Positions 1 through 56,122 of a stretch of 56,122 nt of DNA are shown piece after piece. The notes beneath the pieces were generated by a model. That model did not search any database. It had not been told where the DNA came from and saw only the letters and a program-made list of their open reading frames with translations. Source of the stretch: Acidobacteriota bacterium (GTDB taxonomy: Bacteria > Acidobacteriota > Terriglobia > Terriglobales > Acidobacteriaceae); NCBI GenBank assembly GCA_003225175.1, contig QIBA01000061.1, positions 1-56,122 of the forward strand, in the 5' to 3' direction. Numbering within the stretch: the stretch's first letter is position 1; each line of letters begins with the position of its first letter. The position numbers were made by a program, and so were the translations under genes.

Positions 1-27
1 TTGGTGAGGATTGAGCTTAGCTTGTGG

Positions 28-807
28 TTACGGCTCGTAGGCGGCCATGGCGGCTGCCAGTTTGCCTTTGGATTTTCGGCGCAAGTCTGGCCAGAACTCG
101 CGGACCACGTTCATGCCTACGCGTGACGCCAGACGACTCAGCGCTCGGCCCACCGTTCCATCCAGGCTCCGGTTGTAGTACGGGTGGTAGGCGTTGCGCA
201 CGGCCGAGGAGAGAAATGCTCCGGCGATTCCCGAGGTGTTGAAGGCGTTGCTACCCCGGTCGGTGCGCGTGATGAACACCCGGCTCATCGCGTATCCCGA
301 GCGTCCGCGGATCGTGCCCGAACTGCTGCGAAAATATCGCGGGTCCTGCCGCATTAACGCCGGAACCAGAAAGTTCTCGATGAAGGCGCTGGACTGCGCG
401 TCGGCGTAGGCGGCTGCGTAGCGCTGGCCCAGAGCCCTTGGCCTCTCCGCGAACCAGTGTCCTACATAAACCTTCTGCGCCGAGGCCGCGGTGACCGCGA
501 GCGTCGAAGAGGAATAGCTGTTTTGAACGAACAAGTCGAACTTCTGAGCAGGCGAGAGTGCCTTCCACTCCGGCAAATCCTGTGAACGCGGCGCGAACGG
601 CACAAAAGACTTCTCCTGTGCGCTTTCCTGCTGGCGATCCGGCAAGGCCGCGGAAGGAGCGTCGGGCAGGCGCTGCGCTCCGCCAGCAAGAAATACCAAT
701 GCCGGAGCAAGCACGTCGTTGCTGGATTGCGCTCTCGCGACGGGCGAGAGGCCGAGCAGCACGACGACGATTCCGTACAGGCACGGCTTTGCTTTGCTGG
801 TTATCAC
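28..807 (-). CDS. Secreted hypothetical protein, acidobacterial type
   Basis: About 259 residues. I chose the GTG at 807 because the next residues form a signal peptide: a short basic start, the hydrophobic stretch YGIVVVLLGLSPVARA and an Ala-x-Ala cleavage site before QSSND. The mature part has a Pro/Ala-rich linker followed by a region with conserved-looking motifs (RQDPRYFRSSSG, NAYHPYYNRSLDG, GMNVVREFWPDL). I know no named domain for it. Similar proteins seem common as secreted hypotheticals in Acidobacteriota (recollection, not searched). The reading frame stays open upstream to 1392, but that extension crosses an SDR remnant and an intergenic repeat, so I treat it as fortuitous. A clear ribosome-binding site was not seen, so the start is uncertain. 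Confidence 0.6.
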   Translation of the reverse strand: MITSKAKPCLYGIVVVLLGLSPVARAQSSNDVLAPALVFLAGGAQRLPDAPSAALPDRQQESAQEKSFVPFAPRSQDLPEWKALSPAQKFDLFVQNSYSSSTLAVTAASAQKVYVGHWFAERPRALGQRYAAAYADAQSSAFIENFLVPALMRQDPRYFRSSSGTIRGRSGYAMSRVFITRTDRGSNAFNTSGIAGAFLSSAVRNAYHPYYNRSLDGTVGRALSRLASRVGMNVVREFWPDLRRKSKGKLAAAMAAYEP

Positions 808-1002
808 TGATGTCCGATCGCCTAAGCTGCAGATTTCCGGAGCCCTTCTTGCGGATACTCCTCGGCAGAACTTGCAAGTGAGATGGTTGCCAGTGAGTTG
901 CAGGTTGCGCTCCTGCAGCATCAAAGACCGGCCGAGGGCGTCCGGAACCAGGTTGGCCTGAACAGAGTGAACAACCCGCCGGGGCGGCCCGCAGGTGCAC
1001 TG

Positions 1003-1227
1003 CTTTTCAGCCAGAACGGCGCCGGCCCCACCCTCAAACGTTCCCGCGGCTACATTGCCTTGGGTTTCTGTATGACCCGGAGCGATGGCGTTGACCCGGA
1101 TCTTGCGCGGTGCAAGTTCGAGCGCCAATCCCTTTGTCAGCGTTTCGATGGCGCCTTTCGTGGAAGCGTACAGCAGGGCTCCCGCCACCGGATGCGAGCC
1201 GACGATAGAGCTGAGGTTGATGATGCT
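1003..1227 (-). pseudogene. Remnant of a short-chain dehydrogenase/reductase
   Basis: On the minus strand this stretch encodes the C-terminal half of a classical SDR: SIINLSSIVGSHPV (catalytic Ser region), YASTKGAIETLTKGLALELA (the YxxxK catalytic pair), and RVNAIAPGHTETQGN. The cofactor-binding N-terminal half is missing. Homology stops abruptly at about 1227, exactly where the long repeat (copy A) begins, and the C-terminal end after about 1003 runs into unrelated frames. It is best read as a gene cut by repeat insertion or recombination and then decayed. It is a different SDR from the intact gene that follows at 1658. Confidence 0.7.
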
Positions 1228-1228
1228 C

Positions 1229-1535
1229 CCGCCGCAAAGAACAGTGAATAACAGTGAATAAGCAGTGAATTGTGAAATTCGCATCCGTTGCTCGCGCCAG
1301 CGTCGGGTGATTGCGACGACCACTCTCTCACAGTGGCCTGAGTTCCAAAATGACATTTCTCGTTGACTCGCAATCTTGACTCGTGGTAGCACCGAACTAG
1401 CTTCGGTGCTGAGGGATGGCCGCTACGGAGATGACAATCCCGACCGCGTAACTCCCGCAACCACAGCCGTCTTCGCCCTGATCATGCACAACCACTTCCG
1501 CCGGCGACGCCTTCAACCGCGCAGGCACAGCGCAT
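1229..1535. repeat. Long intergenic repeat, copy A (truncated at one end)
   Basis: Closely similar sequence recurs at about 31669-32155 (copy B) and 51493-51895 (copy C). Shared landmarks are a triple near-tandem 'cagtgaata' motif, the phrase 'attcgcatccgttgctcg', a 'gactcgtggtagcaccgaac' segment, and (A and B only) 'tcttcgccctgatcatgcac'. Copy A lacks the part carrying the triple 'cagcgaattta' motif found in B and C. No transposase lies inside. Spurious minus-strand reading frames cross all copies, which explains odd in-frame extensions of neighbouring genes. Confidence 0.85.
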
Positions 1536-1657
1536 CCTCTTCTTGGGTTGAATAAGGAAAACAAAACCAGCACCGGCAACTTGCATCTCGTTTTATAGAA
1601 CCCGGCTTAAGATGAACGCTGAAAGGACAAGACGCAAAGAAACACAAGACAAACCTT

Positions 1658-2389
1658 ATGGATGAAAGACCCGATGGAAGATTTTTAAATAAGGTCGTGT
1701 TGGTTGCGGGCGGTACAGGAGCGCTCGGCCAGGCCGTCAGCCTGGCATTTCTGGCGGAACTGGCCAAGGTCGTGGTGACTTACCGTCAAGCGGAAGAGTT
1801 CGCCGCCCTCGAGAAGGCTGCCGCTGCTCATGCCTCACAACTTGAAGGTCATCAGGTTGATGTCACTGACGAAACGGCAGTGCGCCAATCGATCGATCAG
1901 GTATCCGCCCGGCACGGCCGCCTCGACGTGCTGGTCAACGCGGTCGGCGCCTATGCCGGCGGGACCGCGCTGTGGCAGACCGATGCAAAGGTATTTGACC
2001 AGATGCTGGCGCTCAATCTGCGCTCCGGCTATGTGTTATCGCGCATCGCAGTGCCGCTGATGCTGAAACAAGGGAGCGGAGTGCTCGTCAACATCGCCTC
2101 CCGCTCGGCACTCGATCATGCCGCCGGAGCAGCTGCATATGCCGCGTCCAAGGCCGCTGCTGTCGCCATGATTGACTCGTTGGCAGCCGATCTCAAAGGC
2201 AGCGGCGTGCGCGCAAATTCTGTCCTTCCGGGCATCATCGACACCGCCGCCAATCGCAAAGCGATGCCCGGCGCCGACTTCTCCAAATGGCCCAAGCCCG
2301 AAGAGATAGCCCGCGTCATCCTCTTCTTGTGCAGTGACGATGCAAAACTCATCAACGGAGCGTCGGTGCCGGTGTATGGGGATGCTTGA
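1658..2389 (+). CDS. SDR family NAD(P)-dependent oxidoreductase
   Basis: 243 residues, the usual length for a classical short-chain dehydrogenase. Visible motifs are the dinucleotide-binding loop AGGTGALG (residues 18-25, a variant of TGxxxGxG), DVLVNAVG (the NAG-type motif near 91), a Ser in NIASRSALDH, the catalytic YAASK, and RANSVLPGIIDT after it. The C-terminal SDDAKLINGASVPVYG matches the end of FabG-like members. The substrate cannot be told. The first ATG gives a normal N-terminus. A truncated second copy of this gene's 3' half lies at 32156-32455 on the same strand, also behind the long repeat, so the gene and repeat A were duplicated together. Confidence 0.9.
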   Translation: MDERPDGRFLNKVVLVAGGTGALGQAVSLAFLAELAKVVVTYRQAEEFAALEKAAAAHASQLEGHQVDVTDETAVRQSIDQVSARHGRLDVLVNAVGAYAGGTALWQTDAKVFDQMLALNLRSGYVLSRIAVPLMLKQGSGVLVNIASRSALDHAAGAAAYAASKAAAVAMIDSLAADLKGSGVRANSVLPGIIDTAANRKAMPGADFSKWPKPEEIARVILFLCSDDAKLINGASVPVYGDA

Positions 2390-2584
2390 GGAGCAGGCCA
2401 CCCGGCCATTGGAGACAGAACGTTTCTGCCCGGCATTCGCGGGCCACAGGACGCCAGGCTCGTCATTTACAACTGCAACATCAACTGCACCACCCGCTAC
2501 CGCAGGTGGTTCTGTGTACGGCGCGCGATGAACAGATCGCACACGGTCGTAACAGCGGGCTTTCGATGCGCGTGGTTTGTTCCC
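2390..2584. other. Intergenic segment with REP-like element R1
   Basis: There is no convincing gene here. At 2489-2510 lies a 22-nt element whose ends are ACCACC and GGTGGT, so it can form a short hairpin. The same element occurs at 7474-7495, 7612-7633 and 34885-34906. The sequence before it (aacatcaactgcaccacccg) is shared with the copy at 7612. Confidence 0.7.
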
Positions 2585-2872
2585 TCACGCCCTCTTTGAA
2601 GCCGAAGTCGTAGCCCACACGTAGAGAAATTTTGCGTCAGCTGCGGTCGCGAGCGGCCGATTCAATTTGTGACTCGCACGGTTCAGCGCCGAGCGAACGT
2701 TTTCCTTGGTATCGCCCAGCTCAGTCAGAGCTATTTTGAGCGCCTCTCCGTCTTTCACGTCGCCGAGTTCGGCGAGAATCGCGGAGACGATCCCTTTGTG
2801 CTTCCCGTTGCGTCCGTGGGGCACATCGATCTGAGCCACAGTGGCAAAGCGCTGTTTTGTTTTCACAGCCAT
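2585..2872 (-). CDS. Small conserved hypothetical protein
   Basis: 95 residues. The ATG at 2872 is preceded by a strong GGAGG six bases upstream, which supports real translation. The protein is basic at its ends, with a motif-like centre (VPHGRNGKHKGIVSAIL) followed by an amphipathic helical part (ALKIALTELGDTKENVRSALNRASHKL). I see no signal peptide or membrane segment. It resembles short DNA- or RNA-associated proteins in composition, but I do not recognise a family. The second half, after LNRASHKLNRP, has the feel of a helix-turn-helix linked to a YVWAT strand; that is only an impression. Confidence 0.65.
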   Translation of the reverse strand: MAVKTKQRFATVAQIDVPHGRNGKHKGIVSAILAELGDVKDGEALKIALTELGDTKENVRSALNRASHKLNRPLATAADAKFLYVWATTSASKRA

Positions 2873-3486
2873 GGCAATCCTCCAAGAACCGCAAACGTAA
2901 CGTTAACGTATCGATAAAATACCTATGATTAGAGTTATTCTGCAATACAAGTTTGCTCCGTATTGCTTTCGTGTCGTATGTTGGCGTATTGATCCTGCTC
3001 AGAAAAGGCATTCCCCCGGCTAAGGCTTCATCCGCGACGAACAAAACAGTCTCTCCGTGTGCATGGATGATGAACAAAAGATTCTCCCCGTATGGATGGA
3101 CAAGGACTAGCTTGGCAAATAGAGGCTCCAGCCAATGCAGCAACGAAAAAGACTCTTCGAGCGGGTCCCATTGCATGAGGTCCCCAAAGTTGAAGGGCCC
3201 AATGAGCCGGAGAACGCCCGGCCGGCACGGCTAAGCATAGTGACTAACGTGCAGAAACGCCCGGCGCGTCCTAAGCGGAGTATCAAGACGGAAGGCGACG
3301 ATCATCCGCTCGGGCTCTGGATCGACCACGACGTACTTCGGAGGCACCAAAACGGGACGCCAAAAATCATCCTTCACGATCCTCTGGCGAGCGCTAATAG
3401 CCGCTACCTGACGCTTGCGGATCTCGCGCTCGGAAACAATAAAGCCAGATTAAAGAAGAAAGCGGCTAGCGCAGAGAGGCCCGAAG
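2873..3486. other. Region of about 600 bases without a firm gene
   Basis: Two open frames overlap here on opposite strands. One is on the minus strand from about 3176 into the gene at 2872 (beginning MQWDPLEESFSLLHWLEPLF). The other is on the plus strand at 3135-3506 and overlaps the start of the HTH gene by 20 bases. Neither has a recognisable domain or a strong ribosome-binding site, and they exclude each other. The region is AT-richer near 2890-2960, which may be a promoter area for the minus-strand gene. Confidence 0.4.
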
Positions 3487-3828
3487 ATGAATCAGGTTAC
3501 GAATAGGCGCAAGCGCGGAATATTGCAATCGTGGAAAGAAATCGCTTCCTATCTTGGTCTCGGGGTGCGCACCGTTCAGCGCTATGAGAGCCGATTCGCA
3601 TTGCCCGTGCATCGACCCGCGGCAAGGTCGCGCAGTTCGGTTGCAGCATTTGCGGATGAGTTGGATGCATGGCTGAGGCAATCGCCCACGCTTCGCCAGC
3701 ACCGGGCTCCGTACGGGAGCGTTTGTCCGTTGTGCTCCGGAACGGGAAGTCTGCCCGCATCGCAAAGCAACAGCGTGGAGCAAGTCGTCTCTCAAAGCCC
3801 GCAAAAGCTTCAGAAGCTAACGGCCTGA
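3487..3828 (+). CDS. Small helix-turn-helix DNA-binding protein
   Basis: 113 residues. The N-terminal half carries RGILQSWKEIASYLGLGVRT and VQRYESRFALPVHRPAARSR, which reads as a MerR/excisionase-like winged helix: a helix-turn-helix (SWKEIASYLGLGVRTVQRYE) followed by a wing with the VHRP turn, then a helix FADELDAWLRQ. Short proteins with this signature are abundant in Acidobacteriota (established from family knowledge, not searched). The C-terminal 45 residues are low in recognisable structure and include CPLCSGTG, a single CxxC pair. It likely binds DNA. No target is evident, since the neighbours are unrelated. Confidence 0.8.
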   Translation: MNQVTNRRKRGILQSWKEIASYLGLGVRTVQRYESRFALPVHRPAARSRSSVAAFADELDAWLRQSPTLRQHRAPYGSVCPLCSGTGSLPASQSNSVEQVVSQSPQKLQKLTA

Positions 3829-3993
3829 TTCACCACGGAGGCGCCGAGAAACGCTGGTCAGCCTCTTCCTAGTCCACGTGAATCCGTAAAATCCGTATTC
3901 ATCCGCGTGAGATTTTGGTTTGAGTTTTGCCGTTTACTCACCCGGCAATAACTCTTCAGTGTGGCCGCGGAGGGGACCGTTTACGGATGGGCC

Positions 3994-4818
3994 TTAAGCA
4001 ACCTTGAGAACATTTTCAAAGCTGTCCCAGGACGCTGTCACTACTTCCAATTCCGGCTGCCGCTGTTTGGCCCAATCCCTAATTACTGCGCGGTCACTGT
4101 CCGACATTTTCCGGCCGAGGATGATTCGCGTCAAACAGCGTGGATCGATGATGACCTCGTGCGGATACTGACGAGGAACGAGAACGCGGACTTCCTCCTC
4201 ATTGCTCCATTGCGTTCCTTTGGAGAAAAACCAATTTATGTTTATGTGCTCATCATTCGTGACATCCATTGCTGCAAATTCGCCATACGTCACGTTCATT
4301 GCGCACGCAAAGAAGGCTCCCTCGTTCGCAAACTCCAGACAATATCCGCGATGGTTATCAGCGTACTTTGCCCACAAGTTCATGTTGTCGTATCGTTTCG
4401 ACAAGCAATAAACCTTCCATTGGTTCATTGTCTCGTCAAAGATGTCCTTGTACCTTCGCTGGAGCTTCTCGGCTCCGTGGAGTTGGATGTTGTAGTCAAT
4501 GACATATGCTTCGGCAATCTGGGCGTCGAGAGACAAGCCTGGATTATTCCGAAGAACGCCGTGGCGCGGACCGAAGAGTTCAGAGAGGAATTGCGGTGGG
4601 GAAAGCAGAGTGAAACGCGGACTTCCATCTGCCGGATCGTTCAATTGGCCGACGTTCGGTACGTAAAGCTGATGTTTGAGGATAATGGCCTTGAGCCATT
4701 CAAGCCGGTCAGCATGCGCCGGAGGATTTGAGTGCTCCAAACTTACATATCTGTAGGAGTGCGATCCGCTTGCTCGCGTTGGCCTTTGAGGAATTGCGGA
4801 TGATGTTGGTGATGCCAT
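3994..4818 (-). CDS. DUF2971 domain-containing protein
   Basis: About 274 residues if started at the internal ATG at 4818; the upstream ATG at 4842 adds eight residues. The family features seen are LNDPADG near the N-terminus (usual LNDPFE-type motif), VYCLSKRYDNMNLWAKYADN followed by HRGYCLEF, and an acidic EEEVRVLVP motif that resembles the usual 'KsxxWxyEkEyR' strand. DUF2971 proteins are cytosolic and of unknown function, and are often found in accessory regions near defence genes; here no defence partner is adjacent. A long plus-strand frame covers the same bases but is a shadow. Confidence 0.82.
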   Translation of the reverse strand: MASPTSSAIPQRPTRASGSHSYRYVSLEHSNPPAHADRLEWLKAIILKHQLYVPNVGQLNDPADGSPRFTLLSPPQFLSELFGPRHGVLRNNPGLSLDAQIAEAYVIDYNIQLHGAEKLQRRYKDIFDETMNQWKVYCLSKRYDNMNLWAKYADNHRGYCLEFANEGAFFACAMNVTYGEFAAMDVTNDEHININWFFSKGTQWSNEEEVRVLVPRQYPHEVIIDPRCLTRIILGRKMSDSDRAVIRDWAKQRQPELEVVTASWDSFENVLKVA

Positions 4819-4842
4819 GGAGCAATTATGGCACCAGGTCAT

Positions 4843-5431
4843 GTGCGGCGGACTTGTTGGTGTTTACTACCGAGGTACATGCACCACGCTGCACACAACA
4901 TCAGTCTGCTAGAATTGTTGTGACCGGAACTCCGGCAGGAGGTCTTTCCGTGAAAAAATTCACGGGCTACCTAGTGCAAGAGTCCCGTCGTCAGTAGTGC
5001 AGCTAGCAGCGGGATTTTTACAGCTCTGGCAACGCAAGAGCACTTGCTAGCTTGCCGCAGGTGAGCTTTACTCTAGAGACTGCGCATCCTTGATTCGAGC
5101 GACAGTGATCCTGTTAATCGCGTCACCTTCAGAAAACCGCAGCGAGACTGATTCTCGCCCGAAGGGTTCTGGACCTGCTGACAACCGTTGCCGTAGGAGG
5201 AGGCAGTAATCGCCTCCGCCAGGCGTGCAAGATTTGGCGTGACAACTCGTCCGGCGTCAAAGGGCCGACTATGATCTAGTCGGCCTTCAGCTTCTTACGA
5301 GGTTTACCCTCTCCCAAACCACAGGAGGGTGGCCCGTACTTTCCCGTTTCGGTTCTTGTGTTCCACTTCTACCAGTCGGGTGAGCCTGTCCCCTTTTTGG
5401 TCTCACTCAGAATAGGAAACTGATAACTTGC
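4843..5431. other. Intergenic region of about 590 bases
   Basis: I see no confident gene. It contains the hairpin listed separately at 5263-5285 and a smaller GGAGGC/GCCTCC inverted repeat near 5197-5216. The minus strand at 5285-5400 has a short coding-like stretch ending KPRKKLKAD, but it is interrupted by a stop and I cannot identify it. This may be a decayed gene. Confidence 0.4.
5263..5285. terminator. Perfect 9-bp hairpin, possible terminator
   Basis: GGCCGACTA and TAGTCGGCC flank a 5-nt loop. The downstream side on either strand is only weakly T-rich (ttcagcttctt on plus, ctttg on minus), so intrinsic termination is possible but not clear. It lies about 150 bases beyond the end of the M28 peptidase gene in that gene's direction. 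Confidence 0.35.
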
Positions 5432-7081
5432 TTACTTGTTTGCAAACAGTTTCCCAAAAGTATCGCCCGAATTCCAATGCGGACGATCCGCAGCCTCAGC
5501 GACCTCGTATCCCACAGCAAGGTTTATCTGCGTGCACTTTCGGGCGGCGTCGAAGTTGAGGGGCTGAGTCATGTCGTCCTGCGGCGTGTGATAGTGAGTA
5601 CTCATCCAGTCGAGAAATATCTTCTTGCCGTCGAGCGTGGGATCGACGGTCTTGAATCCCTCCCCGATCATCACCGCCGGTACACCACGCTTCACGAACG
5701 AGTACTGATCGCTGCGAATGAAGAAGACCTGTTCCGGCATCGGATCGGGACTGACTTCAAGTCCCATATGCTGAGCGACATCCCGAATCTGACGATCGAG
5801 CGTTGAATGCTCGGCTCCGAGCGCGACAATATCGCGAAAGTCATAGAAGAGTGAGACCCCATCCATATTGATGTTGGCCGCGATCTGCTCAATTGGAACT
5901 GTCGGATGATGCGCGAAGTAATCCGAACCAAGCAGTCCCATTTCTTCCCCAGTGACAGCCACGAATAACAGCGAGCGCTTCGGCCTGGGACCGCTCTCTG
6001 CAAAGGCGCGCGCAATTTCCAGCAGCGCCGCGGTACCCGAGGCATTGTCTGCCGCTCCGTGATAGATCGTTTGTCCTTTAATAGGCTCGCCAATGCCCAT
6101 GTGATCGGCATGCGCCGTAAACACCACGTACTCATTCTTGAACTGCGAATCGGAGCCGGGAAGGATGGCTGCCACATTCGGACTCTCTTTTTCTGAGAAC
6201 CGTGCGACATCGTGCAGCGACGCGGTTCCACTGAGCGCGAAACTCATGGGCTTGTTTGCGTTCAGGCTGGCCATGGCTTCGTCGAGTGTATGGCCGGACC
6301 CGCGGAAGAGAGGCTCTGCAAATTGGCCATTCACCAGCGCTGTCGCCAGAATCTCCGGGACATAGTCGTTGGGATTGTCCTTTTCGTCGAGCCAGTACAT
6401 GGAAGGCGAGTGATAGAAGTGGACCACCTGCTCCCAGGGCACTTGCTTTGCGATCTCGCCGGCCCAGATCGTGATTCTTCCAATCGCCCCGTGGGCCGCA
6501 GCGTTACGCGCCTTTCTTATGCCGTCGGAATAGACGGCGCGGTCGGAGGAAGGAAGACTGGACGGCGCTCCACGCACAGCAACAATGATCTTTCCTCTGG
6601 CATCGATTCCGGCATAGTCATCGTAATGCAGCTCCGGGACAGTCACGCCGTACCCGACCCAGACCATTGGAGCTTCTACTTTGGCATCTTCGTGTGTCGC
6701 ATGGCCGGACATTAGATAGTCCTTCTCAAAGACGAGCTTCTCCTCGGCGTTATTGCGCTTGATCACCAGAGAATCGCGCTCGGGTGCGGGCTTAACTTCC
6801 CGAAAGCGGATTTTCTGGAAGTAAGAACCGGAATCGCCCGCGGGCTTGAGTCCCATTTGCTCGAAGTGGGCGCGAATGTAATTTGCAGCCAGGAGATAAC
6901 CTCGAGTCCCGGTCCCACGGCCCTCTAAGAGATCGTCGGCGAGATACTCCATATGCGACCGGATGCCTTGAGCAGTAATGCGATCGAGCAGCTGCTGCGG
7001 AGGATAGCTTGAATCGGTCGGCTCAGACGCAAACAGCGCAATACCGATGAGGACGGTCAGGACGGAAAAAGCGTGTCGCAA
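5432..7081 (-). CDS. Secreted M28 family zinc metallopeptidase
   Basis: 549 residues. A signal peptide is visible (MRHAFSVLTVLIGIALFASE). A protease-associated (PA) domain fits about residues 130-220 (APMVWVGYGV, DARGKIIVAVRG). The peptidase domain follows, with the classic M28 co-catalytic zinc ligands: His in FTAHADHMG, bridging Asp in GAADNASG, the catalytic Glu and Glu ligand in TGEEMGLLGS, Asp in NINMDGVS, and the last His in STHYHTPQDD. The family contains aminopeptidases and carboxypeptidases that act on short peptides outside the cytoplasm. The ligand set is complete, so it should be active. It is a single gene with no operon partner. Confidence 0.93.
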   Translation of the reverse strand: MRHAFSVLTVLIGIALFASEPTDSSYPPQQLLDRITAQGIRSHMEYLADDLLEGRGTGTRGYLLAANYIRAHFEQMGLKPAGDSGSYFQKIRFREVKPAPERDSLVIKRNNAEEKLVFEKDYLMSGHATHEDAKVEAPMVWVGYGVTVPELHYDDYAGIDARGKIIVAVRGAPSSLPSSDRAVYSDGIRKARNAAAHGAIGRITIWAGEIAKQVPWEQVVHFYHSPSMYWLDEKDNPNDYVPEILATALVNGQFAEPLFRGSGHTLDEAMASLNANKPMSFALSGTASLHDVARFSEKESPNVAAILPGSDSQFKNEYVVFTAHADHMGIGEPIKGQTIYHGAADNASGTAALLEIARAFAESGPRPKRSLLFVAVTGEEMGLLGSDYFAHHPTVPIEQIAANINMDGVSLFYDFRDIVALGAEHSTLDRQIRDVAQHMGLEVSPDPMPEQVFFIRSDQYSFVKRGVPAVMIGEGFKTVDPTLDGKKIFLDWMSTHYHTPQDDMTQPLNFDAARKCTQINLAVGYEVAEAADRPHWNSGDTFGKLFANK

Positions 7082-7473
7082 ATTCCACCTCCAGCCATGC
7101 AGGAAAAGTTGGCGGAAATCTTATCCACTTTTTTCGCTATGTCAATAGCTCCGTTCCGAAAGCGGGTTATAGAGGGTGCTGACGGGTGGCCCAGCCTTTT
7201 AAGCTCGGTGTCATTATGGAACTACCATGATTCGGGTGCCCCACTCTCGCGTGATTTTCGCGAGGGTGGGATTAGATGAATGTTGACCAGTCCCGGTTTT
7301 GGTTCTCTTCTTTGAATCGTTTCCGAATTCCGCTTATTCTGTGCCCATGAACTTTGCGTTTCTTGCCCTCGTGTGTTTCCCGAAGAAGACAAAGTCAAAA
7401 GCGGAGTTGCACACAACTGGCCGCGAGATCTCCCGACAGCCTCTGGTATTGAGGCCGTGGCCGGTGTTGCTGA

Positions 7474-7495
7474 ACCACCTGCGGTAGCGGGTGGT
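7474..7495 (-). repeat. REP-like element R2
   Basis: A 22-nt unit with ends ACCACC and GGTGGT. It is the exact reverse complement of R1 at 2489-2510 and identical to R4 at 34885-34906. It probably forms a short stem-loop in RNA or serves as a scattered genomic mark. Confidence 0.75.
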
Positions 7496-7611
7496 GCCCT
7501 TGGGTCTTGGGTTGCTGTTGTCGCAGTTGATTGCTTAACGACAACGCCAACTGCGGCTAGCAACTCTAACACCAATTGCAACACCAATTGCAACACACCA
7601 ACATCAACTGC

Positions 7612-7633
7612 ACCACCCGCTACCGCAGCTGGT
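7612..7633 (+). repeat. REP-like element R3
   Basis: Same orientation as R1, with one change near the right end (AGCTGGT instead of AGGTGGT). It sits 117 bases from R2 in inverted orientation, so R2 and R3 could together form a larger stem. Confidence 0.7.
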
Positions 7634-7886
7634 TCTGTACACTCGCGCGATGCGGGTGCCCCGCCGTTGTTTTGCTTTCCCTAAATGAAACATCATTTGG
7701 CTGCCCTACCCTCCGCGATTTTCGGAAGGTGGGCTGCGAAGCAACACAATAACCACAGCCGAATTAGATTCCCGAAAGAGCACATGGAAGAATCGCGAGA
7801 ACAAGAAACCACCCCAAGGCTGATCACGTTCATGGCCAAGTCGTGATCCCATACTGGGCCTCGCCGTGACGCCGGAGGTTCCGTTT

Positions 7887-8834
7887 TTAGGCTGCGTCAG
7901 CGGTGCCGGGCCAGGATTTTTCCACGGCTTGGCGGTCCCAATTGGCGAGCTTGGCCGCGGCTTCGTAGGTGCTTTGGCAGAATTCTAGTAGCGCCCTGCT
8001 GGGCGACGGTGCGCGGCGTACGTCCTCGTACATCAAAAGGAATTCGCCGAGTTTCGGATTGTAGTGAGCCGCTGCCGGCTGCACCGTGTACTCGCGGAAT
8101 CCTGAAGGCTCTGGAGCGGAGTAGGAATAGAACGCTGCGTCTTTCACCTCGCCGCTGCCGGGCCAAAAACCGACGCTGCTCACTTCGTGCGAATAAGCCT
8201 CGCGGGTGATGACATCGGCTCCCGGACGTTCCGGAGCGCGGCGTCCGGAAAAGCGCGTGACCGCAAGATCGAAGCTGCCCCAGAAGAAATGTACAGGACT
8301 GGTCTTTCCGATGAAGCGGGAGCGGAATTCGGTGAACACCCGGTCTACCGACGCAAGAATTCGCCAGAACCTGTGAGCGTATTCCGGCTGATAGGTGGCG
8401 TGTACGCGGTCCTGATCGAACGGGATCGGGTCGGGTATTTCCACCGGCATCTTCCAGATCTTCACCTCGATCTGGGCGTTAGCCAGAAGCTCCATGAACT
8501 CCCGGTAGAACTCCGCTACCGAACGCGAGACAAGCGGCAGACTCCTGACCGCGCCATCGCTGGTTAACAGCGCGAGTTTGTGATCGATGAAGTCGAATTG
8601 CAGCTCGAACGCGCGCTTATCGTAAGGAATGGAAGAAGTAGTGAAACCGCGGGCATTGACGTAGAGCGGCACGTTCCACCAATGGTTGATGAGCGGCGTG
8701 AGCTCCAGGCGCACCTTGCCGACGATCTGCGTCCACATGTGCAGCGTGGCGTAGGTCTCTTTCCACGCCTCGAGCGGCAGAGCGGGCCAGCATTCCGGCG
8801 AGTCGAGAAGACTGTTGTTAGATTCATCCGTCAT
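7887..8834 (-). CDS. DUF5996 family protein
   Basis: 315 residues and cytosolic, with no signal peptide. The N-terminal signature WPALPLEAWKETYATLHMWT, then QIVGKVRLELTPLINHWWNV, PLYVNARGFTTSSIPY and FDFIDHKLALLTSDG, is typical of DUF5996. Later blocks FFWGSFDLAVTRFSGRRAPE and VGFWPGSGEVKDAAFYSY also fit. The function is unknown; the conserved Trp, His and Asp residues suggest an enzyme, but this is inference. It stands alone, with 185 bases before it and no co-oriented close neighbour. Confidence 0.88.
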   Translation of the reverse strand: MTDESNNSLLDSPECWPALPLEAWKETYATLHMWTQIVGKVRLELTPLINHWWNVPLYVNARGFTTSSIPYDKRAFELQFDFIDHKLALLTSDGAVRSLPLVSRSVAEFYREFMELLANAQIEVKIWKMPVEIPDPIPFDQDRVHATYQPEYAHRFWRILASVDRVFTEFRSRFIGKTSPVHFFWGSFDLAVTRFSGRRAPERPGADVITREAYSHEVSSVGFWPGSGEVKDAAFYSYSAPEPSGFREYTVQPAAAHYNPKLGEFLLMYEDVRRAPSPSRALLEFCQSTYEAAAKLANWDRQAVEKSWPGTADAA

Positions 8835-9019
8835 CGCTTCTACCTCCGAGAGCTCACACCAGCAATCAACCTGAAACAGGAGGACGAGTTGCTACTCCGC
8901 TGACTGGTACGTGAAATCGTAGTCGGTCCAGGGTCTCAAACCGTGGCGGAATTTCGCAAGCGATGAGTCTTTCGCTTGGAGCGCTTATTACTCTGTCTGA
9001 AGGCCGCATTCGAATTCCC

Positions 9020-9736
9020 TTACGGTTGTTCCGCGGCGAATCGGACGACCGACGGGTACTCGTGTAGGACTTTCAAGCGGGGTGTGTTGCCATCGGTATC
9101 CATCGGCTTGAGAAAGGCAATGAGGTTACCGGTGTTTTTCTCGCGGAGAATGAAAGTGAACTCGCCGTCGCTCATGCGCGGCTGACTGGCCAAGTCGGGG
9201 AGTTTGATCTCGAAAGTTCCGTCCGCATCGGGCACGACCTTGCCGATATGAAATGTAGTAAGGGGGCCATCATAAATACCGAAAAATCCGTGCGACCAGT
9301 AGGCGACATATGCCGCTTCGACCTCCGCTGGGCGATCATTTACTATCGCCACGGGAAATATCTGTGCTTTGAAATCAAAAGATGAAAGCGCCTTACAGCC
9401 TAGCTGGCGCTCCGCGCTAGCGTGCTCAATTGCAAGCTCGAGAGTGATGATCTCGCAACCGGGAAGCCACGCGATTACTTTGAGATTCCGAGCCGGACGT
9501 GCTTCGACCGATGCATCGATCTCGTAAGCAGCCCGATTCTTTTCTGGTTTTACCCACATGCCGTAACCGCCGAATGGTCCTGTCATGTAGTAGTTGATCT
9601 GCATCGTCTCCGAACTGGTTCCTGCAGGCAGGATGAGCGACACTCTCGGGTGCTCGGGCGGTAGTGGTGTCTCCTGACCCACAAACGCCTGACCTAGTTC
9701 TATGAGCAATCCAAAGATAAGGACGAGTTGTCGCAT
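9020..9736 (-). CDS. Secreted hypothetical protein
   Basis: 238 residues with a likely signal peptide (MRQLVLIFGLLIELGQAFVG). The mature protein appears rich in beta strands: LKVIAWLPGCEIITLELAIE, a Gly/Tyr-rich stretch NYYMTGPFGGYGMWV, and a C-terminal segment DGTFEIKLPDL followed by DGEFTFILREKNTGNLIAFL that resembles a carboxypeptidase-regulatory or transthyretin-like strand pattern. Two cysteines (GCEI and GCKA) could form a disulfide in the periplasm. I do not recognise the family. Confidence 0.7.
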   Translation of the reverse strand: MRQLVLIFGLLIELGQAFVGQETPLPPEHPRVSLILPAGTSSETMQINYYMTGPFGGYGMWVKPEKNRAAYEIDASVEARPARNLKVIAWLPGCEIITLELAIEHASAERQLGCKALSSFDFKAQIFPVAIVNDRPAEVEAAYVAYWSHGFFGIYDGPLTTFHIGKVVPDADGTFEIKLPDLASQPRMSDGEFTFILREKNTGNLIAFLKPMDTDGNTPRLKVLHEYPSVVRFAAEQP

Positions 9737-9906
9737 GACCCTGCTGAAAAGTGTAGCTTCAAAAGCCTGAGAACAGACAAGAACGTTCTCTTGCTGCCGG
9801 AATCAGTGAAGAAGTTAGCGGTTGGCGGCACGATTGGCTGAGGAGCGCTCAGGCATGAACGCCCTCGCGGCATAAGCTAGTACACACCCCCAGGCAAAGG
9901 CGCGGA

Positions 9907-10455
9907 TCAGTCAGAGCTATGAAGCTCCCGTCTTAAGTCCTGAAGCCGCCGAACCAGTGCGGGTAACTCGGCTAGAGAATCGATCACGAAGTCTGGGCTA
10001 ACGGTCCCCAGAGTGTCTTCGGGGCTGCGGTACGCTTCGCTGGAAAGCCAAACAGTTTGAATTCCGCATTGCACTCCGCCGCATATGTCGGTGTTTAGTT
10101 GGTTGCCGACAAAGAGGACCTCGCCTTCGGAGATACCGCACTCCTGTAAAGCAAATTGAAAGAAGCCGGGGTGAGGCTTGCGATATCCGGCGTCGATGGA
10201 AGTAACCACCCAGGTGAAGAACTGACCTATGTCAGCTGCCGCCAACAATTTTCTGACTTCGGCCTCGTGGGCGGATTTGGTATTGGACCAGGCCGCCATC
10301 GGCAAACGGATTTGCGGCAGAACCTCCCTGACGCCGGGCATGAGTAGAACTGGCGGAACGAACGTGGAGGCGTCGATACTTTCGTCAATCAAGGTGTGGC
10401 CGACGTCGAATGCAACCAGCTTCAAAGGCGATTTATTCACGGAACATTCTGGCAA
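9907..10455 (-). CDS. HAD-superfamily hydrolase with altered motif I
   Basis: 182 residues. Motif I is FDVGHTLID: the nucleophile Asp17 is present, but the usual second Asp (acid/base, two residues on) is Gly19. Motif II Ser is in AAWSNTKSA, motif III Lys in YRKPHPGFFQFAL, and motif IV is VGNQLNTDICGG, where Asn replaces the usual first Asp. The cap is of the small helical subclass I kind. HAD members with this DxGxT motif exist, but without the acid/base Asp phosphatase activity is expected to be weak or changed. The annotation as a phosphatase is therefore tentative. Confidence 0.82.
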   Translation of the reverse strand: MPECSVNKSPLKLVAFDVGHTLIDESIDASTFVPPVLLMPGVREVLPQIRLPMAAWSNTKSAHEAEVRKLLAAADIGQFFTWVVTSIDAGYRKPHPGFFQFALQECGISEGEVLFVGNQLNTDICGGVQCGIQTVWLSSEAYRSPEDTLGTVSPDFVIDSLAELPALVRRLQDLRRELHSSD

Positions 10456-10544
10456 AACTAATTGCGCGGTTTCTCTCCGCTGGGTCTCTCAAAGCGCTGC
10501 CACAAAGGCAAAGTCTGTCGCAGGTTTTCGGTCGCAATCATTCC

Positions 10545-10700
10545 TTACGCAGCGCGATCATTGCATCTGCATGCAAGCAGCGCCAAAACCGGCGATGCCA
10601 CTGCCAAGACGATGATTGGCCATACAACCACGATCACTCCGGCATAACTGACAACATCGGTGCTCTTCGGGTCAAAGAGCATGGTGCGCAACAGTCATCC
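10545..10700 (-). pseudogene. Remnant of an ADOP permease C-terminus
   Basis: On the minus strand a 45-residue frame from 10682 reads MLFDPKSTDVVSYAGVIVVV, then WPIIVLAVASPVLALLA. It aligns by eye with the last membrane helix of the intact permease next to it (MLLGVNSTDTLTFASVAILL and CAVALFACLIPARRAMRV). The shared positions are ML, STD, the aromatic-Ala pair, Val and the Ala-rich helix. The final PARRA motif is lost and the frame ends early. It lies just downstream of the intact gene, so it may be what is left of a tandem second permease. Confidence 0.55.
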
Positions 10701-10786
10701 TGCTGTTAGTGAAGCAGTATGCCGGCTATCACGCCGTGTGCCGCATCCCGGTGCGGCACCGGGTGGTACACCCTGAAGTTCGAGTC

Positions 10787-13234
10787 TTACTCGTAGCGCA
10801 ACGCGACGATCGGGTTTACTCGCATGGCGCGGCGCGCGGGAATCAAGCAGGCGAAGAGCGCCACGGCGCAGAGCAGAATCGCTACGCTTGCAAAGGTTAG
10901 CGTATCGGTACTGTTCACACCCAGCAGCATGCCACGCAAGAAGCGCGTCAGCGCAAATGAGGCTGCCAGGCCCAGGATCACCCCCGCGAGCGTCAAGCGA
11001 AAGCCGTAGCCAAAGACCAAACGCAGAATATCCTCTTTGCTTGCCCCCAGCGCCACGCGAATGCCGAATTCGTGGGTGCGCTGCCGCGTGGTATAGGCGG
11101 TGACACCGTAAATTCCCACCGCCGCCAGGACCAACGCCAGCAGCCCGAATGCGCCCACGAATGTCCCTGCGATACGCTGCCCGATGCTGGCGATTTGCGC
11201 GCGCATTTCGAGAGTGGTCACTTCGAACATCACCAATTCGGGATTCAAGTCATGGATGGATTTCTCGACTGTCTTGCCGAAGGCCAGCGGATCACCTGTG
11301 ACCCGCGCGGTGACGATCACGTTGGCCCGATAAAGCTGATACAGCGGCAGATACAGGAATGGCGTCGGCTTTTCGTTTAATCCGTTCACTTTGCTGTCGC
11401 GCGCCACGCCGACGACGGTGAACCACTCGTGCGTGTAGTCTGAGTTGAATTGCTTGCCGATCGCTTCCTGATTCGGCCAGTAGCGCTCCGCAAAAGTTTG
11501 GTTGACGATGGCCACGCGCTGCGATTTCTCCGCGTCCTGCAGCGTGAAGTCGCGGCCTTTCAGCAGCGGAATCTGCAATGTTTGCAAATAATTCGGCGTG
11601 ACAACGGCCGCCTGCGTTTCCATGGATTCGTTCGGCCGCAGTACGTAGCCCTCCGGCTTCACGCTCGTCGAGCCGCCGCCGCCAAATCCCAGCGGCACAC
11701 GGCTCGAGAGAGCTATCGATTCAATGCCCGGCTGCGCTGCCAGCTTCGCGACGAGCTGGCGATCGAAAGCAGCTCCCCTCTCCTGCGAATATCCCGCCGT
11801 AAATAGATCGTAGGAAGCGATCAGCACGTTATGCGGGTTAAATCCGGGATCAATAGTCTGCGCACTCCTGAAGCTGCGGATGAACAGACCGGCGCAGACC
11901 AGTAGAAGTAGTGAGAGGGAAATTTGCGCCACCACCAGCCCGCTCGCGAGCCGCGCCTTCCGCAGTCCTCCAGATGCGCTCCCTGTATCCTCTTTCAACA
12001 CCCCAGCCGGTGCTTCACTCGAAGACCGCAGGGCAGGCAAGATGCCGAAAATCACGCCCGTGAGTACTGAGATCACCATGGTGGCAAGCAACACGGCGCG
12101 GTCTGCCCGGACGCTGAGCGCGATCGGGAAATCGGTCGTCGGCAGGAATTTCATGAATGTTCCGGCGGTCCAGAATGTCATCAGAAACGCGACCGTCCCG
12201 CCCGCCAGTGCCAGCACCAGACTTTCCACGAGCAGTTGCCGCACCAGTCGCCAGCGGCTTGCACCCAGCGACATGCGAACCGCAATCTCGCGGCGCCGCG
12301 CCACTGAGCGCACCAGCATCAGATTGGCTACGTTCGCACAAGCCAGCAGAAGCACCAGTCCCGCGATTGTCATCAGCATCGGAAGCAGCTTCGAGAGAAA
12401 TTGATTGGCGCCAAACGGGCTGCGCCACAGCGGATACACTGTGACAGCGTCGTGTCCCCGGTGCTCTTCCGGATAATTTCTTACCTCCTGCTGCAGCCGC
12501 AGCGTCATCTCCTCCTGTGCCTGCTGGGCCATGACACCAGGCTTCAAGCGCGCGAAGACGAACAGCCAGAAGTAGTGGTGATCGTGAAGCAAGTCGCCCT
12601 GCGGCGACAATTGCGGAGACATCATGATCGGAATCCAGATTTCCGAGCGCAGCCCCGTCTGGCTCCCCTGAAACACCGCCGGTGTTACGCCCACGATCGT
12701 GTACGGGTGCTGATTGAGTTCAATCGTCTGGCCCACTATCTCCGGATTGCCGGCGAAATGCGTTTGCCACAGCCGATAGCTGATCACCGCGACCGGCGCG
12801 CCTCCCGGCGTGCGGTCTTCGGCCGGCAGAAATCCGCGCCCCAGGATGGGCTTCACGCCCAGCACATCGAAGTAATTGGCTGATGCCAACACACTCCAAA
12901 CGCGCTCCGGCTTGCCTTTGCCCGTCAGGCTTATTGGAATCACATTGCACGAGGTAATGCCGGCAAAACTCTGCTGTCCGTCGCGCATGGCCTCGACATC
13001 AGGATAGGTGAACGGAAAGGGGTTCTCGCCGCTCCGGCTGAGCGACAGTGAGACCACCTCATGCGGCGTCGCCAGCCCGGGAATGGGATTCAGCAATGTC
13101 GAGTTGATCCAACTGAAGATCGTGGTATTCGCGCCGATGCCCAGGGCAAGCGTCAGAATGGCGATCACCGCATATCCCGGCGATTTGGCGATCATCCGCA
13201 GGCTGTACCGCACGTCTTGCCACAAGGTAGTCAT
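10787..13234 (-). CDS. ADOP-type ABC transporter permease (FtsX/MacB-like)
   Basis: About 815 residues from the ATG at 13234, which has AGAGG just upstream. The N-terminus MTTLWQDVRYSLRMIAKSPG, followed by ALGIGANTTIF, is the hallmark of acidobacterial duplicated orphan permeases. The order is: TM1, a MacB-type periplasmic domain (VLASANYFDVLGVKPILGRG), three TMs with ARRREIAVRMSLGASRWR, then a second half with a periplasmic domain and a final FtsX domain (RQRTHEFGIRVALGASKEDI). It ends with IPARRAMRVNPIVALRYE. No ATPase gene is adjacent, as is usual for this family. Its role is likely in MacB-like efflux or lipoprotein-type mechanotransmission; the substrate is unknown. The frame remains open to 13294, but the extra 20 residues are not family-like. 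Confidence 0.92.
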   Translation of the reverse strand: MTTLWQDVRYSLRMIAKSPGYAVIAILTLALGIGANTTIFSWINSTLLNPIPGLATPHEVVSLSLSRSGENPFPFTYPDVEAMRDGQQSFAGITSCNVIPISLTGKGKPERVWSVLASANYFDVLGVKPILGRGFLPAEDRTPGGAPVAVISYRLWQTHFAGNPEIVGQTIELNQHPYTIVGVTPAVFQGSQTGLRSEIWIPIMMSPQLSPQGDLLHDHHYFWLFVFARLKPGVMAQQAQEEMTLRLQQEVRNYPEEHRGHDAVTVYPLWRSPFGANQFLSKLLPMLMTIAGLVLLLACANVANLMLVRSVARRREIAVRMSLGASRWRLVRQLLVESLVLALAGGTVAFLMTFWTAGTFMKFLPTTDFPIALSVRADRAVLLATMVISVLTGVIFGILPALRSSSEAPAGVLKEDTGSASGGLRKARLASGLVVAQISLSLLLLVCAGLFIRSFRSAQTIDPGFNPHNVLIASYDLFTAGYSQERGAAFDRQLVAKLAAQPGIESIALSSRVPLGFGGGGSTSVKPEGYVLRPNESMETQAAVVTPNYLQTLQIPLLKGRDFTLQDAEKSQRVAIVNQTFAERYWPNQEAIGKQFNSDYTHEWFTVVGVARDSKVNGLNEKPTPFLYLPLYQLYRANVIVTARVTGDPLAFGKTVEKSIHDLNPELVMFEVTTLEMRAQIASIGQRIAGTFVGAFGLLALVLAAVGIYGVTAYTTRQRTHEFGIRVALGASKEDILRLVFGYGFRLTLAGVILGLAASFALTRFLRGMLLGVNSTDTLTFASVAILLCAVALFACLIPARRAMRVNPIVALRYE

Positions 13235-13323
13235 CCCGTACCTCTTAAGTCTGTGAGAGCCTGGTCTGGTAGAACAAGAGATTTGTAAGAACATTAGAGC
13301 ATCTTCGCGGCCATCCGAAACGC

Positions 13324-13358
13324 CCCGCTAAGCGAATGCTGGCACGCTACTTAGCGGG
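13324..13358. promoter_or_regulatory. 9-bp inverted repeat upstream of the ADOP gene
   Basis: CCCGCTAAG and CTTAGCGGG are separated by 17 bases. It lies about 90 bases before the ADOP start. It could be an operator or an RNA hairpin; there is no T-run to make it a terminator. Confidence 0.35.
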
Positions 13359-13493
13359 ATTGCCTGTTTCCGATCGCCGCGCTGCTGTCCGATTCTGGGA
13401 CGCGCCGGAGCGAGACCGAACATTCGGGCCAAACGGCCGGTCTGCGAGGACGCATCAGTTGCGTCGTTCGAGTGAGTTCCGTTTCGGGAAGAC

Positions 13494-13745
13494 CGAAGGG
13501 AAGGGCACGACTTCAGTCGTGCCGTCACAGCGCAAGCGTCTTTAGTTTGCGCTTTAGCGCCTGAGGTCTCATCTTCACTCTGAAACGAAACCTTTACCTC
13601 AGCGGCTAAAGCTGAAAAGAACGAATCTGGGACGGCACGGCTGAAGCCGTGCCCTTCCCTGAATCGCAGGACGGCTAAAGCCGAAGAGAAAAGAACAATT
13701 CCCATAGCGGCACGGATAAATCCGTGCTCTCCCTGAATCGCAGAC
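13494..13745 (+). repeat. Structured repeat K, copy 1
   Basis: The first hairpin is GGCACGACT-tc-AGTCGTGCC (13504-13523). A 'gcgctttagcgcctgaggtc' block, a 'cctcagcggctaaagc' block and a second hairpin (ggcacggctgaagccgtgcc) follow. Three further copies lie at 15888-16040, 51950-52130 and 53736-53935, all in the same orientation. Copy 1 has an extra 3' hairpin unit (ggcacggataaatccgtgc). Spurious frames reading ARLKSCPS come from this repeat. Such elements are common between genes in Acidobacteriota (family knowledge). Confidence 0.85.
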
Positions 13746-13830
13746 GGAACGTCAAGAGCCGCTGCCCTTCCCTAAGGGGCGCCACCCGCCCAGAAACATA
13801 AGAAGGATGTGGCACACTCCGTGAGGTTAG

Positions 13831-15735
13831 TCAGGGCATCACCGGCAAAATAATGTGAGATGGCATCCGGGACGAGCAGTAGATGCGCTGCGTGACGGAA
13901 ACAAAATCGGTCGCCTTCGCCTCATAGATACTGGGCACAAATTTCTGCGGATTGCGATCGATCAGCGGAAACCATGACGATTGGATCTGCACCATCATGC
14001 GGTGTCGTTTCAGGAACACGTGATCGTGGTCCCGCAGTGGAATCGCGAACTCCATTGGCTGGTTCGGCGCGAGCGGTTTTGGATCGCTATAGCTCTTGTT
14101 AAATCGTCCACGGCGAACCTCCATAGCAATGGGCAATTCGTAGCCGTCAAGTGACTTCACGTAGTCGCCCCGTTTCGGTCCAGCCTCCGAGGTCCAAGCG
14201 TTTTTCTGAGCGTCTTGCGGATACACATCGATCAATTTCACAACAAAGTCGCTATCAGTGCCCGAGGTCGAAGCAAAGATATCGGCGGACAAAGCTCCAG
14301 TGACAGTGATTTCATGATCCAGAGGAGCGCTGACGAACGTGGCGACATCGGGACGATGATCCACAAATCGCTGATCTTCGACCTCCCAAGTCGGCCAATC
14401 GCCGCCTGGATACGTAGGTGAGATGGGGCGATGCCGATATGGAACAGGATTATTAGAATCCGACACGTACTCCACATACTTGCCGCCGGATTGTCCAGCC
14501 GAAGGAGCATCGAAGGTGAGACTGCCATCAGAACGCAGGTACAGATTCGTGGACTTCGCGTCCTGAGGCGGCCATGAACCGTAGGTGCGCCAGGTATTGG
14601 AGCCGGTTTGGAACATCGATGCTTTCCATGGAAGTTTGCTTCCCTTGCCATGCAAGTAATAGCGGAAGAAGGGAGCTTCAATATTCTGGCGGAACTCAAG
14701 CGAGGTTTTGTGATCGCCGAAAGTTATCAGTCCGAGGTTGCCTCCTTCTGCATCTCGCCAACCTCCATGATTCCAAGGCCCTGCAACCATAAAGCTGCTG
14801 CTCTCCGGATCGCTCTCCTCAGCGTTACGCCAGATCTGCCACGGTCCCCATGGATCTTCCTGGTCCCAGAAGCCGGCAACGTTCAAATTGGGAACAGGCG
14901 AGTTGTGTAACTGCTTCACCCAGGCTTCTTTCTGCCAGAATGAATCGTAATTCGGATGTTGAACAATCTCGTTCCAGAACGGAATCGAACCGTGCAAATG
15001 CTTCGCGTTGATGTTCGTTAACGGCCCAAGATCCAGATACCACAGGTAACTGTCATAGTTGTCGGGCGTGAAGGGCGCATTCTTGTTCTTGTCTGATTGC
15101 ACAAAAAATGAATATTCGACCGCGTAGCTCTCACGCAAAGCGCCATACCGGTGCATGTCGTCATTCATCCATTGATCAACGGGAGCAGCCTGCGCACTTA
15201 CGGCCTTTAGTGCCGGGTGCGGGTGCAGCAAGGTAATGCCCGCCGTCATTCCAGGGTACGAGACTCCCCAAATTCCCACTTTACCGTTGTTCCGCGGTAC
15301 GTTCCTAACCAGCCAGTCTATGGTGTCGTAAGCGTCGGTAGTTTCGTTTGTCAATTTGGGATCGTCGAGATCTACTCGCGAAGAAACCAGGAACGTCCCT
15401 TCTGATTTAAAACGTCCGCGCAAGTTCTGATACACAAAAATATAGCCGTCTTTGTCCCATTCGCGCAGATGAGGAGGGAGTGGATCGGCAATCTTAGCCG
15501 GCACGCCATACGGCGTACGGATCAGCAGGATAGGCAGCGGTTCCGATTGCCTTACCGGAGTGACAAGCATCGTTTGCAGATGCACGCCATCGCGCATCGG
15601 CACCATGACCTCTTTAAGTCTGAAAGCAGGATTGGACGGCTTTTCTTTGGGAGCGCGTCCGCATGCGGCTGCGAAAAAGGCAATGAATACAACTAAACTT
15701 CCTGCCGCAAGCCACTTTCCCGCTAATTTAGGCAT
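13831..15735 (-). CDS. CocE/NonD-type serine hydrolase, lipoprotein
   Basis: About 634 residues from the ATG at 15735. The N-terminus is a lipoprotein signal peptide (AGSLVVFIAFFAAAC, lipid Cys25), so the enzyme should be anchored outside the cytoplasm. The alpha/beta-hydrolase domain of the X-Pro dipeptidyl-peptidase (S15) class shows the nucleophile Ser159 in GVSYPG. The likely acid is the Asp in GFWDQEDPWG, and the His is in GPWNHGGWRD. A C-terminal jelly-roll domain of about 200 residues follows (ADIFASTSGTDSDFVVKLID). Members cleave acyl esters or N-acylated peptides. The frame is open up to 15924, but that part is repeat K copy 2. The gene lies between two direct copies of repeat K. Confidence 0.92.
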   Translation of the reverse strand: MPKLAGKWLAAGSLVVFIAFFAAACGRAPKEKPSNPAFRLKEVMVPMRDGVHLQTMLVTPVRQSEPLPILLIRTPYGVPAKIADPLPPHLREWDKDGYIFVYQNLRGRFKSEGTFLVSSRVDLDDPKLTNETTDAYDTIDWLVRNVPRNNGKVGIWGVSYPGMTAGITLLHPHPALKAVSAQAAPVDQWMNDDMHRYGALRESYAVEYSFFVQSDKNKNAPFTPDNYDSYLWYLDLGPLTNINAKHLHGSIPFWNEIVQHPNYDSFWQKEAWVKQLHNSPVPNLNVAGFWDQEDPWGPWQIWRNAEESDPESSSFMVAGPWNHGGWRDAEGGNLGLITFGDHKTSLEFRQNIEAPFFRYYLHGKGSKLPWKASMFQTGSNTWRTYGSWPPQDAKSTNLYLRSDGSLTFDAPSAGQSGGKYVEYVSDSNNPVPYRHRPISPTYPGGDWPTWEVEDQRFVDHRPDVATFVSAPLDHEITVTGALSADIFASTSGTDSDFVVKLIDVYPQDAQKNAWTSEAGPKRGDYVKSLDGYELPIAMEVRRGRFNKSYSDPKPLAPNQPMEFAIPLRDHDHVFLKRHRMMVQIQSSWFPLIDRNPQKFVPSIYEAKATDFVSVTQRIYCSSRMPSHIILPVMP

Positions 15736-15799
15736 GTGGATTCTCCGAAGACTGCCGCCGCGAACACTCTCCAACAAAAACTGCATTATAGGACTAAGA

Positions 15800-15870
15800 G
15801 GGACGGCCTGGATGTCCCCTTTTGATCCTCTTTTGATCTGTCCCTTTTGACCTGTCCCCTTTTGATCGGT
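15800..15870. repeat. Degenerate short tandem repeat
   Basis: The phrase 'gtccccttttgatc', with shortened variants, occurs about four times in a row between the CocE-like gene and repeat K copy 2. There is no coding signal. Confidence 0.6.
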
Positions 15871-15887
15871 AAGAAGAATTGGTTTAT

Positions 15888-16040
15888 CGAAGGGCACGAC
15901 TTCAGTCGTGCCGTCACAGTGCAAGCGTCTTTAGTTTTGCGCTTTAGCGCCTGAGGTCTCATCTTCACTCTGAAAGGAAACCTTTACCTCAGCGGGCTAA
16001 AGCCGAAAAGAACGAATTTGAGACGGCACGGCAACCCGTG
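15888..16040 (+). repeat. Structured repeat K, copy 2
   Basis: The first hairpin, the 'gcgctttagcgcctgaggtc' block and the 'cctcagcgggctaaagcc' block match copy 1. The last hairpin is incomplete: it ends as 'ggcacggcaacccgtg'. It lies upstream of the CocE-like gene. Confidence 0.85.
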
Positions 16041-16194
16041 TCCCGCTGCAATAGGCGTACAATCGTCGCACTCTTTGAATCGACAAGGAGACTCCGGCTC
16101 TACGGTTATGTTCCGCGGCTTCACTTGACGGTAGTTCCTGCCTGAAGGGCCGGTCCGGTCGTTTCCGTCACCATCCATTGAGGAGCCGCGAGCC

Positions 16195-17226
16195 ATGCGC
16201 AAGACTATCCTTTATATTGCTGTGTTGTTGCTGTCGCTGCCGGTATGCGCGCAGCAGGAACGCCACTTTACCTTCCACTACCGATTCACGGTGCGCAACA
16301 TTGCACCTGGACAGAAACTCCAGGTCTGGTTCCCGCAGGCGCAAAGCGATCCGTTCCAGGACGTGAAGATCCTCTCCATGAAGGGTGACCTGCCGGTGAA
16401 GAAGACGCATGAACCCAGGTACGGCGACGCCATCCTCTATGCGGTCGCCTCCAAGGCAGAAAGATCCGAGTACAGCTTTGACGTGGAGTACGACGTGGTA
16501 CGTCGTGAGCGCATCGCTCTGCCGCGCGAAGGCGGGCAGCCCCGGTTGCTCCACCCCACGAACGCCAACATCGGGCCTTCGCGCGGACCCCGGTTGCTGA
16601 GGGTATCGGCGAAAGAGTCGCGTGAGTATCTGGGCCCGGACAAGCTGGTGCCGGTCACCGGCAGGCTGGCGGGCATCGCGGCGGAGCAGGTTCAGGGCAA
16701 GACCGGCACCATGGAAAAGGCGCGCGCGCTCTACCAGTATGTCTTCAGCACGATGCGCTACGACAAGACGGGCACGGGATGGGGACGTGGCGACGCCGAG
16801 TGGGCTTGCGACTCCAGGCGCGGCAACTGCACAGACTTCCATTCCGTCTTCATTTCCATGGCACGCTCACAGCACATTCCGGCGCGCTTCTCCATCGGCT
16901 TCCCGCTGCCGGCAAACAAAAACTCCGGCGAGATAGCCGGCTATCACTGCTGGGCCGACTTCTACGATGCGCAGTACGGCTGGGTGCCGGTGGACATCTC
17001 CGAAGCGTGGAAGGACAAGTCGAAGAAAGACTATTTCTTCGGAGCGCACGATGTGAACCGCGTGCAATTCTCCACCGGCCGCGATCTCGAACTCACACCC
17101 CGGCAGGCAGGCGAGCCACTCAACTATTTCGTTTATCCCTACGTCGAGGTGGAAGGCAAGAAGTTCGAGAACGTCTCGAATGAGTTCTCGTTCGCGGACA
17201 TCGGCATTGGGAAGCCCCGGGGCTAA
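16195..17226 (+). CDS. Secreted transglutaminase-like protein
   Basis: 343 residues with a signal peptide (MRKTILYIAVLLLSLPVCAQ). An N-terminal beta-rich region of about 140 residues precedes a transglutaminase-like papain fold. The catalytic triad is visible: Cys212 in RRGNCTDFHSVF, His251 in AGYHCWADFY and Asp267 in WVPVDISEAWK. Bacterial members usually act as cysteine proteases or crosslinking/amidase-like enzymes at the cell envelope rather than as true transglutaminases. The ATG follows an AGGAG at 16178-16182, about a dozen bases upstream. It is a single gene on the plus strand. Confidence 0.92.
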   Translation: MRKTILYIAVLLLSLPVCAQQERHFTFHYRFTVRNIAPGQKLQVWFPQAQSDPFQDVKILSMKGDLPVKKTHEPRYGDAILYAVASKAERSEYSFDVEYDVVRRERIALPREGGQPRLLHPTNANIGPSRGPRLLRVSAKESREYLGPDKLVPVTGRLAGIAAEQVQGKTGTMEKARALYQYVFSTMRYDKTGTGWGRGDAEWACDSRRGNCTDFHSVFISMARSQHIPARFSIGFPLPANKNSGEIAGYHCWADFYDAQYGWVPVDISEAWKDKSKKDYFFGAHDVNRVQFSTGRDLELTPRQAGEPLNYFVYPYVEVEGKKFENVSNEFSFADIGIGKPRG

Positions 17227-17450
17227 AGCCCAAAATTATTTACGCGAGCGCTTCTTTGCAACGCTGAAGCATTGTTCCCTCGCATGAATTCGGAGGCTCC
17301 CACCTGCAACCTGAATTCGGGGGCTCCCGCTCTTGCCTTTTGGGTGGGAGCCCACGCATTTATGCGTGGGAGAGGCTTTCAAGCCTCGCAAACGCGCGCA
17401 TCCTTCTTTTCCTCCGGCTTTAGCCGTAGGGTTTCAGATCGGGAAGGGTG
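17227..17450. repeat. Hairpin-rich intergenic stretch
   Basis: It contains CCCACGCAT/ATGCGTGGG (about 17351-17370), followed directly by GAGGCTTtcAAGCCTC, and two near-copies of 'gaattcggaggctcccacc'. It is probably another intergenic hairpin repeat family. No gene is seen. Confidence 0.55.
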
Positions 17451-17454
17451 GAGG

Positions 17455-17717
17455 GTGGGTCGATCATGTCAAGATTCCCGCCGCAAATGTGTCCTCGCGC
17501 ATACGCACCCGCAGGACGAACTCGCGACCATCATCGAAGGACCTGGTATGTGGGCGAGGGAACGAAATTCAAATCCACAAAGCTGAAAGGGTACCCCGCG
17601 GGCAGTTTCATTCTCATTCCGGCCGGCGTACCTCATTTTGTTGCGGCGAAGGACGGTACGGTGATCGTTCAGCTCAACGGCAATGGCAAATTTCATACGG
17701 ATTATGTTGAGAAATAG
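17455..17717 (+). pseudogene. Cupin-domain protein, broken by frameshifts
   Basis: Three frames must be joined to read it. HVKIPAANVSS is in one frame at about 17468, AHTHPQDELATIIEG in a second at about 17500-17540, and then WYVGEGTKFKSTKLKGYPAG, SFILIPAGVPHFVAAKDGTV and IVQLNGNGKFHTDYV in the third to the stop at 17717. Joined, these give a normal small single-domain cupin: the HTH..E metal motif and the later PAGVPHF motif are both preserved. The second shift is a one-base loss near 17541. The N-terminus is missing. A sequencing or assembly error could produce this, but two independent shifts favour decay. Confidence 0.7.
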
Positions 17718-17740
17718 GAATTGCCAGGCGGAGTGATGTT

Positions 17741-18775
17741 TTATACGGCGATCCTTCGTAAGGCATATTGATCATCGGCTTTGCGTATTGCCGATTTTGC
17801 TTTTTTCTTGCGCGAGAGATGCCAATCCCATGCTGTTGTCAGGACGGTTTGCAGATCGGAGAACTTGGGATGCCATTCGAGTATTTCGGGAGCCTTGCGT
17901 ACCTGCGCGACCAGCACTGCCGGATCACCGGCACGTCGAGCACAGTTATGTGTACTGATCACTCGGCCAGTTACTTGTTCCGCTGTCGCTATGACTTGGC
18001 GAACGGAATGTCCGCAGCCGGTACCTAAGTTGATGGCAGTGCTCGTTCCGCCGACTTCCAGATATTGCAGTGCGGCCGTATGTGCCGCAGCAAGGTCGGA
18101 GACATGAACGTAATCCCGGATCGCAGTACCATCGGGCGTTGGATAGTCGGTACCATAGATCTCTACCGAAGGACGATTGCTTAGCGCGGTATCAAGAACC
18201 AAGGGGATGAGATGGGTCTCCGGCGTATGGACCTCGCCCAGGTCGCCGTCGGGATCGGCGCCCGCCGCATTGAAATAGCGTAAAGTGACCCATTTCAGCC
18301 CATACGCCTCGCCGTACCATTTCAGCGCTCGCTCGATAAATAGCTTCGACTCACCGTAGGGATTCACCGGCCGTTGTGCATGTTCTTCAGTGATAGGTAC
18401 ACATTCGGGAATTCCATATGTCGCGCAGGTGGAAGAGAAGACGATGCGCCGAACGTCCGCCCTGAGCATGGCGTCGAAAAGAGTAAGCGTATTGACAATG
18501 TTGTTGTGGAAATATTTGCGAGGATCGGTCATCGAGTCGCCGACGTAAGCGTTCGCAGCGAAGTGAATTACCGCGCCGATACGATGTTCAAGCAGCACGC
18601 GCCGGAGCAGCACTGGGTCGCCGACATTTCCTTCCGCAACCGGTCCCCATTGCACAGCCCAGCGATGTCCGGTGCTGAAGTCATCCAGGACAATCGGTTC
18701 ATAGCCGCACTTCGCCAGTGCCTTGGCCGTATGACTGCCGATGTAACCTGCTCCTCCAGTTAACAGAACGCGCAC
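17741..18775 (-). CDS. galE: UDP-glucose 4-epimerase
   Basis: 344 residues. The N-terminal Rossmann motif is GGAGYIGSH, followed by DDFSTGH. The catalytic residues are Ser/Thr in VFSSTCATYG and Tyr/Lys in NPYGESK. The downstream NAAGADPDGDLGE and GTAIRDYVHVSDLA are typical of GalE. It interconverts UDP-glucose and UDP-galactose (or the N-acetyl forms) using bound NAD+. It is the last gene of a nine-gene minus-strand operon, 36 bases after its neighbour. In that setting it would supply a UDP-sugar for the glycosyltransferases of the operon. The C-terminal 20 residues are basic and extend past the usual end. Confidence 0.95.
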   Translation of the reverse strand: MRVLLTGGAGYIGSHTAKALAKCGYEPIVLDDFSTGHRWAVQWGPVAEGNVGDPVLLRRVLLEHRIGAVIHFAANAYVGDSMTDPRKYFHNNIVNTLTLFDAMLRADVRRIVFSSTCATYGIPECVPITEEHAQRPVNPYGESKLFIERALKWYGEAYGLKWVTLRYFNAAGADPDGDLGEVHTPETHLIPLVLDTALSNRPSVEIYGTDYPTPDGTAIRDYVHVSDLAAAHTAALQYLEVGGTSTAINLGTGCGHSVRQVIATAEQVTGRVISTHNCARRAGDPAVLVAQVRKAPEILEWHPKFSDLQTVLTTAWDWHLSRKKKAKSAIRKADDQYALRRIAV

Positions 18776-18811
18776 AATGCCTCCGTGAAATCTAAAGTTA
18801 GCTTGGGATCT

Positions 18812-20032
18812 TTACAACCCCATGACCTGAGTTCTTTCGCGCACGCAAGCTGTCTCTGCGCCTCGTGCAGGTGTCGTCGTAGCGAGAGCGATGTTCAGTA
18901 GGATTTCCATGTTTCGCTTCGCATCAAAGTAAGTTTCTGCAATCTGCCGTGCTGCCCGGCAATGGCGTTCGTAATCAGCATTAATCGCAGCCAAACCGTC
19001 GGCCGCTTCTGCTGCAGTTGAAAAACGAAACATGCCTTCGCCATTGGGCAGGAAGGAGCTTGATCCGGTGTTCTGCACTACTACAGGTTTGCCGCTCGCC
19101 AGATAACAGATAGTCCGATCGCTGATCCAGGCATTCTGGAGCTTCACATAAGATCGTTTGGCGCAACTGAACTCACCACGCGAGCCTTGAATGTAAGCCT
19201 GATATTTTTCCGGCGTGGTGGCAATGTCGCGGGAATCACGGATGTGCCAGCCACGCCGTTCCAGGTCTTTCCATTCCGCCATGTCACGTTCCGTGCGCAT
19301 AAACAGCGCCAGCTCCAGTGGCTGGCTGGTCAATCGCGGCAAATCGGCGAATTCCAGGAAGGCAACACGTTTGGTATTTTCGTAAGCTTCCTCTCCATCC
19401 ACGACCCAATCTGAAGAATCCCAATTTGATACAGTCGTGAAGGCATAGCTGCCGGGGTTAAACACGTAGGGCCAATGCTCAAGAGATACTGGAGGACAAA
19501 AATGAATCCACGGTAAATCGCTCTCGCGAGGTCCGGCAGCCGGTGCGCCGACCGTTTCCCCGATGGTGAAATAGAAATCGTGACGGGGCACGCTGAGCTG
19601 TGCACGACTCATCCAAAACTGCAGCAGTCCGGGATCGATATCCAGCAGTGCCGTGCGCCGGAATTGGGCCAACAGCCCCGGGCTGATGGCGTAGTGGAAA
19701 TTCAACAAGAGGTCTGCTTTAGCAAAAATCGCTTCCGCGTTCGCTCGCGATATATTGAGGTACTCTGTTGGCGCTTCGGGCGACGGTTCTTTATCTCGCG
19801 TGAGATAAAGGATGCACTTCCCGTCCAAGCCATACTGTTGCATCCGCGCGCGAAAGATGGACAGCGCGGCGGCTTCTCGCTCCGCTCGACCTTTGGTGCG
19901 AGAAGCCTCCAGCCAATACACGTCGTGGCCCAAGAGTCGCAGCCCAAGGACATATTGCAGATAGACCCAGAAGTGTCCGCCTCCTTCCGGATAATTCACA
20001 ACGTCGTATGCGGAAATGACAATTGTCGCCAT
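18812..20032 (-). CDS. Glycosyltransferase-like protein (GT-B, CgeB-like)
   Basis: 406 residues and cytosolic. The N-terminal half begins with a strand and a Gly-rich turn (IVISAYDVVNYPEGGGHFWV), with GLRLLGHDVYWLEA as in a GT-B donor/acceptor domain. The C-terminal half has SCAKRSYVKLQNAWISDRTI and CYLASGKPVVVQNTG, with a later GMFRFSTAAEAADGLAAINADY. This arrangement resembles the end of GT-B glycosyltransferases of the CgeB/GT4-like group. I cannot assign a sugar. It sits between the third kinase and galE in the nine-gene operon, 10 bases after the kinase, so it probably uses a GalE-derived UDP-sugar (inference). Confidence 0.75.
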   Translation of the reverse strand: MATIVISAYDVVNYPEGGGHFWVYLQYVLGLRLLGHDVYWLEASRTKGRAEREAAALSIFRARMQQYGLDGKCILYLTRDKEPSPEAPTEYLNISRANAEAIFAKADLLLNFHYAISPGLLAQFRRTALLDIDPGLLQFWMSRAQLSVPRHDFYFTIGETVGAPAAGPRESDLPWIHFCPPVSLEHWPYVFNPGSYAFTTVSNWDSSDWVVDGEEAYENTKRVAFLEFADLPRLTSQPLELALFMRTERDMAEWKDLERRGWHIRDSRDIATTPEKYQAYIQGSRGEFSCAKRSYVKLQNAWISDRTICYLASGKPVVVQNTGSSSFLPNGEGMFRFSTAAEAADGLAAINADYERHCRAARQIAETYFDAKRNMEILLNIALATTTPARGAETACVRERTQVMGL

Positions 20033-20042
20033 TAGCAGACTC

Positions 20043-21020
20043 TCAGATCAGGCCCAATCGCTTGGCTGCTGTGTGCAGATGATCGAATCGCGATAAATTT
20101 TTTTCACGAATTGTCCAATCGGGCTGCTCACCAAGCCAGCGAAAATGCAGATAAATTCGTGCAGCCGCGAACGTGCGCTGAAAGTTGGAGGGCGCACCTT
20201 CAGGCCAGCGTGCGAGCAGGTAAGCATTCTCGCAACTGCTGACAATATTGGCGGGCCAGTGCTTACCTTCCGTCAGCGCGGCTAAATCTATTTCCCCGGC
20301 CGCCACCGCAGCCGATTCCCAGTCCACCATAAAGATGCGATGGTTTCGGAGGAGGACGGTTTTGGCGTAGAACTCGCCATGAATAATAGTAGGTCGCTCT
20401 TGCAAGAGAGGAGCAAACCACTCATCACTGCTGCTTAGTTCGATCAACCAGGGAAAGCGTCCATGCAGGGGACGAGCGAACTCGCACGTGCGGCGCGCCC
20501 AGCCACGGTAGTAATCCTCGTCATACCGTTTCAGGAAAGTGAGTGAAGGATCATTGATGCGGCCTTCATGCGCAGCATGGAATTTCGCGATCCAGCGGGC
20601 TGCATCGGTCATCGCTTCGGGTTGACGTATTGCCCGTTTCCAAACGATGTCGCTCACCCGAACACTGCGATATACATATTCGAGAAACAAGGCAAAGTCG
20701 CCGGTGCGAGGGTCAGCGTGTGCGCCCAGACACCTTGGTCTAAAGCCTGGCAACGTCTGAAGCAGGTGTTGATAGACTTCGATCTCGTAGGGAATATCGC
20801 CGCGGTGTCCGTAAGAATCATGGCCTTGCCCAACCTGATATTTGATAAACACGCGCCTGTTGCGGCCCTCAGGTGACTGAAAGGTGACAATCTCGTTGGG
20901 AAAGGTACTCATGAATGGCGGCAGACTTCTTCTGACGATTCTTAGTGGACGCTGTTCATGCCGGCCGCGACTGAGCGCGGCCGTAAGACGGCTTGCCAAA
21001 GTCTCCAAGTCGGGCAACAT
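20043..21020 (-). CDS. APH-fold phosphotransferase, divergent (third kinase)
   Basis: About 325 residues from the ATG at 21020; a GTG at 21068 would overlap the previous gene by 34 bases. The N-lobe Lys is probably in RRVFIKYQVG. The Brenner motif reads IIHGEFYAKTVLL: His214 is kept, but the catalytic Asp is Glu216 and the metal-binding Asn is Thr221. The DFG-equivalent Asp is kept in FMVDWESAAVAAGEIDLA. APH-fold enzymes phosphorylate hydroxyl groups on antibiotics, choline, sugars or amino acids. With two changed key residues it may be a weak or non-canonical kinase, or a regulatory partner of the two kinases before it. It is part of the nine-gene operon. Confidence 0.82.
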   Translation of the reverse strand: MLPDLETLASRLTAALSRGRHEQRPLRIVRRSLPPFMSTFPNEIVTFQSPEGRNRRVFIKYQVGQGHDSYGHRGDIPYEIEVYQHLLQTLPGFRPRCLGAHADPRTGDFALFLEYVYRSVRVSDIVWKRAIRQPEAMTDAARWIAKFHAAHEGRINDPSLTFLKRYDEDYYRGWARRTCEFARPLHGRFPWLIELSSSDEWFAPLLQERPTIIHGEFYAKTVLLRNHRIFMVDWESAAVAAGEIDLAALTEGKHWPANIVSSCENAYLLARWPEGAPSNFQRTFAAARIYLHFRWLGEQPDWTIREKNLSRFDHLHTAAKRLGLI

Positions 21021-21034
21021 TGAAGTCGGCGTTT

Positions 21035-22096
21035 TCAGGAGGTTGCGACCTGCATCTTGTTTTCGCACGATAGCACCGGTTCAAGATCTTCAAACCATTG
21101 GTCCACTTCGGCCAAAGCTTCCCAGCCCCATGACGCTTGATCCTGCACCAGGGCAATGGCTGGCCAGATAATGCGATTGGCCAAGCGCGCATACTCAGCA
21201 GTTTCGAAAAGGGAATTTAGGTCATCGCTTGATGGCAGGCTCCACCCCCCGCGCGACATTTCTTCGCGATACAATTTCAAAACCCAGGGGCGATCCTCAA
21301 GGGGCAAACGCATGAGAAAAGTCGAAAGATCGTAGCTCGCAGGTCCGACGGCGACATGGTCCCAGTCGATCAGGCGCGCAAGAAGACCTTTTGCCGTAGG
21401 GATGACGAAAACGTTGATGGCCCATAGATCTCCATGCAGCAAAGTCTCCGGGCAGCCGCATTTGTCGAGCATCTGCGCACGCTGCGGAATTTCCCGCCTC
21501 AGGTCATAGAGCCGGTGCAGCAGGCGCTTGTGCAATTGAACATTCTGCGGCGCAGGTTCACAGACCTCGAGCGCGTACATGGCATCGCGCACGTTGGCTT
21601 GGTAAAAGTGAATGCCCAGGTCGCCGCCGTGCAATCGGACTTCTCCAAGCAGCGGATGACAGGCGAACTGTGTGTGCAGGCGGGCGATCATTTTGATTGC
21701 TGCACTGACGCACTCGCGATTGACTTGCTTCTGATTTAGTTCGTAGCAACCCAGGTCATCATAGACATGCCAGACACAATTCCCGTCTGGGTCTGCGACA
21801 CTGCCCAATAACGCTGGACCGTGGTCGCTCATGCCAACGGCAGGCAGCCAGCGTCTATCAATCAGTTCAGTGCGTTGTGCGATCTCGGGCCTCAGGCGCT
21901 TAACTATGAGCTGGCGAGTTTGACCTTTGACAACAAAGCAGAGCCGGAACACGCGCGAACCACGCGGCTGCAAGGTTTGCTGCTCGATGAAGTGCCCGTC
22001 TGCCTCGCGACCGAGCAGCTTCTCCAGCAATCCCCGCAATTCGGTCAGGCCAGGCTGATCATGACCTTCAAGCACTCTCTCCAAACCCTCAATCAC
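21035..22096 (-). CDS. APH-fold phosphotransferase (second kinase)
   Basis: 353 residues from a GTG at 22096, with GGAG six bases upstream. The stop of the previous gene (TAA) ends one base before this start, so translation is likely coupled. The N-lobe Lys is in QLIVKRLRP. The Brenner motif is complete (LLHGDLWAINVF: His221, Asp223, Asn228). The metal-binding Asp is in RLIDWDHVAVGPASYDLSTF. The predicted reaction is ATP-dependent phosphorylation of a small hydroxylated substrate; the identity is unknown. It is one of three tandem kinases in the operon, and the sequences differ enough that each probably has its own substrate. Confidence 0.88.
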   Translation of the reverse strand: MIEGLERVLEGHDQPGLTELRGLLEKLLGREADGHFIEQQTLQPRGSRVFRLCFVVKGQTRQLIVKRLRPEIAQRTELIDRRWLPAVGMSDHGPALLGSVADPDGNCVWHVYDDLGCYELNQKQVNRECVSAAIKMIARLHTQFACHPLLGEVRLHGGDLGIHFYQANVRDAMYALEVCEPAPQNVQLHKRLLHRLYDLRREIPQRAQMLDKCGCPETLLHGDLWAINVFVIPTAKGLLARLIDWDHVAVGPASYDLSTFLMRLPLEDRPWVLKLYREEMSRGGWSLPSSDDLNSLFETAEYARLANRIIWPAIALVQDQASWGWEALAEVDQWFEDLEPVLSCENKMQVATS

Positions 22097-22097
22097 G

Positions 22098-23105
22098 TTA
22101 ACTCCAACGCAAAGCGGTTAGCGCTTTCGGCATAGCGGGTTCGTAAAATCGCAGTGTGGGTATCGCCTTCAGCAGTTGGGCGGGAAGCGCAAACTCCAGC
22201 CCGGCTGTTGCCCAGCTCATTTGATTAATGAGGCGGAGAAGATTGCCACAAGCTGCGACGGCTTCAATGTCGTGTAAATCCAAATGTGGATGCCCACGAT
22301 TTAAGACGGAGCAGTAAATGCTAAGGTCAGGACTTGCTGCGCGATCGATGGATTGAGCTAGATCAGCGGCCGGCAGGCCCCAGCCAGCGAATTCCCAGTC
22401 GAACGCCAGCAGTGCAGGGCCATTATCAGTTTCGCGAATACGCAGATTCTTAATGACGAAATCGCCATGCACGAGCGCCGGCGGCATCAGCTCAGATATT
22501 TTTTCAAGCTCACTCCAATGCGATTCCAAAACATCAAGATGAATGGCGATCTTGCGAAACAGCGCCGTATCCTCGGCCGATAGTGGAGTGCCGTAAAGGG
22601 AATGCACTATCGCCTGGCAATTGCGCAGTAATTGCAGGTAATAGTCGAGTTCGCGATTGGGAAGTAAGGATTTGAAGTCAGCCGCCGCGGTAGTTAACTG
22701 TATTTCCGCCAGCCAATAACCTGCCAACGCGCGGTGATCGGGAAGTTGGGGAGAATAAAAACATCCGGCGGCATCTTCGAGGAAAAGCCAGCAGAAGTCC
22801 CCATCCGGGTCTTCGAGCAGACCATAGCAAGCAAGCACGGGCATCCCCGTGCGAGGTAGGAGTTCCCCAAGGATGAATCGTTCGAGACGCGCCCTTGCTG
22901 TCCGGCATCTCTTGGCGATAACCCCCATGCGATGCTGCGTGGCGTGGTTGAGCCGATAAACGGTGCTGTATCGTCTCCGCTGCAGAACTTCGAGACTTCC
23001 TGGCTCCCAGGAATCCGATTGGAGTTGCAGCCAAGCCTGGACAGCTCGATGCTCTCCCACGCCTTCGGTCAAGACTTCCAGAATCTTATGTCTAGGCATT
23101 GGCAT
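22098..23105 (-). CDS. APH-fold phosphotransferase (first kinase)
   Basis: About 335 residues from the ATG at 23105 (a GGGGA lies just upstream; a second ATG at 23099 is also possible). It overlaps the end of the ATP-grasp gene by 14 bases. The N-lobe has RRRYSTVYRL and GVIAKRCR (Lys). The Brenner motif is ALVHGDFVIKNLRI, with Asp and Asn in place, followed by LLAFDWEFAGWGLPAADLA. The frame upstream to 23177 lies inside the ATP-grasp gene and was discarded. All catalytic residues are present. It has the same role class as its two neighbours, with an unknown substrate. Confidence 0.86.
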   Translation of the reverse strand: MPMPRHKILEVLTEGVGEHRAVQAWLQLQSDSWEPGSLEVLQRRRYSTVYRLNHATQHRMGVIAKRCRTARARLERFILGELLPRTGMPVLACYGLLEDPDGDFCWLFLEDAAGCFYSPQLPDHRALAGYWLAEIQLTTAAADFKSLLPNRELDYYLQLLRNCQAIVHSLYGTPLSAEDTALFRKIAIHLDVLESHWSELEKISELMPPALVHGDFVIKNLRIRETDNGPALLAFDWEFAGWGLPAADLAQSIDRAASPDLSIYCSVLNRGHPHLDLHDIEAVAACGNLLRLINQMSWATAGLEFALPAQLLKAIPTLRFYEPAMPKALTALRWS

Positions 23106-23958
23106 GGGTCCCCGCGACAGCCATGTGACTGCTTTGCGGCGCCAGTTCTCCCCGTGCAGCACGCTCGGCGGCGGCATAGAAGTACTGCGCTAACAAGTGC
23201 GGTGCATCCGGAACACCCTTGAAACCCGGAATGCTGCACATATCTACGACATACGGTATTCCTCCACTCTCGATAACATCCACACCGTATAAGTCGAGAC
23301 CGAATGCGCGACCGCAGCGCAGGGCAATTTCACGTAACTCGGGCGAGAGCACGAAGGGTTCTCCCCGTTTTTCGTCTTCAGTCCGGCGGGGAAAAATCTT
23401 CTTTACTCCATAGAGTCGGCCGCCAATCGCGTAGATCTTCCGATCAACGCCATCGTTGGCATGAAAGCGCTGGGCAAACGCGGGCTCGCGGCCGCAATTC
23501 ACCTGGGAAAGCTCAGCTGGGGATCGAATGATACGAACGTGATGGCCGCCTGTCCCCTGATACGGCTTGATGATGAGCGGCCCTGAGTCGAGCAGCGGAA
23601 GCAATTGAACAGGTTGCGATGCAACGTAGGTGGCAGGTGTAGGGATGCCCGAAGCCTGCAGGATTCGCGAAACGATGATCTTGTCGCGCAGGATCGCGGA
23701 AGTCGGGTACGGATTCACGATGACGGCACCCAACTCATGGAGCGCTCCCGACAAGCTGAGCGAGAGCCCGCTCGTGTGCCGCAGAACGTACAGGTCGTGT
23801 TCGACGCGGACTTGCGAGAGATCGAGCATCCCATGAACCGGATGGATGATGTCAGTAATTGCGCCGTATTCTGCCAGCAACTGCACCACGGCGGGCATGA
23901 AGCTCCGGCTCTTCTCGGAGTAATGTGGCAACAGGAACCCAATGCGCAATTTCTTCAT
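23092..23958 (-). CDS. ATP-grasp ligase, RimK-like
   Basis: About 288 residues, started at the ATG at 23958 (MKKLRIGFLLPHYSEKSR) because the preceding residues in the frame overlap the ABC gene end. The ATP-grasp fold shows LRDKIIVSRILQASGIPTPA (A-domain to B-domain helix), the nucleotide-binding strand PLIIKPYQGTGGHHV (Lys plus Gly loop), the RKIYAIGGRLYGVKK strand, and YGVDVIESGGIPYVVDM then CSIPGF. In most RimK or D-Ala ligase relatives the last motif is VxEVNxxPG; here it is VVDMCSIPG, so one metal ligand is Asp and the Asn is replaced. It should form an amide or ester from a carboxylate via acyl phosphate. The gap to the ABC gene is 10 bases. Confidence 0.85.
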   Translation of the reverse strand: MKKLRIGFLLPHYSEKSRSFMPAVVQLLAEYGAITDIIHPVHGMLDLSQVRVEHDLYVLRHTSGLSLSLSGALHELGAVIVNPYPTSAILRDKIIVSRILQASGIPTPATYVASQPVQLLPLLDSGPLIIKPYQGTGGHHVRIIRSPAELSQVNCGREPAFAQRFHANDGVDRKIYAIGGRLYGVKKIFPRRTEDEKRGEPFVLSPELREIALRCGRAFGLDLYGVDVIESGGIPYVVDMCSIPGFKGVPDAPHLLAQYFYAAAERAARGELAPQSSHMAVAGTHANA

Positions 23959-23968
23959 AATCACGCTT

Positions 23969-25771
23969 TCACACCTGCAACACGGCCCGCGTACCTGGCT
24001 CAACCCCAACAAGCCTGCCCTTTTCGATCCTTACAACCACGTCGCACTGCTGCAATGCACTGGGCCGGTGAGTGATGACAAACGTTGTCCGTCCGCGAGC
24101 GAGCCGTTCCAACGCGTCCAAAATGGCAGCTTCGGTTTTCATGTCAACGGAACTGGTTGGCTCATCCAGAATCAGAATGGGCGCGTCCTTCAGGAACGCC
24201 CGCGCAATCGAAATGCGCTGGCGTTCGCCGCCGGAAAGGCGCATGCCGCGTTCGCCAACAACTGTTTCATAACTGCGTGGCAGGCCGAGAATGAAATCGT
24301 GCGCATTGGCAGCCTGGGCCGCAGCCATGATCTCCGCTTGGCTAGCGTTGGAACGGGCATACGCAATATTCTCGGCGATGCTGGTTGAAAATAGCACCGG
24401 CTCCTGAAGAACAATTGCGAACTGATTGCGCAAATCGGAAACCTTATAATCGCGAAGGTCCACACCATCGAGCAGGATTTCTCCCTGGCTGGGATCGTAG
24501 AAGCGAGTCAGCAAATTCACTAGTGTGGTTTTTCCTGCGCCGGTGGTTCCGATAATCCCGATGCAGCTGCCGGGGTATGCCTCAAACGATATGTCTTCAA
24601 GCACCAGTCGATCGTCATAAGCGAACGATACGTGACGAAATGTCATCGCACCTGAAGTTCGTACTAGTGGCCGTGCGAAGGGGCGCTCGAGCACATCGGG
24701 CGCTTCGTCCAGAAGCGCGAATGCGCGCTCGGCGCCAACAAAGTAGGTCTGCATGCTGGCCATTTTCTTGCCGATTGTCCGCAAAGGGCCGTAGACCTGA
24801 CTCAAATAGCCCATCACTAATAGCAGACTGCCCAGCGTCAATTCTCCCGCTTTGATATCGTGCACGCCGATGTACAGCACAGTGGCCATGCCCATTGCTG
24901 TTAGGAATGCAAGCACAATCCCATAACTGCCCTGCAGTTTTTCCTGGTAAAGGCGCTCTCGCATTCCTTCGTTCGATCTATGCATAAAGCGGTCATGCTC
25001 ACGCTGCTCTTGTCCAAATGCCCTCACCACTCGAACCGAACCCAACACTTCTTGCACCACAGATAAGGCAGAACTCTCGATGTTCCTGACTTTTCGCGAT
25101 TGTCTCCGCATTCTTCGCCGGTAGAAGCTCGAAGCCACTAACACTAGTGGTGAAATTGCCAACCCAACTAGCGCAAATTTCCAACTGATGCGCGCTGTGA
25201 CGTAAATCATGGCAATCAGCGTGATAGCTGACGAGAAAAACGGCACAATTCCGATGACGACGATATTTTGTAAGGCCGTGGCGTCGTACTGAATCCGGTA
25301 AAGGGAATCGGCAGTACCCTGAGTATCGTGATATGACAACGACAGTCGCTGCACGTGACGGAAGAGCTTGGCGCGAAACTGCCGAAGAATTTTTTCTCCT
25401 GTATAAGCTGTAAGAAACGAGGCGCCGAACTCCCGAAGCTGGTTCGCTAAGGCAACCGTCACCAAGAGGACGATGGCCAAAAACAGCAAAGAGTGCGCCG
25501 AACCTTTTACGGACGAGGGCAGCAGCGCCGTGAGGAAATGCGGCAGGGGACGCGAGCCAATCACATTGTCGACTGCAATCTTCAGGGGCAGGGGGACCAG
25601 CAGCGCCAGTGGAGCTCCGAGCAAACTCACTAAAAACAGAACCGCCAAATGACCGGAGTAGGGCCGCATCTCAAGCCACAGGCGCCAAATATTGGAAGAC
25701 ACGCGATTGGTTCTGACGAACTGCGCCGGTTTTCCGGCGGATGGTCGATATGTGCGCTCCTCTGGACTCAT
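23969..25771 (-). CDS. ABC exporter, fused membrane and ATPase domains (MsbA-like)
   Basis: 600 residues, the usual length for a half-transporter that works as a homodimer. Six TM helices lie in residues 40-310. The nucleotide-binding domain has Walker A GTTGAGKTT (408-416), the Q-loop VLQEPVLF, the signature LSGGERQR (512-519), Walker B ILILDEPTS with catalytic Glu537, and the H-loop His in FVITHRPS. It exports lipid-linked, peptide or glycolipid products in relatives. Within the operon it follows the TonB receptor and precedes the ATP-grasp/kinase block, so it is the natural candidate to move the product across the inner membrane (inference). Confidence 0.94.
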   Translation of the reverse strand: MSPEERTYRPSAGKPAQFVRTNRVSSNIWRLWLEMRPYSGHLAVLFLVSLLGAPLALLVPLPLKIAVDNVIGSRPLPHFLTALLPSSVKGSAHSLLFLAIVLLVTVALANQLREFGASFLTAYTGEKILRQFRAKLFRHVQRLSLSYHDTQGTADSLYRIQYDATALQNIVVIGIVPFFSSAITLIAMIYVTARISWKFALVGLAISPLVLVASSFYRRRMRRQSRKVRNIESSALSVVQEVLGSVRVVRAFGQEQREHDRFMHRSNEGMRERLYQEKLQGSYGIVLAFLTAMGMATVLYIGVHDIKAGELTLGSLLLVMGYLSQVYGPLRTIGKKMASMQTYFVGAERAFALLDEAPDVLERPFARPLVRTSGAMTFRHVSFAYDDRLVLEDISFEAYPGSCIGIIGTTGAGKTTLVNLLTRFYDPSQGEILLDGVDLRDYKVSDLRNQFAIVLQEPVLFSTSIAENIAYARSNASQAEIMAAAQAANAHDFILGLPRSYETVVGERGMRLSGGERQRISIARAFLKDAPILILDEPTSSVDMKTEAAILDALERLARGRTTFVITHRPSALQQCDVVVRIEKGRLVGVEPGTRAVLQV

Positions 25772-25800
25772 TAGAAACTCGAAACCGATAGCCGGTTGGA

Positions 25801-28377
25801 CTATCGCCGAAAAATGTATCTAACCGACAACTGAATGGTCCTCGCTTCCAGTGCCGAATTGGCGCGGCCGAAGAAAGGCGAGCTCAACACTCCCACAATG
25901 CCGTTGATGTTGGTGTGGTTGATCGCGTTAAATGCATCCACACTGAATTCAAGGCTGTTCCGTTTGAGCTTTGCACGCTGCTCGCCCCACAGCAGCGGAA
26001 CACTGAAACTCTTGGTAAAACGCAGATCAAGTTGTGTGCTTCCGGGTCCGCGTCCGGTGTTGCGAGTCACGCCAGCTGGACGATCATTCGCCACCGTATC
26101 GCCGTTATTGTCAAATCCCGTTGTGATGTTGAATGGCGCGGCACTCATCGCCGAAAGTACTAATCCAAGCCGGCACGCCCACGGCAGCGTTACTGCTCCC
26201 ATGAGGTTGAAGCGATGCCTCCAATCGAAATCTGCTGGTCCGATTTCCGGTCGCAAGTCGTAGCTGTTGGCTGGCAATGAAAAAATCCCGTCGGTGTTGT
26301 TCGTGGTGTTAGAGAAGACATACTGAGCGTAGGGTTCAAAGAACTTTCCCAATCGTCCGCGGAAGGTGACGGTCAGGGAGTGGCTGCGCTCGAAAGCGCT
26401 CGACTCGACCTGATTGATATTCAGAAAGTTCGGGTCTGGGCGCACTTCTGTCTGCGGGAACGGCGCGTTAATGTTGCGCGAACGAAAAAGATGCGTTCCA
26501 TGGAGGAAGGAGTATTCCACGGTGAGCGAGTTCTTATGCCAGAGCTCTTGCTCAACACCAACACTTGTCTGCGACAGGTAAGGAGCCTGTAGATCCGGCG
26601 CAACACGGATGATACTCGGTGCTGGCGTAATTGTTTCACCTGTCAAAAATGGGTTCGGGAACGAGGGATTCGAGATCACTAGTTCACGCAGTCGAGCGCC
26701 GTCATAGAGCAGCGACTGCTCAGTGGCCGACCCCGGTAAGTTATCGTAGAAAATTCCCGCTCCGCCACGAATAACGGTCTTCTTACTCTTTCCTGGACTG
26801 AAAGCGAACGCAAATCGGGGAGCAAAATTATTGCGGTTGTCGATCGTAGATTGCCAGTCATAGCGCAGTCCAAAGGTAAGCGTAAGTTGGGGTGTTGCTT
26901 GTACTTCATCCTGAACAAACCCGTTAGCCACAAGCACGCTGAATCCGATATTCGGATCGCCTCGAACAATATGGAACAGAAAAGGATTGCCAGCCGCATA
27001 CTCTCCAAGGCTAGCGAACTCGAAGCTTCCTCCGAAGTTCGATGCATCAAATGCATCGATGAGATTTGTCCGAAGTCTCGCACCGAATGTAGCTACGTGT
27101 TTGCCGTGACCGTAGTAAACGGTGTCCTGAAGATCGAAGTTGCGCCTGTCATCGTGGGTAAATACTTGAGACGGTCCCGCGGTAAACGCGTCATTGACGA
27201 TGACGGCGGGATTAGCAGCCGCATTCCCAATCTGGTCATTGTCATGCGTGAAACTGAACCGGAGATCGTTGCGCAAGTTCGCCGGAATCATCGCGCTGTA
27301 ATCCAGGGTTACGCTATGTTTCTGGCGTCCGTCATGTACTCCCTGTTCAGGTAAATTAAAACCTCCGACAGTCTTGTTGTGATACGTATGATCTGTAAAA
27401 GTGTAGGTAGCGTAAAGAGTGTGAAGCGGGCTAACCCACCATTGCATGCGGGCGAAAATGTTGTCTCGATGCTGAGTCGTGGGAACATTCGCAACGAGTG
27501 GACCCGCAAGTGTTACGGCATTGACAATCGCGTCCTGGTCCAACATCGAGCGCTCAGCAGAGATATAGAAGGAGGAAGATTTCCCGAGGAGCGGCCCACC
27601 AAGATTGGCCTGTACGAGTCTGCGATCCAAATCCGGGGCAAATTTCGCAAAGGCATTCCGCGCGTCGAAAAGAGAGTTCCTGTCATACATGGCCAGACCG
27701 CCGTCGTAACGCTTTCTGTGTCCATGTTCGGTAGTGACTTCGACCTTCGCTTTTCCAGGATGCTGGAACAGAGCGGAGTAAGGATTACGGTCAATCCTAA
27801 TTTTTCTGATCGCCGAGGCCGGCAGATCGATCGAGTTCCCTTCTACTCCATCGATGATGATGGAGAGCCCCTCAGTTCCCTGCGCGGGCGGCGACGCGAA
27901 TTTCTCAATCAGTGGCAGAACGTCGTCGGAGAGTGTTGGGAGCTTACGAAGCAAATCATCATCCACTCTCGTCGTAGCCGCATCGCTGTCAGATGTCGAG
28001 AGTTCATCCGCGCTGTCGGCATTGACGTTGACTTGTTCTTTTGCTGCTTCGATTTTTAGAGTTATCTTCAGCGGCTTCCACGTTTGGGAGCCGACTGAAA
28101 CGGACTTTTGATAAGCCTCGAAACCCTTCATCTCCACTTTCAAGACGTAGTCGCCCTGAGAGACGTCGTTGAGACTGAAGGTTCCATCCTCTCCGGAAGT
28201 ACTCTTTTTTATCTCATTGGTGTCTTGTCGGATTAGGCTCACCTTCGCGCCCGCAATAGTGGCCCCGCTGCCATCTTCGATGACGCCGGTAATAGTCAGA
28301 CTCGCTTGGCCGACGACAATCTTGGAAAAGATCAGCATCGCAGCTAAAACGCCCACGCATGAATGGAAACGGAACAT
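25801..28377 (-). CDS. TonB-dependent receptor, Oar-like, with regulatory N-domain
   Basis: About 858 residues from the ATG at 28377, which follows a purine-rich AAGGGGCAGGG. The signal peptide is MFRFHSCVGVLAAMLIFSKI. A carboxypeptidase-regulatory-like beta domain (ITGVIEDGSGATIAGAKVSL, then GDYVLKVEMKGF) covers about residues 25-110. A plug-like region follows (LSIIIDGVEGNSIDLPASAI), then a 22-strand-type barrel ending AINHTNINGIVGVL and LEARTIQLSVRYIFRR. Such receptors import large substrates at the outer membrane with TonB energy, and Oar in myxobacteria is implicated in export of a signal protein. Lying second in the operon, it may import or release the product made by the other eight genes. 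Confidence 0.9.
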   Translation of the reverse strand: MFRFHSCVGVLAAMLIFSKIVVGQASLTITGVIEDGSGATIAGAKVSLIRQDTNEIKKSTSGEDGTFSLNDVSQGDYVLKVEMKGFEAYQKSVSVGSQTWKPLKITLKIEAAKEQVNVNADSADELSTSDSDAATTRVDDDLLRKLPTLSDDVLPLIEKFASPPAQGTEGLSIIIDGVEGNSIDLPASAIRKIRIDRNPYSALFQHPGKAKVEVTTEHGHRKRYDGGLAMYDRNSLFDARNAFAKFAPDLDRRLVQANLGGPLLGKSSSFYISAERSMLDQDAIVNAVTLAGPLVANVPTTQHRDNIFARMQWWVSPLHTLYATYTFTDHTYHNKTVGGFNLPEQGVHDGRQKHSVTLDYSAMIPANLRNDLRFSFTHDNDQIGNAAANPAVIVNDAFTAGPSQVFTHDDRRNFDLQDTVYYGHGKHVATFGARLRTNLIDAFDASNFGGSFEFASLGEYAAGNPFLFHIVRGDPNIGFSVLVANGFVQDEVQATPQLTLTFGLRYDWQSTIDNRNNFAPRFAFAFSPGKSKKTVIRGGAGIFYDNLPGSATEQSLLYDGARLRELVISNPSFPNPFLTGETITPAPSIIRVAPDLQAPYLSQTSVGVEQELWHKNSLTVEYSFLHGTHLFRSRNINAPFPQTEVRPDPNFLNINQVESSAFERSHSLTVTFRGRLGKFFEPYAQYVFSNTTNNTDGIFSLPANSYDLRPEIGPADFDWRHRFNLMGAVTLPWACRLGLVLSAMSAAPFNITTGFDNNGDTVANDRPAGVTRNTGRGPGSTQLDLRFTKSFSVPLLWGEQRAKLKRNSLEFSVDAFNAINHTNINGIVGVLSSPFFGRANSALEARTIQLSVRYIFRR

Positions 28378-28381
28378 GGTG

Positions 28382-31018
28382 TTACCCTGCCCCTTGGCGA
28401 AGCGATTTCTTCGCCGCGGCTGTTTCACCAGGAACAGTTGTTGCAGGCCTGACTCGAAGCTTGCCGGTTGCCGGCACTATTTCTGCGAGTTTCAGGTTGG
28501 GAACCGCCGCAGCTCTCGCCGCCCGCTCTTCAGCCACAACTGGGCTCAAGAGGGCCCCGGTTGCAGCCGCACATTCTTGAAGTCCTCGTGCGGCAACAAT
28601 CATTGCCATTGCGGCGAGGATGGCCGCACCTGCCCACGCTCGATGCAATGCCGCGCCCGTGGAAAAACCGCAAAATAAAACAACGAGCGCAATTGCTCCG
28701 GCCGAAGGCTTGGGCCATACACGAAATCTGACCAATTGCCGTCCCATTCCGTGTTCTTCCACCGCCATCCGTAAGCGGGCCGCGCCGAGGAGATTTGGCC
28801 GTACTTCGAGGTCCCAGCGGTCGAAGTCACCACCTGGGAGTACGCACGCTCCATCTGCCCGCAGACCTGATTTGATGGATTGCAGTCTTTCGTTGGGAGC
28901 GCGCCAATGCTCGTTCCAAATTCGGAAATTGCGCGGCCACGGAAATGCCATGACGGATGGACCACGCCTTCGCCATAAAGTCAGTCCGCAACCAAGCCGT
29001 CCATAGAGGCGGGCCGCCGGCTGGAGCACGTGCAGAAAAGTAATCAACACACGGAGTCTCATCTGAGGAATTCCAGGTCGAGCGGCGCGCGTGATCTTAG
29101 TCCGTGCCGCGCTCAAATACGACTGGAGTACCGGTATAGCAACTGCGAGGGCAAGAAAAGGCAGCGCGAACAGCAGAGGGTTCCAGAGTTTACCGATACC
29201 AGATAATGCAGCAAAACCTGGAATCAGCAAATACCACTCGGGCATTAGCGGCAGCGCTGAAAGCGTGCCGTGTGCCGGCTGGTAAATGGATTGAAATGGC
29301 GCGCTGCCCCACACGCCCTGATAAATTCGTGTTCTTCGCAAGAGCCCGTGTACATGGCCGTTACCATAGACTCGCCCACTCCAGCTCACGTGTCCGGCTG
29401 TGTTGTATTTATCCGGCCACTTGGCTTCCAGCAACGCTTCGGCTTTCCCATATCCTCGCTGCTGTTTCCAATATGCGCGCACTGAGCCGCGTCGGTGATG
29501 CCACACCATGGCTGCTGGACAGAATCCCAGTTTTCGGCCGCTTTGCTTCAAACGCCAGCACACATCGACGTCATCGCCGGCAACTCTGAACTGGGAATCG
29601 AATCCGCCAATTGCCACCAACTCGGACTTGCGGAATGCCATGTTGCATCCGGGAATGTGTTCTGCCTCACTGTCGGAAATAAGGACATGCACCGGACCTC
29701 CAGGCGCATTGGCAATGCACTCCGCGATTAACCGAGTGCCAGTTGGCGCGATGTTTGGTCCTCCGACAGCCGCGAAATCGGTGGACATGAAAGTGCGCGC
29801 AAGGTATGAGAGCCACTGAGGATCTGGATAAGCATCGTCATCGAGATAGGCGACAATTTCCCCGCGGGCCGCTTGCAATCCGGTATTTCGCGCACTGCTC
29901 AGCCCGCGATTCGGAGTGCTGATCACGCGAAAGCCATACTCGCGAGCCAGGGCTGCCGAATCATCCACCGAGCCGTCATCTACGACGATCACTTCAAAGT
30001 TTGGATAATCGACCCTCCTTAAACCTTCACAGCACTCCCGGATGGTGCGCGACCCGTTGTAAGTACAGACCACTACTGATATGTGAGGCAAGGATACGTC
30101 TGGCGAAAATGGACTTTGAGAGAACGCTTCGCGCACAGCCGCTAAAGCGGGCTTCGGCGACCTGTCACGGCCGGTGAGACCGAACTCCCAATCCTCAGCT
30201 TCGGCACCGCCTCTAAACCATTCATCCGTCCAGGAGTAAACGAAGACGCCAGCGCAGCCGGCTTCGAAGGCTGTACGAATTTCCCAATCGAGTACGCGTG
30301 CTTGGGTCTCTTTGCCATTGCGAAAGCTATCCAAGCCAATCTCCCCCATAAGCAGGGGAGCGTCACCCGCGATGTTCTGTAACCGACCCAAATAGGCCGC
30401 GAATTGCTCCTGCGATTCGAGGTAAACGTTGAAGCAGAAAAAATCCAGGAAGGGTAACTGCAGATATTCAGTAGAGGGATAGTTGACGTATGTAACAATG
30501 CCGGCTGGATCTTCGGCCTTTACGACCTGATAAAGTTTTTGGAGGTATCTCTCCACTCTATGGCGCCCGTGCCACCGCACGATCGCTGCTGGAATTTCAT
30601 TTCCCAGCGAGTAGGCAAGAATGGCTGGATGCCCAGCGTAGGAACGCACCTCCTCACGAAAGATCTCGGCAATATCTGGCGCGCCGTTTCGGTCCGAAAG
30701 AAAGCCAATGTATTGATCGGCGGAAAGGTCGATAACAACACGAAGATGATGCTGTTGAGCTATGTTGAGTAACGAGCATGGCGGCGTGTTATAGACCCGG
30801 ACAGCGTTGATGCCATTCGCCGACATCAACGCAAAATCGCTCTGAACTCTTTCTAAATTGTGATACTGATTTCCAGTTTCATCGGGGCGAAATGTTCCGT
30901 AAGTCACACCGCGGACGTATAACTTCTCGTCTCCAATCCAAATAAACTTGCCTTGCACACGCGGGCGGACCTCCGCACGAATCAATGGTGAGAACCGGAA
31001 GGCGACTCGTTCGTACAT
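28382..31018 (-). CDS. Glycoside hydrolase (GH2/5-like barrel) fused to GT2 glycosyltransferase
   Basis: 878 residues. Residues about 22-300 form a TIM-barrel hydrolase of the GH-A clan, with acid/base Glu141 in YSLGNEIPAA, nucleophile Glu226 in LLMGEIGLDS and a barrel strand FCFNVYLES. Residues about 310-560 form a GT2 domain: SVVVCTYNGSRTI, VVDDGS (347-350), the DxD-type YLDDDAYPDP (393-395), CNMAFRK, and GGFDSQFRVAGDDVDVCWRL. Two hydrophobic regions (about 595-633 and 773-812) suggest membrane anchoring. The hydrolase and transferase are in one chain with both active sites intact. It is the first gene of the operon. From memory, similar fusions occur in other phyla annotated simply as glycosyltransferases; I know no characterised member. 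Confidence 0.88.
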   Translation of the reverse strand: MYERVAFRFSPLIRAEVRPRVQGKFIWIGDEKLYVRGVTYGTFRPDETGNQYHNLERVQSDFALMSANGINAVRVYNTPPCSLLNIAQQHHLRVVIDLSADQYIGFLSDRNGAPDIAEIFREEVRSYAGHPAILAYSLGNEIPAAIVRWHGRHRVERYLQKLYQVVKAEDPAGIVTYVNYPSTEYLQLPFLDFFCFNVYLESQEQFAAYLGRLQNIAGDAPLLMGEIGLDSFRNGKETQARVLDWEIRTAFEAGCAGVFVYSWTDEWFRGGAEAEDWEFGLTGRDRSPKPALAAVREAFSQSPFSPDVSLPHISVVVCTYNGSRTIRECCEGLRRVDYPNFEVIVVDDGSVDDSAALAREYGFRVISTPNRGLSSARNTGLQAARGEIVAYLDDDAYPDPQWLSYLARTFMSTDFAAVGGPNIAPTGTRLIAECIANAPGGPVHVLISDSEAEHIPGCNMAFRKSELVAIGGFDSQFRVAGDDVDVCWRLKQSGRKLGFCPAAMVWHHRRGSVRAYWKQQRGYGKAEALLEAKWPDKYNTAGHVSWSGRVYGNGHVHGLLRRTRIYQGVWGSAPFQSIYQPAHGTLSALPLMPEWYLLIPGFAALSGIGKLWNPLLFALPFLALAVAIPVLQSYLSAARTKITRAARPGIPQMRLRVLITFLHVLQPAARLYGRLGCGLTLWRRRGPSVMAFPWPRNFRIWNEHWRAPNERLQSIKSGLRADGACVLPGGDFDRWDLEVRPNLLGAARLRMAVEEHGMGRQLVRFRVWPKPSAGAIALVVLFCGFSTGAALHRAWAGAAILAAMAMIVAARGLQECAAATGALLSPVVAEERAARAAAVPNLKLAEIVPATGKLRVRPATTVPGETAAAKKSLRQGAG

Positions 31019-31668
31019 GAGTACTGCTCTTGGAATCCCGTTTTGGTCCTGTTGGATCGGATTCTGACTTAGCTTTGACCTACTTAAATAGGCGACGAGT
31101 GCTGCTCGGTCTTAAGCTATGGATTCGGCAACCGCTTTTGGGGAACGGACTGGCGAGCTTTGCAAAGTTGACGCGGCGCGCCCAGAAACCCCGCATTTTG
31201 GTGCAAAGCTGAAATACAAGTCAAGGGGTAAAACTTAACAAAATGGTAACCTTGCGATGTCACTTGAATAAGTGGAAGTCAAAGTATGCCGCCATGTTCT
31301 TGTGATGCACCTTCGGCATGTGCAACACTTTGCACATTCATGATCGCGCGACTCACCCCAACTTAAAAGCCAACCAGAGCGCAATCATGACACGCGTCGT
31401 GATCGGCTGATCAAGACGCCGTGGCGCAAGAATCAATGCCCGCACTGCAGAAGATTGCGATCTACAGACAACCCTGCGCCTGGCTTTTGACTGGTAATCA
31501 CGATTGGGATTACCGAACTTAATCACCTTTAAAAAATTCCGCGATAATGTTTCATTCCATAGCTAAAGCGACTCGTCATGAGCGCTGATCGGCAGCTCTC
31601 CTCTCCACCATTTCTTTTAGGCGAGTCTTAGCCAGCCGTACCGTTCGATCATCGCCGGCATCATTCCA
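31019..31668. other. Upstream region of the nine-gene operon
   Basis: About 650 bases with no convincing gene; the short frames present lack ribosome-binding sites and domains. The sequence is AT-richer around 31205-31350 and 31490-31560. A near-perfect operator-like inverted repeat lies at 31318-31337. The promoter of the operon is expected somewhere in this stretch. Confidence 0.5.
31318..31337. promoter_or_regulatory. Operator-like 8-bp inverted repeat
   Basis: ATGTGCAA and TTGCACAT are separated by four bases (cact). It lies 300 bases before the first gene of the nine-gene operon. The symmetry and 4-nt spacer resemble a site for a dimeric helix-turn-helix regulator. No regulator gene is adjacent. 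Confidence 0.45.
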
Positions 31669-32155
31669 GGTAGAGCAACGGATTCAGCATGAACCTGGCC
31701 TAATTCACTGCTGTGCACGGAACAGCGAATTTATCAGCGAATTTAACAGCGAATTTTTTCACAAAAGGGCGGCGAGCAACGGACGATTCCGCGCAACCGC
31801 CTGCCCGCGAAGGGATTACGGAAGTTCGCGATTTTTCCCCGCCACAAAGAACAGTGAATAACAGTGAATAAGCAGTGAATTCTGAAATTCGCATCCGTTG
31901 CTCGCGCCAGCGTCGGATGGTTGCGGCAAGCACTCTCCCACAGCCGCGCGAGTTCCAAAATGAAATTTCACGTTGACTCGAAATCTTGACTCGTGGTAGC
32001 ACCGAACTAGCTTCGGTGCTGAGGCAGGTTCGGTGCTGGAGGATGGCCGCTCCGGAGATGACAATCCCGACCGCGTAACTCCCGCAACCACAGCCGTCTT
32101 CGCCCTGATCATGCACAACCATCCGCCGGCGACGCCTTCAACCGCGGAGGCACAG
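31669..32155. repeat. Long intergenic repeat, copy B (most complete)
   Basis: It starts at 'ggtagagcaacggattcagc' and includes three near-tandem 'cagcgaattta' units (about 31723-31760), three 'cagtgaata' units (about 31852-31880), the 'gactcgtggtagcaccgaac' segment and the 'tcttcgccctgatcatgcac' end. It shares its first 420 bases with copy C and its last 310 with copy A. It joins directly to the SDR pseudogene that follows. Confidence 0.85.
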
Positions 32156-32455
32156 GTCTTTGACCAGATGCTGGCGCGCAATCTGCGCTCCGGCTAACTG
32201 TTATTGCGCACCGCAGTGCCGCTGATGCTGAAACAAGGGAGCGGAGTGGTCGTCAACATCGCCTCTCGCTCAGCACTCGATCATGCAGCCGGAACGGCTG
32301 CATATGCCGCGTCCAAGGCCACTGCCGTCGCCATGATTGACTCCTTGGCAGCCGATCTCAGAGGCACCGGTGTGCGCGCAAATTGCGTCCTTCCGGGCAT
32401 TATCGACACCGCCGCCAACCGAAAAGCGATGCCCGGCGCTGACTTCTCCAAGTGG
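32156..32455 (+). pseudogene. Truncated duplicate of the SDR gene at 1658-2389
   Basis: It is nearly identical at nucleotide level to 1991-2290 of the intact gene. The protein traces are VFDQMLARNLRSG, a stop, then AVPLMLKQGSGVVVNIASRS, LDHAAGTAAYAASKATAVAM and ANCVLPGIIDTAANRKAMPG. The N-terminal half is missing because about 460 bases (equivalent to 1531-1990) were lost between the repeat and this point. The C-terminal end is replaced by the reverse-strand GtrA gene at 32455. The catalytic YxxxK remains, but no start or full fold does. Confidence 0.88.
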
Positions 32456-32860
32456 CTGGAAGACAAATCGATCGCTAGCGAAGAAGTTGACCAATGAACA
32501 AATCAGCACACTGGCAACGTTTGCTGCCAGATAAGGCCATCGCAGACCCTCAACCAGCACCCATGTGAACCCGAGATTGCCCAAAATCGAGATAAGTCCG
32601 TTAGCAATATGAAATCGCAGCAATCTCGTCCACACACCATGGCGAAAAGGAGCGACTACATCAGCCCACGTCAGGTGTTCGTGCCACACGAAATTATGCA
32701 GAACCGCAGCCTCCACTGCGATTGCCGTCGCGGTCAGATAATTCGTTGATAATCCTCGTTTTAGCGCTAAAAGAACTGCAAGTTGTAGGACAAACCCCAA
32801 AATTCCAACCGCATTAAACACTCCCCAGCGTCGCAGCTGCCGTCGTTTACCGGCACTCAT
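32270..32860 (-). CDS. GtrA-family membrane protein with replaced C-terminus
   Basis: The ATG at 32860 shares its A with the stop of the upstream gene (TAATG), so translation is coupled. Residues about 1-135 are a GtrA-type four-helix membrane protein: FNAVGILGFVLQLAVLLALK, a helix with AVLHNFVWHEHLTW, LLRFHIANGLISILGNLGFT and ANVASVLICSLVNFFASDRFVF. The native protein should end near FVFQ. From about 32455 the frame continues into the antisense strand of the SDR pseudogene for about 60 residues. GtrA proteins are thought to flip or help transfer polyprenyl-linked sugars. The tail is probably meaningless, and the protein may or may not be functional. Confidence 0.82.
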   Translation of the reverse strand: MSAGKRRQLRRWGVFNAVGILGFVLQLAVLLALKRGLSTNYLTATAIAVEAAVLHNFVWHEHLTWADVVAPFRHGVWTRLLRFHIANGLISILGNLGFTWVLVEGLRWPYLAANVASVLICSLVNFFASDRFVFQPLGEVSAGHRFSVGGGVDNARKDAICAHTGASEIGCQGVNHGDGSGLGRGICSRSGCMIEC

Positions 32861-33561
32861 TACAGTCGCTCCAGTTCGTAGAGAGTCCGAGTGTGTCGGA
32901 TAAACGCGAAAATCGCGATTGCTGTCATCCCGATCGAACCCAGGACAGCGCCGAAATCCCACAGACTTAAAGGCAATCCAAAGGGATGAACTACAGGATG
33001 AAAGAATACATATAAGTTGCCAGTACACAACAAGATACGCAATTCTGTCGGGCCAAAGCAGAAGTACGACATCTCGAACTGAGCAAGGGCGTAAGTGGCA
33101 AGAAAAATTTCGGATGAAAGCAGCAGATAAGCAACCAGCATCCACACCGCGATCAGCGGATTCATGTATCCCGAGAGCCCCATTCCAGCCAGAAGCGCGC
33201 TTACTCCGAAGCAATCGATTACGTGGTCTACGTAAAATCCATACCGCGGACGCTGCTGGTTGCGGTATCGCGCAAGTGTTCCGTCGAGACTGTCGCCGAA
33301 CCAATTCACCGCCAAGAAGAAGCAGGCCAGTAGCAAAGCGTAGCGATTAAAGCGAGACAACGCGTAAGAGGCGCCGGCTAACAGCATTCCGGCGGCTCCT
33401 AATATGGTTAAATGGTCCGAATTAAGCGCATTTGGCATACGTTCTGCGCACCAAAGAAGCGCTTTCTTTTCAGCTTTGGTGATGAAACTCTGCTGGATTC
33501 TGGCCGCTTCGCGAAACTTCTCGACCTGCGATGCGACGATTCTGAGCTGCAATTCTGACAT
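32860..33561 (-). CDS. CDP-alcohol phosphatidyltransferase family protein
   Basis: About 233 residues from the ATG at 33561, which has GGAG eight bases upstream. The longer frame to 33741 is not supported. The complete family motif is visible: Asp90, Asp93-Gly94, Ala97-Arg98, Gly108, Asp112 and Asp116 (GDSLDGTLAR then YGFYVDHVID). Four to six TM helices are likely. It transfers a phosphoalcohol from a CDP-alcohol to a second alcohol, as in phospholipid or inositol-phosphate synthesis. It is paired with GtrA, so it may serve lipid-linked sugar or phospholipid assembly (inference). It is not obviously in the nine-gene operon, as the two units lie on the same strand but about 1.2 kb apart. Confidence 0.9.
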   Translation of the reverse strand: MSELQLRIVASQVEKFREAARIQQSFITKAEKKALLWCAERMPNALNSDHLTILGAAGMLLAGASYALSRFNRYALLLACFFLAVNWFGDSLDGTLARYRNQQRPRYGFYVDHVIDCFGVSALLAGMGLSGYMNPLIAVWMLVAYLLLSSEIFLATYALAQFEMSYFCFGPTELRILLCTGNLYVFFHPVVHPFGLPLSLWDFGAVLGSIGMTAIAIFAFIRHTRTLYELERL

Positions 33562-33801
33562 TTTGAGGTCTCCACAACGAACCTTTCGGGCATTCCCAGC
33601 CCTGCTTTGCGACCTATTTGAGGCACTTTGGGGCGTAAGCACAATGCACAGGCGCTCCGGCGGAGGTAAATTCAAGGTAATTCGGCAACACTCCCAGGTG
33701 CAACAAGTTAGGAGGAAGATCATCGAGTCGATGACATCCACCTCCTCAACCGACCTCTTCTAACCTCTTTAGTGGTGCTTTATTCCGCCTATGGAGCCGA
33801 A

Positions 33802-34827
33802 ATGGGATTCCCTAAAGTAGTCGTTGTTACCGGAGCATCCGCTGGAGTTGGTCGTTCTACCGCTCGTTTATTCGCAAAAAAAGGCGCTGATGTCGCTCTG
33901 ATTGCACGTGGAATCGACGGTTTAGAGGCAGCAAAGCGCGAAATTGAAGCCTTTGGACGCCGCGCTTTGGTCCTTCCAATCGACATTTCCGACGCTGAAG
34001 CCGTCGAAAATGCGGCTACCAGCACCGAACAAGAGCTCGGACCGATCGACGTTTGGGCCAATGTGGCCATGGTTTCGGTCTTTTCGCCGTTCACAAAAAT
34101 GACTGCCGCGGAGTTTAAACGCGTCACCGACGTCACTTATTTGGGCTATGTGTACGGCACAATGTCGGCTTTGCGACGCATGCAGTCGCGCAATCGCGGC
34201 ACAATTGTGCAGGTTGGATCGGCTTTGGCGTACCGAAGTATCCCTTTGCAGTCGGCTTATTGCGGCGCTAAACACGCTATTGTGGGCTTCACCGACTCCA
34301 TTCGGTGCGAGCTAGAGCACATAAAAAGCAGAGTTCGGATCACTGCAGTGCACCTTCCGGCGCTCAATACGCCGCAATTTAGCTGGGTTAAGAGCCGTTT
34401 GCCGCGCAAACCGCAGCCTGTTCCGCCCATCTTTCAGCCGGAAGTGGCAGCCAAAGCGATCGTCCATGCGGCCACTCATCCCCGCCGAGAACTCTGGGTT
34501 GGCGCCTCGACGGTCGCCGCCATCCAGGTGCAAAAATTCATTCCCGGACTGCTCGACGAGTACCTCGGCAAGACCGGATACGACTCGCAACAATATGATG
34601 GCCCTGCCGATCCGAATCGCCCCAACAATCTCTGGAAGCCGCTGCCTGGCGATTCAGGTGCTCACGGAGAATTTGATCATCGCGCGCACAACCGGAGCTG
34701 GCAATCGACTCTCAACCTCAATCGCCGCTGGATCGGATGGGGAGTGCTGGTCGCCGGAGTTGCAGCAGCGCTGCTTGCCGGACCGCCTGCCGTGACCGAT
34801 GAAGCTGTGACAAAAGAAGCAGCTTGA
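33802..34827 (+). CDS. SDR family oxidoreductase with C-terminal membrane helix
   Basis: About 341 residues from the ATG at 33802; the site GGAG lies seven bases upstream and beats the GTG at 33772. The Rossmann motif is TGASAGVGRS, and the catalytic Tyr/Lys pair is in SAYCGAKHA. RVRITAVHLPALNTPQFSWV is the typical strand after it. After the SDR core (about 250 residues) there is a 60-residue linker rich in Pro, Asp and Asn (YDGPADPNRPNNLWKPLPG), then a single TM helix (WIGWGVLVAGVAAALLAGPP). SDRs with this tail are common in Acidobacteriota and proteobacteria and are anchored to the membrane. The substrate is unknown. Confidence 0.9.
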   Translation: MGFPKVVVVTGASAGVGRSTARLFAKKGADVALIARGIDGLEAAKREIEAFGRRALVLPIDISDAEAVENAATSTEQELGPIDVWANVAMVSVFSPFTKMTAAEFKRVTDVTYLGYVYGTMSALRRMQSRNRGTIVQVGSALAYRSIPLQSAYCGAKHAIVGFTDSIRCELEHIKSRVRITAVHLPALNTPQFSWVKSRLPRKPQPVPPIFQPEVAAKAIVHAATHPRRELWVGASTVAAIQVQKFIPGLLDEYLGKTGYDSQQYDGPADPNRPNNLWKPLPGDSGAHGEFDHRAHNRSWQSTLNLNRRWIGWGVLVAGVAAALLAGPPAVTDEAVTKEAA

Positions 34828-35312
34828 TCAGTTCCCAGATCAGGAAGGCTCTTTTTGCTGCGAAGAACGCTCCGACTGAGCAGAACCACCTGCGGTAGCG
34901 GGTGGTGCTTCGGCTTGCCTCAAATGTTCTGTTGTCCAGCAATGCGCACCCATTTTAGAGTTTCGGTGGTATCGGCTTTCTCCAAACAAGTGGCGCTTCC
35001 CGAGAGCAGTCTGTCCGCTGCATGCTTGAACAGTGCAGATTCGAAGTCAGCACAAAGAACGCCAGCGGAGGCTGCCCATTCGACACACGATTGTCTTCCT
35101 CGCTGCTCTCATCTTGAGTTCGCCGACCTGCCGTTTTGAACAATCCTTCTCAGATAATGGCGGCAAGACCCGGGAGGTGAACTGGATCGCGATGGACACG
35201 CGAACAGCAAATGAATCCGACGGCGCCTCTCACCAGCGCTGAACGCTCGAGGGACGCGCGAGCACATGACGAGAAGCTCACGGAACCAGCGGCGTATCGC
35301 CGCCGGTACTGA
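34828..35312. other. Intergenic region between convergent genes, with REP-like R4
   Basis: About 485 bases without a gene. REP-like element R4 (ACCACC...GGTGGT) is at 34885-34906, in the same orientation as R2 at 7474. Short frames on both strands lack any supporting signal. No clear terminator hairpin is seen. Confidence 0.5.
34885..34906 (-). repeat. REP-like element R4
   Basis: Identical to R2 over 22 bases. It lies 58 bases after the stop of the membrane-anchored SDR. Confidence 0.75.
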
Positions 35313-36548
35313 TCAATCCATGCCGCTAATCTTGTAATACCTGGCCATCCAGTACGACAGGATGTAATCGATGGCTGCAGTCTCAATCGTGCCATCGCCG
35401 CCACCGTATAGCAGCCGCGGACTTCGTTGCCAGAGAAAGTCCGTATTGGGACGCTGCGGCACGGGAATAATGACGCATGCACGATCCGTTTGGCCGCATG
35501 CCGGATATTGAGAGGTTAGGTCTACCCAGGCGTCGCGCCGCGGACGCTGCAGCCACTGGTTCAAGAGTTGCACGGTCTGCTGATCGCGCACCAGGTCCTC
35601 GCCCTGGATTGCGCGATTGATCATGTTGAAGTGCGCATTCTGATGGGTCTGCGTTGTATTCCAGAGCACCGAATAGGCTGTCAGATAGCTTCGCAGGAAG
35701 GGCGAAGTCCTCTCTTCGAGTCGGATCAGGTTATAGAGATTGATGCTGTCGAGATTGAACTTGAAGTAATGGTTATGGTCATCGCCGCAGTCATAAAGAA
35801 TGGGCAGAGCCACGAAAGCCGAGAGCGCCGCGCGGTAGGCCTGATAGGTAAGCTCGAATCGCGGGGGATTTACATGACGACCGACTTGAAGGAAGCTCAA
35901 GATCTGGTCGGGATGACTCAAAAACGAAGTGCTGATGGTGCCGTTTGGCATCACCACTGACCAGTGGTTCGCGATGAGATTATTGAGAAGGCGAGTGACT
36001 TCACTACTCACGTTCGACCGGACGGAATCGTCGTCCACCATGTCATAGGCGATGCCCAACCCAAAAAACACTCCCGAGTACTGATCGCGGGAAGTGTTAC
36101 CAACCCATTTGTAGCTCTGTCCCGAAACGGTACCGTCATAGATCCCGAGATCCTGGTTTTCGGCGGCTAAATCTGCAGCATACGGCGAGTCTGCCGGAAA
36201 CAGGCATCGCGCCAAGACATCCGTTCCCGTTATCTCTCTCAGCGACTGGATGCCGGCTAACGCTCGCCGCAGATTGTCGGATGAACCGGTTACCTGGTAA
36301 CGGAACGCCTCCGCCGCCAGGTAGTGGCCACTCCAGATCGCCGAATCGCGGCAACGGGTGTAGCTCGAAACTGTGTTGTAGGCTGGGGAGCTTGGATCTG
36401 CAGAGGCGAACCGCGGATCGAGAATGGTCCCGTAAGGCACGTGCAGTGACTGGATGTTCTGAGAAATTGCCAGCGCATCACTCTCTGCGCCGAGACACGG
36501 AAGTACTGAAATCAGCAGAAAACAGAACGTGCAGAATGCCTTGCGCAT
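35313..36548 (-). CDS. Secreted hypothetical protein, helical
   Basis: 411 residues with a signal peptide (MRKAFCTFCFLLISVLPCLG). The mature protein has aromatic- and Tyr-rich segments suggestive of an alpha/alpha barrel: SGHYLAAEAFRYQVTG, DQYSGVFFGLGIAYDMVDD, LNNLIANHWSVVMPNG and a final DYILSYWMARYYKISGM. The pattern of alternating aromatic helices resembles glycan-processing barrels, but I see no diagnostic catalytic motif and would not assign activity. It is a monocistronic gene. Confidence 0.75.
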   Translation of the reverse strand: MRKAFCTFCFLLISVLPCLGAESDALAISQNIQSLHVPYGTILDPRFASADPSSPAYNTVSSYTRCRDSAIWSGHYLAAEAFRYQVTGSSDNLRRALAGIQSLREITGTDVLARCLFPADSPYAADLAAENQDLGIYDGTVSGQSYKWVGNTSRDQYSGVFFGLGIAYDMVDDDSVRSNVSSEVTRLLNNLIANHWSVVMPNGTISTSFLSHPDQILSFLQVGRHVNPPRFELTYQAYRAALSAFVALPILYDCGDDHNHYFKFNLDSINLYNLIRLEERTSPFLRSYLTAYSVLWNTTQTHQNAHFNMINRAIQGEDLVRDQQTVQLLNQWLQRPRRDAWVDLTSQYPACGQTDRACVIIPVPQRPNTDFLWQRSPRLLYGGGDGTIETAAIDYILSYWMARYYKISGMD

Positions 36549-36811
36549 AAGACCCCCTTTTTCGAACGCATGGAATAGCGGGCAGGTCCGAGAACGGAAA
36601 TAATTCCCGGCTGCATATTCCAGATGGAGGTTTTCCCCGAGGGGCTGCCCCTAAATCTGCGAATTGCTGTAGTGGGGTGTTTGCCGCCAACCTGCACCCT
36701 GCCGCCCGGGTTTGGGCTATTCTGTTATGTGGTGATTTCATGATTGCTGATTTGGAAATCGCGAAATCACGAAATCGCAAATTGAAATCGAAACCCCACC
36801 GTGGGCGGTAC

Positions 36812-36982
36812 GGATCCACGTTTGCGGCTCACGCCGCTTTGCCTGGTTCCTTTTCGGGATTGCCGATTACCTTGTGCTCAGACCGACTGGTCGTATCTTT
36901 CATCTCTTTTGGTTTGCCGATGGCTTCGGTCGGATTGTCGGCTGCGCAGGTGGCATCACCCTTTGGCTTCCTTATCCGGTGG
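36812..36982 (-). pseudogene. Duplicated 3' end of the MscS channel gene
   Basis: The stretch matches 40634-40805 closely (shared phrases 'ggatccacg', 'acgccgctttgcc', 'cttttggtttgccgat' and 'ggcttcggt'). On the minus strand it would encode the variable acidic tail of the channel protein (EAKGDA...EPGKAA region). The rest of the gene is absent. Several base changes and small indels have already broken the frame. The extent is roughly 170 bases. Confidence 0.8.
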
Positions 36983-37007
36983 CGTAAAATTCGGCAACGC
37001 CAACACG

Positions 37008-37304
37008 ATGCCAGTTAAACGCAAAGCTCCGCGCAAGATCCAGCAACACATCACAGAAGTAGACGAGGTCGCGATCCGCCTGCGGGTTGAGCCGTTGAAA
37101 GAGGGGGGATACCTGGCGACCAGCAGCGATATTCCTGGTCTGGTTGCGGAAGGACGCAGCGTGACCGAAGCAGTCGAAATAGCTCAGGGGCTGGCACGCA
37201 AGATCGTCGAATCGTGCATAGAGCACGGCGATCCTCTTCCCCCGGTTTTTGCAAAAGCCTCTCGTGAACCACAGGAGTTCATCGTACCCGTCGGCATCCG
37301 CTGA
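37008..37304 (+). CDS. HicB-like antitoxin family protein (orphan)
   Basis: 98 residues from the ATG at 37008. The fold is HicB-like: VAIRLRVEPLKEGGYLATSS followed by DIPGLVAEGRSVTEAVEIAQ (the partial RNase H-like beta-alpha unit with the conserved DIPGL and EG..V.EA patterns), and a C-terminal EFIVPVGIR. Canonical HicB antitoxins bind HicA toxins, but no HicA gene is next to it. Upstream is a decayed piece of a channel gene and downstream is an 18-bp inverted repeat. It may be a remnant or a stand-alone HicB-domain protein. No helix-turn-helix extension is present. Confidence 0.75.
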   Translation: MPVKRKAPRKIQQHITEVDEVAIRLRVEPLKEGGYLATSSDIPGLVAEGRSVTEAVEIAQGLARKIVESCIEHGDPLPPVFAKASREPQEFIVPVGIR

Positions 37305-37326
37305 GATGCGCACCCTTCCGAAAATC

Positions 37327-37435
37327 GAGGCTGTTACGAAACTCAATAATTTTGTTACCTATGGTGGTCGCGGTCCAGGCGAAGCGCAATATGTTGTGGT
37401 TTCAAAAGAGGAATTTCGAGTTTCGTAACAGCCTC
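37327..37435. repeat. 109-bp element with perfect 18-bp inverted ends
   Basis: GAGGCTGTTACGAAACTC at 37327-37344 and its exact reverse complement at 37418-37435 flank a 73-bp spacer. Weak matching extends for a few bases outside each end (ccgaaaatc against ccgcgatttt). It could be a very short non-autonomous transposable element or a long RNA hairpin. It starts 22 bases after the hicB stop. A 41-codon frame from 37306 covers most of it, which I do not consider a gene. Confidence 0.8.
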
Positions 37436-37493
37436 AAAATCGCGGAAGGATGCGGCACGCGGCACGCTGCGGCCCAAGCGCATTTGTTCAAAC

Positions 37494-38438
37494 TTAGTTA
37501 CCACGACTTCCGTGCACTTTCTCTCTTCGGGAGAAGAGAATCTGCGCGTCGGTGGCCGCACTCAGTCGTCTCGCGAAATATAACGTCAAGCCATCCCAGG
37601 ATAGAGCTGGCGTTACGTCCCCGGCGGCTGTGTTGAGTTCGTCCACGGGTATCGGCGTTGACCAGGGATCGTGAGTTGCCGCTCGTGTCGAGGTCCAGAG
37701 ATCCTGACTCTGACCGACCGAGCCGGGCCGATTTGACTGGAAGAAGATCTCCAGCCCGTCGCGGCGGAGATACGGGCGTCCTTCGTTCCACAATGGGTCG
37801 CTCAGCTCCTGTACCTTGATTGGGCTTTCGAACGAGCCATCCGGATTTCGAACGCTCGCATATATGTCGACTCCATTGTTTTGATTCCCTGCCGGATTGC
37901 TGACAAAGTACATGTAAGTCAGACCTGACTCCTCGTCGTCGAAGAGCGCCGGACCTGAATCGAATCCTTTTGTATTTATGGGTGACCCAAGGTCATCGAG
38001 GTTGCGGGCGGGTTCCCATGCGGAGTCGTCATGCGTGTGCTGCCGGTATGACACCATGAGGTCGAATCCACCTCGTCCGCCCGGGCGATCACTGGCGAAG
38101 TAAAGCCAGTGCCCGTCGGAGGAGACGAACGCCCCACGGTCGTTGTAGGCCGAGTTCACAGTATCCGGCAGCTTTTCCGGTGTGCCCCACGGCGCGTCTT
38201 TGCGGTCGCGATGGACGACCCATATGTCCTCGCCGCTCTTTGTGACGTCGCCTCGTTGAAAGTAGAAGCTTAAGTCATCCTTCGAGATCGCGCTTGCGAA
38301 CTCGAGGGCGCTGCTGGTATTAACCTCATCGAATACTGTGGGCGTCGACCAGGCTGAGTAGCGTTGCGCTGTGGCTCCAAGTGGGCTCACCAGGAAGAGA
38401 GCGACCGACAACACGATCACCAATAGACAAGTCCTCAT
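37494..38438 (-). CDS. Secreted WD40-like (PD40) beta-propeller protein
   Basis: About 314 residues from the ATG at 38438 (MRTCLLVIVLSVALFLVSPL signal peptide). At least four PD40 repeats are visible through motifs such as DGHWLYFASDRPGGRGGFDL, RRDGLEIFFQSNRPGS and SWDGLTLYFARRL. This is the TolB-type propeller repeat, likely acting in the periplasm or at the outer membrane in binding. No enzyme motif is present. It is divergent from the wHTH/TPR regulator gene at 38682, which lies 244 bases away, so the two may share a control region. Confidence 0.88.
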   Translation of the reverse strand: MRTCLLVIVLSVALFLVSPLGATAQRYSAWSTPTVFDEVNTSSALEFASAISKDDLSFYFQRGDVTKSGEDIWVVHRDRKDAPWGTPEKLPDTVNSAYNDRGAFVSSDGHWLYFASDRPGGRGGFDLMVSYRQHTHDDSAWEPARNLDDLGSPINTKGFDSGPALFDDEESGLTYMYFVSNPAGNQNNGVDIYASVRNPDGSFESPIKVQELSDPLWNEGRPYLRRDGLEIFFQSNRPGSVGQSQDLWTSTRAATHDPWSTPIPVDELNTAAGDVTPALSWDGLTLYFARRLSAATDAQILFSRREKVHGSRGN

Positions 38439-38681
38439 CTTATATTCTCCTTTTCTGGGGCAGCGCACCGGATAAGCACAGGACGCGAGTGCACTAGCTC
38501 ATGTGCCGCACAGCTTCCCGCTCAATTCCAAAGACCTCAATGGAAACAAGATGATTTGTTCCGGCTATTTGGGTGACGTGATAAGTCTTTGCTGTATCTG
38601 ATACTTAGCCCAATAGCTGTCAACCCAATTTGGGTACATTACGTGGTATGCTGCTCCGCATCTTTTTCCAGGCTGAAGCAG

Positions 38682-40610
38682 ATGCAGGCTGTAACCCGAT
38701 GCAAGAACATATTTCGCTTCGGGCCTTTTGAGTTCGATCCCAATACTCGTGAGCTGCGAAAGCACGGTTTGCGTGTTCAGCTTATGGGCCAGCCGGCCGA
38801 GGTGCTCACACTTTTGCTCGAACGTCCCGGCGAAGTCATACGCCGTGAGGACCTTCAGAGTCGGCTCTGGCCCGGCGACACTTTTGTCGAGTTCGAGAAC
38901 GGAGTCAATGCCGCAGTAAAACGTCTGCGCGAGCGGCTGGGGGATTCAGCCGACACACCACGTTACATTGAAACTATTCCACGCAGTGGATACCGATTCA
39001 TTGCTCCGGTAAGTCACGTATCGAACGGAAACAGTGCCTCCGTTGTAACCAGCGACACAAAACCAGCAAACCTACCGGATCAACCTCCCAATACCGTAGC
39101 CAAGGTCAGGATCAACCCTCGCTGGTGGTTCGGCGCACTGGCTGCCGCTGCGATTCTCGCCATTGCGCTCTATTCGGTGGTGTCGCGCTCCAGTCGACGG
39201 CTGGAGCGTCCGTCATCTGTTCAGATCAGGTCAATCGCTGTCCTGCCCTTCGCGAATCTCTCCGGCGATTCCGAGCAAGAGTATTTCGCCGACGGCATGA
39301 CCGACGAGTTGATAACGAGTATCTCGAAGATTCCTGGGTTAACGGTGATCTCGCGCACCTCAGTCATGCGATACAAGAGGACGAACAAGCAATTGCCCGC
39401 CATTGCGCGTGAACTGAACGTAGATGGCATCATGGAAGGCACAGTGCTGCGCTCTGGAGATCGGGTACGTATCACCATCCAGTTGCTTCATGGTCCCAGT
39501 GATACTCATCTATGGGCGGACACTTATGAACGCGATCTTCATGATGTGCTCACTCTCCAGGACGAACTGGCCGATGCGGTTGCGCGCCAGGTGAAAGTTG
39601 CGGTCACGTCTTCTTACCAATCATTCCAGCGAGAGCACAGCCGTTCGCTCGACCCAAAGAGCTACGAGTCTTATCTTAAAGGTCGTTATTACTTCAATAG
39701 CTTGCAGGTCGAGAAGGCGGCAGCAAGCTTCAAAGAGGCCATCAACTTAGAGCCGGAGTACGCTCAAGCTTATGCCGGCTTGGCGGAGACGTATGACTTA
39801 TTTGAGCCGCAGAATGCAGCTCCTGCCCACCAAGCGATCTCTACTGCCAAGGCTGCAGCCCTGAGGGCGCTCGAGCTCGACGGCAATGTTGCTGAAGCGC
39901 ACACTTCATTAGGGTGGGCAAACATGGTATATGACTGGGATTGGACTGGAGCTGAGGCGAGTTTCAAGCGCGCACTGCAGCTCAACCCCAATTCTGAAAC
40001 TGCTCATTTATGGTACGGCTGCGAACTGGTTTGGGAAGGCCGATTCGACGAGGGACTCTCCGAAATGAGGCGCGCCCAGGAGGTGGCTCCTGCATCTGCC
40101 CATATGGCTGCGTTCTTCGCAATGGGACTCTATCAAGCTCGCCGATATGAGGAAGCAGTTAATCGATCAAAAGAGGCGCTTGAGCTCGACCGCACATATC
40201 CGGCGGCCTATCAATGGCTCGGACTAACCTACGCGGCAGTGGGACGGCATGAGGAAGCGATCAATGAGCTTGAGAAATCTCTGCAGTTTTCAAGAGACCG
40301 AGGAGTGCGGATATCGGTGGCGTTGTCCAGGCTCGGATATGCCTACGGAGTTGCCGGACGACGAGCGGACGCCTTGGCGATCCTCGAACAATTGCGAAGA
40401 ATGTCCGCCACGAAACACGTTCCACCTCCGCACTTCGCCATCGTTTACATCGGGATGGGGGATAAAGATCGAGCTTTTGACTGGTTGAATAAAGGCTTGA
40501 GAGAGCGCTCGTATGAAATGCCGGTAATAAAAACCGATCCACGATTTGACTCTCTCCGCAACGATCCGCGTTTTCAGGACTTGCTCAAAGACATGAGCTT
40601 CCCACAATAG
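38682..40610 (+). CDS. Winged-helix/TolB-like/TPR signalling protein
   Basis: About 642 residues from the ATG at 38682; the frame is open to 38589, but the first 31 residues are not family-like. Residues about 10-105 form an OmpR-type winged helix (LRVQLMGQPAEVLTLLLERP, EVIRREDLQSRLWPGDTFVE, and the wing IETIPRSGYRFIAP). A single TM helix follows (WWFGALAAAAILAIALYSVV). Then comes a TolB/FlgO-like domain (RSIAVLPFANLSGDSEQEYF, ADGMTDELITSISKIPGL), and then about eight TPR units (EPEYAQAYAGLAETYDLFEP, NPNSETAHLWYGCELVWEGR and others). The order puts DNA binding in the cytoplasm and the TPR part outside, as in ToxR/CadC-type one-component regulators. It is a typical acidobacterial paralog family. 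Confidence 0.9.
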   Translation: MQAVTRCKNIFRFGPFEFDPNTRELRKHGLRVQLMGQPAEVLTLLLERPGEVIRREDLQSRLWPGDTFVEFENGVNAAVKRLRERLGDSADTPRYIETIPRSGYRFIAPVSHVSNGNSASVVTSDTKPANLPDQPPNTVAKVRINPRWWFGALAAAAILAIALYSVVSRSSRRLERPSSVQIRSIAVLPFANLSGDSEQEYFADGMTDELITSISKIPGLTVISRTSVMRYKRTNKQLPAIARELNVDGIMEGTVLRSGDRVRITIQLLHGPSDTHLWADTYERDLHDVLTLQDELADAVARQVKVAVTSSYQSFQREHSRSLDPKSYESYLKGRYYFNSLQVEKAAASFKEAINLEPEYAQAYAGLAETYDLFEPQNAAPAHQAISTAKAAALRALELDGNVAEAHTSLGWANMVYDWDWTGAEASFKRALQLNPNSETAHLWYGCELVWEGRFDEGLSEMRRAQEVAPASAHMAAFFAMGLYQARRYEEAVNRSKEALELDRTYPAAYQWLGLTYAAVGRHEEAINELEKSLQFSRDRGVRISVALSRLGYAYGVAGRRADALAILEQLRRMSATKHVPPPHFAIVYIGMGDKDRAFDWLNKGLRERSYEMPVIKTDPRFDSLRNDPRFQDLLKDMSFPQ

Positions 40611-40649
40611 ACGGCCCTTAAATCTGGGCTGCCGGATCCACGTTGCGGC

Positions 40650-41651
40650 TTACGCCGCTTTGCCAGGTTCCCTTTCAGGATCGCCGATTACTTTCTGCTC
40701 TGTCTCACTGGTCGTGTCTTTCATTTCTCTTGGTTTGCCGACGGCTTCGGTGGGATTATCGGCGGCACGGGTTGCTGCATCGCCTTTGGCTTCCTCATCC
40801 GGCGGATGCACGGTGAGATCCATCGTCTCCGACCCGATTTCGATGTCTTTGCGTTCCCGGAGCTGACGGAAAGCTTCGGCGTAGATGAAGCTGCTGGCCT
40901 TGCGGCGCTGCTTGGGATCGACGATGTAGCGCAACGTCACTTCGATGTAGTTGTCAGTCACTCCGATATAGACATCGGGTTCCAGTTCGAAACGCGGCAC
41001 CATGAAATAGCGCTGCATATTCTCGATCTTCTTGTGCGCACCCTGCAGAAACTCGCGTGTGTACTCTCGTCCGACCGCTTTCAGGATTTTGGAGATTGCT
41101 TTCACATTGCTGGCATAAGTCACCGGAATGCGAATCTCGTCCCAGATATAGCCGAAGGTTCGCGTGTAATTGAAGACGGGAGTACCGAAGACCTGCGCGT
41201 TGGCAAACTGAATCGTGCGTCCACTGTATTGATCGCCGCTGATCCAGTTGCCAATCTCCATCATGCGCGTGTAGAAGAAGCCGACGTCAATCACATCGCC
41301 ACTCAGTTTATTGATCTCGATGCGATCGCCACCGGAGTACATGTGGCCGGCAAAAATGGCGATGCGTCCGGCGATGCTGAGCAATGGCTCCCGCAGCGAG
41401 ATCGCCAGACCAGCTCCGATAAGTCCCCAGAACTGTCCCTTAAATTGGAGCTTACTGGCCCAAACCACGATCAGCGCCGCGATTGTGAGTACGGTGATGG
41501 TAGTGTTCACCAGGCGATAAAGCCGGTAGTGCTCTTTGGGGGAGATGTCGCGCGCCTCGATGATCTTGCGGGCAAGCAAGGCTCCGCACCACGCCAGGAG
41601 GAGAATCCCTAGCGAACCAAACACCGGAACTTCGTAAGGAAAACGCTGCAT
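40650..41651 (-). CDS. MscS-family mechanosensitive ion channel
   Basis: 333 residues. Two or three TM helices are visible (VFGSLGILLLAWCGALLARK and ITVLTIAALIVVW), followed by a pore-like Gly/Ala helix FWGLIGAGLAISLREPLLSI and a cytoplasmic domain with GDRIEINKLSGDVIDVGFFY and YSGRTIQFANAQVFGTPVFNY. The tail of about 50 residues is acidic and repetitive (EEAKGDAATRAADNPTEAVG). It opens under membrane tension to release solutes. The last 160 bases of this gene, encoding that tail, also occur as a decayed copy at 36812-36982. Confidence 0.88.
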   Translation of the reverse strand: MQRFPYEVPVFGSLGILLLAWCGALLARKIIEARDISPKEHYRLYRLVNTTITVLTIAALIVVWASKLQFKGQFWGLIGAGLAISLREPLLSIAGRIAIFAGHMYSGGDRIEINKLSGDVIDVGFFYTRMMEIGNWISGDQYSGRTIQFANAQVFGTPVFNYTRTFGYIWDEIRIPVTYASNVKAISKILKAVGREYTREFLQGAHKKIENMQRYFMVPRFELEPDVYIGVTDNYIEVTLRYIVDPKQRRKASSFIYAEAFRQLRERKDIEIGSETMDLTVHPPDEEAKGDAATRAADNPTEAVGKPREMKDTTSETEQKVIGDPEREPGKAA

Positions 41652-42053
41652 CCCTAGGTGAGATGCCGCTATAAAGGTGCGCGTTTTACTTGAATGGATT
41701 TCGCGGGACAGCAGAAAACACGCGGTAAGCCGAAGAATAGATCTAATGAGAAGATCAGGATTACCGGATTACCCGCGAAGAGCTTGGCAGGATGGTTTAT
41801 AAGGTGCGACACGCTACTACCATGTAGCTCTGCAATCAGAAAGGCTCGCCACCGAGCCCGGGCCTCGAAGGGATACCATCAGCACCAGCCTGGCCTGCGA
41901 TACGACAATACTCCTGGCATCATAACAACCCGGCAGCATCGGATCAGATTGTCCTCCCTGTCCCGAATTTGAACTCCAGACTTTTGCAAAAGCAATGAAG
42001 TGCCATGCCTGTTTGGTTGCGAGCGCGTTGTTACATCTATATCATTTGCAGGA
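41652..42053. promoter_or_regulatory. Upstream region of the chrB operon
   Basis: About 400 bases without a gene, between divergent transcription units. Two candidate signals are visible. A perfect 12-bp palindrome CTTTTGCAAAAG lies at 41981-41992. A promoter-like TTGCGA (42017-42022) is followed after 17 bases by TATCAT (42040-42045). If that promoter is used, transcription would begin at about 42052, right at the assumed chrB start, giving a nearly leaderless mRNA or a downstream start codon. Confidence 0.3.
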
Positions 42054-42995
42054 ATGGTAGTACCAGCGAAACAGGCTTTAGGCAAAGCGCCAAGCAAACA
42101 TGATGTGCCATGGCTACTACTGATGTTCAGTCTGCCTGCAAAGCAGGCGAGTCGCCGTGTGGAAGTGTGGCGCAAACTGAAGCAATACGGCGTCCTTGCT
42201 CTGCCTAGCTCTGGATATTTGTTGCCTAACACCGCGACAAATCAAGAGCACTTTGAATGGCTTGCTGCTGCTATTCGAAAATACAAAGGCAATGCATCCG
42301 TCGTGAAGGTGAATGATATTGACGACCAGCCCGTCGCACTATTGCGTCAGAGGTTCAGGGAAGCAAGGTCCCGCGACTACCAAGAACTACAGCGCAAGCT
42401 CAGGACAAAATCAGTTAAGGCCAATTCGGCAGATCTGGTACGACTGCGAAGGCGCTTTCAACATATCGTCAACATCGATTTCTTTAATAACCCGCTACGC
42501 AGCAGGGTCGAAAGCTTACTGAATAACGTCGACGGACTTGCGCAAACCATTCCGAGCGCAGCTGGCAAAAAAAGAAAAGAATATCTCAATCGGACTTGGG
42601 TAACCCGGCCAAGGCCCGGCATCGATCGGGTTTCATCGGCTTGGCTGATCCGCAAGTTCATCGACGCACGCGCACGATTCGCCTTTGCCGATGACCCGCG
42701 CAAAGTTCCGAACGCAGTGCCCTTTGACATGTTTCAGGCCGGCGGTTTCGGACATCGCGGCGAAGACTGCACCTTCGAAACCTTGCGTAAGGAGTTCGCT
42801 ATTCGTGATTCAAAGGTGGCGGTCATTGCACAGACCATTCATGACGCCGATTTGGAAGACGAGAAATACGGACGCTCCGAGGGAATTGGCCTGGATCGGG
42901 TTTTGATCGGCTGGGCGCAGGAAGGCACAGCCGATGAAGAACTGCTCCGCCGGGGAATGGAAATGATCGAAGGGCTTTATCAGGCGATTACATAA
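42054..42995 (+). CDS. chrB: ChrB-type chromate-responsive protein
   Basis: About 313 residues from the ATG at 42054; the frame is open from 42000, and a GTG near 42102 (VPWLLLMFSLP) is also possible. The N-terminal ChrB domain shows WLLLMFSLPAKQASRRVEVW then RKLKQYGVLALPSSGYLLPN. The C-terminal ChrB domain is complete: YLNRTWVTRPRPGIDRVSSA, WLIRKFIDARARFAFADDP, AGGFGHRGEDCTFETLRKEF and HDADLEDEKYG. In the characterised Ochrobactrum system ChrB senses chromate and controls transcription of the chrA efflux gene. Here it leads an operon with a DUF1259 protein and an RND pump, and no chrA follows. Confidence 0.88.
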   Translation: MVVPAKQALGKAPSKHDVPWLLLMFSLPAKQASRRVEVWRKLKQYGVLALPSSGYLLPNTATNQEHFEWLAAAIRKYKGNASVVKVNDIDDQPVALLRQRFREARSRDYQELQRKLRTKSVKANSADLVRLRRRFQHIVNIDFFNNPLRSRVESLLNNVDGLAQTIPSAAGKKRKEYLNRTWVTRPRPGIDRVSSAWLIRKFIDARARFAFADDPRKVPNAVPFDMFQAGGFGHRGEDCTFETLRKEFAIRDSKVAVIAQTIHDADLEDEKYGRSEGIGLDRVLIGWAQEGTADEELLRRGMEMIEGLYQAIT

Positions 42996-43016
42996 GAAAC
43001 CATAGGAGGTGTTGTC

Positions 43017-43934
43017 GTGAAAATTGCGCAAATGCTAATCGGCTCATTAATCACCTGTCTCGTGATACTCGCTGCTACAGCTAACCTCGGGCACGGTCAA
43101 CAAAGCACGTCCCCAGAATGGAAAGCTGTGGAGGACGCCCTCGGACGTAAGGGATCGATGCAGCCAGACGATGTCTATAAATTCAGCATGCCGCGCTCTG
43201 ACCTAAAGGTGACGGTCGCGGGCACCTCGATCAAGGCTGGTCTTGCACTCGGCTCTTGGTTAGCGTTCAAGCGCATGGGCAGTGACGCTGTTGTGATGGG
43301 AGATCTTGTGTTGAGCGAGTCTGAAGTCGAGCCGGTCATGGCGAAGCTGCAGCAGGAAGGCGTTGAGCAAACGGGGTTGCACAATCACCTGCTCAATGAA
43401 ACGCCACGTGTTATGTACATGCACGTTGCGGGGCACGGCGATCCAGTCAAGCTGGCAACGGCGCTGAAAGATGCCTTGGCATTGACTAAGACTCCATTGG
43501 GTTCGCCCGCTCCTACGGGCCAGCAACCCAGTCTCGGCTTTGACACGGCTCAGGTCGATAAGGCGCTCGGGTATCAGGGCAAAAATAACAACGGGATTTA
43601 TCAGTTCTCCGTTCCCAGAGCGGAAAAGATCACCGATATGGGAACAGAAGTGCCGCCGTCCATGGGCACGGCCACTGCTATTAATTTCCAGGCAACTGGG
43701 AGCGGAAAAGCTGCGATAACCGGCGATTTCGTGTTGCTAGGAACTGAGGTCAATCCAGTGATTCGCGCTCTCCGCGATAACGGAATCCAGGTCACTGCAG
43801 TGCACAGCCACATGCTCACGGAAGAGCCGCGACTCTTCTTCATGCACTTCTGGGCAAATGACGACGCAGCGAAGCTCGCAAAGGGATTACGCGCGGCCCT
43901 TGATAAAACCAATTCGGCAAAACCGAAGCAGTGA
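43017..43934 (+). CDS. Secreted DUF1259 (LppY/LpqO-like) protein
   Basis: 305 residues from a GTG at 43017, with AGGAGG ten bases upstream; the gap to chrB is 21 bases. The signal peptide is MKIAQMLIGSLITCLVILAA. Two copies of the DUF1259 unit follow. Each has a strand with KFSMPRSDLKVTV or QFSVPRAEKITD, and a motif with paired His residues: TGLHNHLLNETPRVMYMHV (first) and TAVHSHMLTEEPRLFFMHF (second). The repeated HNH/HSH and MH positions suggest a metal site in each copy. DUF1259 genes are found next to chrB or in metal loci in some genomes (recollection), so a periplasmic metal- or stress-related role is plausible. Confidence 0.88.
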   Translation: MKIAQMLIGSLITCLVILAATANLGHGQQSTSPEWKAVEDALGRKGSMQPDDVYKFSMPRSDLKVTVAGTSIKAGLALGSWLAFKRMGSDAVVMGDLVLSESEVEPVMAKLQQEGVEQTGLHNHLLNETPRVMYMHVAGHGDPVKLATALKDALALTKTPLGSPAPTGQQPSLGFDTAQVDKALGYQGKNNNGIYQFSVPRAEKITDMGTEVPPSMGTATAINFQATGSGKAAITGDFVLLGTEVNPVIRALRDNGIQVTAVHSHMLTEEPRLFFMHFWANDDAAKLAKGLRAALDKTNSAKPKQ

Positions 43935-43974
43935 AGGAAAACAAGTCTCGTTCTGTGTCCTTGGGGAGGAACGA

Positions 43975-45387
43975 TTGAAGCCGTTGCGACAACTCGTCTT
44001 ACTGTTCACGGTGGGATCTCTGTCGTTGGCCGCGGCAGATCAACCGAACGCCACGTTACCTTCACCTTTAACACTCGAAACCGCAGTTAAGTACGCTCTT
44101 GCCCACTATCCGCAAATCCGCGCAGCACTGGAGCGAAGAGCGGCTGCGAATGGTGGCATAGCCCTCGCTCGAACTGCTTACTTTCCGAGTGCGAATGCGC
44201 TTTGGCAAAGTAATCGCGCAACTCGAAACAACATTTTTGGACTGCTCCTGCCACAGCAGGTGATCCCGTCTCTTACCGGGCCAGTATTGCCAACGACATC
44301 AAACCAGAGTGTATGGGGAAGCGCGGCAGGGATGCTGGTTTCTTGGGAGCCGGTGGATTTCGGCTACCGTCGTGCTTCTGTCGATGCCGCACGCGCGGGT
44401 GCTCGCGTTGCGTCTGCCGAGGTTGAAATCACTCAAATCGACATCGCGACCGCAACAGCGGCAACCTTCATTTCGGTAATAGACGCGCAACAAACGATAC
44501 GTGCCGCTCAAGCCGATGTAGATCGGCGAGAAGTCTTCAGTCGATCAGTTCACGTTCTCGTCCAAAACCAGCTCCGCCCCGGAGCCGATGCCTCGCGGTC
44601 TGACGCAGAGCTTGCTGCAGCACGTATTGTGCTCATTCAGGCTCGAACCAACGAAAGAGTTGCGCTCGTCGCACTCGCGAATCTTTTAGGTGTGTCACCT
44701 GACGCTCTTCGACTCGATGCGACTCCACTAATTGATCGCGCACCGGCGCTTCCAGAAGCGAATCCGAACATCGCAGCCAACCCTGTCGCTTCTGCACAGA
44801 ATGCGCGACTGCAGCAAGCTGATGCTCAAATTCACGTCCTTGATCGCTCCTATTTCCCACATTTCAATTTGCAATCGAGCGTGAGCGCTCGGGGCAGTGG
44901 CGCTAACGTGGACGGGAGCATTGGAAGCGGAACAGATGGGCTGGGACTTCAGCGAGAGAACTGGGCCGTCGGATTAACTGCGTCGTTTCCCGTTTTAGAC
45001 TTGTTCTCCATCCGAGCGCGGAAGCAGATCGCCTCAGCAAATGAACGCGCCGAGAAAGCACGCTATCAGCAAACTGTACAAGATATATCCGCCGAGGTAG
45101 CTCAGGCGCAGGCACGGCTTGAAGGGGCGATTGCCATCGCTCAAGCGACTCCTGCGGAATTACAGGCAGCCAGAGATGCGGAAACACAAGCACGTGCACG
45201 TTATCAAGCTGCACTCGCTAATGTGGTTGAAGTCACAGATGCACAAAGCTTGTTGATTCGCGCCGAAAGCGACGATGCTGCGTCGAAATTAAACGCCTGG
45301 CGTGCGCTCGTGGGACTGGCAGCCGCGGAAGGCAACTTCACACAATTCTTGGACGCGGTGCGATCTATTTCGACGGGAGGCCACTAA
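43975..45387 (+). CDS. TolC-family outer membrane efflux protein
   Basis: About 470 residues from a TTG at 43975, chosen because GGGGAGGA lies about five bases upstream and a signal peptide follows ([20 protein letters not shown]). The longer frame to 43858 runs inside the DUF1259 gene. Family features are [20 protein letters not shown] at the start, two long heptad-rich helical stretches ([20 protein letters not shown] and [20 protein letters not shown]), and [20 protein letters not shown] between them. It forms the trimeric outer-membrane channel of the tripartite pump encoded by the next two genes; the stop is one base before the RND start. Confidence 0.9.
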
Positions 45388-45388
45388 C

Positions 45389-48300
45389 ATGTGGCTGATC
45401 CGTACCGCGCTCCGGCACCCCATTAGTGTCATTGTCGCCCTGCTCTCGATTGCTCTTTGTTCCATTCTGGCAATCAGCAGGATGCCAATCGACATATTCC
45501 CCAGCCTCAACCTGCCCGTGATCTATGTCGCTCAGCCATTTGGCGGGATGGATGCGGCGCAGATGGAAGGATTTCTCGTTTATTACTACGAGTATCACTT
45601 TCTCTACATCACCGGGATTCAGTCCGTCGAGTCGAAGTCTATTCAGAATGTTGGACTGTTGAAACTCACGTTCCATCCTGGTACGGACATGGCGCAAGCC
45701 GCGGCGCAGACGATTGGATACGTGGATCGTGCTCGTGCCTTCATGCCTCCGGGCACAGTGCCGCCTTTTGTCATGCGTTTTGACGCCGGCAGCGTGCCAG
45801 TGGGCTATCTCGTTTTCTCGAGCGAGACACGTGGTGCAAAGGAAATTCAAGACTTGGCTCTAAACCGCGTCCGCCCATTGTTCGCAACCATCGCCGGTCT
45901 TTCTGCTCCTCCGCCGTTCGGCGGAAACCAACGGACCATCGTTATTAATGTCGATCCTGATCGCCTGCGGGCATATCACATGTCGCCCGAAGAGGTGGTG
46001 AAAGCGGTCAGTTCAGGCAATGCCATCGTTCCTTCTGGAAACGTCAGGACTGACGGGCTCTTACGAATCACGCCGATCAACTCGGTCGTGACAAATCCGC
46101 AGGAACTACGAGATCTGCCGATCCGGAGTGGCGCCGGGCCGACGGTCTTCCTTCGCGATCTTGGGAATGTCGAAGACAGCACGGACATCCTCACTAGCTA
46201 CGCTCATTTCAACGGCAGACGCACTGTCTACATTCCCGTTACGAAACGCGCTGACGCCTCCACGCTTGAGGTTGTGAATGGAGTGAAGGAGAACCTTCCA
46301 CGCCTGCAAGCTGTCATTCCGAATGACATCAAAATGAGCTTTGAGCTGGATCAATCCGTTTACGTTCGCAGCGCATTGTCATCGGTTTTGCGCGAAGCCC
46401 TGCTGGGCGCTCTCCTCACCGGAGTGGCTGTGCTGCTCTTTCTGCGTGATTGGCGAAGCTCCTTAATTGTGATCGGCACAATTCCATTCGCTCTGTTAGC
46501 TGCGGTCGTTGCTTTATGGGGAGCAGGCCAAAGCATAAACATCATGACCTTGGGGGGACTGGCCCTCGCAGTTGGCATCCTGGTGGACGAAGCCACTGTT
46601 GCCGTGGAGAACATTCATCGGCATGTGGCGGAGGAAAAGTCGGTCGCGCGCGCTGTACTCGATGGCAGCACAGAAGTGATTGTTCCGCGAATGCTGGCCA
46701 TGTTCTCCATTCTCGCGGTGTTTCTGCCTTCCCTCCTTATGAAGGGCGTGGCTAGATCTTTATTCGTTCCGCTTTCGCTGACAGTTGCGTTCGCGATGAT
46801 CGCGTCCTACTTTCTTGCCAGTTCCTTTGTTCCTGTGCTCGCGGTCTGGATGTTGCATTCGCCTGAAAAAGAGAACCGTAGAGTTGACAGCAAATCACTA
46901 GAAAGATTCCGGGATCGACTCGGGATCATTCTCAATCGCATCATGCCGTATCGCTGGCCACTCATTGCAGCTTATGTTGTCGTTGCCGCGGCGATGATCG
47001 CTTTAGTCGGCCCCAGATTAGGCCGCGCAATTTTTCCGCGAGTTCCAGCAGGACAACTTCAACTTCGCTTTCGCGCTCCGATCGGAACCGATGTTGAGAC
47101 CACCGAGGGCATAGGTTTGCAGATGCGCGACGAGATCGTTCGCGCTGCTGGTCCATCGAATGTGGCTTCGACTTTGGACTACATCGGCGTCCAGCCGACC
47201 AGCTATCCGGTTAATACGATTTTTCTTTGGACAAGTGGCGAACATGAGGGACTTTTGCGAGTGTCTTTGAAATCCGGGTCCAGCGTACATGTAGAAGAAT
47301 TGGAAGAACAGCTACGAAAGACTCTGCCGTCCAAGTTTCCCAATTTGCAATTCTCGTTTGAAGCCGGCGATATCGTTAGTCAAATAATGAATTTTGGCGC
47401 GCCCACTCCCATCGAGGTCAACGTCACTGGGAATGATCTCTCAGCCACACGTCAGTTCTCGCAGAAAGTGCGGCAGGAGCTGAGTAAGGTTCGCAATATA
47501 CGCGATCTGCAAGTCGATGAACCCCTGGATTATCCAAGCATCAATGTTGACGTTGATCGAGAGCGCGCCGGGCAACTAGGTGTTACCGCTCAGGAGGTCG
47601 GGCGAGCATTTCTTACCAGCACTTCATCCAGTCGATTTGTCACACCCAATTATTGGGCGGATTCCAGAACGGGAGTGGCTTACCAGGTGCAAGTCCAAGT
47701 CCCACCCTCCCAAGTCACATCGATTCAGAGTCTGGAGCAGATCCCAGTTATGCCTGGCTCCTCTTCTCATCCGCTGCTCGGAGACGTCGCTCGGGTTTCG
47801 TACGGAACAACTGTTGGAGAGTATCACCGCCTGAATGGCCAAAGGATGGTCACGCTTACAGCCAATGTTGCGGGGCAGGACTTGGGACACATTGCCAACG
47901 AAGTGCAAGCCGCAATCAGGCGCGCAGGAAAACCACCGCAAGCCACGACGGTTCAGGTGCGTGGACAACTTCAACCTATGCGAGACACGTTGGCCAGTCT
48001 GGAAGCTGGTTTGTTATTCGCAGTACTCGTGATTTACCTGCTGCTGGCCGCAAACTTCGAATCGGTGCGGTTGCCATTTGTTGTCGTCTCGACAGTTCCA
48101 GCCGTTATCTGTGGAGTGATTTTCATTCTTCTGATTACAGGCACAACTTTGAATATTCAATCCTTCATGGGTGCAATCATGGCGATCGGCGTGGCCGTCG
48201 CAAATGCCATTTTGTTGGTTGTTTTTGCTGAGAGGTATCGTCGCGAAGGCGCTTCGGCCAGCGATGCTGCAATTGAAGCCGCTCGAACGCGCATGCGACC

Positions 48301-48544
48301 TATTCTGATGACAGCTATGGCGATGACCTTCGGCATGATCCCAATGGCTCTGGGTATCGGCGAAGGTGGTCAGCAGACCGCGCCATTAGGACGCGCGGTG
48401 ATTGGTGGTCTCGTCGTCGCTACAGCGGCCACGCTGCTCGTGCTTCCTTCTGTCTTCTCTCTGGTCCAGGAGCGAGCGCATGCCGGATCACCGTCGCTCG
48501 ACCCGGATGATCCACAGAGCAGACACGCCGAGGAACGCAAATGA
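45389..48544 (+). CDS. RND-family efflux transporter permease
   Basis: About 1051 residues from the ATG at 45389 (GGGAGG nine bases upstream). The usual RND plan is visible: TM1, then the porter domain ([20 protein letters not shown]), TM2-6, a second porter domain and TM8-12 ([20 protein letters not shown]). TM4 reads [20 protein letters not shown], with the proton-relay acidic residues Asp and Glu in place. [20 protein letters not shown] is the conserved TM11 segment. It exports substrate from the periplasm using the proton gradient. It is closer to the HAE/multidrug group than to CusA-type metal pumps by this motif, but the chrB context suggests a metal or oxyanion stress link. Substrate unknown. 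Confidence 0.92.
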
Positions 48545-49749
48545 ACCGCAATTTACGCCGACCATTTGCGATAGCCATCTTGCTAATGGGTGAAGTGTTT
48601 TTTTCGCTTTCCTGCGGTTCGAATGGTGGCGCCTCGCAATCGGCATCCGCTCAGCAGAGCAGCGGGGCGACTTATGGCAATCAGCCCTCAGCACAGGGTG
48701 GCGTCCAGACCGTAGATGCTACCAAAGTAATTTCGCAACAACTGTCGCTCACCGTTCGACTGCCAGGAGAATTCACGCCCTATGAGGCCGTTGCGCTGTA
48801 CCCGAAAGTGACGGCTTTTGTGCGGTGGATAGGTGTGGATCGTGGATCACGAGTCAAAGCCGGCCAGGAGATCGTGCGTCTTGAAGCACCTGAACTCGTC
48901 GCCCAAAAACAGGAAGCAGATTCGAAACTGCAGGAATCCGAAGCTCAACGTGCTGAAGCCGCAGCGAAGCTTGCCTCCGATCAGAGTACGTTCCAGAGAC
49001 TAAAGTCTGCTGCTGCGACTCCAGGTGTAGTCGCTGGAAATGATCTCGACATAGCACAACAAACAATGGAAGCAGATGCTGCTCGCTTGCGCGCAGCAGA
49101 GCGCAACATCGAAGCCGCTAAGGCCGCGCTGAGTGCGGTTACTCAGATTCAGTCATATCTCGGTGTCCGAGCACCGTTCGCCGGCGTCGTCACTGAAAGA
49201 GACGTTCATCCCGGAGCACTCGTGAGCCCCAACGGCAACGAGCCCATAGTGCGAATTGAAAATGTGTCTCGACTGCGACTCGTTTTGCCTGTGCCAGAAA
49301 CCTACGTACCCGACACGATTAAAGGTGCCAAAGTCTCCTTTACTGTAGCTGCGTTTCCAGGCGAGAAATTTGCAGGCAAGATTGCTCGAGTCGCAGATTC
49401 CCTAGACGTAAAAACCCGCACGATGCCAGTGGAACTGGACGTCTCAAATGCATCAGGCCGACTTGCACCTGGAATGTATCCGCAAGTGGATTGGCCTGTG
49501 CGGCGTCCACGTCCAACGTTATTCGTGCCCACTTCGTCAGTAGCGCGCACCAATGAAAAGACCTTTGTGGTGCGAATCCATAATGGGAAGGCAGACTGGG
49601 TAGATGTGCAAACCGGACTGACCTCGGGAAAGTTGATCGAAGTCTTTGGTGATTTGCACGAAGGCGATATTGTGGCCACTCGGGGCACAGACGAACTGAA
49701 GCCTGGCACCCCTGTTAAAACACAGGACGGTACAGAAAAGAAAACTTAG
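48541..49749 (+). CDS. RND periplasmic adaptor (membrane fusion) lipoprotein
   Basis: 402 residues; its ATG overlaps the stop of the RND gene by four bases (ATGA). A lipoprotein signal peptide ([19 protein letters not shown]) anchors it to the inner membrane. A Ser/Gln-rich linker precedes the barrel-hairpin part: [20 protein letters not shown] and [20 protein letters not shown] (lipoyl half), a long coiled-coil hairpin ([20 protein letters not shown]), [20 protein letters not shown] (second lipoyl half) and [20 protein letters not shown] (beta-barrel). It bridges the RND pump to TolC. It is the last gene of the operon, so the order outer-membrane factor, RND, adaptor differs from the more common adaptor-first order. 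Confidence 0.92.
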
Positions 49750-49777
49750 CAGCAATGCCGTACAGGCTGCTGCACGC

Positions 49778-49933
49778 ATGGTGGCGTTCTGCCCGATTAG
49801 CAAATCGCTAGTCCACAAACACGTAGACAATTTTGAAGTACCCGCGCCCAATGATGGCTATGACCTATCCCGCGAGGCCATTCTGGCCCATGTCAAAGCC
49901 CTTCTAGACCAGCTCGCTTCACGACGGAAATAG
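49778..49933 (+). CDS. Possible small ORF, unidentified
   Basis: 51 residues beginning MVAFCPISKSLVHKHVDNFE and ending LLDQLASRRK. It lies in the 300-base gap between the efflux operon and the aminotransferase gene. There is no clear ribosome-binding site. The composition (PAPNDGYDLSREAILAHVKA) looks protein-like, perhaps the C-terminal end of a larger decayed gene; I do not recognise the family. It could also be chance. Confidence 0.25.
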   Translation: MVAFCPISKSLVHKHVDNFEVPAPNDGYDLSREAILAHVKALLDQLASRRK

Positions 49934-50050
49934 CGGGGCAGACTGACCAAAGACTTCCGCCGATTCCTTCCTTAAACAGATCAGCTAACCGTTCAAAAGA
50001 GGTGCGGTTTCCATTCACGTTGTGTAATATACGTTTCACTTAGATGATAC

Positions 50051-51370
50051 ATGTGTAACACTAACCGAAGCCGCCGAGAAGTCCTCCGTATCGGTATTGC
50101 GTGTGGCGCTAGCCTGCTGGCTCCACAGCCCAGCGAGAGTCACTCCACATCTTCCAGGCCGGGCGCGCCGGTAATCTCAGAATTTCCCGCCCTTGCTCAG
50201 ACCATCAACAATAGGGAACTTATTTATTTCGATACGGCTGCGACGGCACAGCGTCCCCGGCACGTCATCGATGCTGTGAGTGATTATTACCGGTCGGAGA
50301 ATGCCAATCCCGCGCCCAATCTGCACTCGCTCGCCAGGCGGTCATTGGAAATTTATGAGCGTGCACGAGCGAGCCTAGCCAGCTTCATTGGTGCTAAAGA
50401 CCCTCTGGAAATCATCTGGACGCGCGGAACAACGGAGGGCATCAATCTGGTCGCTGCCACGTGGGGAGAGGCAAACATCGGCCGTGATGATGAAATCGTC
50501 CTCACTGTCGCCGAGCACGCCTCCAACATGCTTCCTTGGCAGCTCCTGGCAAAGAGAAAGGGAGCACGGGTTCGTTATCTAGACGTTCTCGATGACGGCA
50601 AATTGGAGATCAACTCTCTTCCCAAGCTGCTCACCGAAAAGACCAAGCTGGTTTGTTTCTCGCACGTTTCGAATGTGCTCGGGATCATCAATCCTGCGGC
50701 TGAACTGTGCCGAATCGCGCATGCAGCAGGAGCAAAAGTTCTAATGGACGCGGCGCAGTCGGTTCCTCACATTGCAGTCGACGTACAGAATTTAGACTGC
50801 GACTTTCTCGCTTTTTCCAGCCACAAAATGATGGGACCGATGGGAGTAGGTGTCCTGTGGGTCCGCCGCGCGATTCTGGATCAAATGCCGCCATATCAGG
50901 CGGGCAGCAACATGGCACACGCGATCTCCAGAGATGACTGGGAATATTCCGAAGCTGCGCGCAAATTCGGCGCCGGAACGCCGAACGTATGCGGAGCTGT
51001 GGGGCTCTCTGCAGCCATCGAGTTCATCCGTACCTTGGATTACCAGCGAATGTGGACGCATGAGCAAGAAGTCACGAAACATCTGCTCGAAGTTCTTTCG
51101 GAAAACAAAGGCATTCGGCTTGTTGGAGGCCGGGAGACTCAGAATCGTATCTCCCTGTTCTGCTTCACCACCGATGCAATTGAGCCCGACGAGCTGGCGC
51201 GCAGACTGGACCAATACGGGATTGCAATACGAGCAGGCGATATGGCTTCCCTTCCCTTGCTCGAACGCTTCGGAGTGAAGCGCGCCGCGAGAGCATCCCT
51301 CTACGTCTACAACACTACTGAACAGGTTGATGAGTTCGCACGCAAACTCAGACTGATTCTGAAAAACTGA
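50051..51370 (+). CDS. Tat-exported SufS-like class V aminotransferase lacking catalytic Cys
   Basis: 439 residues. The N-terminus NRSRREVLRIGIACGASLL is a twin-arginine signal, so the folded PLP enzyme is probably exported. The class V fold is complete: TTEGINLVA, EHASNMLPWQ (PLP-stacking His156), LMDAAQSVPH (Asp233), and SSHKMMGPMG (Schiff-base Lys259). The substrate-binding Arg lies in RASLYVYNT. At the position of the SufS catalytic Cys (GHHCAMP in the E. coli enzyme) it has GDMASLP, so Cys is Ala399 and the neighbouring His is Asp. It therefore cannot be an ordinary cysteine desulfurase. A transaminase, lyase or epimerase-like reaction outside the cytoplasm is more likely. It stands alone, with no Suf partners. 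Confidence 0.87.
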   Translation: MCNTNRSRREVLRIGIACGASLLAPQPSESHSTSSRPGAPVISEFPALAQTINNRELIYFDTAATAQRPRHVIDAVSDYYRSENANPAPNLHSLARRSLEIYERARASLASFIGAKDPLEIIWTRGTTEGINLVAATWGEANIGRDDEIVLTVAEHASNMLPWQLLAKRKGARVRYLDVLDDGKLEINSLPKLLTEKTKLVCFSHVSNVLGIINPAAELCRIAHAAGAKVLMDAAQSVPHIAVDVQNLDCDFLAFSSHKMMGPMGVGVLWVRRAILDQMPPYQAGSNMAHAISRDDWEYSEAARKFGAGTPNVCGAVGLSAAIEFIRTLDYQRMWTHEQEVTKHLLEVLSENKGIRLVGGRETQNRISLFCFTTDAIEPDELARRLDQYGIAIRAGDMASLPLLERFGVKRAARASLYVYNTTEQVDEFARKLRLILKN

Positions 51371-51492
51371 GGCTCCGAAATGACCAAAGCGGATTAGCGA
51401 TTAGGAGCGCCTGAGACAAGAATTTCCGATGTATGACGCGCTTTATGAATACCTTCGTAGCACAGAAAGCGAATCGCGATTCTTGCGTTGTC

Positions 51493-51895
51493 GGTAGAGC
51501 AACGGATTCAGCGCGAACCCGGCGTAATTCACTGGTGTGCGCGGAACAGCGAATTTATCAGCGAATTTAACAGCGAATTTTTTCACAAAAGGCCAGCGAG
51601 CAACGGACGATTCCGTGCAACCGCCTGCCGCGTCAGGGATTACGGGAATTCGCGATTTTTCCTTGCCAGAAATAACAGTGAATAACAGTGAATAAGCAGT
51701 GAATTCTGAAATTCGCATCCGTTGCTCGCCCCAGCGTCGGATGGTTGCGGCAAGCACTCTCCGCGCAGTCGCCTGAGTTCCAAAATGACATTTCTCGTTG
51801 ACTCGCAATATTGACTCGTGGTAGCACCGAACTGTGTTCGGTGCTGAGGCAGGTTCGGTGCTGAGGCAGGTTCGGCGCTGAGCGATGGCCGCTCC
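51493..51895. repeat. Long intergenic repeat, copy C
   Basis: It starts at 'ggtagagcaacggattcagc' and contains the triple 'cagcgaattta' and triple 'cagtgaata' units. It ends after 'gatggccgctccgga', where it diverges from copy B. It carries a further local tandem ('gaggcaggttcggtgct' twice). It is followed within 60 bases by repeat K copy 3. Confidence 0.85.
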
Positions 51896-51949
51896 GGATA
51901 GAACGAAGCCGAGCGCACTCCATTAGACGAGTGGCTCGCCCTTGGTTTA

Positions 51950-52130
51950 GGGAAGGGCACGACTTCAGTCGTGCCGTCACAGCGCAAGGCCTTTTTGTTT
52001 GGCGCTTTAGCGCCTGAGATCTCACGTTCATTCTGAAACCAAAACCTTTACCTCAGCGGCTAAAGCCGAAAAGAGTCAATTCCCAATTACGGCACGGCTG
52101 AAGCCGATGCCCTTCCCTGAACCGCAGACC
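51950..52130 (+). repeat. Structured repeat K, copy 3
   Basis: The same hairpin and block order as copy 1, with a few changes (for example 'gcgcaaggcctttttgtttggcgc'). It lies downstream of the CxxCH gene, and 'gacataagaagcatgtgcc' follows at about 52220, matching 'acataagaaggatgtggca' after copy 1. Confidence 0.85.
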
Positions 52131-52274
52131 GGGGCCACCCTTTGTCTTGGAATGCGATGCCAAAACTAAAACGGGAAAATGGCAGGCCACCTGCCGTTTT
52201 TGGACATTCCAGGCGGAAGACATAAGAAGCATGTGCCTCAATGCTTCAAAATGTCATGAAGGACTTCACACATC

Positions 52275-53585
52275 TCATCGCATCCTCCGCTGCAGCAGCT
52301 TCCACGATTCCCGGCTTTCGAGATAAGTAATAGCTGCTTTACTCTCGTCTCCTTCATCGCTCGCATGCACCATGATGAAGGTGTGTTCGTTTTCAAACTG
52401 TTCGCGGGAATAGCTGGTAAAGGAAATCACGCCGATGCCTTGGTGACAGTTGGAGCAGCGTTTAAGTGTCACAGACGGTCCTTCAAAATCGAAGCCATGG
52501 GTGAGAAAAACCTGGAATTGAGATTCGTCTTCCGCGATGCGTCGCAGCGCGATGTCGCCCCTTCGCAGGCCGCGGCGGGTCATCTGAAATTCCGCGCGAC
52601 GCTGCATCACTCCGCGCCAATCAATTGTGAACTGCGCTGGAATCTCAAGGTAGCGGCGCAGCTGAACGCTTTCCGTAATTGGCGACACCACCGGACGGCC
52701 GGTGGTATCCACCAGCAGCGCGCGCCGCACCAGCGCCAACTGCGTGCCCACCGGAAACTGCGGCGGATTGCAGTGCCGAACCGGCGCTATGCATTCGCTT
52801 CCAGGATGCTCACGGCTATAGGCGCGCATGGCTTCCAGATATGCAGCCGGCTCTGGTCCGCCCGGGGGCAGCTTCATGTACACCAGAAACAATGAGCGCC
52901 GAAAAGGATAAGAGTGAATCGGCGCGATCGGCGTGCCGTCATCGCGTCCAATCAGCCTCCATCCGGCTGCCGGATCGGGCAAAGCGAAATCATCCGACGT
53001 TGTGGAGCCCCGCAGCGCAGCGAAGTTGTCGGGCAGATGTCGAATCTCATCTGGCGTGAGCGCCACCGCCTTGATGATGGCCGCAAGCCGCCGTTCGAGT
53101 TGCGCACGCTGCTCCTCGTGACCATTCAAAGGCCCAGCCAGCCAGTCAAACACCGCCCACAGATCTCGCTGAAATATCGCTCGCGCAAGCGGATCACGGA
53201 TCAGCTGTTCGGCATGCGTGCGCGTGAATTCATCCAGCAAGCCCACAGTCTCTTTGTAGGTGTAGCCATGGAGCAGATGATTGGTGTTTTGCCAAAGCAG
53301 GGGATCCACATCGTCGCATCCCCAGAGACGACCGTCACGATCGCGCCGCTCCAGCAGACGCCGGTGCACCCGGTTCCAGATGTGATTTGCATCGGAGGAG
53401 TATGGAAGGAAATGTTCGCAGTCTTGTTTGGGGACAACCGCGCTCACTTGAAACAGATCGTGTCGCTGCACAGTACCGGCTACCAGGAACAACGATGCAG
53501 CCAGAGCGGTAAGCAGTCCAAGACGCCTCAATGCCTGTAATCCCAGGGCTCGTAAAGTTCGACCGGTTTTCGCTGCCCAATGCAT
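52275..53585 (-). CDS. Exported protein with a C-terminal CxxCH motif
   Basis: 436 residues. A basic start is followed by a hydrophobic helix (GLLTALAASLFLVAGTVQ), giving a signal peptide or anchor. The body has no recognised fold: an N-terminal part with CEHFLPYSSDANHIWNRVHR and LLWQNTNHLLHGYTYKETVG, a middle helical part, and near residue 390 LKRCSNCHQGIGVISFTSYS, a CxxCH motif that could bind one heme c. Downstream of this it ends ITYLESRESWKLLQRRM. Because the motif sits in an extracytoplasmic protein it may be a cytochrome-c-like electron carrier or a redox-coupled enzyme; this is inference. The gene lies between two direct copies of repeat K. Confidence 0.75.
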   Translation of the reverse strand: MHWAAKTGRTLRALGLQALRRLGLLTALAASLFLVAGTVQRHDLFQVSAVVPKQDCEHFLPYSSDANHIWNRVHRRLLERRDRDGRLWGCDDVDPLLWQNTNHLLHGYTYKETVGLLDEFTRTHAEQLIRDPLARAIFQRDLWAVFDWLAGPLNGHEEQRAQLERRLAAIIKAVALTPDEIRHLPDNFAALRGSTTSDDFALPDPAAGWRLIGRDDGTPIAPIHSYPFRRSLFLVYMKLPPGGPEPAAYLEAMRAYSREHPGSECIAPVRHCNPPQFPVGTQLALVRRALLVDTTGRPVVSPITESVQLRRYLEIPAQFTIDWRGVMQRRAEFQMTRRGLRRGDIALRRIAEDESQFQVFLTHGFDFEGPSVTLKRCSNCHQGIGVISFTSYSREQFENEHTFIMVHASDEGDESKAAITYLESRESWKLLQRRMR

Positions 53586-53735
53586 GCCGGTTCAGACCAC
53601 TCCGCCGTCTGGTGAGGCGCTTCCGAAATCATAGTGAGGCCATCCACCACTCTACGCGATTGTGCTGAATGTACACATTCCCCACATACCTCTGGAATGC
53701 TTCTGCGGGCTTGCACGAGGTTTAAGGAAAGGCAC

Positions 53736-53935
53736 GAGGTTTAGGGAAGGGCACGACTTCAGTCGTGCCGTAACAGCGCAAGACTTTTTGTTTTGCGCTT
53801 TAGCGCCTGAGGTCTCACGTTCATTCTGAAACGAAAATCTTACCTCAGCGGCTAAAGCCGAAAAGAAAAACAATTCCCAATTACGGCACGGCTGAAGCCG
53901 ATGCTTCCCTGAACCGTAGACCGAACGTCAAAAGC
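53736..53935 (+). repeat. Structured repeat K, copy 4
   Basis: Same orientation and block order as the other copies, most similar to copy 3 (both end 'caattcccaattacggcacg'). It lies just upstream of the CxxCH gene and is directly followed by the amidohydrolase remnant. Confidence 0.85.
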
Positions 53936-53973
53936 CGTGCCCTTTCCTAAGGGTGCGCCACTCAGCCCGGGCA

Positions 53974-54105
53974 AGCGCTGATTTGGACAAGGAAATCGGC
54001 TCACTCAGTCCAGACATACAAGCGGACATGATCGCCCTCGATGGCGATCCGACCAGGGACACTACCGCAGTACGGCGAGTGGTGTTCGTGATGAAGGGCG
54101 AGTCG
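53974..54105 (+). pseudogene. C-terminal remnant of an imidazolonepropionase-like amidohydrolase
   Basis: The frame encodes DLDKEIGSLSPDIQADMIAL, then DGDPTRDTTAVRRVVFVMKG. This is the typical end of exported amidohydrolases (GxIxxGxxADxIALDGxPLxDITAVRRVxFVMKxG). Everything before it, including the metal-binding barrel, is missing; the fragment begins directly after repeat K copy 4. It is most likely a gene truncated by recombination at the repeat. Confidence 0.75.
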
Positions 54106-54311
54106 TATACAAGCACAGGCGATAGTGGTTCCAAAGAACCAAGATGGGAAAGGGCACGAATCATGTCGTCCCTGCATTCTCATCCCGCGTAGCAACTTTA
54201 GTCACCTCTCGTGGGTGCATCTCAGTACCGCTCATTAGATAATCGCTCGGGCAGGCGCGCAGCGCGAAGGACGAGAACTACAAGAAGATCCTTGAGAATC
54301 GTGAGTTCCGA

Positions 54312-55640
54312 ATGATGAGATTTTGCTTTGTCAATGCTGCAACCGTTTGCCAGACGTCAACCATTCTCCGTGGGCTCCTCTGTTTGGCGGTTGCGCTTCT
54401 CGTTGCCTGCGGGGCTAGAGAGACTCCGCCCATCAAAACCGTGGATCTCGCCGTCGCCGGCCAGACAATCACAAGGGTGCGCACAGCAGGTAGCGCGGTC
54501 GTATTGCTTGAGCAGCGACTTACATCCATCTTTGAGGACGGTCCACAGCGCACGCTGGCGATACTACAAAGCGACGGCCACACCGTGCACCCCTACATGC
54601 CGCCGTCAGGATGGTCAGTGGTTGACTTCGCGGTGCATCCGTCCGGCGACATTTCGGCAATTCTCACCACAGCACGAGAAGTGCGCATCGTGCGGCTCGA
54701 TCCTAACGGACCGATTCGAAGTGACCAACCGTTTCTCGACTCCGCCGCCGGGCTGGCCCCGCTCGGTGAAAGCCTGGCTGTCGTATTGCGCACCGGGCGC
54801 AACGCGATCGTTGCCTATCGTCTCGACCGGGACACGCTCGGCACATATCAGGTTTCCTGGCGGACCCTCGTAGAGCCCGGTACTTCGATCCTCGGGGAGG
54901 GCATTACCAGTGGTAGCTTCGACGTCTTCGGCCAGCTCGAGAATCATCTGAGGATTTACGTGGATGTGGATACGTCCGGCACGCTCGCGGTCGGTGTCGT
55001 CAATGCCCCGATGCGCAACTTCACGTTCCGTGGGCACGCAGAGTTTTTCGGCGAACCAATTGCAGCATCGATGGGTGCCTTGCTCACGCGTGTGGCGAGC
55101 GCCGACGGCCGCCGCCTGGGAAGCACCGTAATCGACACTCACGACCTTGCCGAACTGCATGGCGTGCGGGCAACGCCTCGCGGCTTCGTGTTGGTGGGCC
55201 GGGTTCTCTCCGAGGTGCGATCAGACGGAACCGGGTGGAATGCGTTCACTGCGTTGGTCGGGAGCGATGGCACTCCCGGCCCGTACAGTGTGGTCGATGT
55301 CGATCGCGGCGACGTGTTGTTTGATGTTGCAGCCTTGCCCAGCGGCCGATACCTCGCGCTGGGTACCACCGGCTACGTGCAGAACCCAACCGGCGCGAGT
55401 ATCTCCGAAGCTGCTCAGCCACTGTTGGCGCTGTTAAACGCCGACGGCTCGCTGGCCCAGAACCTCGGCTACATCGGCGGCGCCCGCCACAACCAACTGA
55501 CTACCATCGCCCCTCTGAACGGCCACTGGCTTCTTGGCGGAATGAACAATGGTCCGGGAACGCATTCCGGCGACGCTCAGCGCGAGCTAATCGTCGCCGA
55601 TGGATTCTTGCGGGAAACGTCCAATTTGCCAGCCGAGTGA
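54312..55640 (+). CDS. Lipoprotein, probable beta-propeller, unknown function
   Basis: 442 residues. The signal peptide ends in a lipobox (LLCLAVALLVACGA). The mature protein has evenly spaced repeats with a Gly-Asp/Ser pattern and strands such as AILQSDGHTVHPYMPPSGWS, VVDFAVHPSGDISAILTTAR, FVLVGRVLSEVRSDGTGWNA and LPSGRYLALGTTGYVQNPTG. This is consistent with a six- or seven-bladed propeller similar to lipoproteins of myxobacteria and Gemmatimonadota (impression). Codon usage looks more GC-rich than its neighbours. Two adjacent ATG codons begin the frame; the exact start is not decided. A surface or periplasmic binding role is possible. Confidence 0.75.
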   Translation: MMRFCFVNAATVCQTSTILRGLLCLAVALLVACGARETPPIKTVDLAVAGQTITRVRTAGSAVVLLEQRLTSIFEDGPQRTLAILQSDGHTVHPYMPPSGWSVVDFAVHPSGDISAILTTAREVRIVRLDPNGPIRSDQPFLDSAAGLAPLGESLAVVLRTGRNAIVAYRLDRDTLGTYQVSWRTLVEPGTSILGEGITSGSFDVFGQLENHLRIYVDVDTSGTLAVGVVNAPMRNFTFRGHAEFFGEPIAASMGALLTRVASADGRRLGSTVIDTHDLAELHGVRATPRGFVLVGRVLSEVRSDGTGWNAFTALVGSDGTPGPYSVVDVDRGDVLFDVAALPSGRYLALGTTGYVQNPTGASISEAAQPLLALLNADGSLAQNLGYIGGARHNQLTTIAPLNGHWLLGGMNNGPGTHSGDAQRELIVADGFLRETSNLPAE

Positions 55641-55716
55641 GCTGCGTTTCCCCCAAGGGCACCCACGTTGTCGGTTCATTTCAGGAAACACGAAAGCCAA
55701 TGGCCGATAGCCGGTC

Positions 55717-56122
55717 TCACCGCACTGGCTCATGGTCGTAGCTGATCGCGCGCGTCATCTTCCATGCGCCGTCCTTGTTCTGCCAGAGGGTTATGAACTT
55801 GGCCTCTCCCACGCCATCTTCCGGGTTGTGAGAATGGTAGAAACGATGAACGCCAATCTCCACCGCGCCATAATCCTTGAGCGGATACACCTCGAGCGAT
55901 CCCGCTACCAGCCTGCGCTCCACCTTGCCGCAGATGTTCTGCTTGATCGCTGCGATAAACGGCGCCTTACCAACCGACAGCCCCGTCTTGTCGTGATAGA
56001 ACTCCAGGTCGTCTGACACCATCGCGCCCAGCTTCGCGAGATCGCAGTGGTTGTAGGCATCGAAGAGCTGGATGTCGAGCGACTGTACCGTCTTGAAGAG
56101 AGCGTCAGATGGCTCGTTCGAC
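55717..56122 (-). CDS. NTF2/SnoaL-like (DUF4440-type) protein, 5' end cut by the window
   Basis: At least 134 residues are visible; the frame is open to the window edge, so the true start is beyond 56122. The ATG at 56022 is internal. The cone-shaped NTF2-like fold is suggested by SLDIQLFDAYNHCDLAKLGA, DLEFYHDKTGLSVGKAPFIA, EVYPLKDYGAVEIGVHRFYH and AKFITLWQNKDGAWKMTRAI with a final DHEP. Family members include ketosteroid-isomerase-like enzymes and DUF4440 proteins with unknown roles. It converges with the lipoprotein gene; 76 bases lie between. Confidence 0.8.
   Translation of the reverse strand, partial: SNEPSDALFKTVQSLDIQLFDAYNHCDLAKLGAMVSDDLEFYHDKTGLSVGKAPFIAAIKQNICGKVERRLVAGSLEVYPLKDYGAVEIGVHRFYHSHNPEDGVGEAKFITLWQNKDGAWKMTRAISYDHEPVR

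Follow-up and report, generated by a model that had tools for sequence, protein, structure and literature searches.

A modular cassette, probably for glycan synthesis and export, with a glycoside hydrolase-glycosyltransferase fusion in its core

Closest described systems

Cgs, the synthase of the Cgs/Cgt cyclic β-1,2-glucan system, combines GT84 glycosyltransferase, cyclase, and GH94 phosphorylase domains; all its soluble domains are cytoplasmic and its exporter is Cgt, according to the sections of the published account used here (PMC10901819). The cassette described below resembles this pair in that a single predicted membrane protein, the GH/GT2 fusion GHGT2, brings together glycosyltransferase and sugar-processing domains, probably on the cytoplasmic side, and is accompanied by a dedicated exporter, as Cgs is by its glucan exporter. 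Unlike Cgs, GHGT2 consists of a GT2 domain and a clan GH-A TIM barrel; it has no Pfam match to GH94, and the GT84-cyclase-GH94 architecture is not found in it. For GTB, the second glycosyltransferase of the cassette, and for its accessory proteins, the same sections of PMC10901819 yield no counterpart in the Cgs system.

The NdvB/Orphan GH17-GT2 cyclic β-1,3-glucan synthases of pseudomonads have an N-terminal TIM barrel and a C-terminal GT2 domain, and the part of the account cited here (PMC10237404) places the hydrolase, by prediction, in the periplasm, behind a signal peptide and three transmembrane helices. GHGT2 likewise has an N-terminal TIM barrel fused to GT2. However, hydropathy analysis finds no membrane segment ahead of the GT2 domain in 57 of 58 fusions, and the barrel is GH2_C/GH157-like, with GH17 absent among the listed families. 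LaGH157, solved with β-1,3-gluco-oligosaccharides, is a 537-residue chain without a GT2 domain in the solved structure, whereas the GHGT2 barrel is fused to GT2 and is not preceded by a signal or membrane segment.

MsbA flips lipid A, and PglK flips a lipid-linked oligosaccharide. The exporter of the cassette shares their ABC exporter architecture but scores below the curated cut-offs of both the MsbA model TIGR02203 (420.9 bits versus 602) and the PglK model (155 bits versus 1000). No description of the cassette appeared among the papers listed in literature searches.

Locus architecture

Nine tightly packed minus-strand open reading frames (ORFs) had been predicted in the window, that is, the whole 56,122-nucleotide stretch of DNA that was analyzed. 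All nine are present within positions 17741-31018, in the following order of transcription:

28382..31018, minus strand, GHGT2, clan GH-A TIM barrel fused to GT2 (PF02836, PF00535), core synthase
25801..28428, minus strand, TonB-dependent-receptor-like outer-membrane protein (PF25183, PF13620, PF00593), accessory
23969..25771, minus strand, MsbA-type ABC exporter half-transporter (PF00664, PF00005), core
23092..24012, minus strand, RimK-like ATP-grasp protein (PF08443, 3.6e-12), accessory
22098..23177, minus strand, APH-fold kinase K1 (PF01636, 2.1e-10)
21035..22096, minus strand, APH-fold kinase K2 (PF01636, 1.2e-9)
20043..21068, minus strand, K3, divergent APH-fold protein (profile match to K1 and K2, no Pfam match of its own)
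18812..20032, minus strand, GTB, GT-B-fold glycosyltransferase (fold model, no Pfam or NCBIfam family), core
17741..18775, minus strand, GalE, UDP-glucose 4-epimerase, cassette-type (TIGR01179, 410 bits)

The successive gaps are -47, +29, -44, -86, +1, -34, +10, and +36 bases. The listed starts of three ORFs are probably too far upstream: comparison with a related locus, L041, places the likely starts of K1 and the ATP-grasp protein near 23099 and 23958, respectively, and an internal ATG, the sole basis in this case, puts that of the TonB receptor near 28377. With these starts moved, neighboring genes still almost touch. Most of the predicted domain labels are borne out by Pfam or NCBIfam, that of the third kinase by profile-profile comparison and Pfam matches of its family members, and that of the GT-B-like protein by structure matches. 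This set of nine is a variant of a modular glycan cassette whose core comprises GHGT2, GTB, and the ABC exporter.

Scans of positions 16500-33900 yield 15 terminator-like sites (19.0 in shuffled sequences) and 5 promoter-like sites (9.5 in shuffled sequences); these counts, below those of the shuffles, are uninformative in either direction. The GC content of the cassette (54.7%) does not shift from that of the left (56.4%) and right (54.9%) flanks, so that composition speaks neither for nor against import. Rfam gives no match at gathering scores.

Core proteins

GHGT2 consists of a TIM barrel (approximately residues 20 to 300), a GT2 domain (approximately residues 310 to 540; PF00535, 1.6e-32), and hydrophobic helices with a small β domain between them (AlphaFold2 model, pLDDT 84.9, pTM 0.84). 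Pfam matches comprise GT2 models, GH2_C, and a weak match to GH72. PF02836 is the sole GH2 model matched, and no GH2 β-sandwich domains are found before the barrel, which starts near residue 20. The barrel and two catalytic glutamates assign the GH domain to the retaining glycosidases of clan GH-A; in an alignment of 58 fusions, 4 of them truncated in the GH domain, E141 is kept in 53 of 54 rows and E226 in 55 of 57. The GT2 domain has the DxD metal site (D393 and D395, 58/58) and the downstream acidic catalytic motif (D482 and D483, 57/57), as well as Q519-Q520 (57/57). This near-invariance of the hydrolase and transferase residues suggests that both activities are selected. GHGT2 is predicted to be membrane-anchored, with a topology derived from hydropathy and from a model built without a membrane.

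GHGT2 matches PDB entries both by fold and by sequence. The best solved sequence relative of its GH domain is LaGH157 (7e-17), with both glutamates aligned and a fold match as well; E226 aligns with LaGH157 E224, the residue changed in the laminaritriose-bound structure 9g4n. For the GT2 domain, the best NCBIfam match is MftF (TIGR03965), at 158.9 bits against a cut-off of 280, and a mycofactocin-type pathway was rejected on that score. Plasmid records contain no GHGT2 match at 1e-40.

GTB matches no known glycosyltransferase family model by sequence (no Pfam or NCBIfam match at an E value of 0.01), and a PDB sequence search with it gave no match. Its AlphaFold2 model, of moderate confidence (pLDDT 70.8, pTM 0.77), shows the two Rossmann-like domains of the GT-B fold, which we take to be GT4-like. 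Foldseek retrieves tll1591 (1.5e-10) as well as PimA and BshA, with TM-scores of about 0.5.

The exporter combines a membrane domain with an ATPase in which the Walker A, LSGG, and Walker B motifs are present. Its best 60 of 138 PDB matches contain MsbA and Sav1866 and no entry named Cgt. The epimerase GalE, which exceeds the TIGR01179 cut-off (410 versus 262 bits), is 54 to 63% identical to the GalE proteins encoded next to cassettes L077, L078, L084, L085, and L094 and only 45 to 49% identical to three other GalE-like proteins of its own genome.

Distribution and gene neighborhoods

Among 396 Acidobacteriota genomes, GTB is found in 27 and GHGT2 in 27, with both in 26; the exceptions are G250, which has GHGT2 without GTB, and G377, which has GTB without GHGT2. 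Of 60 GHGT2 genes, window included, 43 have a member of the exporter family (at least 150 bits) at most 10 kb away, which parallels the dedicated exporter of Cgs/Cgt. A scan that used GHGT2 alone found 29 loci; within 10 kb, 20 of these encode the exporter family and 16 encode GTB. All 10 non-acidobacterial genomes picked from these loci contain GTB. The predicted conserved co-occurrence, in Acidobacteriota and in other phyla, thus holds for GHGT2, the ABC exporter, and GTB. All three genes are found together in 15 of the 29 loci, under 12 phylum labels; such a three-protein core with swappable decorating genes suggests a general route of glycan assembly and export that is uncharacterized as far as the literature searched shows. 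There are signs of transfer of the cassette between phyla.

Nine of the 29 loci have no strong exporter match. Seven of these have their flanks covered (L086, L088, L089, L090, L097, L100, and L101, six of them from Verrucomicrobiota), and two, L091 and L099, lie at a contig edge. GTB is absent from 13 of the 29 within the DNA examined.

The kinases, the ATP-grasp protein, the TonB receptor, and GalE are each encoded within 10 kb of only 4 to 7 of the 60 GHGT2 genes (at least 150 bits; some contigs are short), with 4 to 6 of 60 for the kinase, ATP-grasp, and receptor genes. Locus L041, in a genome from another family, keeps eight of the nine genes in order and is the sole such recurrence. The original prediction of one nine-part pathway therefore stands for the co-occurring core and, once, for eight genes in order; it is too rigid for the kinases, ATP-grasp protein, receptor, and GalE, which come and go and are missing near most relatives. 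GHGT2 also differs from the rest of the unit in its nearest relatives. A chance cluster of unrelated genes is rejected by the conservation and co-occurrence, and an obligate set of nine by the scatter of the accessories.

The commonest other neighbor families (25 of 67 listed) are sugar-related, in line with a glycan pathway: GT1/GT4, YdjC and PIG-L deacetylases, GT2, sulfotransferases, and methyltransferases. As for Wzx/Wzy or KpsMT-type genes, which would show as a flippase with a polymerase or as an ABC-2 exporter with an OPX protein, the neighbor families listed (25 of 67, 22 of 22, and 25 of 34) include only one ABC2_membrane_2 protein, at one locus.

Accessory proteins

K1 and K2 contain the APH catalytic loop HGDxxxxN, conserved in 7 of 7 aligned rows for K1 and, as HGDLWxxN, in 7 of 7 for K2; a PDB sequence search with K2 gave no match. 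In L073, L080, and L181, K1 homologs and the exporter are encoded in one reading frame, with both domains recognized by Pfam in L073.

K3 is found in 6 of 69 loci examined (the window, L039, L041, L208, L185, and L187). It has no Pfam or NCBIfam match of its own at an E value of 0.01 and a single PDB sequence match (E value of 0.21). Profile-profile comparison relates it to K1 (98.2% probability) and K2 (93.3%), and three of five family members match Pfam APH at an E value of 0.1 or better (best, 1.5e-11). Its catalytic loop departs from the consensus: HGE replaces HGD in four of five aligned rows, and the following Asn is changed to Thr in the window and L041. Judging by these substitutions, K3 is possibly an altered or inactive kinase.

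The best PDB match of the ATP-grasp protein (2.2e-10) is a probable α-L-glutamate ligase. The protein is 74 to 75% identical to its counterpart in L041 and 57% identical to that in L073, from Gemmatimonadota. Carboxylate ligation by this protein is only putative because its score with the RimK model TIGR00768 (55.1 bits) is far below the cut-off of 143 and it also matches inositol-phosphate kinase profiles.

The TonB receptor combines an N-terminal carboxypeptidase-regulatory domain with an outer-membrane β-barrel. Homologs scoring above 1200 bits are found in cassettes L039, L041, and L208, and all four strong receptor loci, the window among them, carry K3. Cassettes with the receptor might send out a phosphorylated, acid-bearing oligosaccharide through the ABC exporter and retake it, with a cargo such as a metal, through their own receptor; such a sugar-based shuttle, as opposed to a capsule, appears quite improbable. 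For A1, weak matches to LGI1 and other proteins were taken as chance.

Proposed function and alternatives

There is good support for a role of the GHGT2-GTB-exporter cassette in making and exporting a glycan. The gene content, conservation, co-occurrence, catalytic residues, and folds are read from the sequence; the topology, the free or lipid-linked state of the product, its cyclic or linear form, its modifications, and the role of the receptor are inferred. The model as a whole, to which we give slightly less than an even chance, is that of a membrane synthase in which the GH domain acts on the chain by trimming, transfer, or closure, served by a dedicated exporter as in Cgs/Cgt but made of other enzyme families.

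The product would be a short glycan, made and then exported. GalE would supply UDP-galactose, and the GT2 domain of membrane-bound GHGT2 would elongate the chain at the cytoplasmic face. On the same side, the GH domain would trim, transfer, or close the chain in a retaining transglycosylase or hydrolase step that releases a product of set size; it could also be a quality-control hydrolase instead of a cyclase or transferase. GTB might add further sugars, K1 and K2 might add phosphate or activate sugars, and the ATP-grasp protein might add a carboxyl- or amino-acid-type group. The MsbA/Cgt-type exporter, with K1 acting beside it, would carry the finished oligosaccharide, presumably free, not lipid-linked, and phosphorylated, across the inner membrane, and at the surface the outer-membrane receptor might handle either this product or some cognate molecule. 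A hydrolase retained alongside a transferase, both on the same side of the membrane, would bear on how bacteria control glycan chain length in the absence of a Wzy/Wzz-type system.

MsbA-type exporters move lipids too, and an unlikely but serious alternative is a glycolipid pathway, in which GHGT2 and GTB build a lipid-borne glycan in the inner leaflet, the exporter flips it, and the accessory proteins decorate the head group. The high score of the exporter with the MsbA model (421 bits) and its matches to MsbA structures, the predicted membrane anchor of GHGT2, and the similarity of the GTB fold to the phosphatidylinositol mannosyltransferase PimA are consistent with this scheme. However, the exporter does not reach the MsbA cut-off, and polyprenyl-phosphate sugar transferases, lipid acyltransferases, and ligases are absent among the neighbor families listed (25 of 67, 22 of 22, and 25 of 34).

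It is improbable that one putative transcript joins two or more unrelated functions, namely, a glycan core (GHGT2, GTB, the exporter, and GalE) and an uptake or salvage set, in which the TonB receptor would work with APH kinases that make sugar phosphates. Identity to L041 separates GHGT2 (54%) and the receptor (53%) from the remaining genes (62 to 75%). Kinase and ATP-grasp presence changes 8 times on the GHGT2 tree, against a shuffled mean of 9.4, i.e., it is scattered almost at random. Against such a division, three loci encode K1 and the exporter in a single frame, and L041, from a different family, preserves the order of eight of the genes. A RiPP-like glycosylated peptide or protein, modified by the ATP-grasp protein and kinases and secreted by the exporter, is the least probable product, since the MftF match (159 bits) and the RimK-like protein that suggest it are set against the unmet MftF cut-off, the absence of peptide-maturation families among the same listed neighbors (25 of 67, 22 of 22, and 25 of 34), and the lack of a recognizable precursor among the small upstream ORFs, which were inspected unsystematically.

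The glycan cassette is carried by Singulisphaera acidiphila DSM 18658, Pleomorphovibrio marinus SW125, Fundidesulfovibrio agrisoli SG106, and Methylacidimicrobium tartarophylax 4A.

Gene content of the unit

The minus strand of the window carries, at 17741-31018, nine consecutive genes with spacings of -86 to +36 bases, in the following transcription order:

28382-31018 (-), GHGT2, a GH barrel fused to a GT2 domain
25801-28428 (-), TBDR, TonB-type outer-membrane protein
23969-25771 (-), MsbA-type ABC exporter
23092-24012 (-), GRASP, ATP-grasp protein
22098-23177 (-), K1, APH-fold protein
21035-22096 (-), K2, APH-fold protein
20043-21068 (-), K3, APH-fold protein
18812-20032 (-), GTB, GT-B protein
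17741-18775 (-), galE, last gene of the row

K3 and GTB have no direct family match for the labels given in the original prediction (kinase fold and GT-B-like, respectively). Both labels are nevertheless supported by other means. Profile comparison links K3 to APH, and three of five members among its relatives match Pfam APH (E ≤0.1). The predicted structure of GTB (pLDDT 70.8, pTM 0.77) has as its best PDB matches UDP-glucose-using GT-B enzymes, with TM-scores of ~0.5. Among the NCBIfam matches listed (for the exporter and GHGT2, the best 25 of 190 and the best 25 of 29, respectively), only galE of the nine meets a curated cut-off.

Phyletic distribution

The GHGT2/GTB cassette is a conserved system. 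The original prediction called for a search for the same gene set across Acidobacteriota and other phyla, and there the core genes (GHGT2, GTB, and the exporter) recur together. In an evenly drawn set of 396 Acidobacteriota genomes (G000 included; two to four candidates were scored in each, and genomes rather than copies were counted), GTB is found in 27 (E 1e-15), GHGT2 in 27 (E 1e-80), and both in 26 (Fisher's p = 2e-38 for genomes that are not independent of one another); the GHGT2 and GTB lists each span 25 of 211 genera. The sole genome with GTB but without GHGT2 (G377, 75% complete) has GTB, the exporter, K1, and K2 together, and in the sole genome with GHGT2 but without GTB (G250, 85% complete) the GHGT2 match is partial.

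Among 100 close genomes, including the window's own (protein search, mostly 9 candidates scored per genome), one other genome, G090, encodes full-length GHGT2, in three copies; none was found in the five congeners. A member of the window's own family, G053, has a partial GHGT2 at a contig edge, adjoining GTB and the start of the exporter. The three cassette versions of G090 (L039, L040, and L041) differ in their accessory genes.

A scan with GHGT2 of one genome per species (84,980 species) yields at least 80 loci. At least 29 of these (L073-L101) are taken as GHGT2 relatives by coverage; the other 51 listed match only around the GT2 domain and are excluded. The phylum labels of the 29, which come mostly from metagenome bins and may be mistaken, are Gemmatimonadota, Nitrospirota, Chloroflexota, Latescibacterota, Pseudomonadota, Eiseniibacteriota, Planctomycetota, Bacteroidota, Thermodesulfobacteriota, Verrucomicrobiota, Sumerlaeota, Myxococcota, and Acidobacteriota, plus one archaeal bin. 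Named carriers among the matches listed are Singulisphaera acidiphila, Pleomorphovibrio marinus, Fundidesulfovibrio agrisoli, and Methylacidimicrobium tartarophylax. GTB is found in all 10 whole genomes searched from this group; for L085, L092, and L098 it was absent from the initial locus DNA and was found by the whole-genome search.

Gene neighborhoods of GHGT2

Profiles built from the window genes were run on 69 loci, namely, the window, 29 scan loci, and 39 others chosen for a prior GHGT2 or GTB match there. Within 10 kb of the 60 GHGT2 genes scoring >250 bits (window included), matches of ≥150 bits are found for the exporter (43), GTB (41), galE (7), K1 (6), K2 (6), K3 (5), TBDR (4), and GRASP (4); without the bit limit, the counts are 45 for the exporter, 11 for galE, and 6 for TBDR. 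In the 29 listed scan loci, which were found by GHGT2 alone, the exporter is seen in 20, GTB in 16, galE in 6, K2 in 4, K1 in 3, and GRASP in 2, with all three core families together in 15 loci under 12 phylum labels. Within 1.2 kb on the downstream side of the 60 GHGT2 genes, the family gene met first is the exporter in 29 cases, TBDR in 3, GTB in 3, K1 in 2, and another GT2-type match in 2; there is none in 17, and 4 lie at a contig edge. A strong exporter match within 10 kb is missing in 9 of the 29 listed scan loci, of which seven (L086, L088-L090, L097, L100, and L101) have 2.9 kb or more of sequence downstream and two (L091 and L099) lie at a contig edge, and for 8 of the 31 non-scan GHGT2 genes, some at contig edges.

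The closest unit, L041, has GHGT2-TBDR-ABC-GRASP-K1-K2-K3-GTB in the same order as the window, at 53-74% identity. The gemmatimonadotal L073 combines GHGT2, an exporter and K1 in a common frame (ABC and APH domains by Pfam), GRASP, two GTB genes, and K2. As far as its contig end, L080 has the same set without K2; the exporter-K1 frame is also found in L080 and L181. A cassette of Pleomorphovibrio marinus (Bacteroidota; L083:14269-22466) has five GTB genes with a pyruvyl-transferase-like gene among them.

Outside the nine families there are 148 same-strand neighbors, of which 104 were scanned with Pfam. Among the matches listed, the commonest families are sugar genes, with GT1/GT4 (12), YdjC (7), GT2 (6), PIG-L (6), sulfotransferases (4), methyltransferases (4), and pyruvyl transferases (2). 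Of the 104, many have no match among those listed or are unrelated (histidine biosynthesis, FG-GAP proteins). Wzx, Wzy, and OPX families are absent from the matches listed for neighbor subsets of 24 and 35.

Modularity and possible transfer

Among the 69 loci, the window's ABC, GRASP, K1, K2, K3, and GTB are all nearest to L041 (63-75%), whereas its GHGT2 is nearest to that of L073 (60%, versus 54% for the L041 copy). On a quickly built tree of 58 fusions, where 26 of the 55 inner branches are starred, the window protein belongs to a supported eight-member group (SH-aLRT 99) that also includes rows from Chloroflexota, Gemmatimonadota, Bacteroidota, Pseudomonadota, and elsewhere in Acidobacteriota. 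Kinase and ATP-grasp genes seem to come and go, since carriage of either in the locus DNA requires 8 changes on this tree versus a shuffled mean of 9.4, a comparison blurred by contig cuts. Such modularity resembles the mosaic organization of O-antigen and capsule loci. The galE gene also seems to belong to the unit, being 54-63% identical to galE beside L077, L078, L084, L085, and L094 but 45-49% identical to three other galE-like genes of its own genome.

Catalytic residues and predicted topology of GHGT2

The catalytic residues of both GHGT2 domains are conserved. In the 58 aligned fusions, the GH glutamates E141 and E226 are kept in 53/54 and 55/57 non-gap rows, and the GT2 aspartates D393 and D395 in 58/58 and D482 and D483 in 57/57; we take these positions to be catalytic from the known motifs of the families. 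The hydrolase positions are also backed by alignment to the best solved relative, LaGH157 (7e-17), whose E224 lies opposite E226 and whose E224A structure contains laminaritriose. Weaker solved relatives include glucuronidases and galactosidases of GH2 as well as the glucanosyltransferase GAS2. Two Acidobacteriota fusions examined with Pfam, both of family f55 (L195:928-4800 and L206:10032-13913), have an extra C-terminal NHL/teneurin-type propeller.

By hydropathy, a transmembrane-like stretch precedes GT2 in one of the 58 fusions, L084, whose start may be set too far upstream; the GH domain is incomplete in four rows. Family-mean hydropathy peaks only after GT2, as do the long hydrophobic helices of the predicted model (pLDDT 84.9, pTM 0.84), so that the GH and GT2 domains most likely share the cytoplasmic face. 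This predicted placement resembles that in the cyclic beta-glucan synthase Cgs, whose soluble domains are all cytoplasmic and whose glucan is exported by Cgt (PMC10901819). In contrast, PMC10237404 gives GH17 as predicted periplasmic in most pseudomonad GH17-GT2 proteins and cytoplasmic in a few Pseudomonas syringae forms.

Proposed function

The cassette very probably serves glycan synthesis and export, whether the product is free or lipid-linked. We tentatively favor, at slightly less than even confidence, a reading in which GHGT2 would synthesize a glycan, its GH domain would set the size of the chain or close it, and the glycan would then be decorated and exported as a free oligosaccharide, because both catalytic sets are conserved and likely face the cytoplasm together, in parallel with Cgs/Cgt. 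K1 and K2 retain HGDxxxxN, which makes phosphate transfer by the unit plausible; K3 has HGE in four of five rows. Pairing of a synthase with a dedicated ABC exporter is known; here the pair is drawn from other enzyme families and has an unnamed GT-B partner. No description of this gene set was found among the matches listed from mostly open-access papers, which is weak evidence that none exists.

Flanking regions

Upstream of the operon, at 31018-32497, ~1.2 kb lacks gene-like open reading frames and ends in a fragment (32204-32497, plus strand) that by its translation resembles a short-chain dehydrogenase and may be a relic at the junction of an insertion. The congener G004 matches 32457-34760 in two pieces; the match ends at 32457, 1.4 kb short of the cassette. 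At 32270-33741 (minus strand), a CDP-alcohol phosphatidyltransferase gene adjoins one for a GtrA-type membrane protein, perhaps as a separate lipid or polyprenyl-sugar unit; this DNA and the adjoining dehydrogenase are conserved in G004. Farther away, 42000-49749 (plus strand) encodes in a row a ChrB-like protein, DUF1259, an outer-membrane efflux protein, an AcrB-type pump, and an HlyD-type fusion protein, a possible metal efflux operon.
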